64,000 nucleotides of DNA from Globisporangium splendens (taxonomy: Eukaryota > Oomycota > Peronosporomycetes > Pythiales > Pythiaceae): positions 223,105-287,104 of the forward strand of contig VFIW01000059.1 in assembly GCA_006386115.1 (NCBI GenBank), written 5' to 3'. The translations under genes and the position numbers were made by a program. Under the pieces are notes generated by a model, which saw only the letters and a program-made list of their open reading frames with translations, was not told the origin of the DNA and ran no database searches. How positions within the stretch are numbered: position 1 is the stretch's first letter; each line of letters opens with the position of its first letter. Positions 1 through 64,000 of the stretch are shown in pieces.

Positions 1-150
1 GTTTGGCGCTCTGGAACACTGCAGAATGTAAAAGTGCTGGTTTGAGCCATTGACCCGCTTTGAATTGAATGACCCACTCACATCGGGGATGGGAGGCAGA
101 GAAAAAGGGACAGCCTGGCACACTGCGCTTCCACTACTGCGACCGCCACC

Positions 151-1973
151 ATGGCGCTGTCCATCGACGAGTCGGAGCGCGACGCGTTCCAGGCGGCGCT
201 GACGTTCGTGGAGGAGTACGGCGACCTCGAGGGCGACGACAGCGAGTCACTGCCGCTGGACGTGCTGCTCGAGGGCGAGAGCGAGAGCGAGAGCGTGGAC
301 CACAGCAATGGCAACGACAGCAATGCGATGGTGACAAGTGCTCCGAATGACTGTAAGCTGTTGGGCGAGTGGGACGACATGTGCGGCCTGCTGCAGCTGG
401 ACGAGCTCACACCTGACGACGTCGTGGACATCGCGAGCTTCAGTGACGATAGTGCTGGTGGAGATGGCAGCGGCGCTGCGCTGGTCCCCAGTGCAGGAGC
501 AATAGCAGCAGGAAGAGTGGTAGCACAGATAGCAAAGCCACGACATCCACAGCACACTAATGCGCAGACGCACATGGCAAAGACAGCGGCAACGACCAAG
601 AAGGATCTCGTGGTCAAGAAGAAGAAAGCGCCGAGCGCCAAGAAGAAAAACAACAGCAAGTACAACCCGAACCGCGCGCGCGACGAGCGCCGCGAGGAGC
701 TCATTTATCTACGCAAAAAGGTGTCGGAGCTCGAGACACAGCTCCAGGCGATCCGATTCAAGCGGCCGCAGCTGACTGCTGGCAGCGTTGGGGAGCAGCA
801 GAACCAGTATGGAACCATGGTGGTGCACCAGCAGCAGCAGCAGATCCAGCAGTACGCGGTGATCCCGGGCGTGTGGCAGGACGTCGCGAGCCACCAGTGC
901 GAGGAGCGGCTCAAGTCTGAGCGCGAGAACATCCGCCTGAAGCTCGTGCTCGAGAACCAGATCAAGATCGCGAAAACTTTGGAGAAGTTTTTGCACAAGA
1001 CCACGTCCACCAAGGTACATTGGGTCATCTCTGGTGGAAGTTTGTATGATCTAGGGATTGAGACTCATGGACGAGGCTTCAACCTCTGTATCTGTTTGCT
1101 CTGTCCGATTTATTGTGTAGGAAGTGGAGAAATGCGTGGGCGGGAATCGACTGCACCACATGTACCCGCCGACGGTCGAGCGCACGGACGCCGAGATCTT
1201 TGAGGATCTGCTGGCTGGGGCCGACAAAGCGTACGCAGAAGTGGACGCCGTGTTTGAATCGAACGGACTCGCGCACATTGAGACGACGCACAGTGACGCG
1301 CGCATGCGGTCCGATGGCGCCAAAGGCATGTGCCTCGAGATGTTTGCGAACAAAGTGCTGCCGTTCGACATGCACTCGACAGGCACGGCAGCGTGGCACC
1401 ACTTTGTGTTTGCCAAGCAGCGCACGCCGTCTCGATTCTACAATTACAACTCGCCAAAGGTACGTGGGTAACTTTTGTTTTTATTTCTCCTGGTCAGCTA
1501 CAATTCATTTTTGACTGTATATATTGATGTGCTTCTAGAATGCGGATGCTACCGAAGACACGATTGTGGAGAACTTCACCTTGGGGCTTCACGCCAACAG
1601 CACGAGTCTGCACATGAGTGTCAAGCAAGTGCTTCGTCGATATATCGACGAGAACCGAGTCGTCGTGATCTGGCGATCGATGTTTGACCCGGTCGAGTTT
1701 TCCGACGAACCGCTCTCGGGCGTGCGGTTCCACGAGACCGGGTACATCGTCGTGCAGCGACCGAGCACGGCCTCGGACAACTACTCGCTCGTGAAGACGT
1801 GCTACATTTTCACGCCGAATTTCTCGGGCGATGCGAAAAGCGGGATCCAGCACAAGGTTGGTGCGATCACCGACTTCATGCTCAGCGCCACGGCCGCGAA
1901 CATCACGTCGACGCATCAGATGATTGAGAATGTGTTGTTGGAGCAGGCGATGAGGAAAAGTGGTCATATTTAG
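151..1973 (+). CDS. bZIP-like / M96-family-type protein, paralogue 1 (3 exons)
   Basis: Proposed exons are 151-1014, 1121-1459 and 1539-1973, all phase 0 with GT-AG introns, giving about 545 aa. The start is the first ATG of an open frame in a good context (gccaccATGg). Exon 1 has an acidic N-terminus, a Lys-rich stretch, a bZIP-like segment at about residues 172-200 (NPNRARDERR, then spaced leucines), a short Gln run and a second helical stretch (SERENIRLKLVLENQ). Exons 2 and 3 carry the family domain (DAEIFEDLLAG, LPFDMHSTGTAAWHHF, VGAITDFML, HQMIENVLLEQ), which could be START-like; that is inference. The family is usually labelled M96 mating-specific in Phytophthora (recalled). The architecture suggests a nuclear regulator, but this is unproven. 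Seven more intact paralogues lie in the window. Confidence 0.85.
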
Positions 1974-2253
1974 AGACGCAGAGACAAGAAAAAGGAGAGT
2001 AAAACGACGAAAATGCCAAATAGCTTGCAGTCTCAGATAGACACCTTCCGCGGTTGTTCCCTGACATTTGCGCCACTGAAGTCGCGTTTAGCGGCTTCGC
2101 GCTTGCAGCGATGGGATGCGTGGAAGATCTTTCCTTCATTTGCAATTCGAAGCCGCTCCACAAGAATTTCGAAGCCAAGTTCGCGATCCACATCCTGCTT
2201 ACAATATCAGCTATAAGAAAACAGTGCGGCTAACTGATACACATACTCCAAGA

Positions 2254-2286
2254 CAACTATTGGATCCGAGTTGGATCCAAAAGTTG
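2254..2286. repeat. Imperfect inverted repeat (hairpin)
   Basis: Arms CAACTATTGGATCC (2254-2267) and GGATCCAAAAGTTG (2273-2286) pair at 13 of 14 positions around a 5-nt loop. The function is unknown; it may be a remnant of an inverted-repeat element. Confidence 0.6.
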
Positions 2287-2440
2287 TTTACCAGTCAGCC
2301 TGTTGGATCATCCAGCATAACCTGCTGAATCGAAACAACGAAGACAACAACTACTTCAGCAATTTCACACTATCAAAGAAAGAATCGCTACTCGAGCCAA
2401 GACGTCAGCACTCATCTCCGCGTTTCCGCTTGGTCAGACA

Positions 2441-2476
2441 CTTCTTCTGGCATCTCCGAGGTCCGTCGTCATCATC
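2441..2476 (+). repeat. 36-bp dispersed direct repeat, copy 1
   Basis: This sequence (starting CTTCTTCTGGCATCTCC) is identical to 10223-10258, in the same orientation. Flanks on both sides differ. Both copies lie next to mobile-element or pseudogene sequence, so it may be the end of an unidentified transposon. Confidence 0.75.
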
Positions 2477-2497
2477 AAAGTGCTCAAAGATCGAGCA

Positions 2498-4583
2498 TCA
2501 ATCGATACTCGGACAGATAAAACTGGTCAGCACATCGCTCACTTCAGTCTGTTGCCGCTCCAAAGCTAGTAGCCTCACATCAAACAGACACCCACGGGTC
2601 GAATGCAAACAGAGCGCACAAACTGTCTGTGGATCGCTATGCGCTGCTGCATAGGTGAGTGTGCTTGCCAGGGTGCCCTCCGATCGATTCAGACCAAGAT
2701 GCTCGACGACGTTGATATGATTGCTACTCACCGTACCATCCATTGCACGCATCGTGCAGCCTTCTGACCGATGCTCATGGAGAAGCTTCACGGCTTCCAA
2801 ATGACCACACGCAGCAGCGAGATCCATCGCTCAGTCGTACATCCTTCGTTGCGATTTTCATGTAAAAATTTCACGATGTCCAAATGACCTTTCCTAGCAG
2901 CGGCATCCATGGCTTGCGTTGTGCAACCCTCGGCTCGGTTATCGTGAAGAAAGGATACGATCTCTAAATGACCGTGTCCCGCCGCGATGTCCATAGCACC
3001 TGCCGTACATCCATCTGTGCGATGCTCATGAAGATACTTCACCATCTCCAAATGACCTTGGCTTGCTGCGTCGTCCATGGCATGCTTCGCGCACCATCCA
3101 TTGCGTGCTTCGTGCAGAAATCGCACAACATCCAGGTTCCCAACCGCTGCAGCTCGATCCATTGCTTCAGGGGTGCAATTTCCCGGAATGTGTTGGCACA
3201 GAAGCTTGATCATTGCCGGTTTGAAAATACATACCATATCCAAAGCCCTCGACGTACATTTTCCTGGGTAGTATGCCAAAAGAAAACTAACAACTTCAAA
3301 GTGGTCATGTTTAGCAGCTGTACGTACTGCTCTACTAGTACAGCCTTCATTTCTGTTTTGCTGGAGAAATTGGACAATTCCAAAGTGACCCTTTTCCAGC
3401 TGCAGCGTCCATTGCTCGAGTAGTGCACCCTCCCGACCGATGATTGTGCAGATATTTCACAATCTCGAAGTGACCATTCTCTGCAGCGCTGTCCATGGCT
3501 TTCATCGAACATCCTTCAGAACGATGTTTGTGCAAGAGTTCCACCGACGCCAAATCGCCAGACTGTGCAACTCGATCCATCAGCAGCCTTCGCGCCGATG
3601 GAAGTGAAGAAACTTGATCATTTCAAGCCGCGCCTCATGCGTACTACACTCCGCAGCTCTGTCCATAGCCCTGGTAGTACATCCTTCTGATCGATTCTGG
3701 TGCAAAAACTTGACTATTTCGAAATGGCCTTCGCGAGCCGCTCCGTCCATCGCTTCGGTGGTGCATCCTTCAGACCGGTTGTCATGCACAAATCTGACGA
3801 CTTCCAAGTAGCCATTCTTTGCTGCTCTATCCATCGCCCCAGTAGTGCGCATCCCTCTGTGCGAAACTCGTGCAAAATTTCCACAATCTCGATGTAACCC
3901 CCTCCAACAGCACCATCCATTGCGGACAATGTGTATCCCTCCGTGCGATTGAAATGGAGAAACTGCACCATGTTCAAGCTGCCATATCGTGCAGCAGCAT
4001 CCATAGCGCTGGAATCGGCGCGCACTGACGAGTAGTTTTCGTGGAGGAGGGTCACAAGGTCGAGACTTCCCATTGGAGCGAAAAGAGCCATTGCTTTTGG
4101 CGTACAACCGCCCACTTTGTACGCATGCAAGCAACGAACAGCGTCCAACTGGTAGCTTCGAACTGCTTCATCGATCGGGTCATCGGAAAAGTCGTACTTG
4201 CACTCACAGAACCATTTCAGAATGCCAACACAGGCTGACAAGCCCAGTGTGAGCTTGGTGGTTGTTTCCTTGTCAAGTTGGATCGATTCGCGTGGCGCAT
4301 GCTCGTACAACCAATCCATGATGCCGAAGCTGTGATCTCTCGCTGCATAGTGTAAAAGGTCGGGTTCCCACTTCCACGTTGAATCCTGCTCCATCACTTC
4401 GTAGATCGTCTTGACTGTGCTCAGATCTTTCGTCAAAACAGCACAATGCATGGCGTTACCAGACTGCAGGTGTGGCAGGTTCGCGCACGCTGGCTGCCTG
4501 TGCAACTCGTAGATTGCCTGGAACACTTTTTTGTTGCCTGCCAAAACCGCAAGCTGAGGAAGACATCGACTTGTTAGACCCAA
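2498..4583 (-). pseudogene. Ankyrin-repeat protein gene, broken by several frameshifts
   Basis: The minus strand encodes many tandem repeats of about 27-33 residues built on the pattern (A)MD.AA..GHLE.VKFLHE.R.EGCTT, typical of the large oomycete ankyrin families. The repeats move between frames: 4583-~3850, ~3850-3580, 3580-~3410, ~3410-3210, 3279-~2830 and 2827-2498. At least four indels are therefore needed to explain it. The N-terminal part (AVLAGNKKVFQAIYELHR) looks like a genuine pre-repeat region, and open sequence continues upstream past 4583 in another frame. The 3' end (stop near 2498) looks natural. I infer a degenerated gene of protein-interaction type; sequencing error is less likely given the number of breaks. 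Confidence 0.85.
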
Positions 4584-4751
4584 GAAAATCGACTGAAGAG
4601 TCTCTCCATGGACTTTCTGGTCGTTCGTTGGAAGCTCAGAATCAGGTACGGCACTCTGTTTATGAAGGTTGTGATGAGGTGGAACAGCATCTCATTTGTC
4701 AGCACTTTTGCGCACGAAGAACCTTCAGCGGTTGCGAGAGACGGTGTCTTT

Positions 4752-7023
4752 TATCTTTATAAGGTGAGGTATATTTAGGTTCATCGCCGTGACCTACAAT
4801 ATCCATTCTCCTAACTAATCTTCATTGCGAATTTCATCTAGGAGTGTAAATGTGTCTACAGCGCGGATTGCACTAGATCACTTCTGAATGCTAAATAATC
4901 TTTGACCAGGATGGCATGTTCTCTTGGTCCTATGTGAGGCTGCCTTGTGTTGTCCAATGACCTTGGGTCTTCCGAACTTCGCATAAGCCAATGCATGACG
5001 TCGTTGTCAAGATCCTGGGTGAGATTGTTGAAAGCAGCTCGATGAGTTGGGAAGTGAACCTGCGTTGAGGTTCTGGTGTCCATGGCTAGGTTGGCGGCTG
5101 AGTCCGCCATCTTGTTGAAGGCACGGTAGTGATGGTACCATCCTCGGATGTCGATGCAATCCGCGAGTCGTCGACTTGTCTGGTATAAACGTGCCAATCG
5201 GTGCTGTCGAGGGGACCGATGCATTCTCTGTTGGGAGATAATGAGTGCACTGTCTCCAATCACGTACAACGGTTCGAAGTGACTGCGTTGGGCTTCTCGG
5301 AGTCCGTGTATGAGACCCCAGTACTCGGCAAAGTTGTTGGTCGTGTCCTTCCTGCTATAAGCCATGCTCGCGGCCCAAATTAAACTGGCTGTGTGCGAGT
5401 CCTTATGGACACGCACGATAATGGATCCAGTCCCTCCTGGTCCTGGATTGCCGCGTGATCCGCCATCGAAAAACAACAGGTAAACGCCGCGAGTATCACT
5501 TGGAGTCAAGGGGATGGCGTCGGTTTGGCTGAGAAAGCAGTCGACATATGCCTTGAGAACTGCTGCAACCGTGTTACCGTCCGAGTCTCCAGCTTGCGCT
5601 TCAGCGAGTCGTGTGAGGTTTCGCATTCCTGCCTCTAATCTGGTCATCATGATCGCCATCTCAGCAGTCGATTCGATTGGATCCGAATCCATGCGTCGCA
5701 GATGCGCACACCAAATGGTCTGTATGAGCGACGCGCTCATATATCGCCACAGCGTGTGTGCGACGGAATAGAGATGATCTTGGAGATGTTCATTGGAGCA
5801 CTTGTGTCCGATAATGTGTCTCTTGATCGTGGTCCATGCATGCCTTGGAGTATCTGGTAGATCCAGACTGAAGATCCAGATTGCGGGGTCGTGACCAGGA
5901 GTGATTCCGATCTTCGCCCATAGCGCATAAAAGTAGTTCCACACCAGTTTGGCTTTCGGACACTCCCAGAATAGATGTTGAACAGAAGATTGGACAACTT
6001 GGGAGCATTCGGGATTCGAGCAGGATAGATCAGCTTTCTCATAGTTCCACATGGAGAGTCGGTTGGCTTTCAGCCGGAGAAGAGTCTGAGCCGTATAAAC
6101 TGTAATCCCTGGGATGTTGTGTAATTCGCTCCATTGGATTAATTGCAGTCCTGGCCACAGAGATCCTGCTGTATGGACAGCTTTGTTGACTGCTGCATCT
6201 CGAGTATCTTTGCCAATTTGTGTCCTCGTTGCTGCAACTTGTTGCCGATAGAAAGATCTGGTCGTATTGTATCGTCCGTTGCCACCCATAGTTGCACGAT
6301 TCTTGTGAAGCGTGGATGTGCATGGAACGACACCTTCTGCCCGTTCAAGTCTCTTGTTGCCATGATGTCACAGTCCATTGCGGAGTGAACTGTATGTGTA
6401 GCTTTGACTAGGGTCGTGTCGACGTGGGTCAGAGTTGCTTCACTGGTGTGCAGATGCCATTCGTGGTTGTAATGACGTTGCCCGTTGTACAGCCGAAGCA
6501 CATTTGTTTGCTGTGGTCGATACAGAAGCTGTGGGAAGTTGGATACCAACGTAGCACATAACCGCTCGAGCGCTCGAATAGACGGCCGGGAGAATCCGGA
6601 GATTCCACATGTTGGGATGAAGTTGAGCACTCCTGGTCTTATCCACTCCCATCGAAGTATGTCACCCAGTTGTGCTGTTCCAACTGATAATGATGTGTGA
6701 GCAAGCTTGTAAGGGGAGCCGTTGGAATCAAGAAGCCACCCATCTGCAGTCGAGGTCATGTATGGCAGCCATTCTGCACAGAATGTCCCACGTAGCTTTC
6801 GCCCTTCAGCGATGATACCTGGAAGCCTGTCAGACATTTTAGAGCTGAGGTCGATCTGGAAAGAGACGGTGTCTTTGCCATGGAATGTGCCATCGGCTGT
6901 TGTGCAGTCGAGGATATTATTCCAAACTGTTATCTCGGGCACAGCCAAAACTGAACGTGTTGGAAATCGACTGGGACTCCAACTGATTCATTGGAGTTGC
7001 AACTCACGCAAGATGCCGTTTTG
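4752..7023 (-). mobile_element. 5'-truncated LINE (non-LTR retrotransposon), RNase H type
   Basis: The minus strand carries the C-terminal part of a LINE polyprotein: a region after the reverse transcriptase, a CCHC-like knuckle (CSNPEC...HLFWEC) and an RNase H domain. The 3' end near 4755 is defined by a second copy of the 3'-terminal sequence at 55144-55273. No reverse transcriptase catalytic core (YADD) is present, so the copy is 5'-truncated. The 5' boundary is unsure: coding similarity may continue to about 7000, but a 15-bp direct repeat at 4737-4751 and 6862-6876 could instead mark a target-site duplication. Confidence 0.8.
4856..6948 (-). pseudogene. LINE ORF2 C-terminal fragment: zinc-knuckle and RNase H
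   Basis: Two overlapping minus-strand frames (6948-6139 and 6289-4856) together make one damaged protein with a frameshift near 6200. The second frame has an HCC-type knuckle (about residues 66-91 of that frame, CSNPECSQ...HLFWECPKAKLVW) and an RNase H domain with all expected acidic residues: FFDGGSRGNPGPGG (Asp), NNFAEYWGL (Glu), VIGDSALI (Asp) and MADSAANLAMD (Asp). RNase H would remove RNA from the cDNA hybrid during target-primed reverse transcription. The N-terminal frame (ending ILRWEWIRPG...) resembles the region after the reverse transcriptase in oomycete LINEs. The lack of the polymerase core and the frameshift make it inactive. Confidence 0.8.
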
Positions 7024-7120
7024 ATGGATTTGCACTCCACATCTATCATAATTTACTAGTTAAGCAAGAGGATTCGATCATGCGAGAGCAACGTGAAGCA
7101 AATAAATAAACGAAAAGACG

Positions 7121-7560
7121 GGTACTGACCTGGTTGGCAGCCTGCAGGCAGCATTCTCTTAACAATTTTGGCACGACGTGTAGTCGTGCGTCCCGCTCAG
7201 TTCGGGCACACGCCTCGCTTCAATGTCTTCCCAGACACCAGGATGGAGCTTCTGGTACTGCTGATGCTGAGGGTGGGAACGTGCAACCGTCGTTCAACCG
7301 CCTCCCGTTGCTGTAGCGTACTCACCCTACCCAATAGCTCGCCTCTACCATCATAGCTGGAGTTGAACTTTTCTGTTTTCATGGCATTCAGCTTTTCGGT
7401 CACCCCCACAACCTTGTTGCACAAGTAGACGAGTTCGTCTTGTCGCGCCTTGTTCGGGGTGGACGTCAGCGCGCGCTACTTCTTGGAACTCGGCGGCCCA
7501 GCGTCGCTGACGCTTGTGTTCGTCTCGCTCCGCAGACCACCGTCTTTCCTTCACGGCAAG
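7121..7560 (-). pseudogene. Relic of a bZIP-like / M96-family-type gene, exon 1 end
   Basis: On the minus strand this stretch aligns with the 3' half of exon 1 of the gene at 37703: both contain NKVV(E/G)xTEKL(D/N)AMK(A/T)EK followed by an Asp/Gly-rich linker. The exon 1-intron 1 junction is kept (7130|7129, CCAG|GTCAGTAC, as in the 37703 gene), so it is a genomic duplicate and not a processed copy. Frameshifts and rearrangement in the basic region (HPEQGATRRTRLL in place of NPNKARDERRDEL) break it. No exon 2 or 3 is seen downstream. Confidence 0.65.
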
Positions 7561-7942
7561 CGTACATCATCATTGAGAAGCTACCGCACGGCATCTTCCC
7601 CCGTCCGAGTGCTGAGCGCAGCTTTCCTCGAACTCGTGATGAATGGGAAGTCACGCGGAAAAGCCCAATTTGGACAATATAAACCTAGTTTTATGGTTTG
7701 TAAATAAAACGTTGAGGGGTTTACTTAGGTTTAAACCCCAATTAGGAACAATACACCCTTGGACTTGTCTTTTAAGACAAGTTGGTTTTTAAACAACCAT
7801 TCAAATAATTAGTTTTATTTTTCCGGGTTCATCGATAATTCGAGTCTTTTGATTTTGCTCCATCTGATTCGTTTTGAAAAAAACACGGATTTGGACTGAT
7901 AACTAAACTGTCATTCGCCAAAAATCGCCAAGCAGTAGCGAA
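7561..7942. other. Intergenic and 5' region of paralogue 2
   Basis: This is AT-rich near 7700-7850, including the short palindromic stretch TGTCTTTTAAGACA at about 7766-7780. I see no gene. The last 40 bp hold the candidate initiator of the next gene. Confidence 0.5.
7909..7925 (+). promoter_or_regulatory. Candidate oomycete initiator (Inr)-like site
   Basis: TGTCATTCGCCAAAAAT resembles the oomycete core promoter pattern (TCATTY then CA/TTT). It lies about 30 bp upstream of the ATG at 7943, the usual distance in oomycetes. The call rests on motif and position only. Confidence 0.4.
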
Positions 7943-9742
7943 ATGGAGGCGCCAAATGGAGAACCACAGGATGGAGCAGGCGACGGCGACGCGCTCCAGG
8001 ACGTGCTCGCGTTCGTAGACGCAATGGCGGACTGGAGTGCGGACGAACCAGATCCGTGCGCGCATGGTGAAGCTCCTGCATCTGCTGCGCTCTCCGGTGT
8101 CGACGATGTGCACGCGGCATACGCTGGTGAAGCGGGTGTCGTGAATGACTTTCTGATGGAGATCCTGCTCCCACTTGAAGGCGCTGGCGATGAGGACGAT
8201 GGCGACAGCAGTGTAATGAGAGCGCCCGAGAGCATGTCCGAATGGAATCCGCTGGGCTTTGGTTCTGTGGCGAATGATGCTGCGTTGGTGCATGTGAAAG
8301 ACCGCGAGATAGTCTCCTTGTCGCCACAAAACGACACGGCGCCACCAAGTACGAACCCGACAAAACGAAAGAAGCGCCAGTGGAATCCGAACAAAGCCCG
8401 CGACGAGCGCCGAGACGAGATCGTGTACTTGCGGAATACTGTGCAAACGCTGAGTGCGAAGCTCAAGGCGCTCCAAGCGGAAACGACTGTGGGGAAAGGC
8501 AGTGTGCCGCATCTCCTAAACGCAGACTCTGCTTCTGGTCGAGAATTCTTGTATCCGAGTGACGACGATCCAGGATTCACCAAAGGTAACATATGTGCAA
8601 GTTTTGGACTCACTTCAGAGCAAAAGTTGGTTCCAGTGCCACGAAATGTGTGGCGAGATGTCGCCATGCGCCAACGCCACGCTCGAACTAAAGCCGAACG
8701 CGAGAACATTCGGCTGAAACTCGTGCTCGAAGACCAACTGAAAGTCGCGAAACGTTGGGAAAAGATGCTCCTGCGAAAATCTGTCTCACAGGTAAATTTC
8801 CACTGTTAGCGAACTCTTTTGTGTGTAAATGGACTAACCCAGTTCTTGCACGTGGTATATGCAGCAGTTTGAAAAGTCTATCCTAGGCAACTTCAATCGT
8901 CGAGTCAATGGTCTGTTGGTCCCAGCAGGACGCACAGACGCTGAGATCTTTGACGAGCTACTCGCTGGCTTGGACGAGATCTATGCCATGGTGGACACGG
9001 TCTTGCAGGAAGCGGACCTCGCACATCAAGAGGGGAAATACAGCGATGCGCGAATCTTGACCAACCGCAAAACCGGAAATATCTCGCTGCGAATGTGCTC
9101 GAGCAGCGTGCTGCCTTTCGATATGCATTCCACTGGCGCGGCGGCGTGGACTTACTTTGTCTTCCGAAAGAACAACATTCCCCATCGCTTCTACAAGTTG
9201 AATTTCGCTAAGGTGAGCTCTGGAAAAGTATCTCCATAGTTACGCGTAGGTGGTGGAGGGTATGCTGACTTTTGTTGTTTTACTGTTGGACATATGTGGA
9301 ACGCAAGAGTGTGGATACGACCGAAGACACGACTGTAGAGAATTACAACCTGCAGATCCATGCGAACGACACGACCGCGCACCTCGGTGTGAAAAGGGCG
9401 TTTCGGCGCTATTTCGAAGAAGACCGCATCGTGATCGTGTTTCGGACGCTCTTCTACCCCGTGGAGCTCGCAGAGGAGCTATTGACCGGGGTATCTTTTC
9501 GCGTCACGGGATACATCGTTGTCAAGCGCCTGAAGACTATCGCGGACGAAAACTATTCGTTGCTGCAATTGTGCTACACATACACGCCGATCATGGGCTC
9601 GGACCACCCGAAAGTCGGAGACATGACGGGTTTTATGATGTGCGCTGCCGAGTCGTACTTCACAGCGTCTCATGAATTGATTGAGAACATACTACTCACT
9701 CAAGCAACAAAAACATTTGAAGGATGGTGCTTTGACGATTGA
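7943..9742 (+). CDS. bZIP-like / M96-family-type protein, paralogue 2 (3 exons)
   Basis: Proposed exons are 7943-8791, 8865-9212 and 9308-9742 (phase 0 throughout), about 543 aa. Exon 1: acidic N-terminus, basic/leucine segment NPNKARDERRDEIVYL near residue 150, then ERENIRLKLVLEDQLK. Exon 2: DAEIFDELLAGLDEIYAMVDTVL and LPFDMHSTGAAAW. Exon 3: RFRRYFEEDRIVIVFRTLF-type motif and LIENILLTQ. The first intron ends in GCAGCAG, a tandem NAGNAG acceptor that could yield proteins differing by one Gln. The protein is almost the same as the one encoded in reverse at 40433-42235, although the flanks differ. Likely a DNA-binding or scaffold protein; function not established. Confidence 0.85.
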
Positions 9743-10353
9743 AGAATGTGGACCTTACTGGTGCCAAGCACTCAGCGCGTTTGCAATGTCTGAAGCTTCG
9801 ACACGTCAACTAAGAACGAGAACAAGCAATGCTTCGTTTGAGTGGACAGGAAGAGGACGTCGCGATGGGATGTCTTGGCCAACTTGGCCAGTTTTGACGA
9901 AGAACTATGCTATGGAGCACCTTGAGTCTAGAGCAAAAGTTGATCAAACATCCGGCTGGAAAGCAGCTCGTGATGATTATAACTTTTGATTGTGTAAATA
10001 CAAGTCGAGGAAAACCTTGGACGTGAACCGCAGCCGCACGTGTGTGTGGCCCTTTTGCACTCCGACAGCTGTTTGTGATTCGACTCTAGTTTTTATTGAC
10101 AGCACATGTGTCTCAATTCGACCATGCAGCATATCTATCTTCATTTTTTTTGAAATGAAGTTCGTTGCTGCCCATCTATTGCTGGATGCATAATCTGAAA
10201 TGACCTCCAGCGCTCATTATCGCTTCTTCTGGCATCTCCGAGGTCCGTCGTCATCATCGATGCAACAGGTAAAGCTGTATATTCTTATATTTTGTGTTAG
10301 TTTACAGATATATGCAATATAGGAGGAGACACACAGACCATCCATAGGGGAGG
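9743..10353. other. Intergenic region with copy 2 of the 36-bp repeat
   Basis: No gene is supported. A short open frame over 9681-9989 partly overlaps paralogue 2 exon 3 and has no recognisable features. The 36-bp repeat lies at 10223-10258, about 95 bp from the start of the retroelement cluster. Confidence 0.5.
10223..10258 (+). repeat. 36-bp dispersed direct repeat, copy 2
   Basis: Identical to 2441-2476 with different bases immediately on both sides. Confidence 0.75.
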
Positions 10354-10552
10354 TGTAAGAGGGGCGCTGTTCACAACAGTCCCTCAAACACGGCATACAC
10401 GCTTGTGCCAGAGGAAGCGATCTCCCGGCTTGGAGGAAGGAAGGACGACTTGAGGGCTTGGAGGAATAATTGCAACTGAATTGAAAAGGTTATGGTTCCT
10501 GTCGCTACTTGTAAATGAACCCCAAGGGATCCTACAGGTTTTATAACTGAAA
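10354..10552 (-). repeat. Truncated gypsy LTR (type 1, U5-side fragment)
   Basis: It starts TGTAAGAGGGGCGCTGTT, as in the type-1 LTRs at 26010 and 32989, and follows them for about 200 bp. At 10553 a new LTR start (TGTAAGAGGC) begins. It is a remnant of a type-1 LTR abutting a complete type-2 LTR. Confidence 0.8.
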
Positions 10553-11158
10553 TGTAAGAGGCTATCCGAGACAGCCTCAAACACAGCACGCACGCTTGCG
10601 CTTGAGAGGAAGACTTGAGAGGAACTTGGCAAAAATGCAACTGAATTGAAATGTAGCTTATGGTTCCTGACGCTACAATAAAACACCACTAGGACTCCTA
10701 GAGGTTTTATGCATAAAACCTAATCATACACAAAAAACCTATGAATCTGATGTATAAAACCTTGGGTACACTGAGGTTGAACCTACGGGATCTTCGAGAA
10801 GCTTGAACTTCAAGTCTTGTATAAAATCCCTGCGAAGTGATTGGCTCACGCCACTCACTTCAGGTGGTAGAGACACGTCGGTCTCATCACCAGTGTTGTT
10901 TCCCAAGTAGGAACCATCATTCACATGTCTAGAGTACTGTTGTGCGTAATCACGCCGAATCTCAATGATTGCGAGCGACCAACACTCAACTCAGACACAG
11001 ATTGCTCTGACGTCAGACGATGACGTCACCTGTGCATGTGGGGATCACTTTTATGTGTTTCACCCAATATCTTCGCACCCACAATGCACTTCCACAAGGT
11101 GGTGTGTGACACACACAAAGAGCCACCTTGCATGTAATGGCAGCCTTAGCCCATTACA
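10553..11158 (-). repeat. LTR (type 2), 3' LTR of element B
   Basis: 606 bp with termini TGTAAGAG...CCATTACA. It is the reverse-complement counterpart of the 5' LTR of element E (56983-57592). It is followed inwards by a polypurine tract (TTTAAGGGAGGGATGA on the minus strand). Confidence 0.9.
11008..11028. promoter_or_regulatory. Paired CRE-like palindromes in LTR
   Basis: Two perfect TGACGTCA octamers lie at 11008-11015 and 11021-11028, 13 bp apart start to start. TGACGTCA is the classic binding site of CREB/ATF-type bZIP proteins. The same pair is present at 57113/57126, 63948/63961 and 33480/33493. Confidence 0.7.
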
Positions 11159-11175
11159 TCATCCCTCCCTTAAAG
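11159..11175 (-). other. Polypurine tract of element B
   Basis: On the minus strand it reads CTTTAAGGGAGGGATGA directly against the 3' LTR, the standard priming site for plus-strand cDNA synthesis. Confidence 0.75.
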
Positions 11176-11286
11176 TTCCATCACGGACTTTACTTCTTTC
11201 GGAAGAGGTACCCGCTCTTACTTTCCAATTCACCATGAAGCGGTCAAGCGACCAAGCGAAGCGCGAAGAACAGCCCGAGCCGAAGC

Positions 11287-11821
11287 TGTAACCGGACACT
11301 TCCGAGTTACGCAGCACGGTACGTGTGTGAGGAAGCGTATTCAACGCTTCTCTAAAGGACTCTGTTCCGAGAGCGGTTGCCTGCTTCCTGCAGTGCAACA
11401 ATCGGTTACCTATAGGTCTCTATTGAGTAACCGTCGATAACCAAAGGCTTTAGTTAACGGTAAAAATGGAACTGTTTATTTGTTGGAGGTTGCCCTCTGT
11501 AGGACAACCTGGATTATCTTTATGTAACTATGAACAATAGCAATCTCAAGTGTAATTACTCCCCATGGGGCAATGAGTGGCTATGAAAGACTAACGCTAG
11601 TTGTCTTATGTGATTGGATGAAATGCATGTTCAATTATATCCAATCGGAGGCGCCGTCACTCAGACTGGCTGCCGGCTCCACCGTGAAGGTTCGAGCAAG
11701 TACGACGAACCTCATGGTTCGGTCTTAAACTTGTTGCGCGTACTCTACGTACCGCAAGGTTCGGTTTGGTTGTGTGGCACAACACAGGTGCGTAACCATG
11801 TTACAGTGTAACCCCGTTACA
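11287..11821 (-). repeat. LTR of element A (3' LTR)
   Basis: 535 bp, TGTAACCGG...CCCGTTACA. It differs from the other copy at about three sites (near 11341, 11353 and 11500). Confidence 0.95.
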
Positions 11822-11837
11822 CCACCCCCCACTTAAA
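11822..11837 (-). other. Polypurine tract of element A
   Basis: On the minus strand it reads TTTAAGTGGGGGGTGG, immediately before the 3' LTR. Confidence 0.8.
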
Positions 11838-11992
11838 GTGCGAAACACTCGAAGGGTCGGTGTGAGAAACGTGTGGTGGTCACGCTACGACTCACGAAGT
11901 CGTGGTCAGAATTTATCGTGAGAGGCACAGCGAACACGCGTGCAAAGCTCTCCGAGAATCGTCGTAAAATCACAAGTGTGGACGCACACGTG

Positions 11993-13528
11993 ATGGCGAC
12001 AAACAAATCGGTGCGCGAGAAGATCGCCCGATGCGCGAGCGGCCCTGCAGAAGGACTCGTTCAAAGATTGCAAAAGCTCGACGCTGAAAAGCGCGAGACG
12101 GCGAGCGCAAAACAACGCGCTGCCGCTGCGACCACGACTGCCACAGTAGACGTGAGCATGAGCGACGTCGAGTCGACTCAACCGAAGGCTGCTCCTGACT
12201 GTGTCAGTGAGCTACAATTTGGCGACCTCCCTGCCATCATGCCGATGAGCAGGACAAGCGACGCCGAAGAAGACACGGCAGTCGACTACCAAGAGTACTC
12301 GCCCGAAGAAGGGGAGGAAGGGGAAGACATCACAGTGAAGCTCGGCTCCATCGGCGAGTGGGTCGAGTACGAGGAGTTGCATTACGGGAGCGGTAGCCCC
12401 GAACTGCACGAGTTGGAACGGAATCCCTCGGCAGACGTCTCGATTTATCGGACGGATGAAGAAAATGACGTCGCAAAGACTGTCAAAGAAAGAGGGAAGG
12501 AGGAGGTCATCATTACCAATAATGAGACCGGACTGGAACCACCGCGAAAAGGTTCCGTCCATTATTCGCTTCCCATTATGCCGCCGCCAAGTGAATGGCC
12601 GACAGCAAAAACCCCGGCAAATTTACTTGCACAGGCGCGGGTTCCACTCGAGAGGTATGACTCCGAGTTCGCACGATGGCGCGAAGCCGATCTGCGAGGA
12701 CGTGATGGGGCACTGCGCGTGCACCCGATCCCGGTTATCCTTTACGAAGATGAGACCGAGGATCAATATGAAACCGCGTTCTTGGCATCAAGAACCGGTG
12801 TGAAACGCTTTGGCACTGCGCGTATATTGGCCACCGATCCTGGGGCACAACGTAGCCAGCGCATGCAATTCGCTGTGCAGCGCGTACAAAAGTACCGCGA
12901 AGCGAACAAGACTGTTGACCGTGCTCGTTCGAGTCACGTCGTTAACAAGCGGCAGATGGACGAGTCCCACTCGCCACCAACGCACGCTCAAAAGCGGCGA
13001 CCAAATCGGGAACGTCCTCGAGGAGGCGCTCAGCAGGCTCCCACGAGCTCTGCGACACATCGTACCCACGCCACTTCACAAGGTAGTGGGTGTTCCCCTT
13101 ACGCCGCTGCACACGCAGCAGGCGCTCAACATGGTAGTGGCGCTGTCCCTGCTTGTCAATCAGCGGGACAGGTGGCGCCCTACTTCGCTTCAGCATCGGT
13201 GGTTGCACCAGATGCGATGGTTCAGATGGTTCACGCGAACGCATCGTCTTTGGGGGCGCTACAGCAAGCCGTCCGTACCCTTCGCCAGCAATATCTGGAC
13301 GAAACCTCGCTGTTGAAGCAGAGGGTGACGGCGCTTGAGACGGAGCTGAAGGAAGCTCGTCAGATGCTGGAGGAGTACCATGTCCGCGGGAAGCACTTCC
13401 ACGCGAGGTACGCTCCGCGAGTGAAGACGCTTTGGGAGAGGCACAACGCGCTCGTGTCTCGATGGGCGGCGTCTGAGCCCCCTGATGAGACCGACGTGCT
13501 CCCGCACTGGGATAAAAATCCACAGTAG
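11993..13528 (+). CDS. Antisense ORF of element A, acidic/coiled-coil protein
   Basis: This open frame of about 511 aa starts at ATG 11993, 172 bp inside the 3' LTR, and is transcribed against the element. Its last 587 bp (12942-13528) overlap the 3' end of pol on the opposite strand, covering the chromodomain. It has a basic N-terminal helix (KSVREKIARCASGPAEGLVQ), a strongly acidic middle (EEDTAVDYQEYSPEEGEEGE) and a C-terminal coiled coil (LKQRVTALETELKEARQML). I do not recognise the family. Position, direction, phase against pol and coiled-coil ending match the antisense frames of elements B, C and E, though the sequence is far diverged. A frame of this length opposite a constrained gene is unlikely by chance, but expression is unproven. 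Confidence 0.6.
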   Translation: MATNKSVREKIARCASGPAEGLVQRLQKLDAEKRETASAKQRAAAATTTATVDVSMSDVESTQPKAAPDCVSELQFGDLPAIMPMSRTSDAEEDTAVDYQEYSPEEGEEGEDITVKLGSIGEWVEYEELHYGSGSPELHELERNPSADVSIYRTDEENDVAKTVKERGKEEVIITNNETGLEPPRKGSVHYSLPIMPPPSEWPTAKTPANLLAQARVPLERYDSEFARWREADLRGRDGALRVHPIPVILYEDETEDQYETAFLASRTGVKRFGTARILATDPGAQRSQRMQFAVQRVQKYREANKTVDRARSSHVVNKRQMDESHSPPTHAQKRRPNRERPRGGAQQAPTSSATHRTHATSQGSGCSPYAAAHAAGAQHGSGAVPACQSAGQVAPYFASASVVAPDAMVQMVHANASSLGALQQAVRTLRQQYLDETSLLKQRVTALETELKEARQMLEEYHVRGKHFHARYAPRVKTLWERHNALVSRWAASEPPDETDVLPHWDKNPQ

Positions 13529-16500
13529 CGTCATGGTAGCGTTTCAGCAAACCCACGTAGAACACGGGGTGCGTTGCCATTCTCGTTGGGAGATCGAGCT
13601 TGTAATTCAAGTCTCCAATCTTCTCCACAACAGTGTATGGCCCGATGAATCGTGGCAACAACTTACTCCCGCTGGGGAGCGTTGTGACTGCATCGTTTGG
13701 TAGGTTTTTAATGCTTAAAAGCACTTTATCACCCACACAAAACGTTTGTTTGTTCTTTCTACCCGATTTATCGGCGTAGAGCTTTTGCTTGTCTTGCGCA
13801 GCAGCTAGTTGGTCGCGTACGCGACGCAACAATGCTGCGCGCTCATCGACAAATTGCCGCGCTGCCGCGACGGCTTTGTCTTGCTTTTTCGTTGCTCTCG
13901 CAGCGCGTGCTGCAGAGAGATCTATTTCTGCGCCGGTGTGTGACACCGCGCGTCCTTCCATTCGTGGCTGACGCTCGCACGAGCAGTCGCCTGATTCCGT
14001 CTGAGACTGGCTATTTTTAGCACGAGTACCGTAACTCGGTACCGTGGGTGATCCATCTTTAGGGACACGAGTACCGTAACTCAGTACCGTGGGTGATCCA
14101 TCTTTAGGGACACGAGTACCGTCACTCAGTACCGTGCCCGAGATGTCAATACTCTGCGTGCTGTCCGGTAAGACCGTGACAGATTCGGAACGCGATCGCA
14201 CAGGCGGCGCATCGCGCGCGTCCACGTGAGCGGTCGACGCCACGTCCGGTGACGGAGATCGCGCGCTCGCATCGAGCGCAGCGAGTTGCCCTCCCACCGC
14301 AGAACGTTCGACGCCCTCAAACAGAGTGGCGGGTACGCGCGGGTGCCGCAGCGAGTTAAAATAGAACGGAGTCACGGCCGTAGAGGCGTGCTCGCTGCTA
14401 TTTATAGCAAACTCGGCGTACGGCAGCCAGCGGCTCCAGTCGCGGGGATGATCGACAGCGATGCTGCGAAGAATATCCTCGACGACACGGTTCACGCGCT
14501 CGGTTTGCCCGTCTGTCTCGGGGTGATCGGCAGTGGACAACGCCAGATCTGTGCCGAGCAGGCGAAAGAGTTCGCGCCAAAAGGCAGCGGTAAAACGCGG
14601 GTCCCGGTCTGATACAATAGACTCGGGCAAGCCGTGATAGCGGAACACGTGCTCTAAAAATAGGCACGCCGTCTCTTGCGCAGTGACATGCTTGCGCACG
14701 GGTGCAACATGCACCATTTTGCTCAGTCGGTCGACGAACACGACGACGCCTGTGTTGCGCGCCTTGTCTTCCGGGAAACCGAAGACGAAATCCATGCTGA
14801 CCGACTTCCAGCAATCTTGCGGAATCGGCAGCGGATGCAGCGGCGCTTTGTTCTTGCCCGCAGGCTTCACGCGCTGGCACTGCTCGCATGAGCGTACATA
14901 ATTGGCCACCCATTTGTATTGGTGTGGCCACCAAAACACATTAGACACTTGCAAGAAGGTCTTTTCACGTCCGAGATGCCCACTCGCTGGTGCATCGTGA
15001 AACTCATGCAGGATCGAAAGTTTCAGATCCTGGTCATGCGGTACATACACACGCGGGTAATCAAAGTTGGACAGTCGATGCCACAACAACCCGTCGTGGT
15101 AACTAAACCGAGCAAGCTTTGACTCGAGTTTGGCAGGCAATGACTCTTTGGACGAGCCGTCAAAGTGAGCAATCAACAAGCGACATTCATCGTCCTTTGC
15201 ATAAAGCGACTGAATGTTGTCCTTGAGCTTTGTTTGCACTCGACTGATGCTCAGATGCATGAGATCAGGAGTGCGCTCCAAACACAGGGCGTCAGAGCTG
15301 TCGTCAACGCTCGACTCGTAATCTGGACGGCGCGAGAGCGCGTCCGCCAGAACATTTTCCTTTCCCGGCTTGTATTCGACCCGAAAGTTGAACTCGGAGA
15401 AGAATGCAAGCCATCGCGCCATTCGCTGCGATAAATGGGGGGAATTAATCGCGGTCCGCAAGGACGCGTGATCCGTGTACACAACGAACGGTGTCGCACC
15501 CAAAAGGTGGACCCTGAACTTCAAGAGAGCGTACTTGATCGCAAGCAGCTCCTTGTCGTGCACAGGATAATTCTTTTCAGCTGCTTTAAGCAGTCTGTTT
15601 TGGTATGATACGACGCGCTCATGGCCGTCATCATCCTTCTGCATCAGCGCACAGCCGATTGCAAAATCGCTGGCATCGCACACGACACTGAAGGCTTTCG
15701 TGTGGTCCGGCAACGCCAGGACAGGAGCGCGAACTAGTGACTCCTTCACGTCAATGAATGCATTCATGACATCATTCGTCCAGTCCCACTCGACATCCTT
15801 TTTCAAGAGATGCGTGAGCGGACGGACTCTTGCCGCATAGTTGTGGCTGTACTTGTGCAAGTAATTTGCCAAGCCAAGCCACTTGCGCAAGTCCTTGACA
15901 TTCTTTGGGATCGGCCAGTCGGCGATCGCCTTGATCTTCTCTGGGTCCGCGCGGACGCCAGCTTTGCCAACATAGCAGCCCAGGATCGGTATCTCTGAGG
16001 CGCCAAAGATGCATTTCTTCAGGTTGCAATACAGACTGTTGTCTCGTAAGCACTGCAACACTGAGCGCAAATGTCTCTTGTGCACGTCAACGGCACTGAG
16101 ACCTTCTTCGGCACGACTGTGCACGAAGATGTCATCGAAATAGCTCGGTGCATACGCACGATGAGGACGCAGAAGATGCGTTACCAGACGATTGAACGTC
16201 GCTGGTGCATTCTTCAAACCTTGTGGCATAACGAGCCACTCCCACAGCATCCCGCTGGGTGTGCTTACTGCCGTCAAGGGAACGTCACTCTCTCGCATGA
16301 GGATCTGATAGAACCCATCCATCAGATCCAGTGCGGAGAACACTGTCGAGCCACCCATGGAGTCGATCAAGACATCCTTCCTTGGGATCGGCGTTTGTGC
16401 CGGAATGGTGGCGGCGTTCAGCTTGTTGAAAGCGTGAACAATGCGCCAGCCACCAGTCGCTTTCCGCACACAAAACGTGGGTGAGCTATGTGGAGACTTG

Positions 16501-18182
16501 CTTTCTCTCACATGACCGGCGAGGGCACGTTTCGCGAAGAACTCGTCGATTGCCTCAACCTGCTCGCGGGGCAGCGGCCATTGTCTGGTCACGCAATATT
16601 TGCTCCCGGGCTCGAGGTCAATCTCGTGCCGTACGCCACGATCAACGGGCAGGGCACTTGGCGCTTTGTCGGGAAACACATCTTTGAACTCCCACAATAA
16701 GTCAAAGTATGGACTGCCTTTCACGGCGTCCCAATCCTGAGCAGCAAACCGTTTCTGTTTGTCTGGCTCTAAAACACTCTCATCCGCAGTGGACGAGGTG
16801 CATAGTTCGCTACGCGTGAACGCAGTCGGAACGACGATCTCGCGGATCTGATCACGCTCTAGATCCGTAAGAAAGAGTTCATAACTCATTTCTTCGAGGG
16901 ATACAATCGCCTCAACGGTACTCGGCAGCTCATGGAGCGCCGCAAATTCAGCGAAGAACACTTCGTCTGATGCGTTTGCTTCCGGACTGCGCTTCGCGCG
17001 TCTGAGCGCCACATCAACGTGAGCGCGATCTATCGACGGATCCGAGATCCTGTCGAAGGCGCGCAGCGAAGCTGCAGCTGCATTGAAAGATGGGGCAATC
17101 GTGTGCGAGGCGGCCGTTTCCTCAGCAACAGATGCCAATGCACTGTCTCTCTCGCGAGCTGACAACTTGCGTCGCCCTCGTCGGTTGATGCGAACGCGCG
17201 ACCTCGCGGTTCTGAGCTCCAGTACTGCACCGTCAGGGTGGTACGAGCTGGTTGACGCGTGTACACCTGTACTGTCGCTGTCACTTGCGGGGGCTGGCTC
17301 GGGTGCTCTGGAGCCGCACACTTGCGCACCAGTGTCCACGTCTGGACTTTCTGGCGCTTCCGCACAAACTGGGCTACCTGCCGCAGTTGATCTCTTTGCT
17401 GGGCTCCCTGCCTCAGCGCATCTTCTAGCTGGGCTCCCTGCCACAGCGTGAGTGTTTGAAGCGGGGCTCGCTGCCGCCGCATGTCTTCCTGCTGGGCTCC
17501 CTACCACAGCGTGTTCAAAGCTCGCATCCATTGCGTGGAAATTTTCCCGCAACCTTCGCTCTTCATCAGAGGAAGGGATGGAGCTTCCGATTGTGCGTGC
17601 TCGCCAATCGATCCAAGGCTGATGTTTCGCCAGCCAAGGCATCCCTAGGATGAGGTCGTACCTCGACCCCATCGCTAGTACCACGAACGTTTCTTTGCAG
17701 ACAAAGTCGCAAAAACTGAAAGAGAGTTCGACTTGAACCCCTTCAGTGTGTACTGTCGACCCATCGGCCAGACGCACGATCATCTTCTCGCGCTTGCCAC
17801 TGTGGACAAGTCGGTCATACGCTTGCAGACTCTGTTCCAGAGCTGCCTTCGAGACGAAGTTCTGTGACGCACCGCAGTCAACAAGAACCGTCATTTTCTT
17901 CCCATAGCCCTTCACATCGGCGCTATATACCAACATCTCACTCGGAGCCTTGTTGTCAAGAGCTCCTGGGACTAAGCTTCCCATCTGCACGACTCTAGTA
18001 GTCGGCGACGCCGAAGCTATAGAGTCTGTCTCAGTAGAGCGTCCCGCTTCTACTGAGACATTCCGTTTCCCTTTCTTGCCACAGCGGATCTGCCACCTCG
18101 GTGAGCGTGGTTGCCGCGCGGCGTTTGGTAGTCTCTCGCCTGATTTCCAGTGCGAGGAGCGGGCTGCCTTGGAGCGGGACAC
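12942..18182 (-). CDS. pol: Pol polyprotein of element A (protease, RT, RNase H, integrase, chromodomain)
   Basis: Open frame of 1746 codons; translation probably enters by -1 frameshift from gag near 18070 and not at the first Met. Domains in order: aspartic protease near residue 99 (VLVDCGASQNFV, with Cys in the usual Thr/Ser position of D-T/S-G), a Ser/Pro/Ala-rich spacer with AGSPA-type repeats, reverse transcriptase (SYFDDIFVHS near residue 678), RNase H (VVCDASDFAIGC, TDHASLRTA), integrase with an HHCC knuckle and DDE residues (VSMDFVFGF, IVSDRDPRFT, ETDGQTERVN, about residues 1020-1260), and a C-terminal chromodomain (YHVERLLRV...YLVKWRGYDVSQSSWEPAERLL, about 1685-1735). The chromodomain places it among chromoviruses, which use it to target chromatin. 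No stop or frameshift is seen. Confidence 0.95.
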   Translation of the reverse strand: MSRSKAARSSHWKSGERLPNAARQPRSPRWQIRCGKKGKRNVSVEAGRSTETDSIASASPTTRVVQMGSLVPGALDNKAPSEMLVYSADVKGYGKKMTVLVDCGASQNFVSKAALEQSLQAYDRLVHSGKREKMIVRLADGSTVHTEGVQVELSFSFCDFVCKETFVVLAMGSRYDLILGMPWLAKHQPWIDWRARTIGSSIPSSDEERRLRENFHAMDASFEHAVVGSPAGRHAAAASPASNTHAVAGSPARRCAEAGSPAKRSTAAGSPVCAEAPESPDVDTGAQVCGSRAPEPAPASDSDSTGVHASTSSYHPDGAVLELRTARSRVRINRRGRRKLSARERDSALASVAEETAASHTIAPSFNAAAASLRAFDRISDPSIDRAHVDVALRRAKRSPEANASDEVFFAEFAALHELPSTVEAIVSLEEMSYELFLTDLERDQIREIVVPTAFTRSELCTSSTADESVLEPDKQKRFAAQDWDAVKGSPYFDLLWEFKDVFPDKAPSALPVDRGVRHEIDLEPGSKYCVTRQWPLPREQVEAIDEFFAKRALAGHVRESKSPHSSPTFCVRKATGGWRIVHAFNKLNAATIPAQTPIPRKDVLIDSMGGSTVFSALDLMDGFYQILMRESDVPLTAVSTPSGMLWEWLVMPQGLKNAPATFNRLVTHLLRPHRAYAPSYFDDIFVHSRAEEGLSAVDVHKRHLRSVLQCLRDNSLYCNLKKCIFGASEIPILGCYVGKAGVRADPEKIKAIADWPIPKNVKDLRKWLGLANYLHKYSHNYAARVRPLTHLLKKDVEWDWTNDVMNAFIDVKESLVRAPVLALPDHTKAFSVVCDASDFAIGCALMQKDDDGHERVVSYQNRLLKAAEKNYPVHDKELLAIKYALLKFRVHLLGATPFVVYTDHASLRTAINSPHLSQRMARWLAFFSEFNFRVEYKPGKENVLADALSRRPDYESSVDDSSDALCLERTPDLMHLSISRVQTKLKDNIQSLYAKDDECRLLIAHFDGSSKESLPAKLESKLARFSYHDGLLWHRLSNFDYPRVYVPHDQDLKLSILHEFHDAPASGHLGREKTFLQVSNVFWWPHQYKWVANYVRSCEQCQRVKPAGKNKAPLHPLPIPQDCWKSVSMDFVFGFPEDKARNTGVVVFVDRLSKMVHVAPVRKHVTAQETACLFLEHVFRYHGLPESIVSDRDPRFTAAFWRELFRLLGTDLALSTADHPETDGQTERVNRVVEDILRSIAVDHPRDWSRWLPYAEFAINSSEHASTAVTPFYFNSLRHPRVPATLFEGVERSAVGGQLAALDASARSPSPDVASTAHVDARDAPPVRSRSESVTVLPDSTQSIDISGTVLSDGTRVPKDGSPTVLSYGTRVPKDGSPTVPSYGTRAKNSQSQTESGDCSCERQPRMEGRAVSHTGAEIDLSAARAARATKKQDKAVAAARQFVDERAALLRRVRDQLAAAQDKQKLYADKSGRKNKQTFCVGDKVLLSIKNLPNDAVTTLPSGSKLLPRFIGPYTVVEKIGDLNYKLDLPTRMATHPVFYVGLLKRYHDATVDFYPSAGARRSHQGAQTPPIETRARCASPKASSLAERTSRGSASRGHGTPPASDELPSAPSQAPSPSASTARFRPDIAGEGYGRLAVAPPKTMRSREPSEPSHLVQPPMLKRSRAPPVPLIDKQGQRHYHVERLLRVQRRKGNTHYLVKWRGYDVSQSSWEPAERLLEDVPDLVAAFERALVASGTRPSAAC
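14021..14145. repeat. 45-bp tandem repeat inside pol A
   Basis: Units start at 14021, 14066 and 14111 (CACGAGTACCGT...), about 2.7 copies, each coding 15 residues of the linker between integrase and chromodomain (VPKDGSPTVLSYGTR). The reading frame is preserved, so length variation here is tolerated by pol. Confidence 0.85.
18027..18071 (-). promoter_or_regulatory. -1 ribosomal frameshift site, element A
   Basis: The slippery heptamer G GGA AAC (18071-18065) is in the gag zero frame. After a 4-nt spacer comes a perfect 12-bp stem, TGTCTCAGTAGA (18060-18049) with TCTACTGAGACA (18038-18027). The gag stop TAG lies in the 5' arm. The pol frame is -1 relative to gag. Confidence 0.8.
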
Positions 18183-19210
18183 TTCGACTGATAGTGTCCT
18201 CGCTTGCCACAGTTAAAGCAGGTCACTTCGGCGCTGCTGAGATCCATTGGTGTCGGACCATGGAAGCGCCGCTCATTCGTGACTGCTCGGTGGCTGTGAT
18301 GCGCACCGTTGTGGCGGCCAGCGTTCCAATCAGGTCGGCTGACTCTGAACGATTGCTGCTCAACGAGCGCAATGCGGATCGCATCTTCCATCGTGGCCGG
18401 CAAGCGTCGGTACAACTCCTGACGCGCTGGTCCACTGTTGAGGCCGTTGAGAAACGCAGGCACTTTCACAGACTCAGGCAAAGGGCTGGTCGTGATCGCC
18501 GCGCACAGGCTTCTCATCTCCTGGATGTATCGTTCCAGTGAGAGCTTCCCTTGTTTCAAGGAGAAGAAACGACCTTGCAACAGCACTTCGTTGTTCGGAG
18601 GCTGATACATGGCGGTGATTCTCGCACGGAAAATATCCCACGTGTCGAATGCACACTCATCGGCGAGCAACGTCGAGAATGCCCATTCCGACGCTCGACC
18701 GCGCAGGTTCGAGATGGCGTAAGACACCATCTGCTCGTTGCTGTCGATGAGCTGAGCCTTGGCGCAACGCTCCACGGCGAGCAGCCAGTGGATGAGCTTG
18801 TCGCCATCCGCACCATCGAATTTCGGAGCGTCGATCTTGACAGCTCTTGGGCGGGGAGTTTGGGACGCGGGTGTCTGAGGCGCAGAAGCCGCACTCGACA
18901 AAGACGTGGCTGCACCAGCAACCACAGATACCACTCGCTCGAGCGCTTCGCGCGACTCAGCAGCTGAGCGCAGCATCTCTGCGGTCAAGCTTGCGGTGGC
19001 TTGCATTTGTGCTTGCGCACTTCGCTCTCCTTCGAGGCGCTGAGCGTTCGAGAAGTTCTCGAACTGCTCGAGTCGAAAGATTTGCTGTTCCGGCGACGCC
19101 GAGAGCACGTCTAGAGCGACTTGGTCGCCTAGCGCTTGTGCCATTCGGGTCAGCACACTCCGGTGTTCAGCCGAGAGGTGCGGGAACTGCGCAGGGTCAA
19201 TTGACGCCAT
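18050..19210 (-). CDS. gag: Gag of element A
   Basis: 386 aa from ATG 19210. A central capsid-like region (LIHWLLAVERCAKAQL, RASEWAFSTLL, YIQEMRSLC; about residues 140-300) matches the retrotransposon gag pattern. It is followed by one CCHC zinc knuckle (CFNCGKRGHYQSKC near residue 340) and a basic, glycine-rich tail. It would form the virus-like particle and bind the element RNA. Its 3' end overlaps the pol frame by 133 bp, with the frameshift signal just before the stop. Confidence 0.92.
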   Translation of the reverse strand: MASIDPAQFPHLSAEHRSVLTRMAQALGDQVALDVLSASPEQQIFRLEQFENFSNAQRLEGERSAQAQMQATASLTAEMLRSAAESREALERVVSVVAGAATSLSSAASAPQTPASQTPRPRAVKIDAPKFDGADGDKLIHWLLAVERCAKAQLIDSNEQMVSYAISNLRGRASEWAFSTLLADECAFDTWDIFRARITAMYQPPNNEVLLQGRFFSLKQGKLSLERYIQEMRSLCAAITTSPLPESVKVPAFLNGLNSGPARQELYRRLPATMEDAIRIALVEQQSFRVSRPDWNAGRHNGAHHSHRAVTNERRFHGPTPMDLSSAEVTCFNCGKRGHYQSKCPAPRQPAPRTGNQARDYQTPRGNHAHRGGRSAVARKGNGMSQ

Positions 19211-19263
19211 GATGAATCCTTGAGGAAGCGATTCAGGCAGTCACCTCTGCCGGGTCGTAGATT

Positions 19264-19280
19264 GACTACGAGTGCTACCA
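19264..19280 (-). other. Primer binding site of element A
   Basis: TGGTAGCACTCGTAGTC on the minus strand, 2 nt after the 5' LTR. It starts with TGG, complementary to a tRNA CCA end. The implied tRNA 3' end ...GTGCTACCA is shared by all gypsy elements here. Confidence 0.75.
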
Positions 19281-19282
19281 GT

Positions 19283-19817
19283 TGTAACCGGACACTTCCG
19301 AGTTACGCAGCACGGTACGTGTGTGAGGAAGCGTATGCAACGCTTCTCTCAAGGACTCTGTTCCGAGAGCGGTTGCCTGCTTCCTGCAGTGCAACAATCG
19401 GTTACCTATAGGTCTCTATTGAGTAACCGTCGATAACCAAAGGCTTTAGTTAACGGTAAAAATGGAACTGTTTATTTGTTGGAGGTTGCCCTCTGTAGAA
19501 CAACCTGGATTATCTTTATGTAACTATGAACAATAGCAATCTCAAGTGTAATTACTCCCCATGGGGCAATGAGTGGCTATGAAAGACTAACGCTAGTTGT
19601 CTTATGTGATTGGATGAAATGCATGTTCAATTATATCCAATCGGAGGCGCCGTCACTCAGACTGGCTGCCGGCTCCACCGTGAAGGTTCGAGCAAGTACG
19701 ACGAACCTCATGGTTCGGTCTTAAACTTGTTGCGCGTACTCTACGTACCGCAAGGTTCGGTTTGGTTGTGTGGCACAACACAGGTGCGTAACCATGTTAC
19801 AGTGTAACCCCGTTACA
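19283..19817 (-). repeat. LTR of element A (5' LTR)
   Basis: 535 bp, nearly identical to 11287-11821; followed by the second GAAGC duplication (19818-19822). Confidence 0.95.
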
Positions 19818-20095
19818 GAAGCGGCAGCGGACGACTCCCGGCTTGTACGGCATCTCCGCTATTTGCAAGAAGCGTGGAGGATGTCGATTCTACAAGGAGT
19901 TGTTCTTCCTCTGGCGCAAGATGTCCGGCAGCGACGATCCTGGCCAGTCCAGCACAGCGAAGCTCGAGTCGTGGAAGACGTTTGTCCGACTCGAGAACGA
20001 GAATCTTGTCGAGCGTTTGCTAGGGAACCTAGGAGGCACGCTCGAGAACGACCGCAAAGAGCTTGGCTCTCGTCGTTCTAGTGCTCGCGAGAGCA

Positions 20096-23000
20096 CTACA
20101 AGCTCTGTTCGTAGCTGTGAACCACGTCGGGAACATCAGACTGAAGAGTCTCTCGAGGTTCCCACGTGTCTGAGTCCGGTGGATAGCCAAGCCACCGTAC
20201 TCTGTAGAAGCGTTGACGGTTCAACGACTTCTCTCCTCGACGACGAGTCGATCGATCCTCATGATCGACTATCGACTCAACGATCCAACGGCGCTCTCCC
20301 TGATGATCGATCAGAGGAGGTGGGGTTGAACGCGAAAACGATTGAGCGACTCTGGAAGAGTGCTTACCGCGCTCAGATCGAGGCTCTTGAAGTTCGCAAC
20401 GCGGTACTCGAAGACCGGTGCGAAAGCCTCGAAGACCGGTTGAAGGAGCAGGAGTCGAAGATCGACTTGCTGTTCGATGGTCTTGCCCAGCGTTCGGCAA
20501 TGGAGTCACGTTTCGAACAGAGGTTCGAGAAGATTCAAGCCGAGCTTGAACGACTCCAGAAGGCTGAGAAAGCTCGTGATGCGTATCACGAACGTCTACT
20601 GCGCTCTGTGGAAGAGGCAGGGGTTTCTCTTGAGATACTTCGGAAGGAGTATCATGGTCGCCTTCTCGCGTTGGAGACAATAAAGGACGAGTCCTTTGAT
20701 GTGCTTCAGCGCCTTTATGCCGAGAAGAAGCTCCATGGCGATGAGTTACAGACTCTTCGCGAGCTGGCGGAGCGACTTCAGGATCAACTTGATCGTCTGC
20801 CAAAGGCTCTATAGGGTTCGCTGACCCACTTGGAAGATAAGGCTTTAGTCTACCTACGTAGAACGTAAGGTGTAGTCGCATGCGTTTAGGAATGTCTAGT
20901 GTGTATGCATCCCCATTGCATTTAACTACCCTGAACGGTCCAATATATCTTGGCAGAAGTTTCGAGCTTCCCAAGTTAGACACTGCATGTTCAGGCAGGT
21001 TCGCCGTGCTAAGTAATACAAGATCATTGATCTTATAAACTTGCTTGTTCTTCCTTCCGCTCTTGTCTGCTTGTTCCTTTTGCAGATCCTGAGCCTTCGC
21101 GATTGCGTCTCGAACAAACCTCACAACGGCTTGTCTCCTCACAACAAAGTCATCGACTTGCTGTTCCTCACGACTTGTTAGGTCGTTGAGGGGTTTCATC
21201 GAGTCAAAATTCGCTTTTAACTCTGTGACAGCATTCAGATCCGACTGTGGCTCCTTAGCCATAGTCTCTCCCCCACTTAAGGTAGAAACCTCTCCCACTA
21301 GTGACGCTGGCACTCTCGGATGGAGTCCGTAGTTCACATAGAACGGGGTATGACCTGTCGAGACATGCGTGGAGTTGTTCAACGCAAACTCAGCGAGAGG
21401 GAGAAACTCGCTCCACTCTCCGAAAGACGTCGCATAACTGCGCAACACGTCCTCCAGAACACGATTCACTCGTTCAGTTTGACCATCTGTCTCTGGGTGT
21501 GCTGCTGTTGACATGGATAGTTTCGTATCCAAAATGCCAAGCAGAGTACGCCAGAATCTGGATGTAAACCGAGTGTCACGGTCTGATACGATCTCTGAGG
21601 ACAGACCATGTAGGCGGAACACCACGTCTACAAAGACTTTCGCAGTCATCTCTGCCGAGATCTTGTCCGAGACCGGGGTAAGATGCACCATCTTACTGAA
21701 TCGGTCCACAAACACCAGGACACCATTCCTGCGATGTTTGTCCCTTGGAAGTCCGAATATGAAATCCATACTCACAGACTTCCAACTGTCCTGAGGGACA
21801 GGTAATGAACGAAGTGGGGCCCGAGTAGAGCCGGATGGCTTAACTCTTTGGCACACTTCGCAAGTACGCACATACTTGCGAACCCACTTGTACATGTGAG
21901 GCCAGTAGTAATCTCGAGACAAGCTGAGAAACGTTTTCTCACGTCCGAGATGGCCACTCGAAGGACCGTCATGATACTCGTACAAGAGTCGATGACGCAG
22001 ACCTTCGTCGTTGGGGACAACGATCCTCGCTGGATCCCCTTCGTCAACCGCATAATACAACAGCTCATTGTGCATGCTGTAACGGTGAACACGCGATCTT
22101 GCTCTTGATGGGAGGTTTTGGAGTGCCTTATCTGAGGGATTCTTGAAATACTTGATCAGTTCTTGACATGCTTCGTCTCGCTTGTAGCCCTCAGCGATTT
22201 CTTCTTGGATTGTGCTTGCCACTCCCGTAGCAATCGTGTTGACGTCTTCACAGAGTCGGCACGCTCCGTTCGTGTCGTCACTCTTGTTCTTCGGATCATA
22301 GTCCGGACGTCTTGACAAAGCGTCAGCAAGTATGTTGGACTTGCCGGGCTTGTAGTGTACAACAAAATTATACTCAGCAAAGAAGGAAAACCATCTTGCC
22401 ATTCTTTGCGACAAATGAGGAGTCTTTACTGCCGTACGCAGAGATGCGCGATCAGTGTAGATGGCAAAGCGCTCCTCGCCAAGCAGATACACACGGAACT
22501 TGACCAAAGAATACTTCATCGCCAGAAGTTCTTTGTCATGAACTGGGTAGTTCCGCTCTGCGGGTCGGAGTTGTCGTGACTGATACGACACAACTCGCTC
22601 GTGACCCTCATCATCGTGTTGCATTAAGGCGCAACCGATGGCATAGTCGCTCGCATCGCAGACGACGTGGAACGGCTTGTCGTGGTTTGGCAGAGCCAAC
22701 ACAGGAGCTTCTCGAAGACTCCTCTTGACTTCTTCGAACGCCGTCTGATGGTCTTTCGACCACTTCCACTCAACGTCTTTCTTCAAGAGCTGTGTGAGGG
22801 GTTGCACCAACGCTGCATAATTGCGCGTGTACTTGTGCAAGTAGTTGGCTAAACCCAACCACTGTCGCAGCTGTTTGACGTTCTGAGGCACTGGCCAATC
22901 GTCAATAGCTTTGACCTTCTCCGGATCGACTCGAACACCGCTCTTGCCCACAAAACAACCGAGAACAGGGATCTCAGGGGCGAAGAACATGCACTTCTTC

Positions 23001-25006
23001 AAGTTTGTGTAGAGCTTGTTCTCACGCACGACCTGGAATACTTGACGAAGATGATCGAGATGAACATCGACATCAGACTTCCCATTCGTGGCCTTACTAT
23101 GAACGAAAAAGTCGTCAAAGTAACTTGGTGCAAATGTTCGCAGAGGACGAAGAACGTTCGTGACCATTCGATTGAAGGTCGCAGGAGCATTCTTCAGTCC
23201 CTGTGGCATCACTAACCATTCCCACAGCATACCACTCGGGGTACTCACTGCGGTCAACGGAACATCGTCTTCGCGCATTCGAATCTGATAGAACCCATCT
23301 TTCAGATCGATAGCACTAAAGACGGTGCTGCCAACCATTCCATCAAGGATCATGTCCTTGCGTGGAACCGGAGTCTGGGCTGGAATTGTCGCGTCATTCA
23401 GCTTGTTGAAAGCGTGAACAATGCGCCAACCTCCAGTTGCCTTCTTCACACAGAAAGTGGGGCTGCAATGCGGAGACTTACTCTCTCGCACATGACCAGC
23501 CTTAGCACGTTGTGCAAAGAACTCGTCGATTGCCTCGACTTGTTCCTTTGGCAACGGCCACTGTCTTGTGATGCAGTATTTCGTGCCAGGAAGTACATCG
23601 ATCTCATGACGAATGCCTCTGTCGAATGGCAATTCGTCCGGCACCTTGTCAGGGAAAATGTCTTCATATTCTCTGGCAAGCGCATACACGGGGTTCTTCT
23701 TGAGGGCGTCCCACGACTGCTCCTCGAACCTTTCCTTCCGTGTCTTTTCGTCCGACACATCTGCATCCGCACTTGATGCTGTGTTGACGAAGCTTTCGTC
23801 GACCATTTCGACGATCACACACACCTGCGCAATATCGCCTCTCGCTAGGCTGCGCTCCAGTGTCTTCTTGCTCATCGGCGGCAAGGAAATCAACTCTTGG
23901 ACTGAACTTGGGGGATTTTCAATCTTCACGTGACGGATTACATCCACGCCACCTTCTTCATTGTAGACCGCGATATTCACAAACTCGCTTGGAATGTCTT
24001 GTGCTTGGACACTCCCTTCGTCATCACCACTTGTACCTTGATCAGGGGTACTCAAAACTCTTGGCGAAAAACTTCTCTTGCTGGTCTTCTTCTTCTTGCC
24101 TTGGGAAGGGTGTTTGTTCCTCTTCCATTCACTCTTGTCAACGCCATCGCGAACCTTGTCGTCGTCGATGGCAAAGGAGACAGTCTTTTTCTGGCGCCTG
24201 ACTGCTCCACCTCCGTTCATCTTCTTCAAAATGGGTACCACTTGTGAACATGGGGGGCCATCGCACACCACAATATCACAAGGGACATCTGGGATCTCTT
24301 CCACAGATGTATACACCCATACAACTTCATCCGTTGTTGTGCAGCACAAGTCAACATCGCGTGACTTGTCAACGGAGATCTTCATATTCATCCAGTCAAT
24401 GCTAGGTTGGTAACGCTTCAACCACGGCATTCCCAGGATGATGTCAAACTTGTCATCGAGGTCGAGTAAAATGAACTCGTCTTCACCTCGGAAATCTTCA
24501 CACTTGATTGCCAAACGAATGACTCTCTTCGGCATCTTCACAGTTGACCCATTTGCCAACCGGACAATCATCATCTTCTCTTCATTCGCATCAGGCACGA
24601 AGACACCATGCCTGACGATCACTTCATTTCGAACAAAGTTGCTCGACGCACCAGTGTCAACCAAAGCTCGTAGAGGCGTTGCAATACCGTCTACGTGAAC
24701 TTTGTGAACGATCAAACTTGACGTTTGACTGACACTCTTCTCACTCATAGTGGAAACTGCATGTGCATCATGCACATTGGGGCCAGAGTCCTGTGTTTCC
24801 ACAACATCCACAGTCCTCTTTTCCGGGCCAGTAGGATGCCCCGCCCCTACTGTCCATTCCCGTTTTTTGGCCCAGGTGACCGATCGAACCGACGACCGTA
24901 AGAACGATCGTGGTTGTTCGAACGAGCACCCTGTGTCGTTTGCCGACCCGGCAAAGACACCTTGCAGTTCCGAGCAATGTGACCCGGCTTCCCGCAACGG
25001 AAACAC
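20096..25006 (-). CDS. pol: Pol polyprotein of element B
   Basis: 1636 codons, open throughout, entered by -1 frameshifting near 24865. Protease near residue 118 (LVDTGASSNFV), reverse transcriptase (SYFDDFFVHS near 630; TVFSAIDLKDGFYQIRM), RNase H (HVVCDASDYAIGCALM; the usual TDHASL reads TDRASL, a possible loss of a conserved His), integrase (GHLGREKTFL...CEVCQRVKP; VSMDFIFGL, IVSDRDTRFT, ETDGQTERVN) and a C-terminal chromodomain (RWIVESIVDHED...FYRVRWLGYPPDSDTWEP). The Pro/Ser-rich linker before the chromodomain lies opposite the coiled coil of the antisense gene. It is close to pol of elements C and E. Confidence 0.93.
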   Translation of the reverse strand: MFPLREAGSHCSELQGVFAGSANDTGCSFEQPRSFLRSSVRSVTWAKKREWTVGAGHPTGPEKRTVDVVETQDSGPNVHDAHAVSTMSEKSVSQTSSLIVHKVHVDGIATPLRALVDTGASSNFVRNEVIVRHGVFVPDANEEKMMIVRLANGSTVKMPKRVIRLAIKCEDFRGEDEFILLDLDDKFDIILGMPWLKRYQPSIDWMNMKISVDKSRDVDLCCTTTDEVVWVYTSVEEIPDVPCDIVVCDGPPCSQVVPILKKMNGGGAVRRQKKTVSFAIDDDKVRDGVDKSEWKRNKHPSQGKKKKTSKRSFSPRVLSTPDQGTSGDDEGSVQAQDIPSEFVNIAVYNEEGGVDVIRHVKIENPPSSVQELISLPPMSKKTLERSLARGDIAQVCVIVEMVDESFVNTASSADADVSDEKTRKERFEEQSWDALKKNPVYALAREYEDIFPDKVPDELPFDRGIRHEIDVLPGTKYCITRQWPLPKEQVEAIDEFFAQRAKAGHVRESKSPHCSPTFCVKKATGGWRIVHAFNKLNDATIPAQTPVPRKDMILDGMVGSTVFSAIDLKDGFYQIRMREDDVPLTAVSTPSGMLWEWLVMPQGLKNAPATFNRMVTNVLRPLRTFAPSYFDDFFVHSKATNGKSDVDVHLDHLRQVFQVVRENKLYTNLKKCMFFAPEIPVLGCFVGKSGVRVDPEKVKAIDDWPVPQNVKQLRQWLGLANYLHKYTRNYAALVQPLTQLLKKDVEWKWSKDHQTAFEEVKRSLREAPVLALPNHDKPFHVVCDASDYAIGCALMQHDDEGHERVVSYQSRQLRPAERNYPVHDKELLAMKYSLVKFRVYLLGEERFAIYTDRASLRTAVKTPHLSQRMARWFSFFAEYNFVVHYKPGKSNILADALSRRPDYDPKNKSDDTNGACRLCEDVNTIATGVASTIQEEIAEGYKRDEACQELIKYFKNPSDKALQNLPSRARSRVHRYSMHNELLYYAVDEGDPARIVVPNDEGLRHRLLYEYHDGPSSGHLGREKTFLSLSRDYYWPHMYKWVRKYVRTCEVCQRVKPSGSTRAPLRSLPVPQDSWKSVSMDFIFGLPRDKHRRNGVLVFVDRFSKMVHLTPVSDKISAEMTAKVFVDVVFRLHGLSSEIVSDRDTRFTSRFWRTLLGILDTKLSMSTAAHPETDGQTERVNRVLEDVLRSYATSFGEWSEFLPLAEFALNNSTHVSTGHTPFYVNYGLHPRVPASLVGEVSTLSGGETMAKEPQSDLNAVTELKANFDSMKPLNDLTSREEQQVDDFVVRRQAVVRFVRDAIAKAQDLQKEQADKSGRKNKQVYKINDLVLLSTANLPEHAVSNLGSSKLLPRYIGPFRVVKCNGDAYTLDIPKRMRLHLTFYVGRLKPYLPSGSANPIEPLADDQVDPEVAPPAREESVTHRHGASSRHKGAEAHQRTRPLLSPTREGDHDTPSEVSQEKPLPLPQSAVDVRDTHHELSQPSGVVQARLESSRTSVRNVTPLPNAGQDHRTASRSSTPAPSTGLRGFRTGLRVPRCELQEPRSERGKHSSRVAQSFSRSTPPPLIDHQGERRWIVESIVDHEDRSTRRRGEKSLNRQRFYRVRWLGYPPDSDTWEPRETLQSDVPDVVHSYEQSL
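24829..24868 (-). promoter_or_regulatory. -1 ribosomal frameshift site, element B
   Basis: Heptamer A AAA AAC (24868-24862) in the gag zero frame, a 9-nt spacer, then a stem CAGTAGG/CCTACTG (24852-24846 with 24835-24829) enclosing a G-rich loop. The gag stop TAG is in the stem. Confidence 0.8.
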
Positions 25007-25905
25007 TTTCCATCGTTGCGAGGACGCTCATTCCCAGGCGTGGAAATGTACGAGATGTCCATGGGCTCGGGACCATCATGCGCAACATTTGATTGCCGCA
25101 TTGGTCTTGACGCGAACCCATGGAACTTCGCTTGCTTGATGCTGAACTCTTCTTGCATCGCGCGCTCAATGGCTTCGTCCAGCGTCTTGGGATACTCGCG
25201 GAACAGTTGGTTCCGAATCGGACCATCGTTCAGACCCGCCATGAACGTCACGACTTGCGTCGAAACGTCGATCGGCTCGTCAACGATGCTCGACACCAAG
25301 TAGCGAGCACGTTGTGCATACGAGTGAAGGTCGAAACGGCCTTGACGAAGCTTGAGGAACTCGGCGCGTGCACGGAACTCACTCTGTGAAGGTTCAAACG
25401 CCTTCTTGAGCTCGGTCTTGAAGTGGTCGTAGCTGGGGAAGCAGTTTAGATCGACTAAACGCTTACCATAAGCCCAGCTCTTCGCACGACCCGCAAGGTT
25501 GGACATCGTGAACAACACTTGCTGCGAAGGGTCTCGCAGTTGCTTTGCAGTGACCGCTGCATCCAACTCGACGAACCATCGTAAGAGGGGTTCATTCTCC
25601 CCGCCGCGATACGGAGAGACGTCAAGCTTCAGTGGCACCGTCCTGATTGAGGAAACAGGGGTTGCGACCTGCTTCCGGGAGGACATGATCTCGTGGTGCA
25701 TGAAGCAGACCACCGCGCTCTTCTGGTCCTCCGGAGACGCCGACCGAAGCAGACTGACCACAGCAGCCTCTCTGATGGCATCTCGCATGCGCTCAAGCGC
25801 CATCCACTCATGAGAAGACAAATGAGGGAAACCCTCAACAGTCAACTCGACAGTTTTCCGTACTGCTGACCGAGTGGGGTCTTTCCTGTAGTCATCCATG
25901 TCCAA
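24847..25905 (-). CDS. gag: Gag of element B
   Basis: 352 aa from ATG 25905. N-terminal acidic helix (MDMDDYRKDPTRSAV), capsid-like core (LLRWFVELDAAVTAKQLRDP, NLAGRAKSWAYGKRL, LKLRQGRFDLHSYAQRARYL; about residues 95-260), one CCHC knuckle (CFRCGKPGHIARNC near residue 300) and a basic tail. Colinear with the gag of elements C, D and E. Intact. Confidence 0.93.
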   Translation of the reverse strand: MDMDDYRKDPTRSAVRKTVELTVEGFPHLSSHEWMALERMRDAIREAAVVSLLRSASPEDQKSAVVCFMHHEIMSSRKQVATPVSSIRTVPLKLDVSPYRGGENEPLLRWFVELDAAVTAKQLRDPSQQVLFTMSNLAGRAKSWAYGKRLVDLNCFPSYDHFKTELKKAFEPSQSEFRARAEFLKLRQGRFDLHSYAQRARYLVSSIVDEPIDVSTQVVTFMAGLNDGPIRNQLFREYPKTLDEAIERAMQEEFSIKQAKFHGFASRPMRQSNVAHDGPEPMDISYISTPGNERPRNDGKCFRCGKPGHIARNCKVSLPGRQTTQGARSNNHDRSYGRRFDRSPGPKNGNGQ

Positions 25906-25991
25906 ATGATGCTCTCAGTTTTCCTTAAATGAATGCTCGACGTGCTAAAGCCGCGTCTTCAAACCCCTCACTTCACTGGGTCGTTGAAGGA

Positions 25992-26008
25992 CGCTCGAAG
26001 TGCTACCA
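25992..26008 (-). other. Primer binding site of element B
   Basis: TGGTAGCACTTCGAGCG on the minus strand, 1 nt from the LTR. Confidence 0.75.
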
Positions 26009-26009
26009 G

Positions 26010-26649
26010 TGTAAGAGGGACGCTGTTCCAAACAGTCCTCACACACGGCAACACACGCTTGTGCCAGAGGAAGCGTATCTCCCTACTTGGAGGAGGAATA
26101 AACTTGAGGGCTTGGGAGGAAATTGTAACTGAATTGAAAATGGTGATGGTTCCCTGTCGCTACTTACTACTGAACCCAGGATCTACACTTTTATAACTAC
26201 AACCTAACATACACAATACACCTATGATATGATATAAAAACCTTGGGTACACTAGGTTTGACCGACGGGATCTTCTAGAAGCTTGAACTTCAAGTCTTGT
26301 ATAAAATCCATGCAAAGTGATTGGCTCGCGCCACTCACTCCAGGTGGCAGACACACGTCGGTCTCGTCGCCAGTCCAGTTTCCCAAGCAGGAACCATCAC
26401 TCAGTACTTGATTAGTGCATGGATGTCATTGCTCAGTACTGATTAGTACATGAGAACAACATTCTGCACTGATCAGCACAGAGAACTTTTGTGACCTCAT
26501 CGGATGACGCCACACGTGCATGTGGGGACTGTCTTACTGTAATCCCTTTGTTATTTGTGTCTCCACGATGCACGCTGAAGGTGGTGTGTGACACACTAGA
26601 TCTGGGAACAGATCCACCTTCATGTAATGGCTGGTTATGGCCCATTACA
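26010..26649 (-). repeat. LTR shared by elements B and C (type 1)
   Basis: 640 bp, TGTAAGAGGG...CCCATTACA. On its left is the primer binding site of B, on its right the polypurine tract of C, so one LTR serves as 5' LTR of B and 3' LTR of C. The CRE-like pair is decayed here (TGACCTCA and TGACGCCA). Confidence 0.9.
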
Positions 26650-26666
26650 TCATCCCCTCCTTAAAT
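26650..26666 (-). other. Polypurine tract of element C
   Basis: TTTAAGGAGGGGATGA-type tract on the minus strand, directly adjoining the LTR. Confidence 0.75.
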
Positions 26667-26725
26667 TCACAAGTACCTTGCGTACTTTTGCAGACCTTTC
26701 GGAGCAGTTCACTTTCCATTCGGCA

Positions 26726-27793
26726 ATGAAGCGACCAAGTGACCAAGTGAACCGTGAAGAACGTCCGTCGTCCAAGCGACAGCAGACAGCTCCAGAACTC
26801 TTCGACATTTCTCCCATTCTGAAGAAGAAGTGGGAGCTCGAGTTCTACAAGGAGCGGTTCTTCAGTTGGCGTCAGATCAACGATCGCGATGATCCGAACC
26901 AACACATCGCAGCCCAGAGAGACTCATGGCGAACATTTGTTCGTCTTGAGAATGAGAACAAGATGGAGCGTCTTCTTCGTCGTGGCAATGCTCGTGCCGA
27001 AAGAAGAACTCTCGCTGACGACAGAGCGAACCGTAGCTCTGGTCGTCGTAGTGTCGCCCCTGGCGACGCTACAAGCAGTTCTCATAGCTGCGGACCACGT
27101 CGGGAACATCAGACTCCAATGTCTGACGAGGTTCCCACGTGTCCGAGCTCGGTGGATATCCACGCCACCGAACTCTGTAGAAGCGTTGATGGTTCAACTG
27201 CTCCTTTCCTCGACGATGAGTCGGTCGATCTTCATGATCAACAATCGACTCAACCACCCAGCGATGCTCTCCCTGAGAGTCTAACAACGGGGGTGGGGCT
27301 GAACGAGAAAACGATTGAGCGACTCTGGAAGTGGAAGAGTGCTCATCGTGGGCAAATCGAGGCTTTGCAGCAGCGTTGTTCGACACTTGAGGAACGCTGC
27401 GAGAGTCTCGAGAACCTTGTCGCCGATCATGAGTCGAAGATCGACGTCCTGACAGAAGGTTCTGCCCAGTGTTCGGCTTTGGAGTCCCGTTACGAGGAAC
27501 GGTTCCAACAGGTTCAGGACGAACTTGTTCGACTCCAGAAGAACGAGAAGTCTCGTGAGTTGGCTCACGATCGCCTGTTGCGCTCTGTGGAAGAGGCAGG
27601 TTCGGCTCTCGAGGTACTTCGTGGCGAGTACCATTCTCGTCTTCAAGCGTTGGAGGCAGTGAAGGACCAATCCTTCGACGTCCTGCAACTCCTGTACGCC
27701 GAGAAGAATCTCCAGAGCGATGAGCTGTTTGCTCTTCGCAATCAAGTGGAGAGGCTTCACGATCAGCTCGATCGTTTGCGGAAGATCTCGTAG
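26726..27793 (+). CDS. Antisense gene of element C, coiled-coil protein
   Basis: 355 aa from ATG 26726, exactly 77 bp inside the LTR, as in elements B and E. Basic N-terminus (MKRPSDQVNREERPSSKRQ), an aromatic motif (FYKERFFSWRQI) and a Ser/Asp-rich middle. From about residue 205 there is a long coiled coil ending QVERLHDQLDRLRKIS. The last 725 bp (27069-27793) are antisense to the end of pol C. In the final 69 residues it matches the element B copy at 50 positions (hand count), while the opposing pol linker matches at only 32 of 73. This suggests selection on the antisense protein. Family and function are unknown; a regulator, RNA-binding or particle protein are all possible. Confidence 0.7.
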   Translation: MKRPSDQVNREERPSSKRQQTAPELFDISPILKKKWELEFYKERFFSWRQINDRDDPNQHIAAQRDSWRTFVRLENENKMERLLRRGNARAERRTLADDRANRSSGRRSVAPGDATSSSHSCGPRREHQTPMSDEVPTCPSSVDIHATELCRSVDGSTAPFLDDESVDLHDQQSTQPPSDALPESLTTGVGLNEKTIERLWKWKSAHRGQIEALQQRCSTLEERCESLENLVADHESKIDVLTEGSAQCSALESRYEERFQQVQDELVRLQKNEKSRELAHDRLLRSVEEAGSALEVLRGEYHSRLQALEAVKDQSFDVLQLLYAEKNLQSDELFALRNQVERLHDQLDRLRKIS

Positions 27794-30700
27794 GATCCGC
27801 AGATCCACTTGGAAGGTAAGGCTTTAGTCTACCCACATAAAATGTCGGGTGTAGACGCACGCGTGTAGGTATGTCTAGCGTGTATGCATCCCCATTGCAT
27901 TTAACTACCCTGAACGGTCCGGTGAACCTTGGCAGAAGCTTGGAGCTTCCCAAGTTGGACACTGCATGTTCAGGCAGGTTCGCCGTGCTAAGTAATACAA
28001 GATCATTGATCTTATAAACTTGCTTGTTCTTCCTTCCGCTCTTGTCTGCTTGTTCCTTTTGCAGATCCTGAGCCTTCGCGATTGCGTCTCGAACAAACCT
28101 CACAACGGCTTGTCTCCTCACGATAAAGTCATCGACTTGCTGCCCTTCACGACCCGTTAGGTCGTCGAGGGGTTTCATCGAGTCAAAATTGGCTTTCAAC
28201 TCGGAAGCAGCATTCAGGTCGTAAGACGACTTCGGCTTGTTACCATGAGCCGGAGTCCCTCCCCCACTTAAGGTAGAGACCTCACCCATTATGGAAGCAG
28301 GCACTCGAGGATGAATGCCATAGTTCACATAAAAGGGAGAGTGACCTGTCGAGACATGCGTGGAGTTGTTCAACGCAAACTCGGCAAGAGGGAGAAACTC
28401 ACTCCACTCTTTGAAAGACGTTGCGTAGCTGCGCAACACGTCTTCGAGGACACGATTCACTCGTTCTGTTTGACCGTCCGTTTCAGGGTGTGCCGCTGTT
28501 GACATGGACAACTTGGTGTCCAGAAGTCCGAACAGTGCACGCCAGAACTTGGACGTGAAACGGGTGTCACGGTCAGACACGATCTCGACTGGTAGTTCGT
28601 GCAGACGGAATACGACGTCTACAAAGACCTTGGCAGTCTTCTCAGCAGAGATCTTGTCCGAAACAGGCGCAAGATGAACCATCTTGCTGAATCGGTCCAC
28701 AAACACAAGGATGCCATTGCGTCCATGTGTGTCTCTTGGAAGTCCGAATATGAAATCCATACTCACAGACTTCCAACTATCCGATGGGACAGCCAATGAA
28801 CGAAGTGGTGCCTGCGTGGAACCAGAGGGTTTCACTCGTTGGCAGATCTCGCAAGTCCTCACATACTTGCGAACCCACTTGTACATGTGTGGCCAGTAGT
28901 AATCCCGGGAAAGACTGAGAAACGTTTTCTCACGTCCGAGATGGCCACCCGAAGGATTGTCATGGTACTCATACAAGAGTCGATGACGCAGACCTTCGTC
29001 GTTGGGAACAACAACCCTTGCTGTATCCCCTTGTTCGACCGCATAGTACAACAACCTATTGTGTACTCGGAAGCGGTGAACTCGCGATCTTGTGCGCGAC
29101 GGAAGACCTTGCAGTGCTTTGTCGGAAGGGTCCTTGAAGTACTTCAACAAGTCCCGACATGTTTCGTCAGACTTGTACCCTTCGACGATCTCTTCTCGCA
29201 CTGTAGTCGCAGCTCGCACCGCGATCGCTTGAACATCTTCACAGAGTCGACACGCTCCATCCGTGTCCTCACTCTTGGTCTTCGGATCGTAATCCGGACG
29301 TCTTGACAGCGCATCGGCTAAGATGTTCGTCTTGCCTGGCTTGTAGTGTACAACAAAGTTGTACTCTGCAAAGAAGGAGAACCATCTCGCCATTCTTTGC
29401 GACAAATGAGGAGTCTTTACTGCCGTACGCAGAGATGCGTGATCAGTGTAGATAGCAAAGCGTTCCTCGCCAAGCAGATACACACGGAACTTGACCAAAG
29501 AATACTTCATCGCCAGAAGTTCCTTGTCATGAACTGGGTAGTTCCGCTCTGCGGGTCGGAGTTGTCGTGACTGATACGACACAACTCGCTCATGACCCTC
29601 ATCATCGTGTTGCATCAACGCGCAACCGATGGCATAGTCGCTCGCATCGCAGACGACGTGGAACGGCTTGTCGTGGTTTGGCAGAGCCAAGACAGGAGCT
29701 TCTCGAAGACTCCTCTTGACTTCTTCGAACGCCGTCTGATGGTCTTTCGACCACTTCCACTCAACGTCTTTCTTCAAGAGTTGTGTGAGGGGTTGCACCA
29801 ACGCTGCATAATTGCGCGTGTACTTGTGCAAGTAGTTGGCTAAACCCAACCATTGTCGCAGCTGTTTGACATTCTGAGGCACTGGCCAATCGTCAATAGC
29901 TTTGACCTTCTCCAGATCGACTCGAACACCGCTCTTGCCCACAAAACAACCGAGAACAGGGATCTCGGGGGCGAAGAACATGCACTTCTTCAAGTTTGCG
30001 TAGAGTTTATTCTCACACATGACCTGGAAAACTTGACGAAGATGATCGAGATGAACATCGACATCAGACTTCCCATTCGCGGCCTTACTATGAACGAAGA
30101 TGTCGTCAAAGTAACTTGGTGCAAATGTTCGCAGAGGACGAAGAACGTTCGTGACCATTCGATTGAAGGTCGCAGGAGCATTCTTCAGTCCCTGTGGCAT
30201 CACTAACCATTCCCACAACATACCACTCGGGGTACTCACTGCGGTTAGTGGGACATCGTCTTCGCGCATTCGAATCTGATAGAACCCATCTTTCAGATCG
30301 ACGGCACTGAAGACGGTGCTGCCAACCATTCCATCAAGGATCATGTCCTTGCGTGGAACCGGAGTCTGGGCCGGAATTGTCGCGTCGTTCAGCTTGTTGA
30401 AAGCATGAACAATGCGCCAACCTCCAGTTGCCTTCTTCACGCAGAAAGTGGGGCTGCAATGCGGAGACTTGCTCTCCCGCACATGACCAGCCTTAGCACG
30501 TTGTGCAAAGAACTCGTCGATTGCCTCGACTTGTTCCTTTGGCAACGGCCACTGTCTTGTGATGCAGTATTTCGTGCCAGGAAGTACATCAATCTCATGA
30601 CGAATGCCTCTGTCGAATGGCAATTCGTCCGGCACCTTGTCAGGGAAGATGTCTTCATATTCCCTGGTAAGCGCATACACGGGGTTCTTCTTGAGGGCGT

Positions 30701-31607
30701 CCCACGACTGCTCCTCGAACCTTTCCTTCCGTGTCTTTTCGTCCAACACACCTGCATCCGCACTTGATGCTGTGTTGACGAAGCCTTCGTCGACCATTCC
30801 AACGATCACACACACCTGCGCAATATCGCCTCTCGCTAGGCTGCGCTCCAGTGTCTTCTTGCTCATCGGCGGCAAGGAAATCAACTCTTGGACTGAACTT
30901 GGAGGATTTTCAATCTTCACGTGACGGATTACATCCACGTCACCTTCTTCATTGTAGACCGCGATATTCACAAACTCGCTTGGAATGTCTTGTGCTTGGA
31001 CACTCCCTTCGTCATCACCACTTGTACCTTGATCAGGGGAACTCAAAACTCTTGGCGAAAAACTTCTCTTGCTGGTCTTCTTGTCTTGGGGAGGGTGTCT
31101 GTTCCTCTTCCATTCACTCTTGTTAACGCCATCGCGAACCTTCTCGTCGTCGATGGCAAAGGAGACAGTCTTTTTCTGGCGCCTGACTGCTCCACCTTCG
31201 TTCGTCGTCTTCAAAATGGGTACCACTTGTGAACATGGGGGGCCATCGCACACCGCAATATCACAAGGGCCATCTGGGATCTCTTCCACAGATGTATACA
31301 CCCATACTACTTCATCCGTTGTTGTGCAGCACAAGTCAACATCGCGTGACTTGCCAACGGAGATCTTCATATTCATCCGGTCAATGCTAGGTTGATAACG
31401 CTTCAACCATGGCATCCCCAGGATGATATCAAACTTGTCATCGAGGTCGAGTAAAATGAACTCGTCTTCACCTCGGAAATCTTCACACTTGATTGCCAAG
31501 CGCACCACGCGCTTCGGCATCTTCACAGTTGACCCATTTGCCAACCGGACAATCATCATCTTTTCTTCATTCGCATCAGGCACGAAGACACCATGCTGAT
31601 TGATCAT
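27069..31607 (-). pseudogene. pol: Pol of element C (frame broken in protease region)
   Basis: The open frame of 1512 codons starts just after the protease active site. The active-site region lies in another frame upstream (to 31604) and reads VDTSASNNF in place of the VDTGAS of element B, so the catalytic Gly is lost and a frameshift follows it. Reverse transcriptase (SYFDDIFVHS), RNase H (TDHASLRTA intact), integrase (DDE residues present) and chromodomain are complete. As a unit it is probably inactive because of the protease defect and the damaged gag. Confidence 0.85.
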
Positions 31608-31811
31608 TCATTTCGAACAAAGTTGTTCGACGCACTAGTGTCAACCAAAGCTCGTAGAGGCGTTGCAATACCGTCTACATGAACTTTGTGAACGATCAAA
31701 CTTGACGTTTGACTGACTCTCTTCTCACTCATAGTGGAAACTGCATGTGCTTGATGCACATGGGGCCAGAGTCCTGTGTCTCCACAACGTCCACAGTCCT
31801 CTTTTCCGGGC

Positions 31812-31851
31812 CAGTAGGAGGCCCCGCCCCTACTGTCCATTCCCGTTTTTT
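31812..31851 (-). promoter_or_regulatory. -1 ribosomal frameshift site, element C
   Basis: Heptamer A AAA AAC (31851-31845) followed by 9 nt and a CAGTAGG...CCTACTG stem, as in element B. It is retained although the surrounding gag is damaged. Confidence 0.7.
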
Positions 31852-32890
31852 GGCCCAGGTGACCGCTCGAACCGACGACCGTAAGAACGATCGTGGTTGT
31901 TCGAGCGAGCACCCTGTGTCGTTTGCCGACCTGGCAAAGACACCTTGCAGTACCGAGCAATGTGACCCGGCTTCCCGCAACGGAAACACTTCCCATCGTT
32001 GCGAGGACGCTCATTTCCAGGCGTGGAAATGTACGAGATGTCCATGGGCTCGGGGCCATCATGCACGACATTTGATTGCCGCATTGGTCTCGACGCAAAC
32101 CCATGGAACTTCGCTTGCTTCATGCTGAACTCTTCTTGCATCGCGCGCTCAATGGCTTCATCCAGCGTCTTGGGGTACTCGCGGAACAGTTGGTTCCGAA
32201 TCGGACCATCGTTCAGACCCGTCATGAACGTCACGACTTGCGTTGGAACGTCAATCGGCTCGTCAACGATGCTCGATACCAAGTAACGAGCACGTTGTGC
32301 ATACGAGTGATGTCGAAACGGCCTTGACGAAGCTTGAGAACTCGGCGCGTGCCCGGAACTCACTCGTGAAGGTTCAACGCCTTCTTGACTCGGCTTGAAG
32401 TGTCGTAGCGGGTAAGCAGTTTTAGATCGACTACACGCCTTACCATAAGCCCCCGCTCTTCGCCACCTCAAGGATTTTGACATCGTGAACAACCCTTTCT
32501 GCGAAGGGTCTCGCAGTTTCTTTGGCAGTGACCGCTGCATCCAACCGACGAACCACATCGTAGAGGGGTTCATTCTTCTCCCCGCCGCGATACGATAGAC
32601 TTCAAGCTTCAGTGGGCAGCCGGCCTGATTGAGGAAACAGGGGTGCGACCTGCTTCGCGGAGGACATGGGACTCTCGTGGTGCATGAAGCTGAACCACCG
32701 CGCTCTTGCTGGTCCTCCGGAGACGCCGGATCGAAGCAGACTGACCACAGCATCCTCTCCTATGACATCTCGCATGCCTCCAAGCGCCATCCACTCATGA
32801 GAAACAATATGTAAACCAACAATATCAACTCGACAGTTTTCGGACTGCTGGACCGAGTGGGGTCCTGTAGCCCCATGTTTCCCCAACAGG
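31830..32890 (-). pseudogene. gag: Gag of element C, frameshifted
   Basis: The C-terminal half (about 32305-31830) is intact and close to element B gag, with the CCHC knuckle CFRCGKPGHIARYC. Between about 32310 and 32890 the sequence matches element B gag only in short pieces in changing frames, with many single-base indels. The protein cannot be made. Confidence 0.85.
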
Positions 32891-32969
32891 ATGCTCGCAG
32901 GGTCTAAATGGATGCTCGTGCTTAAAGCCCGTCGTCAAACCTCTTCACTTCACTGGTTCTTGGAAGAAC

Positions 32970-32986
32970 CGCTCGAAGTGCTACCA
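32970..32986 (-). other. Primer binding site of element C
   Basis: TGGTAGCACTTCGAGCG on the minus strand, 2 nt from the LTR starting at 32989. Confidence 0.7.
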
Positions 32987-32988
32987 GG

Positions 32989-33608
32989 TGTAAGAGGGCG
33001 CTGTCCAAACATCCCTCACACACGGCACACACGCTTGTGCCAGAGGAAGCGATCTCCCGACTTGGAGGGAGGAACGAAGACTTGAGGGCTTGGAGGAAAA
33101 TTTGCAACTGAATTGAAAATGGTTATGGTTCCTGTCGCTACTTGCTAATGAACCCCAAGGGACCCTACAGGTTTTATAGCTAAAACCTAAACATGCACAA
33201 TAAAACCTATGAATATGATATATAAAACCTTGGGTACACTGAGGTTGAACCTGCGGGATCTTCGAGAAGCTTGAACTTCAAGTCTTGTATAAAATACCTG
33301 CAAAGTGAATGGCTCGCGCCACTCGCTCCAGGTGGCAGAGACACGTCGGTCTCGTCACCAGTGCAGTTTCCCAAGCAGGAACCATCACTCAGTACTTGAT
33401 TAGTACATGGATGTCATTACTCTGTACTGATTAGTACATGAGAACAACATTCTGCACTGATCAGCACAGAGAACACTCGTGACGTCATCGAATGACGTCA
33501 CACGTGCATGTGGGGACTGTCTTACTGTAATCCCTTTGTTATTTGTGTCTCCACAATGCACACTTAGTGGTGTTGCCTGTAATGGCCATTTTAAAACCAT
33601 CCATTACA
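32989..33608 (-). repeat. LTR of element C (5' LTR, type 1)
   Basis: It starts TGTAAGAGGGCGCTG. The far end is shortened and rearranged compared with 26010-26649 and merges with the next, oppositely oriented LTR through the shared near-palindrome 33578-33608 (TGTAATGG...CCATTACA). Confidence 0.8.
33480..33506. promoter_or_regulatory. Paired CRE-like palindromes plus CACGTG in LTR
   Basis: TGACGTCA at 33480-33487 and 33493-33500, followed directly by CACGTG at 33501-33506. The octamers have the same 13-bp spacing as in the type-2 LTRs. Confidence 0.65.
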
Positions 33609-34231
33609 TGAAGGTGGATCTGTTCCCAGATCTAGTGTGTCACACACCACCTTCAGCGTGCATCGTGGAGACACAAATAACAAAGGGATTACAGTAAGAC
33701 AGTCCCCACATGCACGTGTGGCGTCATCCGATGAGGTCACAAAAGTTCTCTGTGCTGATCAGTGCAGAATGTTGTTCTCATGTACTAATCAGTACTGAGC
33801 GATGACATCCATGTACTAATCAAGTACTGAGTGATGGTTCCTGCTTGGGAAACTGGACTGGCGACGAGACCGACGTGTCTCTGCCACCTGGAGTGAGTGG
33901 TGCGAGTCGATCACTTTGCAGGGATTTTAAATAAGACTTGAAGTTCAAGCTTCTAGAAGATCCCGTAGGTTCAACCTCAGTGTACCCAAGGTTTTATATA
34001 TCATATTCATAGGTTTTATTGTGTATGTTTAGGTTTTAGTTATAAAACGTGTAGGATCCCTTGGGGTTCATTAGTAAGTAGCGACAGGAACCATAACCAT
34101 TTTCAATTCAGTTACAAATTTTCCTCCAAGCCCTCAAGTCTTCTTCCTCCCTCCAAGTCGGGAGATCGCTTCCTCTGGCACAAGCGTGTGTGCCGTGTTT
34201 GAGGGACTGTTGTTAAGAGCGCCCTCTTACA
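33578..34231 (+). repeat. Solo-type LTR in plus orientation, inverted against the LTR of element C
   Basis: It reads TGTAATGG...CTCTTACA on the plus strand, the reverse complement of the type-1 LTRs. No internal region or primer binding site follows; it is directly joined to the cut pol of element D at 34232. With 32989-33577 it forms a head-to-head inverted repeat with arms of about 600 bp. Confidence 0.85.
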
Positions 34232-35235
34232 TCGCACAAATTTGCGGAATTTCGCCTTTCGCCAGGCTACGCTTGAGCGTCTTCTTGCTCATCAACGGCA
34301 AGGAAATCAATTCTTGAGCCAGACTTGGAGGATTTTCAACTTGTACGTGACGCACTGTCTTGCTGTCACCTTCTTCATTGTAGACTACGACGTTCACATA
34401 TCCTCTTGAAGTAGCTTGTTTTTCTTTCTTCACTTCATCTTCTGATTCTCTTGTGTCTTGATCAGGGACGCTTGCAGATCTTCGTTCTTCTTCGTCGGTC
34501 TTCTTGTCTTCTTTCCTTCTGCCAGAGCGGAACCCTTCATCGCTCTTGGCTACAGGAGTAGTCTTTTTCTGGCGCCTGACTACTCCACCTCCAGTGGTCT
34601 TCACGGGCTTGTCATTTGAGTGTGAGGGGCCATCGCACGCCTGACTCTCATTAGACACATCTTCCACAGATGTATATGCCCAAATTACCTCTCTTGCTGC
34701 CAGGCAGCCGAGGTCTTCGTCGACTCGCTTGTCGACGCTGATCTTCTTCTTCTTCCAGTCAATGCTCGGTTGGTACCTTCTCAACCAGGGCATTCCCAGA
34801 ATCAGATCGAACTTGTCATCGAGGTCGAGTGCTATAAACTCGTCTTCACCTCGGAAATCATCACATTCGATTGCCATACGCAACACGCGCTTAGGCATCA
34901 TCACTTTTGATCCATTCGCCAAGCGAACGATCATTTCCTTGTTTGAGTTAGGCAGGTCCAAACCTTGCCTTCTCACCACTTGTGTGCGGACAAAATTGTT
35001 CGACGCACCAGTGTCTACAAGAGCCCGTAGAGGTTCTGAGTAACCATCTACCTTAACCTTGCGGACTATCAAGGCTGGCTCCTACTGGTCGTTCCCGTTT
35101 TTTGGCTGTTGGGAACGCTCGAATCGTCGGCCTCTGCCTGATCGATTCGATCGCGAACCGTGTGTCGCTTGCTGGCTTGGCAAGGACACCTTGCAATTTC
35201 TCGCGATGTGACCGGGCTTGCCGCAACGGAAACAC
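34227..35235 (-). pseudogene. pol: Pol fragment of element D (protease and spacer only)
   Basis: Two pieces are recognisable: the gag-overlap frame (35235-35053) and the protease part (35072-34227) with LVDTGASNNFV, a spacer rich in Asp/Glu/Lys, and the end SLAKGEIPQICA. Compared with element E, about 120 bp following the gag stop are deleted between short AGC repeats, removing the frameshift hairpin's 3' arm. The frame ends where the LTR at 34231 begins. Non-functional. Confidence 0.85.
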
Positions 35236-36125
35236 TTCCCGTCATTGCGTGGCTGTCTGTTAGCGGTCGCATCGGCATACGAGATGTCCATCGGTTCTGG
35301 ACCGTCGTGTGTGACTGCGTGTTGTCGAACAGGGCGAGGGCCGAAACCGTTGAACTTGGCTTGCTTGATGCTGAATTCTTCTTGCATCGCTCGCTCGATG
35401 GTTTCACCCAGCGTCTTCGGATACTCGCGGAACAGCTGGTTCCGAATCGGACCGTCATTGAGTCCTGCCATGAATGTCACAACTTGCGTTGAGACATCAA
35501 TCGGCTCATTCACGATACTTGACACAAGGTATCGTGCTCGTTGAGCGTACGAGTGTAGGTCGTATTTACCCTGACGAAGCTTTAAGAACTCAGCGCGAGC
35601 TCGAAATTCGCTCTGCGGAGGCTCAAAAGCTCTCTTCAGTTCTCGCTTGAAGTCGTCCAGGTCGTAGAAGCAATGTGGCTCCGCCAATCGCTTCCCATAC
35701 GCCCAACTCTTGGCTCGACCCGCAAGGTTTGACATCGCAAACAACACTTGCTGCATTGGGTCCCGTAGTTGTCTTGCAGTGATAGCTGCATCCAACTCAA
35801 CGAACCATCTCGCTAGAGGTTCGTTTTCTCCGCCACGGTACGGAGATACATCGAGCTTCAGAGGCGCCACTCTCATCGCCGTGACAGGAGTTGCAGGCTG
35901 TCGATGAGTGTTCATGATCTCGTGATGCATGAAGCTCGTAGCCGCATTCCTCTGCTCATCCGGTGACGCTGATCTCAGCAAGCTGATTACAGCTGCCTCA
36001 CCGATGACTGCTCGCATACGCTCGAGGGCTGCCCACTCGTGGCTAGACAAATGAGGGAAATGCTCATTCGTCAGCTCCACGGTCTCTGCAGGCATCGTAC
36101 CCATCGGCGTCTCCATCCCTTCCAT
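35082..36125 (-). CDS. gag: Gag of element D
   Basis: 347 aa from ATG 36125 (MEGMETPMGTMPAETVELTN), an open frame with the capsid-like core (ARWFVELDAAITARQLRDP, NLAGRAKSWAYGKRL) and the CCHC knuckle CFRCGKPGHIARNC near residue 300. It differs from element E gag at only a few positions. The A AAA AAC heptamer is at 35103-35097. Gag itself could still be made although pol is lost. Confidence 0.9.
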   Translation of the reverse strand: MEGMETPMGTMPAETVELTNEHFPHLSSHEWAALERMRAVIGEAAVISLLRSASPDEQRNAATSFMHHEIMNTHRQPATPVTAMRVAPLKLDVSPYRGGENEPLARWFVELDAAITARQLRDPMQQVLFAMSNLAGRAKSWAYGKRLAEPHCFYDLDDFKRELKRAFEPPQSEFRARAEFLKLRQGKYDLHSYAQRARYLVSSIVNEPIDVSTQVVTFMAGLNDGPIRNQLFREYPKTLGETIERAMQEEFSIKQAKFNGFGPRPVRQHAVTHDGPEPMDISYADATANRQPRNDGKCFRCGKPGHIARNCKVSLPSQQATHGSRSNRSGRGRRFERSQQPKNGNDQ

Positions 36126-36263
36126 TGTTTCTCACAATCGGACAGGGGGTCTTGGAATGTCCGCGCACGCTACACAAGCGGCCTGTGCAGACTCTTGACT
36201 TGGTCGATCTGCGTACGCTCTCTCAGCGGCCTATGCAGAGTCTTGACTTGGTCGTTGGAAGGA

Positions 36264-36280
36264 CTACGAAGTGCTACCAG
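36264..36280 (-). other. Primer binding site of element D
   Basis: TGGTAGCACTTCGTAGT on the minus strand, 2 nt from the LTR. Confidence 0.75.
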
Positions 36281-36282
36281 GT

Positions 36283-36899
36283 GTAAGAGGCTATCCGAGA
36301 CAGCCTCAAACACAGCACGCACGCTCGCGCTTGAGAGGAAGACTTGAGAGGAACTTGGCAAAAATGCAACTGAATTGAAATGAGCTTATGGTTCCTGACA
36401 CTACACATAAAACACCACTAGGACTCCTAGAGGTTTATGCATAAAACCTAAACATGCACAATAAAACCTATGAATATGATATATAAAACCTTGGGTACAC
36501 TGAGGTTGAACCTGCGGGATCTTCGAGAAGCTTGAACTTCAAGTCTTGTATAAAATACCTGCAAAGTGAATGGCTCGCGCCACTCGCTCCAGGTGGCAGA
36601 GACACGTCGGTCTCGTCACCAGTGCAGTTTCCCAAGCAGGAACCATCACTCAGTACTTGATTAGTACATGGATGTCATTACTCTGTACTGGTTAGTACAT
36701 GAGAACAACATTCTGCACTGATTAGTACAGAGAACTTTTGTGACCTCATCGGATGACGCCACACGTGCATGTGGGGACTGTCTTACTGTAACCCCTTTGT
36801 TGTTTGTGTCTCCACAAATGCACGCTGATGGTGGTGTGTGACACACTAGATCTGGGGACAGATCCACCTTCATGTAATGGCTGGTTATAGCCCATTACA
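36283..36899 (-). repeat. LTR of element D (mosaic of types 1 and 2)
   Basis: 617 bp. The first part (TGTAAGAGGCTATCCGAG...) is type 2, as at 10553, while from about 36435 onward it follows type 1, including the CAGTACTTGATTAGTACATG stretch and the decayed CRE pair. This is a recombinant LTR. Confidence 0.85.
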
Positions 36900-37702
36900 A
36901 TTACACCAGTTTCCGAACGGTACTACAGGTACTGTTATAATTGGTTTGATGAATCTTTACGAGGATACATTTTTAAATGGACGAACGGCTCTGCGAGATG
37001 TCAGCAGGAACGCATGCACTAAAGTACATACACTGTAGGTGCTATGCAGGGCATCGTCGAATGATACGATCGCGTCCGTGCAGGCTTGAGCTGCAATACC
37101 CATACAGCACATGTTCTATGCAACCACATCCACCCACAAAACGGGTATCTCCCGCTCCCGACGTCCCGAAAAATGATCGGAAGCGGAAAGGCAAGCGCTC
37201 CTACAAAACCCCTAATCACTTCGTCGTGGGCCAATCAGATCCCTAAACTCGCTCCTGGGAGGTACTTGAGAACGCCCTTGAAAAAAAAGACGCACCAAGC
37301 CAACAAAGACCTTTTGTTCCAGTTGCAGCTCTTGGAAGGACAATTCTGTGGAAGCGAGAATGCACCAGCAAGATTGACAACCGAGTATCCTCGAAGTGGC
37401 GACGCAACACATGACACTGATCGTCAGCATCACACCAGCCTGATGCTGCGTCAGCGACAACAAAGGAGGCAGCTGCGCAGTCGAGGATGCTCGATACTCT
37501 ACTATCCGGTAATCTGCAGTACTGTATCACACAGTTCCTAACTTTCGATGGCTCAATCGCATAACTGATAGAACGCAAAACAGCGTATTTTACTTGCAGC
37601 ATCGAAAGTGCATAAACAATATTTATTTCGTGTTGACAGCAATGAAAATTACATTTCAGTTCACTCACTCTCAGTTAAGTACAAGAAAAAGGGTGCGAGA
37701 GA
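36900..37702. other. Intergenic region, no gene recognised
   Basis: Open frames on both strands (for example 37086-37541 and 37668-37243) overlap each other and show no domain, signal peptide or repeat. I would not call either. Confidence 0.4.
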
Positions 37703-39470
37703 ATGAGCGAGAGCGCAGTGCGAGATTTGAAGACCGAAGCGATGGCCACGACCATGGGCGGCGAGGACGCCATGGCGCTGGACGCCGTGCTGGCGTTCGT
37801 AGACGACTTCTCCGTGAGCGACGCGGACGCGCTGGCGTCGCCCCGCGAGCCCTTCGCGTCGCATTGTGGTGGTAATGACAACGACGACGAGCTCCTGGTG
37901 GAGCTGCTGCTCCCACTGGACGAACGCGACCCGAGCGATGCGATGGTCCCGTTTGAGCAGCAGCCTCCCAATGCCGTGGAAGACGACGGCGGACTGTGGA
38001 GCGAGGTGAGCACGAGCAACAGCGATGCTGGGTCACCGCTTGGCGCGTGTGCCCTTGTCGTCGCTCCCTCGTTTTCGCCGTCATCGCCGCTGCAGCGACA
38101 GCAGCAAGACAGGCAACTTGTGTCGGCGGCCAAGAGAATGCGGACCAAGAAGAAGCGCGCGCTGACGTCCAACCCGAACAAGGCGCGCGATGAGCGACGA
38201 GACGAACTCATCTACTTGCGCAACAAAGTCGTGGAGCTGACCGAGAAGCTGGACGCCATGAAAGCAGAAAAGTCTAACTCCATCAACGATGATGGAGAAG
38301 AGCTACTGGATGAGGGCGACCAATATGCTACAGCTTCGGAGGATGGCCAAACGATGGTTTCGCTTTCTCATTCTCAGCGTCGGCCGCACCAGAAGCTCCA
38401 TCGTGCGGTGTGTGGCGTCTGGGAAGACATTGCGCGGCGCCAAAGCGAAGCACGCGCACGGGCCGAACGAGAAAACATTCGACTACGACTCGTGCTGGAA
38501 GATCAACTCAAGGTCGCGAAGAGCTGGGAGAGAATGCTGCATCGCAGAGCTGCCACCCAGGTCAGTACTTGTGCACATCACTTTGCTCTCGTATCACATG
38601 TAACGTTTGGTTTAACCTTGTTACTACAACATTTTACAGGACTTGGCCAGATGCATCGACGGCGCACAACTGCATCACAAGTACGTCACGACAATAGAGC
38701 GCTCGGATGTCGAGATTTTCGAGGATCTGCTGGCGGGGATTGACCGAGCGTACACGGAGGTCGACGCCGTGCTTGAAGCAGCGGGGCTGGCGCACGTCGA
38801 GACGCCGTTCAACGATGCGCGCATTTTCTCAGTTGGCTCGAGAGGCAACATGTCGCTCGAGATTTGCTCGAGCAAGCTGCTGCCCTTTGACTTGCACTCC
38901 ACAGGGACAGCTGTGTGGCACCATTATTTGTTTGGAAAGCAGAAGATCCCATCGCGGTTCTACGATGTCAAGTTCACAAAGGCGAGTTTCACAAGCTGGT
39001 GACTGGCTGCGTCAGTGTTTGACTAAGTTTTGCTTTCTCATTGCTCTCTGTAGAATGCCGACGTCACGGAAGATGCGATCGTGGAGAATTTCAATTTAGA
39101 GCTTCACGCGAAAAACACGACAGCGTATCTGCGCGTGAAAAAAGCGCTGCGGCGGTACGTGGAAGAGGATCGCATCGTGATCGTGTTCCGAACCGTGTTC
39201 AACCCGGTTGAGCTGGACGACGAACCTATGTCAGGCGTGTGCTTCCGTAACTCGGGGTACATCGTCGTCAAACGACCGAAGACGATCCCTGGGACGTTTT
39301 CGTTGCTTCAAATGTTCTACGAGTACACGCCGATCGTGGGCAACGACCACCCGAAAGTCGGCGCGATGACGGAGTTTATGATGCGTGCGACCGAGGCGAA
39401 TTTCGCGTCGAGCCACCAACTGATTGAGAACGTGCTGCTCGCGCAAGCGATGAACAAGTTGGGGGCGTGA
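37703..39470 (+). CDS. bZIP-like / M96-family-type protein, paralogue 3 (3 exons)
   Basis: Proposed exons are 37703-38560, 38640-38981 and 39054-39470, about 538 aa, phase 0. An in-frame ATG at 37742 (MATTMGGEDAM) is an alternative start. Exon 1 has the basic segment NPNKARDERRDELIYLRNKVVELTEKL near residues 156-182 and AERENIRLRLVLEDQLKVAK. Exon 2 has DVEIFEDLLAGIDRAYTEVDAV and LPFDLHSTGTAVWHH. Exon 3 has RRYVEEDRIVIVFRTVF and LIENVLLAQA. Intron 2 must use a GC donor (AAAG|GCGAGT) because no GT fits; reading through would stop after seven residues. It is the closest relative of the relic at 7121-7560. It is separated from paralogue 2 by the retroelement stack. Confidence 0.85.
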
Positions 39471-40432
39471 GCTTGATTCCCTTGCCATCATAGAGAGGGA
39501 ATCGTATGGATCTGGTGTCTGTCGCCTGTCCGCTCCACATTTACAAGCTGGGAACTGAGTGCGTCTATAAATTAGAGAATCAGTTGCTGTCAACCCCCGA
39601 GCAGCTGACCAATCAAGCAGCGACAGTTGATGAGATGTTATTTGAAGGAAAAAACGAGAAAAAAGTGTCTACGATGCACTGCTCAGGGGTCAAAATTTAC
39701 ACATTGTCCTGCTTTCTGACAACTCTTTATGTGATGCGTACGGTGTCTGGACTCTTCTGCGTGTTGCACTGCAACGTTACCTGCCAGCCATGGAGGCGTA
39801 GGATGCTGATGCGGAATACAAATCCGTCGAAATAGCGAAGCCAACTCCAATCAATCACCTGGAGTCCCAGTCTGGTTCTGTGACGTTCGATATCTCACTA
39901 TCACTTTCCTCGCGACGTCGTTTTTTGCCCGAGCGTCAATTGCAATCAACCAGTTGGAGCCCCAGTCGAGTTTGGTTCCAGCTGTGCCCGAGGTATCATT
40001 TTGAAAGTGCCAACGGCCAGCTTGGATGGTGTATCTGGCATTCATGGAGAGTAAATGCAGTGGATGTTTTGCGTGGTCGAAGTGAAATACCTTGCTCCAT
40101 TAATAAAAGCTTACATGTACTGGTAATCACAAACGACAATTCGAGTGCAACGACATTTCACTTCATGCTTTCTTCTGCTCGTTTGTACCGAATTGAAGTT
40201 ATTATCCCAGAAGCTGCTTTCGTTTGGGTGATTCTTGCTTTATGTCCAGCTACCCAGTCGACATTGTTCTTCATCGAAAACTGCTCTAGCTGCCCCAGAC
40301 ATCGGTGTCCGCCTCATGCCGAATCAAACACCTCAACACACACAAAATGGCTGTTCATATTGTTTCAGCCATGTCGAAGTTTCAGACCTTGCACAAATTT
40401 CGAGAGCTTGAATCAGAACAAACCCCCAGTGT
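39471..40432. other. Intergenic region with possible old LINE remnant
   Basis: No intact gene. Around 39945-40030 the sequence TGGAGCCCCAGTCGAG... and CAGCTGTGCCCGAGG resembles part of the LINE at about 6870-6980 in reverse, so a degraded LINE piece is possible. The open frame 39880-40479 is not convincing. Confidence 0.35.
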
Positions 40433-42235
40433 TTAATCGTCAAAGCACCACCCTTCAAACTTGTTTGTTGTTTGCGTAAGTAGCACGTTTTCAATCAATT
40501 CGTGGCAGGCTGTTAGGTACGACTCGGCAGCGCGCATCATGAAATCCGTCATGTCGCCGACTTTCGGGTGGTCTGAGCCCATGATCGGCGTGTACGTGTA
40601 GCACACTTGCAGCAACGAATAGTTTTCGTCTGGGATGGTCTTCAGTCGCTTGGTGATGATATAACCCGCCACACGGAATGACACCCCGGTCAACAGCTCC
40701 TCTGCGAGCTCCACGGGGTAGAAATGCGTCCGAAACACGATCACGATGCGGTCTTCTTCGAAATAGCGCCGCAGCGCCTTTTTCACGCCGATGTTCGCGG
40801 TCGTGTCTTTCACATGAATCTCAACGCTGTAATTCTCTACAATCGTGTCTTCGGTCACGTCCACATTCTTGTGTTCGACGACAGCATATCACAACAGGAT
40901 CATCAGCAAACAATCGTCACCATCCCACCGCACAGCTATGGAAATGCTTTCTCAGCTCACCTTGGCGAAGTTAAACTTGTAGAAGCGATGGGGAATGTTT
41001 TGCTTTCGGAAGACAAAGTGAGTCCACGCCGCCGCACCGGTGGAATGCATGTCGAATGGAAGCACGCTGCTCGAGCATATCTGCAGCGAGACACTTCCCG
41101 TGTTGCGGTTGGTTAGGATGCGCGCATTCCTGTACTTTCCCTCTTGATGTGTGAGACCCATTTCTCGCAAGACCGTGTCCACCATGGCATAGGTCTCGTC
41201 CAAGCCAGCGAGTAGTTCGTCAAAGATCTCAGCGTCTGTGCGTCCTGCTGCGGTCAACAGACCACTGACTCGGCGATTGAAGTTGCCTAGGATGGACTTT
41301 TCAAACTCCTGCACACATCACACACACGAACGGGGTTAGTCATGAGGTCTTTCTTCCACATGAGCAAAACCACGAGACATTACCTGTGAGATCGATCTTC
41401 GCTGGAGCATCTTTTCCCAACGTTTCGCGACTTTCAGTTGGTCTTCGAGCACGAGTTTCAGCCGAATGTTCTCGCGTTCGGCTTTAGTTCGAGCGTGGCG
41501 TTGGCGCATGGCGACATCTCGCCACACATTTCGTGGCACTGGAACCAACTTTTGCTCTGAAGTGAGTCCAAAACTTGCACATATGTTACCTTTGGTGAGT
41601 CCTGGATCGTCGGCACTCGGATACAAGAATTCTCGACCAGAAGCAGAGTCTGCGTTTAGGAGATGCGGCACACTGCCTTTCCCCACAGTCGTTTCCGCTT
41701 GGAGCGCCTTGAGCTTCGCACTCAGCGTTTGCACAGTATTCCGCAAGTACACGATCTCATCTCGGCGCTCGTCGCGGGCTTTGTTCGGATTCCACTGGCG
41801 CTTCTTTCGTTTTGTCGGGTTCGTACTTGGTGGCGCCGTGTCGTTTTGTGGCGACAAGGAGACTATCTCGCGGTCTTTCACATGCACCAACGCAGCATCA
41901 TTCGCCACAGAACCAAAGCCCAGCGGATTCCATTCGGACATGCTCTCGGGCACTCTCATTACACTGCTGTCGCCATCGTCCTCATCGCCAGCGCCTTCAA
42001 GTGGGAGCAGGATCTCCACCAGAAAGTCATTCACGACACCCGCTTCACCAGCGTATGCCGCTTGCACATCGTCGACACCGGAGAGCGCAGCAGATGCAGC
42101 AGCAGGAGGAGGCCGACCGTGTGCGCGCAGATCTGGTTCGTCCGCACTCCAGTCTGGCGCTGGGAGCGCGTCTACGAACGCGAGCACGTCGCGGAACGCA
42201 TCTCCCTCGACCGCTTCGTCAGTCGGCGTCTCCAT
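40433..42235 (-). CDS. bZIP-like / M96-family-type protein, paralogue 4 (3 exons)
   Basis: Minus-strand exons 42235-41384, 41308-40961 and 40867-40433, about 544 aa. The start at METPTDEAV is chosen over an upstream in-frame Met (42277) because it aligns with the start of paralogue 2. Exon 1 carries NPNKARDERRDEIVYL and ERENIRLKLVLEDQLK; the later exons carry the family domain. Over the last 228 residues or so of exon 1 I count about eight differences from paralogue 2, but upstream and downstream sequences are unrelated. It is the only family member in this orientation and is divergent from paralogue 5, with 383 bp between the start codons. Confidence 0.87.
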
Positions 42236-42618
42236 TATTTGACGGCTGGTTGCACTTTCGTCACTACAAACAAGCAAACAAACAAACCATCAGCGCCAAA
42301 CTCGGTATTTTCCAAATTCAGAATCAAATAGGTACGAAAATCTGAGTTTGTTATTGTGTCGATAGTGCTGAAAGTATGCAATTTCCGAGTCTTTGCATTC
42401 TGCTCATCACTGAGCCAGGCGATACACGTTTGTTGCCACACGAACTTTCTCCCAATATCGGTAACGATGTGCGAAGTTATTTATTGCAAGCAATGCACAT
42501 CGTATGTTATTTATAAATGTTTCTTTGCAGCTAGTCTGATGCTGATGCAAGTGCACATGTGATAAGAACCGCACCTCCTTTTCTGACGCGTTTTGTCGTC
42601 GACAGATAAAGTGGCACA
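42236..42618. promoter_or_regulatory. Divergent promoter region between paralogues 4 and 5
   Basis: 383 bp separate the two opposite start codons. It contains a CAAA-rich run near 42266-42288 on the plus strand, but no clear initiator on either strand. Both promoters must lie here. Confidence 0.45.
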
Positions 42619-44299
42619 ATGACCGAAGGTGACGACGACGCCGTGCTGCAGGCGATGCTCGCGTTCGTGGACGAGTACGACGCGGGAGCTGCCGCGGAAG
42701 AGCTGCGCGGAGGTCAACAACAGCAGCAGCAGCAACGCCAGCTTGGAGACCGATCGCATCGCAAGGATGGTCTCACATTGTCTCTTGAGCCCCGACTCAG
42801 CGAGGAGCTGCGTGCTGTTGACGGCGTCTTGGTGGATGAGCACACTCTACACTCGCTGATCAGTGACGAAGATGCGCCTCCCTCGGACACAGGTTGCCAG
42901 CCTTCGTTCACGTCGCCATTGCGACAAGGTGGCTATAGTGATGAGACGGCGATGCAGGCTCGAGACGAGCCGAAGAAGAACAAGAAGCCGGGGAACCCGA
43001 ACAAGGCCCGAGACGAGCGCCGAGATGAGATCCTGTATCTGCGCAAGAAGGTGTCGGAGCTGGAGGTTCAGCTAGATAGCGTCAAGCGGAAACGACCGCG
43101 CGTTGAAAGCGGGATAGTAGAACAGTCGCACTCGGCACCTTCGCCACCGTTACAGCAAGAGACCGCAATAGTAGAGCATCAACGACAAGCTGTTCATCCT
43201 GCCGTAGTGGAAGTGTGGAAAGCTATTGCCAACCGCCAGAGCGACGCGCGCACGCAGGCTGAGCGAGAGAACATCCGCTTGAAGCTCGTGCTCGAGCAGC
43301 AGATCAAGCTCGCAAAGAGCCTGGAGAAGCTGCTGAGAAACAAATCGTCAACAAAGGTGAGCTGCATCATCAGTGGGATGAGGATGCGATCTTTTGCATA
43401 TGGCACTTATTATATGTATTATGTGTGTGTGTGCTAATTTGTTACCAGGACGCGGAGAAATGTGTCCCTGATCGTCGCCTTTACGGTCTCTACACCTCGA
43501 TGGCGACGGAGCAAAGCGATGCTGAAATATTTGACGACCTCATATCGGGTCTCGACCAATCGTATGCCCAAGTCGACTCTGTCTTTCAAGGAAACGGACT
43601 TGCAAGCAGGGAAACGGAGCTCAGCGATGCGCGGATGCGCTTTGACGCGTCCTCAGGCATGTGCCTCGAGATTTTCGCCAACAAAGTGCTGCCGTTTGGT
43701 ATGCATGCGGTCGCGAATACTGCGTGGCAGCATTTCATCTTTGGGAAGCAGCGTACGCCGTCGCGATTCTATGACTACATCTCCAGCGTACCCGTACGTG
43801 CTATGTGATGTGTACAGGGTATTCAGACAGAGCCTTTCGCCTGTTGCTGGCATTGAGTACTTACTCTCTTTATTTTGTGATGTGAGCGCAGCGTGCGGAC
43901 ACGACGGATGATACTATTGTCGAAAACTTCAACATGGAGCTTCATGCGAAGAACACGAGCGGGTACTTCCGTGTTAAGCAAGTGTTTCGACGCTACGTGG
44001 AGGAAACGCGCGTTGTGTTTGTGCTGCGCACGGTCTTCTTCCCAGTGACAGTGGGCGACGACCGGATGACTGACGTGTGCTTTCGCGACACCGGGTATAT
44101 CGTGGTCAAGCGCGCGACGAAGGTGCCTGGGGACAACTTCTCGCTTCTGCAAACGAGCTACAACTATACGTCATTGGTAGGTGACGACCACCCGAAAGTC
44201 GGCGTCGTCACGGACTTCATGCTGCGTGCGACCGAGGCGAATATCGTGGCGAGCCACCAAATGATCGAGAACGTGTTGCTACTCGCACACTCGCAATGA
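42619..44299 (+). CDS. bZIP-like / M96-family-type protein, paralogue 5 (3 exons)
   Basis: Exons 42619-43356, 43449-43793 and 43892-44299, about 496 aa. Exon 2 could instead end at 43787; GTACGT at 43794 is the better donor but adds two residues. Exon 1 is shorter than in the other members: an acidic start, a Gln run (about residues 34-41), basic segment NPNKARDERRDEILYLRKKVSELEVQL near residue 127 and AERENIRLKLVLEQQIKLAK. Exons 2 and 3: DAEIFDDLISGLDQSYAQVDSVF, LPFGMHAVANTAWQHF, HQMIENVLLL. A 266-bp tract of exon 2 is almost identical to paralogue 6. Confidence 0.83.
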
Positions 44300-44956
44300 G
44301 TAAGTGGGTTCGCGCCAGGAAACAGCAGCTCCGTCACTCTGGGAGGTTGACTCGCTGGTCATCTCAACACAAAGAGCAGCCGATGTTTGCTGCTGCGCAA
44401 TGACTTGGGAAGAACTACAGTGCAGTGTTGAGGAAGGCTCAAGTACGACAAACTCTTTAATGGTCAGATGTCATTGAGGCTTCAAATCACTTTTGCAAAT
44501 CCTTAGCGGATTGAACTAACGCGTCAGCCTTCGCTCGTATGGCCATCAGAGGTGTCGTTCTGTCGAAGAGCACAACAGGGGTCATTTGTCGATGCTCGGA
44601 GTCGCAGCAGTGTGCGAGTTGTGCTTCCTTCAACGTTCAAAATCCGCCTTAGGGAGTGCTGCTCTACAGCTGGGTGTTTACGCCTTGATGACCTATATTG
44701 TGCCTCTCTTTCTATCGCGACGGCCAATCGAAATTGGGTACTTTTGTGATCGTGCACTCTCGCACTGGTGCTGCATGAGTCTCCATCAACTGGGCAAACA
44801 AATTTGTCGTCTTCGAGAAGTCATCATGAATGTCATCATTGCACCACTCCGACTAAGTGATTAAGTGCTATGTAATTTACCCGTCATTTAACTTTGTGTT
44901 CTTTCCTGATTGCTGTCTGGTGCAGCAAACAAAATCTGTTCTTGCACGCTCAGTTG
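44300..44956. other. Intergenic region between paralogues 5 and 6
   Basis: No gene supported. A candidate initiator (CCGTCATTTAACTTTGTG) lies at about 44881-44898, some 60-75 bp upstream of the next ATG. Confidence 0.4.
44881..44898 (+). promoter_or_regulatory. Candidate oomycete initiator-like site, paralogue 6
   Basis: TCATTT followed by AACTTTG resembles the oomycete core promoter and stands at a plausible distance from the ATG at 44957. Confidence 0.3.
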
Positions 44957-46715
44957 ATGTCGACCGAAAGGGAAACGACGGCCGAAGGCGACGACGCCGT
45001 GCTGCGAGCGACGTTCGCGTTCTTGGACGCGTTCCCAGTGACCCCGCCGTCCGAGTGGCGCGAGAACCACGCGGTCGCTGCGGTCGCGTCTCCGCTTCAG
45101 CAGCGACGATATGGAGACCAGGAGCACGACGCAAGTCTCACGTTGCCAATTGACCACGAACCGCGAGCTCATCCCCACGTCTTAATCGATGAGAGCACTC
45201 TCCAGTCCCTGGTTGGAAATGCGAGTGGTGGAGCTGGGATCGCTCCTGATACAGGACATGCGCCATTATTGCCCTCGTCGCCATCGCAACCGCTAGTAGG
45301 ATGTGGCGTTGACGCGGTCTCCGCGATGCAGGTTCCCGAGCCAAAAAAGAAGAAGAAGCCAAGGTCGTGGAACCCAAACAAAGCCCGGAATGAGCGCAAA
45401 GATGAGATCCTGTATCTGCGCAAGAAGGCATCCGAGCTGGAGATTCAACTCGATGACATCAAGCGAAGGCGACCAGAGACCGGGAGCTTCATCGAGTCGT
45501 CACACTCTCTCCAGGACGTTTCCGCGATCGCAGAACGTGGCATGCAACACAGAAAGACGGAGATTCATCCTGCTATCTTGGGAGTGTGGAAAGGTATCGT
45601 CAGCCGCCAGAGCGTCGCTCGCACGCAGGCTGAGCGAGAGAACGTTCGCTTGAAACTCGTGCTCGAACAACAGCTCAAACTCGCGAAAAGCCTGGAGGAA
45701 ATGCTGAAACACAAATCGTCGACGCAGGTGAGCCGCCTTCCTGAGATTGCATGCAGGGATGTATTTCACGACCGCGAGTATGGCATTTGGGTGCGTTTGT
45801 TGATCAGGACGTGGAGCAATGTGTCATGGATAGACGCTTTTACAGTTTGTACTCATTGAACACAACGAAACATGCCGATGCTGAAATATTTGACGACCTC
45901 ATATCGGGTCTCGACCAATCGTATGCCCAAGTCGACTCTGTCTTTCAAGGAAACGGACTTGCAAGCAGGGAAACGGAGCTCAGCGATGCGCGGATGCGCT
46001 TTGACGCGTCCTCAGACATGTGCCTCGAGATTTTCGCCAACAAAGTGCTGCCGTTTGGTATGCATGCGGTCGCGAATGCTGCGTGGCAGCATTTCATCTT
46101 TGGGAAGCAGCGTACGCCGTCGCGATTCTATGACTACATCTTCTCGTCGGTACGCGTTCTTTTCAGTTTCTTCGCTTGCAGTTGCTGGTTCGGTTGACTT
46201 TAACACGATGTGCTTACTTTACGCAGCATACTGGCGCAACAGACGACACGATCGTCGAAAATTTCAACATGGAGCTTCATGCGAAGAACACGAGCGGGTA
46301 CTTCCGTGTTAAGCAAGTGTTTCGCCGCTACGTGGAGGAAACACGCATCGTGATCGTGTCCCGCTCGATCTTTTTCCCTGTGCAAGTGGCGGGCGTGGCG
46401 ATGACCGATGTGTGTTTTCGTAGCACAGCGTATGTTGTAGTCAAGCGTCCACTAAAGACGACGATGAAGATGCAACCCGAACTCGACTGCTCGCTGCTGC
46501 AAACGAGCTACAACTACACGTCGCTGGTCGGCGACGACCACCCGAAAGTCGGCGTCGTCACGGACTTTATGCTGCGCGCGACCGAGGCGAACATCCGAGC
46601 GCGCCACCAAATGATCGAGAACGTGCTGCTGCTTTCAAACTCGCAATCAAAAAGTGGGTTTTTACCAGGAGATGGATTCGATGCCTGCAGGTGTCCGTCA
46701 GGAGAGAGTCGATAA
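44957..46715 (+). CDS. bZIP-like / M96-family-type protein, paralogue 6 (3 exons)
   Basis: Exons 44957-45727, 45808-46149 and 46227-46715, about 533 aa. Start MSTERETTAEGDDAVL aligns with paralogue 5. Exon 1 has the basic segment NPNKARNERKDEILYLRKKASELEIQL near residue 138 (R-to-K change in the basic part) and AERENVRLKLVLEQQLKLAK. Exon 2 is nearly identical to that of paralogue 5. Exon 3 has a short insertion (KTTMKMQPELD) and a C-terminal extension of about 25 residues beyond the usual IENVLLL end. Intron 2 has a GT-AG pair at 46150/46226. Confidence 0.83.
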
Positions 46716-47091
46716 GCGAAGAGCTCAAAATTGGACGCCAGAACCTACAACCTTCTCGACTGAACCACGAAAGAAGAAGGTAGCCTTTGGAATGTGAAAT
46801 ACGGCTATTTTTGCTGCAAGTTATCCTACAGATCAAATTGATCCGTCACCCATTAAACTTGCCGTGTATTGTGTTAACCCTTCAATTTTAGATCTTGCAA
46901 CACACTATGTTGTCAAAGTAAATGATATATATGGTTTTAGAAAATGAATTCACAAACCTTATTCGTGCAAACTTGTAAAATTAATGCAGTCGCACAAAAA
47001 TGCACATTCGCAGTTTGCACACCCAACAACTGAGACCACGCTTGAACCAAAAGAAAACTGGCGACAGGCACACCACATGTGAACACCGGAA
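46716..47091. other. AT-rich intergenic region and 5' region of paralogue 7
   Basis: No gene. A stretch of markedly AT-rich sequence (46800-46990) precedes a good initiator-like site at 47003-47016. Confidence 0.45.
47003..47016 (+). promoter_or_regulatory. Candidate oomycete initiator-like site, paralogue 7
   Basis: CACATTCGCAGTTT fits the pattern CATTY, two bases, CA then TTT, about 76 bp before the ATG at 47092. Confidence 0.4.
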
Positions 47092-48872
47092 ATGGACGCG
47101 AACCACGCAGAGCAGAGCGCGGTGCTGGCGGCGACACTCGCGTTTGTCGACGCCTTCGAGTCGCCGCGCAGTGACGAAGAGCACGCTTCGCCCGTCGACG
47201 ACGACGCGCAGCAGCCACGACGCAGTAGCGACGCCACGGCGGAGCGAACGGAGGAGGAGCTGATGGTCGAGCTGCTGCTCCCCCTCGAGGACGAAGAAGT
47301 GTGGACGCCGGACGACGGAGTGGAGGCTGCAGATGCTGGAGCTTCAAGAGAAAGTTGTAGTCTACGGGACGAAGCTGTGCTTTCAACTAGTCCAGTATCA
47401 AGCGAGCAGTCGTTCGTATCGCCTTCAACGGAGCTGCATTCGCAGCCACACCAGCCTCAGCAGCCGGCGCGCCATTTGGCGCCAAAGCCAGCGTTGACAC
47501 AAAAGAAGAAGAAGCGGTCGCTTTCGTGGAACCCGAATAGAGCGCGCGATGAACGCAGGGACGAACTTGTGTATCTGCGCGGCAAAGTCGTCGAGTTGAA
47601 TGCGAAACTGGACGAGATGCGCGCCAAGACACAGCGTCGACTCGACGAGGAAGCGTCCTCGTTGCTGCCAGTGCCGGGAGATCAAGAGTGCGAGTACTTG
47701 ACCGAGGAAGAGTCGATTCTGCACATGAGCAGTGCGTTCACGCATCCTGGTGAAAAAATCTTACACCTTCAACAGCAGCCACAACCAGAGCCACAGCAGC
47801 AACACCCCACTTTGCGCGGAGTCTGGCGGGAGATTGCGATCCGGCAAAACCGAGAGCGCGAAAGAGCGGAACGCGAGAACATCCGCTTGAAACTCGTGCT
47901 CGAAGACCAGCTCAAAATCGCCAAAAGCTGGGAAAAGCTGCTGCAGCGGAAAGCGACGACTCAGGTACGAGACTGACCACGCCAAATGGCATTGTTGTGG
48001 ATCCCCTTATTGAACATTTTACTGTCTAGGAAATGGAGAAATTGATTGTCGGAAAACGCCGACATCACAAGTACCCACCAACAGCGGATCGCACGGACGC
48101 AGAGATCTTTGAAGACCTCTTGACTGGCATTGACAAAGCGTATGCCAATATGGAGGCAGTCTTTACCGCAAATGGTCTCGCCAATTTGGAAGGTGCATAC
48201 AATGATGCGCGTATCCGATCCGACCGATCCAGAGGCATTATGTACCTGGAGATCTGTTCGAGCCGTGTGCTGCCGTTCGACGTGCACTCAACTGGTACTG
48301 CAGCATGGAATCACTTTGTGTATGGTCGACAAAAAGTGCCCGCTCGGTACTACGATTTTACGTTCACAAAGGTATGAGAATGCGCTCTGTTAGCTGTGCT
48401 AAAGTGTATCATATTTGAGTAGCTGACGTTGACTGGACCATTTTGCTAGAATGTGGATGTGACAGAAGACACATTCGTCGAGAGTTTCAATCTGGAGCTT
48501 CACGCTAAGAGCACGGCTGCGCATCTTCGCGTGAAAAAAGCGATGCGGCGGTATGTGGAAGAAAATCGCATCGTGATCGTGTTTCGAACGATTTTCTATC
48601 AGGTGGAACTCGCGGACGAGCCGTTGTCGGGTGTGTGTTTCCGTGTCACGGGGTACATCGTCGTGAAGCGACCGACAACTATCCCAGGCAGCTTTTCCTT
48701 GCTGCAGATATGCTACATTTACACGCCGATCGTGGGGACAGACCATCCAAAAGTAGGTGCGATGACCGAGTTCTTGTTGCGGACAACAGAAGCGAATCTC
48801 ACGACGAGTCATCAGTTAATCGAGAACGTGCTGCTGGAGCAGGCAGCCAAGCAAAAAGTTGACATGGAGTGA
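47092..48872 (+). CDS. bZIP-like / M96-family-type protein, paralogue 7 (3 exons)
   Basis: Exons 47092-47964, 48030-48371 and 48450-48872, about 545 aa. Exon 1: acidic N-terminus with an ELMVELLLPLEDEE motif shared with other members, basic segment NPNRARDERRDELVYLRGKVVELNAKL near residue 147, a Gln/Pro-rich spacer (QQPQPEPQQQ) and AERENIRLKLVLEDQLKIAK. Exon 2: DAEIFEDLLTGIDKAYANMEAVF and LPFDVHSTGTAAWNHF. Exon 3: RRYVEENRIVIVFRTIF and LIENVLLEQ. Introns are 65 and 78 bp, the shortest total in the family here. Confidence 0.87.
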
Positions 48873-49334
48873 GAGCCAAAGGGAGAGAGAGAGAGAGAAA
48901 CGAACGAGCTTGAGTTTCGTTGGGTCACGAGCACCAGTTGAAGAATACAAACTTGTGGAGAGAAACCAAGAAGGCGACTCTTTCGAAGAGTCCGAGACTC
49001 GTTGAGAAGTTGGGTGTAGCATACAACATGTCCCAGGTTCCAGCATACATTGATGAGAAGTTTGCAACCTATGATCCGAACACAATGGATGTCAACAAAT
49101 AGAAGCCTTGCTACTATTAGAAGCCCTGTGATGGTGTCAGACTTTGCAATCAGAAATAGAAGACCGACTACTATTCGTTGACATCTGTCAGGTTTGACGA
49201 AAAACTGTCTTTCCAGCTCACGGTAAAAAACAACAAAAGAAGAGTTGGAACATACCACTTACAGTATACTACAGCATATTGTTGATGGCACAGTCCAGAT
49301 CTTACGACGACATAAACAGGCAGCACAGACGCCA
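48873..49334. other. Intergenic region between paralogues 7 and 8
   Basis: A short GA run lies near 48882-48898. A 60-codon open frame (48920-49102) has no features. The start of paralogue 8 is placed at 49335; the frame is open further upstream but without an in-frame ATG. Confidence 0.45.
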
Positions 49335-51147
49335 ATGGCAGCAGCAGACGAAGGACAAGACGCAGCAGCGCGCGACGGTTTTCACGCAGCGCTCGCGCTC
49401 GCAGACGAGATCCTGGCGAGCGCACCCATTGACGGCGAGTCTGCCGAGCTTCTGCCTTCACTTGCGCTTAACGGCGACGTCGAAGACGCCGACGCCGAGT
49501 CGTTGCGTGAGCTGCTGCTCCCGCTGAAAGACGGGGCAGACTCGCTGTCGGGGCTGAGCGCGGCCTCTGCGCATGAGAATGGAACGCTCGTTTGGTCGGA
49601 GCACGCATCGGCAGCAGAAACAGCACGAGAGCCGCAGCCGTCCACTCAGTCTCCTCCAGCGCATCCAAAGCAGGAGCAAGCGCTTCAGGAAACGCGGGGA
49701 AAGGCGGCGACAACGACAGCGTCTACAGCCAAAAAGAAGCGAGTGCGCACGTGGAATCCCAACCGAGCGCGCGACGAACGTCGAAACGAGATGCTTTATT
49801 TACGCAAGAGAGTCGATGATCTGACGAAGCAACTGAACGAGATCATCAATGCCGACGAGCGCAACAAGAAGATCAAGACCGACGACGGCAGTGCGTCAAC
49901 GGAACTGGCGTGTTACAACCTGTCCACGGAGGAAGAGTCGATGCTGCGCATGAGCTCGGCGCTTCGGCAGCCGACTGAGCACGCTCTAGCCACTCGACAC
50001 AAACCAGGCGAACCGCATCCAGACGTAAAGTATGTGTGGCGCGATATCGCGACGCGCCAAAAGCAGGCGCGCATGCACGCAGAACGAGAGAACGTTCGCT
50101 TGCGGCTCGTGCTCGAAGATCAGCTCAAAATCGCGAAAAGCTGGGAGAAAATGCTGCACCGCAAGCAGGCCACACACGTAGGCACCTCTGTTTTCTATGA
50201 GGATTGCATTCTCTCGCTGCGGCTGAAGCTGATCACTTTGCTTGTTTGCGGTTACTTTGAGCAGGTTATGGGGAATTTCATTCGCGATAACCGGCGCCAT
50301 CCCGAGTATCTCCAGACACCTGAGCGCACCGAGGCCGAGATCTTTGAGGATCTCTTAACCGGCATCGACAGTTCGTACGCCGAGCTCGATGCCGCCTTTG
50401 CTGCAAACGGCCTGGACAAGATAGAGGACGTCTACAGCGATGCGCGCATTCGGACCGACCGCTCGACTGGGGTCATTTACCTAGAGATTTGTTCCAGCAA
50501 AGTTCTACCTTTCGACATTCACTCGACCGGCACTGCAGCATGGAACCATTTCGTGTTTGGGCGGCAACGAGTACCCTCTCGCTTCTACGACTTTAACTTA
50601 TTTGCAAAGGTGAGAAGCAGTCTGAGTTTGTCTTGTCGAGGTTTGCTGTCTGCGCATGGGCTAATGCATCAAGAGATGCACTTGGCTTTGCATGCAGACT
50701 GTGGATGTGACTGAGGACACTATTGTGGAGAGCTTCAACCTGGAGCTCCACGCGAAGAGCACAGCGGCGCACCTGTGTGTGAGGAAAGCAATGCGGCGCT
50801 TTGTGGAAGAAGATCGGATCGTGATCGTGTTTCGAACCATTTTCTATCCTGTCGAGCTCGCCGAGGAACCGATGTCGGGCATGTGCTTTCTCGTCACAGG
50901 GTACATTGTCATCAAGCGGCCAAAAACCATTCCAGGCAACTACTCGTTGTTGCAAATGTGCTCAAAGTATACGCCGACGCTGGGCACGGACCACCCGAAA
51001 GCTGGCGTGATGACAGAGCTATTGTTGCGAACTGCCGAGGCGAATTTTGCAACGAGTCACCAGCTCATTGAGAACGTGCTACTTGAGCAAGCCATGAAGA
51101 AGGAGAACGATAAAGACAAGGTTGAAGAGGAAGCAAACTTTCATTAA
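49335..51147 (+). CDS. bZIP-like / M96-family-type protein, paralogue 8 (3 exons)
   Basis: Exons 49335-50177, 50265-50609 and 50698-51147, about 545 aa. Start MAAADEGQDAAARDGF is the first in-frame ATG. Exon 1: acidic part, basic segment NPNRARDERRNEMLYLRKRVDDLTKQL near residue 138, AERENVRLRLVLEDQLKIAK. Exon 2: EAEIFEDLLTGIDSSYAELDAAF and LPFDIHSTGTAAWNHF. Exon 3: RRFVEEDRIVIVFRTIF, LIENVLLEQAMKK and an acidic Lys/Glu tail. Intron 1 (50178-50264) is 87 bp, divisible by three and without stops, so an unspliced transcript would encode 29 extra residues. Splicing is favoured because every paralogue has an intron there. Confidence 0.87.
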
Positions 51148-51210
51148 AATGAGAACCAAGGTCGCCTACAACACTCTATAGATCTATGTGCTACACATGC
51201 ACAAGTGTTC

Positions 51211-52003
51211 TCAGTAATACAGAGAAGAACCGTGTGCGGAATTGATGCCGAAGCGCACAGGGAAGTAACAACCGAAAAAGAAATTATGACAAGCAAGAGC
51301 GTGGCCACAGCCGATGCGATGAGTGGACTTGGCTCTTGGCTTTTGCCGTGCATTTTTTCGATTGCATATTCTAGTCGATTGTATACCCCTGCTCAAACTC
51401 TCGAGACTGGCATGTTCTTTTGCGCCATTACGTTCTGGTTCGACCCAGCTCGCTGAGAATACTCGCTTCGTATTGTGCGCGTCAAATGTGTCGAGAATTG
51501 CGCTCGTATTATCAACAGGCGTTTCCAGTTGATGATACAAATCGGTGAACTCTAAAGCGCACCCGTTCCCCCGCGCTGGCCTTGGGTGATTGAGTTGTCG
51601 TTCCAACTCGTACAAGAAAACCGTGTCCTGAGTCGAAAAATATGCACAAATGTAAGTGAGGGTTAGACAACAGCATGCACGCTTCTCGCGTGGACCTGTA
51701 AAGGATTCTTCCTTTCATCCGCGTAAGCCGGCTTTCCAGTACCGCCACTTGAGCGCGTAGGTGCGAAAGCATGGTCTTCGGACTCGCGCGCTGCCGACGA
51801 CCCCATTTCACAGGCTTCACGGTGTTAGAAACTCTTTGGTGTTGGTGCTGTCCTGTTGGTGCCGTGACACATTCTCGTTGTGAACTATTGAAGAACGATG
51901 CTTGATCAGTGCTGCTGCTTCTCGAACTAGTGCCACAAGCCTCAATGAGCGCGAGAGCGTCCTCCCGAGTGGCTTCTGCGTCGTCATCCTCCAACTGCGT
52001 CAA
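51211..52003 (-). pseudogene. Divergent or decayed relative of the bZIP-like family
   Basis: The first part (52003-about 51700) encodes an acidic start (MTQLEDDDAEATREDAL) and a basic/leucine segment (KWGRRQRASPKTMLSHLRAQVAVLESRL) like the family's bZIP-like part. After a possible intron, another frame (51615-51211) contains EFTDLYHQLETPVDNTSAILDTF, which resembles the DAEIFEDLL...AYAEVDAVF motif. No exon 3 domain follows. It could be a short functional relative of a separate subfamily or a relic. I favour a relic because the donor site is poor and the domain ends early. Confidence 0.45.
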
Positions 52004-52182
52004 CAGACTCTATCATCGAGACGCCGCATTGCAAATCTGAACGCGTGCTGCTCTTGCTTGCCCTTTCTGCGAATGCGTGGCTGCTGGGATGACTGTGTGC
52101 GGAATGATGGTACTTGATCCTGGTCTCTTCTGCACAAACAGTTGGTCATACAAGTCGCGCATAAAAAGGCGACACATGTTGT

Positions 52183-52732
52183 TCAGTCCGCATGAGTACA
52201 GTAGCTGCGGTCCTTTACAGTACGGAGTTGAAGTAAAGAGAGGGGGCAATTGCTACCCAGAATGCGCGCATCACTGAACACAGCAAATTTGAGGTAAGCG
52301 GAGGTGCTACTGGGCCATTGGCTATGTTGGTCAATAACGAGTGTTGGGTGTTGAGGTATGCTCGCTGGCATAGACCGTTGATTCCGACGTTGACGCAGAC
52401 TTGGAATCCATAACTGCATTTGCCAAGAAGTCTGCTGCCGAGTTGAACGCTCGCTTAACGTGATGCCACGCCACACAAGTGAATTCGCTGCTGAGATATT
52501 CAATGCGACCGGCTGTGGACTGGAGCGACGCTGCTCGAACTTGAGCCCTGCTGGCCATTCGGGTATCGATCTTGTTGCTGCTGCTCAAGATTTCGAGGCG
52601 GGTAGGAGTCCATTCTATGGCCGTCCATGCTTGCGCGAGATCGTCCTTGAATACTACATATTCGCACTTGTTGTCAGTGACGGTCGGACCTTGGTAGTCG
52701 TACCCGCAACAAAGAAGGTCCCATTGCACTAG
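52183..52732 (-). pseudogene. RNase H fragment of a LINE-type element
   Basis: The minus-strand frame 52729-52331 reads like the second half of a reverse-transcriptase RNase H: CEYVVFKDDLAQAWTAIEW, LEILSSSNKIDTRMAS, then VAWHHVKRAFNSAADFLANAVMD. The last part matches the end of the RNase H in the LINE at 4856-6289 (YHHYRAFNKMADSAANLAMD). The catalytic DGGS part is missing, so it is an old fragment. Confidence 0.65.
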
Positions 52733-53093
52733 TGTCGATATGGCACTCTGCTAGAACCCAACCACCTTCACCTGGACATTAGGGAGTTAACGACGTCGCT
52801 TGAAAAGGCTTGTCTCGATCTCGTATGTGATGTCTCGTATTCATCCATCATTTTGATATCCATAAAGCTGAAGCGAGCATTTATAAACACTCTGCTCGTG
52901 ATGCTGGTTGTTAAAATGCTTCTTTTATTTGACTTTGCCTGTGTTAAGAGCACGGGGGGTGCTTCCAGTAATTGCAGAGAACGAATACCACTACGGCAAA
53001 ACGACGAAGCTTTGTAGGTGTCTGAAAACACCACCCGATGAGTATATGGTATTATAGAGCAGTTGTAGCTCTCGCTATTCGATACTCGCGCGT
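52733..53093. other. Intergenic region, nothing recognised
   Basis: This is the 3' region of the solute-binding protein gene, about 360 bp without recognisable genes or repeats. Confidence 0.4.
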
Positions 53094-54167
53094 TTAGTTG
53101 CGGCCAGGGTACAACCCAAGAAAGCCTGGAGTTGGCGCGCCTTGGACTTCGCCAAAGTACAGCGCAAAGGTCTGCTTCCACATCTCCACGCGCTCACGGT
53201 CCTCCATGAACTTCGCGAACTCGGCCACATTCGCTTGAGGAACGTCCCAGGCTGGCTTTGTCTGGCCGTTTGTGAGTGGGATATCTTTGCGCACAGTCCA
53301 GCCAGTGTAGCCGTTCATCTTTTGGACCTCTTCGGACGCGAGCCAGTTGACGAGCAACTTGGCCGCGGCGACGTTCTTCGCCTTCTTCAAGATTGCAACG
53401 CGTTGACCCCACGCAAGGAACGGGTAGTTACCTGCGATAGCAGGGCTCAAGTCACCTCCACCACCAACAGAGATAGCCTTCTTACCAGCGGCGACGAGTT
53501 CATCAGCGGTGTTGGAGCCGCGGTTAAACGACACACCTTGAGCAGCAAACTTCGCAGCCCACTCCCAGCCGTACTTCTCCACGTACTTCGCGAACAGGAA
53601 CAAGACGGCGTCGTCGTCGTGAGGGTACGACGAAGCGATGAGACCCTTGTACTTTGGATCCGTGAGGTCGAGTGGAGTTGCTGGAGCTGGCAAGCTGCCG
53701 AGCGTAGTCGCGTTGGAGCCGTACGTGAACCCGAAAACGATGTAGCCGAACCAGGCGCCGTTGGGGTCCTTGAAGATGTCGTTGATTTTCGAGAAGTTGG
53801 CAGGTCTGTAGTGCAACAGCCTGCCTTCTTCTTCCCAGCGTGGGAAATCTTGCAGCGTCTGCAAGGCCACGACGTCCGGGACGAGCGAGTTCGTCTCGAG
53901 CTGGTTGTCGACGCGCACATTGTGGTACTTGCTGTAGTCAACGACGAGCGTGAGGTTGATCTTGGGGAACGCCGCGTTGAATGAAGCCTTGAGGGCATCT
54001 TGCTGCGTTGGCGTGTCCCCACCGTGATAAAGCACGAGCTTGCCGCCTTCCTTGATCGCATCTTGGTAGAGCTGATCGATCGTCTTGGTCTCTTCCTGGG
54101 ACAGAAGAGCGTTGCTACTGCCGATCACGAGCGACGCGAGGAAGGCAATGGCGGAGATAATTCTCAT
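53094..54167 (-). CDS. Secreted periplasmic-type solute-binding protein (ABC family 1-like)
   Basis: Single-exon gene of 357 aa from ATG 54167. Residues 1-20 form a signal peptide (MRIISAIAFLASLVIGSSNA) with a likely cut after SNA. The mature part has the two-lobed binding-protein pattern of bacterial iron(III)/thiamine-type extracellular solute-binding proteins: IKEGGKLVLYHGGD, FNAAFPKINLTLVVDYSK, VPDVVALQTLQDFPRW, DLTDPKYKGLIASSYP, LVNWLASEEVQKMNGYTGW. In bacteria such proteins deliver ligand to an ABC importer; no permease or ATPase is nearby, and in an oomycete it would be secreted, perhaps scavenging iron or another ligand. A bacterial origin by horizontal transfer is likely but untested. 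Intact, with conventional codon use. Confidence 0.88.
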   Translation of the reverse strand: MRIISAIAFLASLVIGSSNALLSQEETKTIDQLYQDAIKEGGKLVLYHGGDTPTQQDALKASFNAAFPKINLTLVVDYSKYHNVRVDNQLETNSLVPDVVALQTLQDFPRWEEEGRLLHYRPANFSKINDIFKDPNGAWFGYIVFGFTYGSNATTLGSLPAPATPLDLTDPKYKGLIASSYPHDDDAVLFLFAKYVEKYGWEWAAKFAAQGVSFNRGSNTADELVAAGKKAISVGGGGDLSPAIAGNYPFLAWGQRVAILKKAKNVAAAKLLVNWLASEEVQKMNGYTGWTVRKDIPLTNGQTKPAWDVPQANVAEFAKFMEDRERVEMWKQTFALYFGEVQGAPTPGFLGLYPGRN

Positions 54168-55129
54168 CGTTGGCTGTCTGGGAAATTCGGAGCTGTGGAC
54201 TACTTGGAAGAATCGGATATGAGCAGCCCGGTTGGATCTTGGGCTCGTGGAGGAGCAAGCGCCTCACCAACAAGCAGTCGTGTTAAGCTCCAAAGAGCTG
54301 GAGATTGATTACCATGAAGGGGGCCAATCAGTGCGACAGCAGTGGGAGCAGCAAAGCAATGCAGGATGCCATAACGCGAAGAAACGAAGACTTTCGCGCT
54401 GTACAGCCAATCAGCAGCGTGAATCGTTTCTCGTCATGAAGTTCGCATTACCGCTACGTAATCATGCAGTTGGACCTCTCCACTCGCATGGACAATTTGT
54501 CTTCCTTCGACAAGTTGTCCTCACAGTAACGAGAGGGGGAAGCTGTGCACTGAACAGAGTAGGCACGAAAGGGTAGAACCGCAATCCCGACCCTGGATTT
54601 GTGCCCCAGAAGCAAAGCCTTTCACAAAGCATGCAGTCTGTCTCAACTTTTCCCATCTTCGAACACGTCAGCTCAAAGCATCTGATACCATTCGACAGAC
54701 TAATCATAGCGAGAAATCCGCACCACTCCTCGCGGTCCAGCTGGACGGCGTTTAGGAAAAAATGGTTGTCGCTCAAGAAAATGCCCAACTCGGAGAATCA
54801 CGCTTGAAATTGATCGTTTTTTGTAGTCAACTTGCAGCGTGAACAACAAGGTGTTAGGACTTCACAACTACCAGCGCGTTGTCCCTGGTTTGTTGCAAGC
54901 ACAAATAGTTCAACCAGCTTTTGATTTGGTTATCCCCAGACTTCCGACTTTCCGTATCAAGCAGAATGATGTACATGAAAACTACGTACAAACCTCTATC
55001 AGTTCAATATGTAGTCCAACAAATACAACAGGTAATTGGCAACAGAATGCTGTATGCGATGATTGAGACTGAATATGGATTTTGTTGGCAGAGTAGATCC
55101 CAAAAATACAACCGCACGCATTTGCATCG
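54168..55129. other. Intergenic region upstream of the solute-binding gene
   Basis: No gene supported. An initiator-like site for the minus-strand gene lies at 54211-54224. Open frames such as 54232-54576 (+) show no recognisable features. Confidence 0.45.
54211..54224 (-). promoter_or_regulatory. Candidate initiator-like site, solute-binding gene
   Basis: GCTCATATCCGATT on the minus strand resembles the oomycete GCTCATTY initiator, about 45-57 bp before the ATG at 54167. Confidence 0.35.
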
Positions 55130-55287
55130 ACTCGCGCATTCATCTTTATAAGGTGAGGTATATTTAGGTTCATCGTCGTGACCTACAATATCCATTCTCC
55201 AAACTAAACTTCATTACGAATTTCACATAGGAGTGTAAATGTGTCTATAGCGCGGTTTGCACTAGAGGATGCAACTCGCGCATTCAT
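55130..55287 (-). mobile_element. 130-bp 3'-end LINE insertion with 14-bp target-site duplications
   Basis: The segment 55144-55273 matches the 3' end of the LINE at 4755-4880 with only a handful of differences, in the same orientation, and covers its last few codons and 3' untranslated region. It is flanked by perfect copies of ACTCGCGCATTCAT at 55130-55143 and 55274-55287. This is an extremely 5'-truncated LINE copy, or a short non-autonomous element using the same 3' end. Confidence 0.9.
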
Positions 55288-55474
55288 TGTGCACGACGTG
55301 TGTGCTGCCTAGATGTGCTCGCGCTCTTTGAGTCTGTTCGTTAGCCCGCTGGTCTCACACTGCTGACAGACACCTAATTGCCACCATCTGTCTATTGTTC
55401 AATAAGCATTTTTCCTTTAGACCTTGTTGTTTCGTCCCACACCAGTCGCAGAAGCTCTGTGCCAGTCACACATC

Positions 55475-55938
55475 TGTGACGATGTCACCCAAAATATGCC
55501 TGGATAATTCCCTTTTTATCCCTGAGTTCGTGGGTGATTGATTATGCAATGGGGCTTCCCATTACATGGGCTCTTGGGTACAAAGAACGAGGATCATACC
55601 CACACGGGTTCTACCACTCTCTACAAACTCACCCGTTAACCCATCAACACTCTATGTAGCCAATTGCATTTTTAGTCAATAAGAACATTCCATTAAAGTT
55701 TAATCTCATTGGATGATAGTCGGATCGGACACCCGACTATCTACCAATCGAAGACGCCGTAGGAACAACCCATCAGATTTGCATTTCAAACCATAAGGTT
55801 TCAATTCACTTCTCTCTTTGCACGTTATCGCGCAAAGCTCCCTTCCTTCTTTTGGGCACAGCGTCACCGCTGTGCCCTTCCTCTCACTTGCGCTTCCTCG
55901 ACGCACGTATGCACCGTGTAATGGGGATTCCCGTTACA
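55475..55938 (+). repeat. LTR of element F (5' LTR)
   Basis: The right end CCCGTTACA at 55938 is set by the primer binding site that follows (TGGTAGCACTTT from 55941). The left end at TGTGACGATG (about 55475) is inferred from the matching terminal bases. It differs from the other LTR types in the window. Confidence 0.6.
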
Positions 55939-55940
55939 AC

Positions 55941-55957
55941 TGGTAGCACTTTGTGGT
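55941..55957 (+). other. Primer binding site of element F
   Basis: TGGTAGCACTTTGTGGT, 2 nt after the LTR, sharing the first eleven bases with elements B to E. Confidence 0.7.
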
Positions 55958-55988
55958 CCGTCCAACCACAGAGCAAGAACCGTCAGCG

Positions 55989-56982
55989 ATGAATGCTGAC
56001 GAAGAAACCATGTTGGGTGTCGATCCCGCGTCAACTGCGAGTCCGACAATCACGCGGGATGATTGCCTCCACTTGAGTGACCTCGAGTGGAGTGCCCTGC
56101 AACAACTGGGGAAGGTCGTTGGTGAAAAGGCAATCTTCGCCATCCTCGCCACCTGCCCGCCGGAGCAGCATCGCCTCACGGCGATTGGGTTCCTACAGAA
56201 GGAGGCAGAGGAGCGTGGAAGAGAAGCAACCCGCGCAGTTGCTGCGCAAGTACAACCCCCACGACAGAAAGCTGTAAAGCTTGATGTCGCGAAGTATGGC
56301 GGAGGAGACAAGGAGCCTCTCCTCCGATGGTTCGTTGAAATCGCGCAACGATTCGCTCTGGGTAAATCCATGACCCAGAGCAACAGGTCGATTTCGCGAT
56401 GTCCAAGCTCGCTGGGAGAGCGAAGAGCTGGGCATTCGGTCGACGAATGGCCGACCACCACTGCTTCTCCACACTTGCGGAATTCAAAAGCGACATTCGA
56501 GCCGCTTTTGAGCCACCAAAGTCGGAATTCCGTACTCGCACGGAATTCCTTGAGATCCGACAGGATAGACGCGACCTTCACGCGTATATCCAACATACTC
56601 GATACTTGGTATCAAGTATCGTGTCAGAGCCGATCGGCATGGCGACGCAAGTCGCCACGTCCATGAAAGGCTTGACGGACGGTCTCGTCAAGACCTACCT
56701 ATTCCGGGAATACCCGGAAACGCTAGAGCAAGCAATCGCTCTGGCGTTGCAAGAAGACTTCAGCGCGAAGCAAGCACGGCTTCACGCGAACCCCCACCGT
56801 GCCGCGCAATTCCGGCACGTGAAGCCCTCTCCGCGCAATAACGGAGCGGAACCAATGGATCTCTCATTGGTACAAACCTCGACGGTTCGAAAGAAAACCG
56901 TCGACAAGCGCAAGCAGCGTTGCCACCACTGCCCGAAACTGGGGCACTTCTCTTACGAGTGCCGAGCGGTGCAGCCCGCTCC
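55989..56982 (+). pseudogene. gag: Gag of element F, frameshifted and cut by element E
   Basis: It starts MNADEETMLGVDPAST. The first frame has LSDLEWSALQQLGKVVGEKAIFAIL and LLRWFVEIAQRF. Near 56345-56370 the sequence changes frame and continues with MSKLAGRAKSWAFGRRMAD, REYPETLEQAIALALQEDF and a CCHC knuckle (CHHCPKLGHFSYEC). At 56983 the LTR of element E begins, so the tail and all of pol, if present, lie beyond the right edge. A divergent relative of the B/E group gag. Confidence 0.85.
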
Positions 56983-57592
56983 TGTAATGGGCTAAGGCTG
57001 CCATTACATGCAAGGTGGCTCTTTGTGTGTGTCACACACCACCTTGTGAAAGTGCATTGTGGGTGCGAAGATATTGGGTGAAGCACATAAAAGTGATCCC
57101 CACATGCACAGGTGACGTCATCGTCTGACGTCAGAGCAATCTGTGTCTGAGTTGAGTGTTGGTCGCTCGCAATCATTGAGATTCGGCGTGATTACGCACA
57201 ACAGTACTCGAAACATGTGAATGATGGTTCCTACTTGGGAAACAACACTGGTGATGAGACCGACGTGTCTCTACCACCTGAAGTGAGTGACGTGAGCCAA
57301 TCACTTCGCAGGGAATCTTCGCGGTACTTCAAGTTCAAGTTTCTCGAAGATCCCGTAGGTTCAACCTCAGTGTACCCAAGGTTTTATATATCAGGTTCAT
57401 AGGTTTTATTTCTGCATGTTTAAGTTTTATGCATAAAACCTCTAGGAAGCCCTAGTAGTGTTTTACATGTAGTGTCAGGAACCATAAGCTCATTTCAATT
57501 CAGTTGCATTTTTGCCAAGTTCCCCTCAAGTCTTCCTCTTCAAGCGCAAGCGTGCGTGCTGTGTTTGAGGCTGTCTCGGATAGCCTCTTACA
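56983..57592 (+). repeat. LTR of element E (5' LTR, type 2)
   Basis: 610 bp, TGTAATGGGC...CCTCTTACA. Contains the CRE-like pair at 57113-57120 and 57126-57133 and a TATATA box near 57385. Confidence 0.92.
57113..57133. promoter_or_regulatory. Paired CRE-like palindromes in 5' LTR of element E
   Basis: TGACGTCA at 57113-57120 and 57126-57133, in the U3-side part of the LTR, about 260 bp before a TATATA sequence. Confidence 0.7.
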
Positions 57593-57594
57593 CC

Positions 57595-57611
57595 TGGTAG
57601 CACTTCGTAGT
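57595..57611 (+). other. Primer binding site of element E
   Basis: TGGTAGCACTTCGTAGT, 2 nt after the LTR. Confidence 0.75.
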
Positions 57612-57700
57612 CCTTCCAACGACCAAGTCAAGACTCTACACAGACCGCTTGTGTAGCGTGCGCGGACATTCCAAGACCCCCTGTTCGATTGTGAGAAACA

Positions 57701-58744
57701 ATGGAAGGGATGGAGACGCCGATGGGTACGATGCCTGCAGAGACCGTGGAGCTGACGAATGAGCATTTCCCTCATTTGTCTAGCCACGAGTGGGCAGCCC
57801 TCGAGCGTATGCGAGCAGTCATCGGTGAGGCAGCTGCAATCAGCTTGCTGAGATCAGCGTCACCGGATGAGCAGAGGAATGCGGCTACGAGCTTCATGCA
57901 TCACGAGATCATGAACACTCATCGACAGCCTGCAACTCCTGTCACGACGATGAGAGTGGCGCCTCTGAAGCTCGATGTATCTCCGTACCGTGGCGGAGAA
58001 AACGAACCTCTAGCGAGATGGTTCGTTGAGTTGGATGCAGCTATCACTGCAAGGCAACTACGGGACCCAATGCAGCAAGTGTTGTTTGCGATGTCAAACC
58101 TTGCGGGTCGAGCCAAGAGTTGGGCGTATGGGAAGCGATTGGCGGAGCCACATTGCTTCTACGACCTGGACGACTTCAAACGAGGGCTGAAGAGAGCTTT
58201 TGAGCCTCCGCAGAGCGAATTTCGAGCTCGTGCTGAGTTCTTAAAGCTTCGTCAGGGTAGATACGACCTACACTCGTACGCTCAACGAGCACGATACCTT
58301 GTGTCAAGTATCGTGAATGAGCCGATTGATGTCTCAACGCAAGTTGTGACATTCATGGCAGGACTCAATGACGGTCCGATTCGGAACCAGCTGTTCCGCG
58401 AGTATCCGAAGACGCTGGGTGAAACCATCGAGCGAGCGATGCAAGAAGAATTCAGCATCAAGCAAGCCAAGTTCAACGGTTTCGGCCCTCGTCCTGTTCG
58501 ACAACACGCAGTCACACACGACGGTCCAGAACCGATGGACATCTCGTATGCCGATGCGACTACAAGCAGATACCCACGCAATGACGGGAAGTGTTTCCGT
58601 TGTGGCAAGCCCGGTCACATCGCGAGAAATTGCAAGGTGTCCTTGCCAAGCCAGCAAGCGACACACGGTTCGCAATCGAATCGACCAGGCAGAGGCCGAC
58701 GATTCGAGCGTTCCCAACAGCCAAAAAACGGGAACGACCAGTAG
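57701..58744 (+). CDS. gag: Gag of element E
   Basis: 347 aa from ATG 57701 (MEGMETPMGTMPAETVELTN). Capsid-like core at about residues 90-260 (ARWFVELDAAITARQLRDP, NLAGRAKSWAYGKRL, SYAQRARYLVSSI) and a CCHC knuckle (CFRCGKPGHIARNC near residue 300), then a basic tail. Nearly identical to element D gag. The pol frame overlaps its 3' end. Confidence 0.93.
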   Translation: MEGMETPMGTMPAETVELTNEHFPHLSSHEWAALERMRAVIGEAAAISLLRSASPDEQRNAATSFMHHEIMNTHRQPATPVTTMRVAPLKLDVSPYRGGENEPLARWFVELDAAITARQLRDPMQQVLFAMSNLAGRAKSWAYGKRLAEPHCFYDLDDFKRGLKRAFEPPQSEFRARAEFLKLRQGRYDLHSYAQRARYLVSSIVNEPIDVSTQVVTFMAGLNDGPIRNQLFREYPKTLGETIERAMQEEFSIKQAKFNGFGPRPVRQHAVTHDGPEPMDISYADATTSRYPRNDGKCFRCGKPGHIARNCKVSLPSQQATHGSQSNRPGRGRRFERSQQPKNGNDQ

Positions 58745-61700
58745 GAGCGGGGCTCCCTACTGGGCGAACAAAGAGTTCTGTGAATGTCGTGGAAGCGCAG
58801 AACTCTTGCCCCGATGTGCGCAATGCACATGAAGTTTCCGCGAATAGATGTGAGCGTGTCGAGCAAGGGCCAGCCTTGATAGTCCACAAGGTTAAGGTAG
58901 ATGGTTATTCAGAACCTCTACGGGCTCTTGTAGACACTGGTGCGTCGAACAATTTTGTCCGCACACAAGTGGTGAGAAGGCAAGGTTTGGACCTGCCTAA
59001 CTCAAACAAGGAAATGATCGTTCGCTTGGCGAATGGATCGAAAGTGATGATGCCTAAGCGCGTGTTGCGTATGGCAATCGAATGTGATGATTTCCGAGGT
59101 GAAGACGAGTTTATAGCACTCGACCTCGATGACAAGTTTGATCTGATTCTGGGAATGCCCTGGTTGAGAAGGTACCAACCGAGCATTGACTGGAAGAAGA
59201 AGAAGATCAGCGTCGACAAGCAAGTCGACGAAGACCTCGGCTGCCTGGCAGCAAGAGAGGTAATTTGGGCATATACCTCTGTGGAAGATGTGTCTAATGA
59301 GAGTCAGGCGTGCGATGGCCCCTCACACTCAAATGACAAGCCCGTGAAGACCACTGGAGGTGGAGTAGTCAGGCGCCAGAAAAAGACTGCTCCTGTAGCC
59401 AAGAGCGATGTGGAGTTCCGCTCTGGCAGGGTTAAAGAAGACAAGAAGACCGACGAAGAAGAACGAAGATCTGCAAGCGTCCCTGATCAAGACACAAGAG
59501 AAGCAGAAGATGAAGTGAAGAGACAAGAACAAGCCACTTCAAGCGAATATGTGAACGTCGCAGTCTACAATGAAGAAGGTGACAGCCAGATAGTGCGTCA
59601 CGTACAAGTTGAAAATCCTCCAAGTCTGGCTCAAGAATTGATTTCCTTGCCGTTGATGAGCAAGAAGACGCTCAAGCGTAGCCTGGCGAAAGGCGAAATT
59701 TCGCAAATTTGTGCGATCGTCGATGAAGCTGCCGACGATGTCATCAACACTGCGGAAGTGTTAGATGAGAAGACACGGAAGGAAAGGTTTGACGAGCAGT
59801 CGTGGGACGCTCTAAAGACAAACCCCGTGTATGGACTTGTCAAGGAATATGCGGACATATTCCCAGACAAAGTGCCTGACGAATTGCCGCAAGACAGAGG
59901 CATTCGTCACGAGATAGATGTACTTCCGGGAACGAAGTACTGTATCACGAGGCAATGGCCGCTACCGAAGGAACAAGTCGATGCGATCGACGAGTTCTTC
60001 GCGCAGCGACAGAAGGCTGGCCATGTGCGCGAGAGCAAGTCTCCGCACTGTAGTCCCACCTTCTGTGTAAAGAAGCCACAGGTGGTTGGCGTATTGTTCA
60101 TGCATTCAACAAATTGAATGATGCGACCATACCTGCTCAGACCCCAGTTCCACGTAAGGATATGATCCTTGATGGAATGGTCGGCAGCACTGTCTTTAGC
60201 GCGGTCGATCTGAAAGATGGATTCTATCAGATTCGTATGCGTGAGAGCGATGTACCATTTACAGCAGTAAGCACCCCTAGTGGTATGCTGTGGGAATGGA
60301 TGGTGATGCCACAAGGTCTGAAGAACGCACCAGCAACTTTCAACAGAATGGTCACGAATGTACTTCGTCCATTGAGAGAGTTTGCACCGAGCTACTTGGA
60401 CGATATCTTCGTCCACAGTAAGGCTTTGGGAAAGGAGAAGGATGTTGATGTTCATCTTGAACATCTCCGTCAAGTTTTTCAGGTTATGCGTGAAAACAAA
60501 TTATACGCTAACTTGAAGAAATGCATCTTCTTCGCCCCTGAGATCCCTGTACTCGGTTGCTTTGTTGGCAAGAATGGCGTTCGAGCTGACCCTGAGAAAG
60601 TCAAGGCTATTGACGATTGGCCTACTCCTCAGAATGTCAAACAACTACGCCAGTGGTTGGGTTTGGCGAACTACCTGCACAAATACACACGCAATTACGC
60701 AGCATTAGTGCAGCCTCTCACGAGTCTCTTGAAAAAGGACAATGAGTGGGAGTGGTCTGAGGAACATCAGGCAGCGTTTGCTGAAGCGAAGAAGAGCTTA
60801 AGAGAAGCTCCTGTCCTAGCTCTCGCAGATCATGAGGAGCCGTTCCATGTAGTCTGCGATGCGAGCGATTATGCCATCGGGTGTGCACTGATGCAACACG
60901 ATGGTGAGGGCAAAGAAAGAGTTGTGTCGCATCAATCACGACAACCCAGGCCCGCAGAAAGGAACTATCCGGTCCATAACAAAGAACTTTTGGCCATGAA
61001 GTATGCATTGGCAAAGTTCCGAGTCTATTTGCTTGGTGAGGAGCAGTTCGCTATTTACACTGATCACGCATCACTGCGGACAGCTGCAAAGACGCCTCAC
61101 CTATCGCAAAGAATGGCAAGATGGCTTTCCTTCTTTGCTGAGTATAACTTTGTTGTACACTACAAGCCCGGCAAGCCCAACATACTTGCTGACGCTTTGT
61201 CAAGACGTCCGGACTATGATCCGAAGAACAAGAGTGACGGCACGAACGGAGCGTGCCGACTCTGTGAAGACGTCAGCGCGATTGCTACGGGAGTGACAAG
61301 CACAATCCAAGAAGAAATCACTGAGGGCTACAAGCAAGACGAAGCATGCCAAGAACTGATCAAGTATTTCAAGAATCCCTCAGAGAAGGCACTCCAAAAC
61401 CTCCCACCAAGAGCAAGATCGCGTGTTCACCGTTACAGCATGCACAATGAGCTGCTGTACTATACGGTTGACGAAGGGGATCCAGCGAGGATCGTTGTCC
61501 CCAACGACGAAGGTCTGCGTCATCGACTCTTGTACGAGTATCATGGCAGTCCTTCGAGTGGTCATCTCGGACGTGAGAAAACGTTTCTCAACTTGTCTCG
61601 AGATTACTACTGGCCTCACATGTACAAGTGGGTTCGCAAGTATGTGCGTACTTGCGAAGTGTGCCAACGAGTGAAGCCCTCTGGCTCTACTCAGGCTCCA

Positions 61701-63416
61701 CTTCGTTCATTACATGTCCCGTCGGACAGTTGGAAGTCTGTGAGTATGGATTTCATATTCGGGCTTCCAAGGGACAAACATGGCAGGAATGGTATCCTGG
61801 TGTTTGTGGACCGATTCAGTAAGATGGTGCATCTTGCGCCTGTTTCGGACAAGATCTCTGCTGAGAAGACTGCCAAGGTCTTTGTAGACGTCATATTCCG
61901 TCTACACGGACTACCAGTCGAGATCGTGTCTGACCGTGACACCCGTTTCACGTCCAAGTTCTGGCGTGCACTGTTCGGACTTCTGGACACCAAGTTGTCC
62001 ATGTCAACAGCGGCACGCCCTGAAACGGACGGTCAAACAGAGCGAGTGAATCGCGTCCTTGAAGACGTGTTGCGCAGCTACGCAACGTCTTTCAAAGAGT
62101 GGAGTGAGTTTCTCCCTCTTGCCGAGTTTGCGTTGAACAACTCCACGCATGTCTCGGCGGGTCACTCTCCATTTTATGTGAACTATGGCATTCATCCTCG
62201 AGTGCCTGCTTCCATAATGGGTGAGGTCTCTACCTTAAGTGGGGGAGGGACTCTGGCTCATGGTAACAAACCGAAGTCGTCTTACGACCTGAATGCTGCT
62301 TCCGAGTTAAAAGCGAATTTTGACTCGGTGAAACCCCTCGACGACCTAACGGGTCGTGAAGGGCAGCAAGTCGATGACTTTATCGTGAGGAGACAAGCCG
62401 TTGTGAGGTTTGTTCGAGACGCAATCGCGAAGGCTCAGGATCTGCAAAAGGAACAAGCAGACAAGAGCGGAAGGAAGAGCAAGCAAGTATATAAGATCAA
62501 TGATCATGTATTGCTTAGTACGGCTAACTTACCTGAACATGTAGTGTCTAACTTGGGGAGTTCGAAACTTCTGCCAAGATATATTGGGCCGTTCAGGGTA
62601 GTTAAATGCAATGGGGATGCATACACGCTAGACATACCTACACGCATGCGACTACACCCTACGTTCTACGTAGGTCGACTAAAGCCTTACCTTCCAAGTG
62701 GGTCAGCGAACCCTATAGAGCCCTTGACGGATGATCAAGTTGATCCTGAAGTCGCTCCACCAGCTCGCGAAGAGTCTGTAACTCATCGCCATGGAGCTTC
62801 TTCTCGGCATAAAGGCGCTGAAGCACATCAAAGGACTCGTCCTTTATTGCCTCCAACGCGAGAAGGCGACCATGATACTCCTTCCGAAGTATCTCAAGAG
62901 AAACCCCTGCCTCTTCCACAGAGCGCAGTAGACGTTCGCGATACGCATCACGAGCTTTCTCAGCCTTCTGGAGTCGTTCAAGCTCGGCTTGAATCTTCTC
63001 GAACCTTTGTTCGAAATGTGACTCCATTGCCGAACGCTGGGCAAGACCATCGAAGAGCAAGTCGATCTTCGACTCCTGCTCCTTCAACCGGTCTTCGAGT
63101 ACCGCGTTGCGAACTTCAAGAGCCTCGATCTGAGCACGGTGAGCACTCTTCCACTTCCAGAGTCGCTCAATCGTTTTCGCGTTCAGCCCCACCTCCTCTG
63201 ATCGATCATCAGGGAGAGCGTCGTTGGATCGTTGAGTCGATAGTCGATCATGAGGATCGATCGACTCGTCGTCGAGGAGAGAAGTCGTTGAACCGTCAAC
63301 GCTTCTACAGAGTACGGTGGCTTGGCTATCCACCGGACTCAGACACGTGGGAACCTCGAGAGACTCTTCAGTCTGATGTTCCCGACGTGGTTCACAGTTA
63401 CGAACAGAGCTTGTAG
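58591..63416 (+). pseudogene. pol: Pol of element E, single-base frameshift in the RT
   Basis: The first frame runs to 60117 and contains the protease (LVDTGASNNFV near residue 113 of the frame) and the start of the reverse transcriptase, up to SPTFCVKK. At about 60074 one G is missing compared with elements B and C. The reading then continues in the next frame from 60114 to 63416 with SYLDDIFVHS, RNase H (VVCDASDYAIGC, TDHASLRTA), integrase (VSMDFIFGL, VSDRDTRFT, ETDGQTERVN; the preceding His is Arg) and the chromodomain (RWIVESIVDHED...VRWLGYPPDSDTWEP). One indel is the only clear defect, so the copy is recent or the base is a sequencing error. Confidence 0.9.
58723..58763 (+). promoter_or_regulatory. 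-1 ribosomal frameshift site, element E
   Basis: Heptamer A AAA AAC (58723-58729) in the gag zero frame, an 8-nt spacer, then a stem CCAGTAGGAGC (58738-58748) with GCTCCCTACTGG (58752-58763), one bulged C. The gag stop TAG lies in the 5' arm. Confidence 0.82.
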
Positions 63417-63741
63417 TGCTCTCGCGAGCACTAGAACGACGAGAGCCAAGCTCTTTATGGTCGTTCTCGAGCGTGCCTCCTAGGTTCCCTAGCAAACGCT
63501 CGACAAGATGCTCGTTCTCGAGTCGGACAAACGTCTTCCACGACTCGAGCTTCGCTGTGCTGGACTGGCCTGGATCGTCGCTGCCGGACATCTTGCGCCA
63601 AAGGAAGAACAACTCCTTGTAGAACCGACGTCCTCCACGCTTCTTGCGAATAGCGGAGATGTCGTACAAGCCGGGAGTCGTCCGCTGCCGCTTCGGCTCG
63701 GGCTGTTCTTCGCGCTTCACTTGGTCGCTTGATCGCTTCAT
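62713..63741 (-). CDS. Antisense gene of element E, coiled-coil protein
   Basis: 342 aa from ATG 63741, exactly 77 bp inside the 3' LTR, reading against the element. The frame is open further upstream into the LTR (to 63921), but the ATG matches elements B and C. N-terminus MKRSSDQVKREEQPEPKRQR, motif RFYKELFFLWRKM, a Ser/Asp-rich middle and a C-terminal coiled coil (LEDRLKEQESKIDLL, FEKIQAELERLQKAEK, LRELVERLQDQLD). The last 704 bp overlap the 3' end of pol, including the chromodomain. Intact, unlike pol of the same element. Family unknown; see findings. Confidence 0.7.
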   Translation of the reverse strand: MKRSSDQVKREEQPEPKRQRTTPGLYDISAIRKKRGGRRFYKELFFLWRKMSGSDDPGQSSTAKLESWKTFVRLENEHLVERLLGNLGGTLENDHKELGSRRSSARESTTSSVRNCEPRREHQTEESLEVPTCLSPVDSQATVLCRSVDGSTTSLLDDESIDPHDRLSTQRSNDALPDDRSEEVGLNAKTIERLWKWKSAHRAQIEALEVRNAVLEDRLKEQESKIDLLFDGLAQRSAMESHFEQRFEKIQAELERLQKAEKARDAYRERLLRSVEEAGVSLEILRKEYHGRLLALEAIKDESFDVLQRLYAEKKLHGDELQTLRELVERLQDQLDHPSRAL

Positions 63742-63800
63742 GGTCAATTGGAAAGTGAGAGCGGGTACCTCTTCCGAAAGAAGTAAAGTCCGTGATGGAA

Positions 63801-63817
63801 CTTTAAGGGAGGGATGA
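63801..63817 (+). other. Polypurine tract of element E
   Basis: CTTTAAGGGAGGGATGA directly before the 3' LTR. Confidence 0.8.
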
Positions 63818-64000
63818 TGTAATGGGCTAAGGCTGCCATTACATGCAAGGTGGCTCTTTGTGTGTGTCACACACCACCTTGTGAAAGTGCATTGTGGGTG
63901 CGAAGATATTGGGTGAAGCACATAAAAGTGATCCCCACATGCACAGGTGACGTCATCGTCTGACGTCAGAGCAATCTGTGTCTGAGTGTTGAGTGTTTGG
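63818..64000 (+). repeat. 3' LTR of element E (partial, window edge)
   Basis: Starts TGTAATGGGCTAAGG and follows the 5' LTR closely, including the CRE-like pair (63948-63955 and 63961-63968), until the window ends. Confidence 0.92.

Follow-up and report, generated by a model that had tools for sequence, protein, structure and literature searches.

The Ty3/gypsy elements B, C and E, which form one family (F1) in the window (the whole 64,000-nucleotide stretch of Globisporangium splendens DNA analysed here), carry a protein-coding gene on the strand opposite the 3' end of pol. This antisense frame is under purifying selection, beyond what chance would produce. Where the two genes overlap, constraint is divided between them: pol is kept at its chromodomain, and the antisense gene is kept at the pol linker. 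We put at about three in four the probability of the overall reading, a protein-coding antisense gene of a chromodomain Ty3/gypsy element with a proposed nuclear coiled-coil accessory or regulatory product acting in trans; the nuclear-regulator step, taken alone, is tentative. The earlier note had proposed that oomycete elements carry a conserved coding gene antisense to the 3' end of pol, and both dN/dS and codon permutations bear this out. The host genus is Globisporangium and not Phytophthora, and the genome holding the window comprises 53.3 Mb in 195 contigs. The published draft genome of G. splendens is also 53.3 Mb, and its depositors supplied AUGUSTUS with hints drawn from earlier transcriptome data (PMC7163027).

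Element E extends from 56983 to the contig end, which lies within its 3' LTR. The start of the 5' LTR (56983-57152, forward strand) is identical to the corresponding stretch of the 3' LTR (63818-64000, forward, ended by the contig end), and the latter opens at 63818 with TGTAATGG, immediately preceded by a polypurine tract. Between the LTRs lie gag (57701-58744, forward; Pfam Retrotrans_gag and zf-CCHC) and a pol split by a frameshift into a first part (58591-60117, forward) and a second part (60114-63416, forward), which encodes RT, RNase H, integrase, SH3, a linker and a chromodomain. The linker (62691-63224, forward) runs from SH3_Tf2-1 to the chromodomain (63225-63407, forward; Pfam PF00385, residues 1038-1098) and evolves as antisense codons. 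The pol of C occupies 27069-31607 on the reverse strand. With gag, RT, RNase H, integrase after RNase H, a C-terminal chromodomain and LTRs, these are Ty3/gypsy elements with a chromodomain. The window also holds a further repeat family with seven copies (851-1023, 8628-8800, 38397-38569, 43193-43365, 45564-45736, 47801-47973 and 50014-50186), six of which are 61-83% identical to the reference copy. At 33076-34143, two 489-nt LTR-like arms lie in inverted order, 94% complementary and 90 nt apart; they are two LTR copies facing each other.

The antisense gene of E (62713-63741, reverse strand) is an ATG-started frame of 342 codons with relatives elsewhere in the same genome, and that of C (26726-27793, forward) has 355 codons. 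In B the first 17 codons are open (11235-11285, forward) before an insertion cuts the frame, which resumes at 19818-20814 (forward). Its overlap with pol measures 704 nt (E) or 725 nt (C) and takes up some two thirds of the antisense frame; in E this region consists of the chromodomain and the linker before it. The distance from the end of the antisense frame to the end of the SH3_Tf2-1 domain is 23 nt in E and again 23 nt in C. The earlier note had described these frames, the extent of the overlap with the chromodomain inside it, the interruption of copy B and an E frame that is intact although its pol is split, and all of this held. It had also placed the start 77 nt inside the 3' LTR: the 77-nt spacing recurs in E (63818/63741), C (26649/26726) and B (11158/11235), but the ATG lies on the internal side of the LTR edge. 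Near-identical F1 antisense proteins are annotated as 'hypothetical protein' in G. splendens.

The relative phase of the two frames places antisense codon position 3 on pol position 2 and antisense position 2 on pol position 3. This arrangement makes for an unusually clean test of selection, for which hundreds of copies are available. We assembled 73 sequences, namely 70 loci together with B, C and E (L001 being E itself), and dropped six: four with early stops (L010, L023, L026 and L035) and two in which pol had a stop at an unexpected position (L032 and L034); 16 representatives under 97% identity were drawn from the remaining 67. Among these, the columns variable at antisense positions 1, 2 and 3 numbered 57, 53 and 76 of 109 outside pol, 64, 58 and 112 of 175 in the linker overlap, and 17, 27 and 17 of 61 in the chromodomain overlap. 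Differences within 32 disjoint sister pairs were distributed over positions 1, 2 and 3 as 78/56/111 outside pol (P 8e-5), 113/117/210 in the linker (P 1e-9) and 16/55/39 in the chromodomain (P 3e-5). Seventeen deduplicated copies that were also listed in the integrase search described below, and had likewise been collected as antisense matches, showed the pattern too, with 43/40/66, 61/51/92 and 13/21/11 variable columns for the same three regions.

The median dN/dS of the antisense frame was 0.29 outside pol, 1.18 in the chromodomain and 0.32 in the linker (116, 94 and 105 of 120 pairs usable) and that of pol was 0.33 in the chromodomain and 1.29 in the linker (119 and 109 of 120 usable), in a simple calculation that ignores the opposite frame, so that values above 1 are no evidence of positive selection. 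Outside pol, antisense dN was below dS in every one of the 116 usable pairs, which is the outcome expected of a coding gene in the comparison that the earlier note had suggested for this part. Only two of the six frames, pol and the antisense gene, are open through the overlap in all 16 representatives; the four others average 4.3 to 15.6 stops. The sense frame that shares the wobble position contains 10-15 stops where the two genes overlap and cannot account for the position pattern. When the synonymous codons of pol were permuted, the antisense strand acquired a mean of 5.9-8.0 stops, against none observed; not one of 5,000 permutations of E, C or L052 lacked stops, and for L036 the fraction without them was 0.0002. 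Drawing synonyms evenly gave mean values of 4.6-6.2 stops and stop-free fractions of 0.0003-0.0037.

Copies of the gene are numerous. Three antisense searches, each listing the best 114-118 of 443-487 candidates, together yielded at least 237 distinct loci in the G. splendens genome, 43 of them with a stop in the match; at least 219 loci reach 1,000 nt or more, and 180 of these 219 are stop-free, all these counts being lower bounds from a sample biased toward intact copies. A second sample, the best 131 of 1,037 candidates, was chosen by integrase to lessen that bias. An antisense match was listed at the expected distance in 89 of the 131 copies, and most of these copies keep the frame (71 stop-free, 18 with a stop). 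Breakage of the antisense frame in the majority of pol-intact copies was thus not seen, with the qualification that antisense stops occur in 18 of the 89 copies, versus integrase stops in 4 of the 89, and that 42 of the 131 have no antisense gene among the matches listed. Eight of those 42 were picked by hand: all retain antisense similarity, and none has the whole frame intact. The similarity is split over two or more frames in five copies (L076-L080), begins at residue 121 in L075 and at residue 28 in L081, and in L074 runs throughout with a longest ATG-started frame of only 180 codons. Four of the eight (L075, L077, L078 and L081) have a continuous pol tail; the tail is shifted in L079 and L080 and badly broken in L076, and in L074 it gives a one-frame match plus a stretch that also matches in another frame. 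At least three copies (L075, L077 and L078) thus have an antisense gene damaged or cut outside pol together with a continuous pol tail.

Codon 73 has changed from CGA to TGA in L010, L023 and L026, and the nearest relatives fetched lack the change. The repeated TGA may reflect a mutational hotspot, gene conversion or shared history; its presence on three different backgrounds indicates that single copies survive loss of the antisense gene. By eye, the antisense genes and pol tails of L031, L032 and L033 look like mosaics of the 95% and 64% groups, which suggests recombination between subfamilies. Relatives of the F1 antisense gene on short contigs from other sources have identities as low as about 40%.

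A second gypsy family, F2, is inserted in B. The F2 element (11284-19817), which the earlier note did not report as a second family, sits within the antisense gene of B. On the reverse strand it comprises a 3' LTR (11284-11821) that is 99.3% identical to its 5' LTR (19280-19817), and a pol (12942-18182; Pfam RT, RNase H, integrase, SH3_Tf2-1 and Chromo) with a chromodomain at 12984-13136 (PF00385, residues 1683-1733). It has an antisense gene of its own (11993-13528, forward; 511 codons, in a frame open from 11837), which overlaps pol by 587 nt, ends 5 nt short of the end of SH3 and stands in the same phase to pol as in F1. Outside pol the codon signal is strong (four copies); between W and L073 we counted 114, 95 and 174 differences at antisense positions 1, 2 and 3 (P 1.6e-6). 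The position signal reverses in the chromodomain overlap (10/17/10), and in the linker the copies are too alike for it to show. Permuting the F2 pol synonyms produced a mean of 4.1 antisense stops and a stop-free fraction of 0.0044. In the genome, 79 F2 antisense genes were among the matches listed, 20 of them with stops, and relatives occur down to 35% identity on short contigs from other sources. A comparison of the F1 and F2 antisense proteins showed no clear relationship, and their N-terminal parts differ.

An initiator-like sequence, TCACTTT (63752-63758, reverse strand), lies 17 nt before the antisense ATG of E. A match to TCAYTYY was found at exactly -17 in 60 of the 62 copies with enough upstream sequence, and it is present in three groups whose flanks differ. 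We scored the region against a 16-nt oomycete core promoter consensus: the site at -19 was the best same-strand match within about 760 nt in all five copies scored, with a score modestly above that of shuffled sequences (P 0.005-0.048 in four of the five). In excerpts of a study of oomycete promoters, the INR element is given as YCAYTYY, the combined motif adds an FPR element (MWTTTNC) two bases after it, and leaders in Phytophthora infestans measure 32-144 nt (PMC3599244). The FPR match beside the F1 motif is partial, the motif is absent upstream of the F2 antisense gene, and the leader it implies is about 15 nt long. Given this short leader and the absence in F2, we regard the F1 motif as a lead to a candidate promoter.

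The structure of the E antisense protein was predicted with AlphaFold2 from 22 sequences; the pTM of 0.30 means that no overall arrangement can be read from the model. Residues 21-88 (63478-63681, reverse strand), outside pol, are predicted to form a small helical domain (pLDDT 74-89, last block 63). Residues 88-178 (63208-63480, reverse), opposite the chromodomain, are predicted to be disordered (pLDDT below 50), and by coordinates the chromodomain itself faces residues 112-173. Residues 179-341 (62719-63207, reverse), opposite the linker, are predicted to form a single long helix or coiled coil (pLDDT 79-98). Taken with the coordinates, this layout suggests that the folded parts of each protein face the unfolded or unconstrained parts of the other. 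The F2 model (pTM 0.29, mean pLDDT 61.7) has its better-predicted part at about 190-304, predicted disorder at 308-404, with the chromodomain opposite 331-382, and a predicted helix at 406-491. The basic N-terminus, the FYKE..FF.WR motif and the long C-terminal helix that the earlier note had described were all found in the F1 protein; its N-terminus includes a bipartite NLS-like stretch, and heptad patterns are present.

The combination of an NLS-like N-terminus, a small helical domain and a long coiled coil is best accommodated by a nuclear, oligomeric accessory protein, and of the roles considered, that of a nuclear coiled-coil accessory or regulatory protein is the likeliest. The gene starts 77 nt internal to the 3' LTR, runs back across the end of pol and stops near the end of the integrase SH3 domain; on this model, its transcription would be driven by a promoter of its own at the 5' end. 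The basic N-terminus would carry the protein into the nucleus, the coiled coil would drive oligomer formation, and the protein would act in trans on the element, in transcription, integration or escape from silencing.

Two other roles for the protein have to be weighed. It may have a structural role or be part of the particle, for example as a scaffold of coiled coils together with gag or as a nucleic-acid chaperone. The predicted helix of about 160 residues would suit such a role, as would the weak PDB matches of the antisense profile, which are largely to coiled coils and include LINE-1 ORF1p; any coiled coil would yield such matches, however, a separate antisense message would be an odd route to a bulk structural protein, and the N-terminus carries the bipartite NLS-like stretch. 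We consider a structural role unlikely. There is a similarly small chance that the protein works against silencing by the host or against one of its restriction factors. In an oomycete, elements of this kind are matched by small RNAs (excerpts of PMC3522703), and different N-terminal parts occupy the same place in two families, as for host-interaction factors. Against this stand pairwise dN/dS values below 1 in both conserved parts, with no sign of an arms race, and the lack of a match to any known family. Neither Pfam nor the PDB comparison yielded a known fold or family that would give the antisense proteins a function.

It is improbable that the antisense RNA, rather than the protein, is what matters, through double-stranded RNA formed with the element transcript that limits or triggers silencing. 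In P. infestans, gypsy elements are matched along their length by small RNAs of both sense and antisense orientation (excerpts of PMC3522703), and excerpts of a paper on plant elements discuss control by antisense RNA (PMC7264820). Selection nevertheless acts on the antisense amino acids, and an RNA role, possible in addition, explains none of that. Hardly credible is a frame kept open merely as a by-product of the codon make-up of pol: GC-rich genomes often have long open frames on the strand opposite a coding sequence, but permuted pol synonyms practically never leave the strand free of stops, the fastest linker sites are second positions of pol and third positions of the antisense gene, and a third of the gene, with its low dN/dS, lies outside pol.

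HBZ of HTLV-1 and ASP of HIV-1 are likewise antisense genes at the 3' end of an LTR element that overlap sense genes. The likeness to them drawn in the earlier note stands in position and ends there: no Pfam family passed its cut-off for the E or C antisense protein and no bZIP family was among their matches at E<=0.1, the F1 start codon lies outside the LTR, no env was seen and the host is a water mould. The HTLV antisense promoter, according to excerpts of PMC7264820, lies in the 3' LTR. Excerpts of two papers on plant elements describe conserved antisense extra ORFs near the 3' LTR of Ty3/gypsy elements (aORF-3R; Grande gene23, RIRE2, Retand and PvRetro13), which are retained in many copies and whose function is given as unknown; Grande GENE23 is nuclear and transcribed from a promoter just upstream (PMC7264820, PMC11963269). 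F1 resembles these elements in having a conserved antisense ORF beside the 3' LTR. It differs in that its gene overlaps pol by 704-725 nt and its element has a chromodomain; the plant ORFs are located in the interval that separates pol from the 3' LTR (2.9-6.6 kb in Retand), Retand belongs to a non-chromovirus lineage with a TRP28 domain in 97% of its clusters, and the word 'overlap' is absent from the available text of both sources (PMC7264820, PMC11963269). For the E and C antisense proteins and 13 F2 proteins, the Pfam matches at E<=0.1 did not include TRP28 (PF04195).

The pol of Chronos, an oomycete gypsy element, ends in a chromodomain, as in F1 and F2, and Chronos and Archon, another such element, both carry a second, plant-type RNase H (excerpts of PMC5348765). 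In contrast, no second RNase H of that type was seen by Pfam in the second pol part of E or in the pol of C and F2, where only RT_RNaseH models matched. The words 'antisense' and 'opposite' are absent from the available text of that oomycete survey (PMC5348765), excerpts of a bdelloid rotifer survey contain nothing on antisense genes (PMC5408684), and no oomycete antisense ORF overlapping pol was found in the literature searched. As far as our searches show, what is new is that the gene overlaps pol, that the two frames divide constraint and that the host is an oomycete.

For the chromodomain gypsy elements of Pythium-like oomycetes, we lean towards a picture in which the long pol linker is kept mainly for the coiled coil encoded on the opposite strand, folded regions face disordered ones, and the layout recurs with unrelated-looking heads, so that the slot would either be ancestral with a swap of the head or have originated two separate times with one and the same phase. 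It is rare for two genes that overlap on opposite strands both to have been shown to be under selection at the protein level, and these elements may serve as a model for how two overlapping reading frames split constraint. The finding adds oomycetes to the plants and retroviruses in which LTR elements have antisense accessory genes, and it means that many of the 'hypothetical proteins' annotated in such a genome would be antisense transposon genes.
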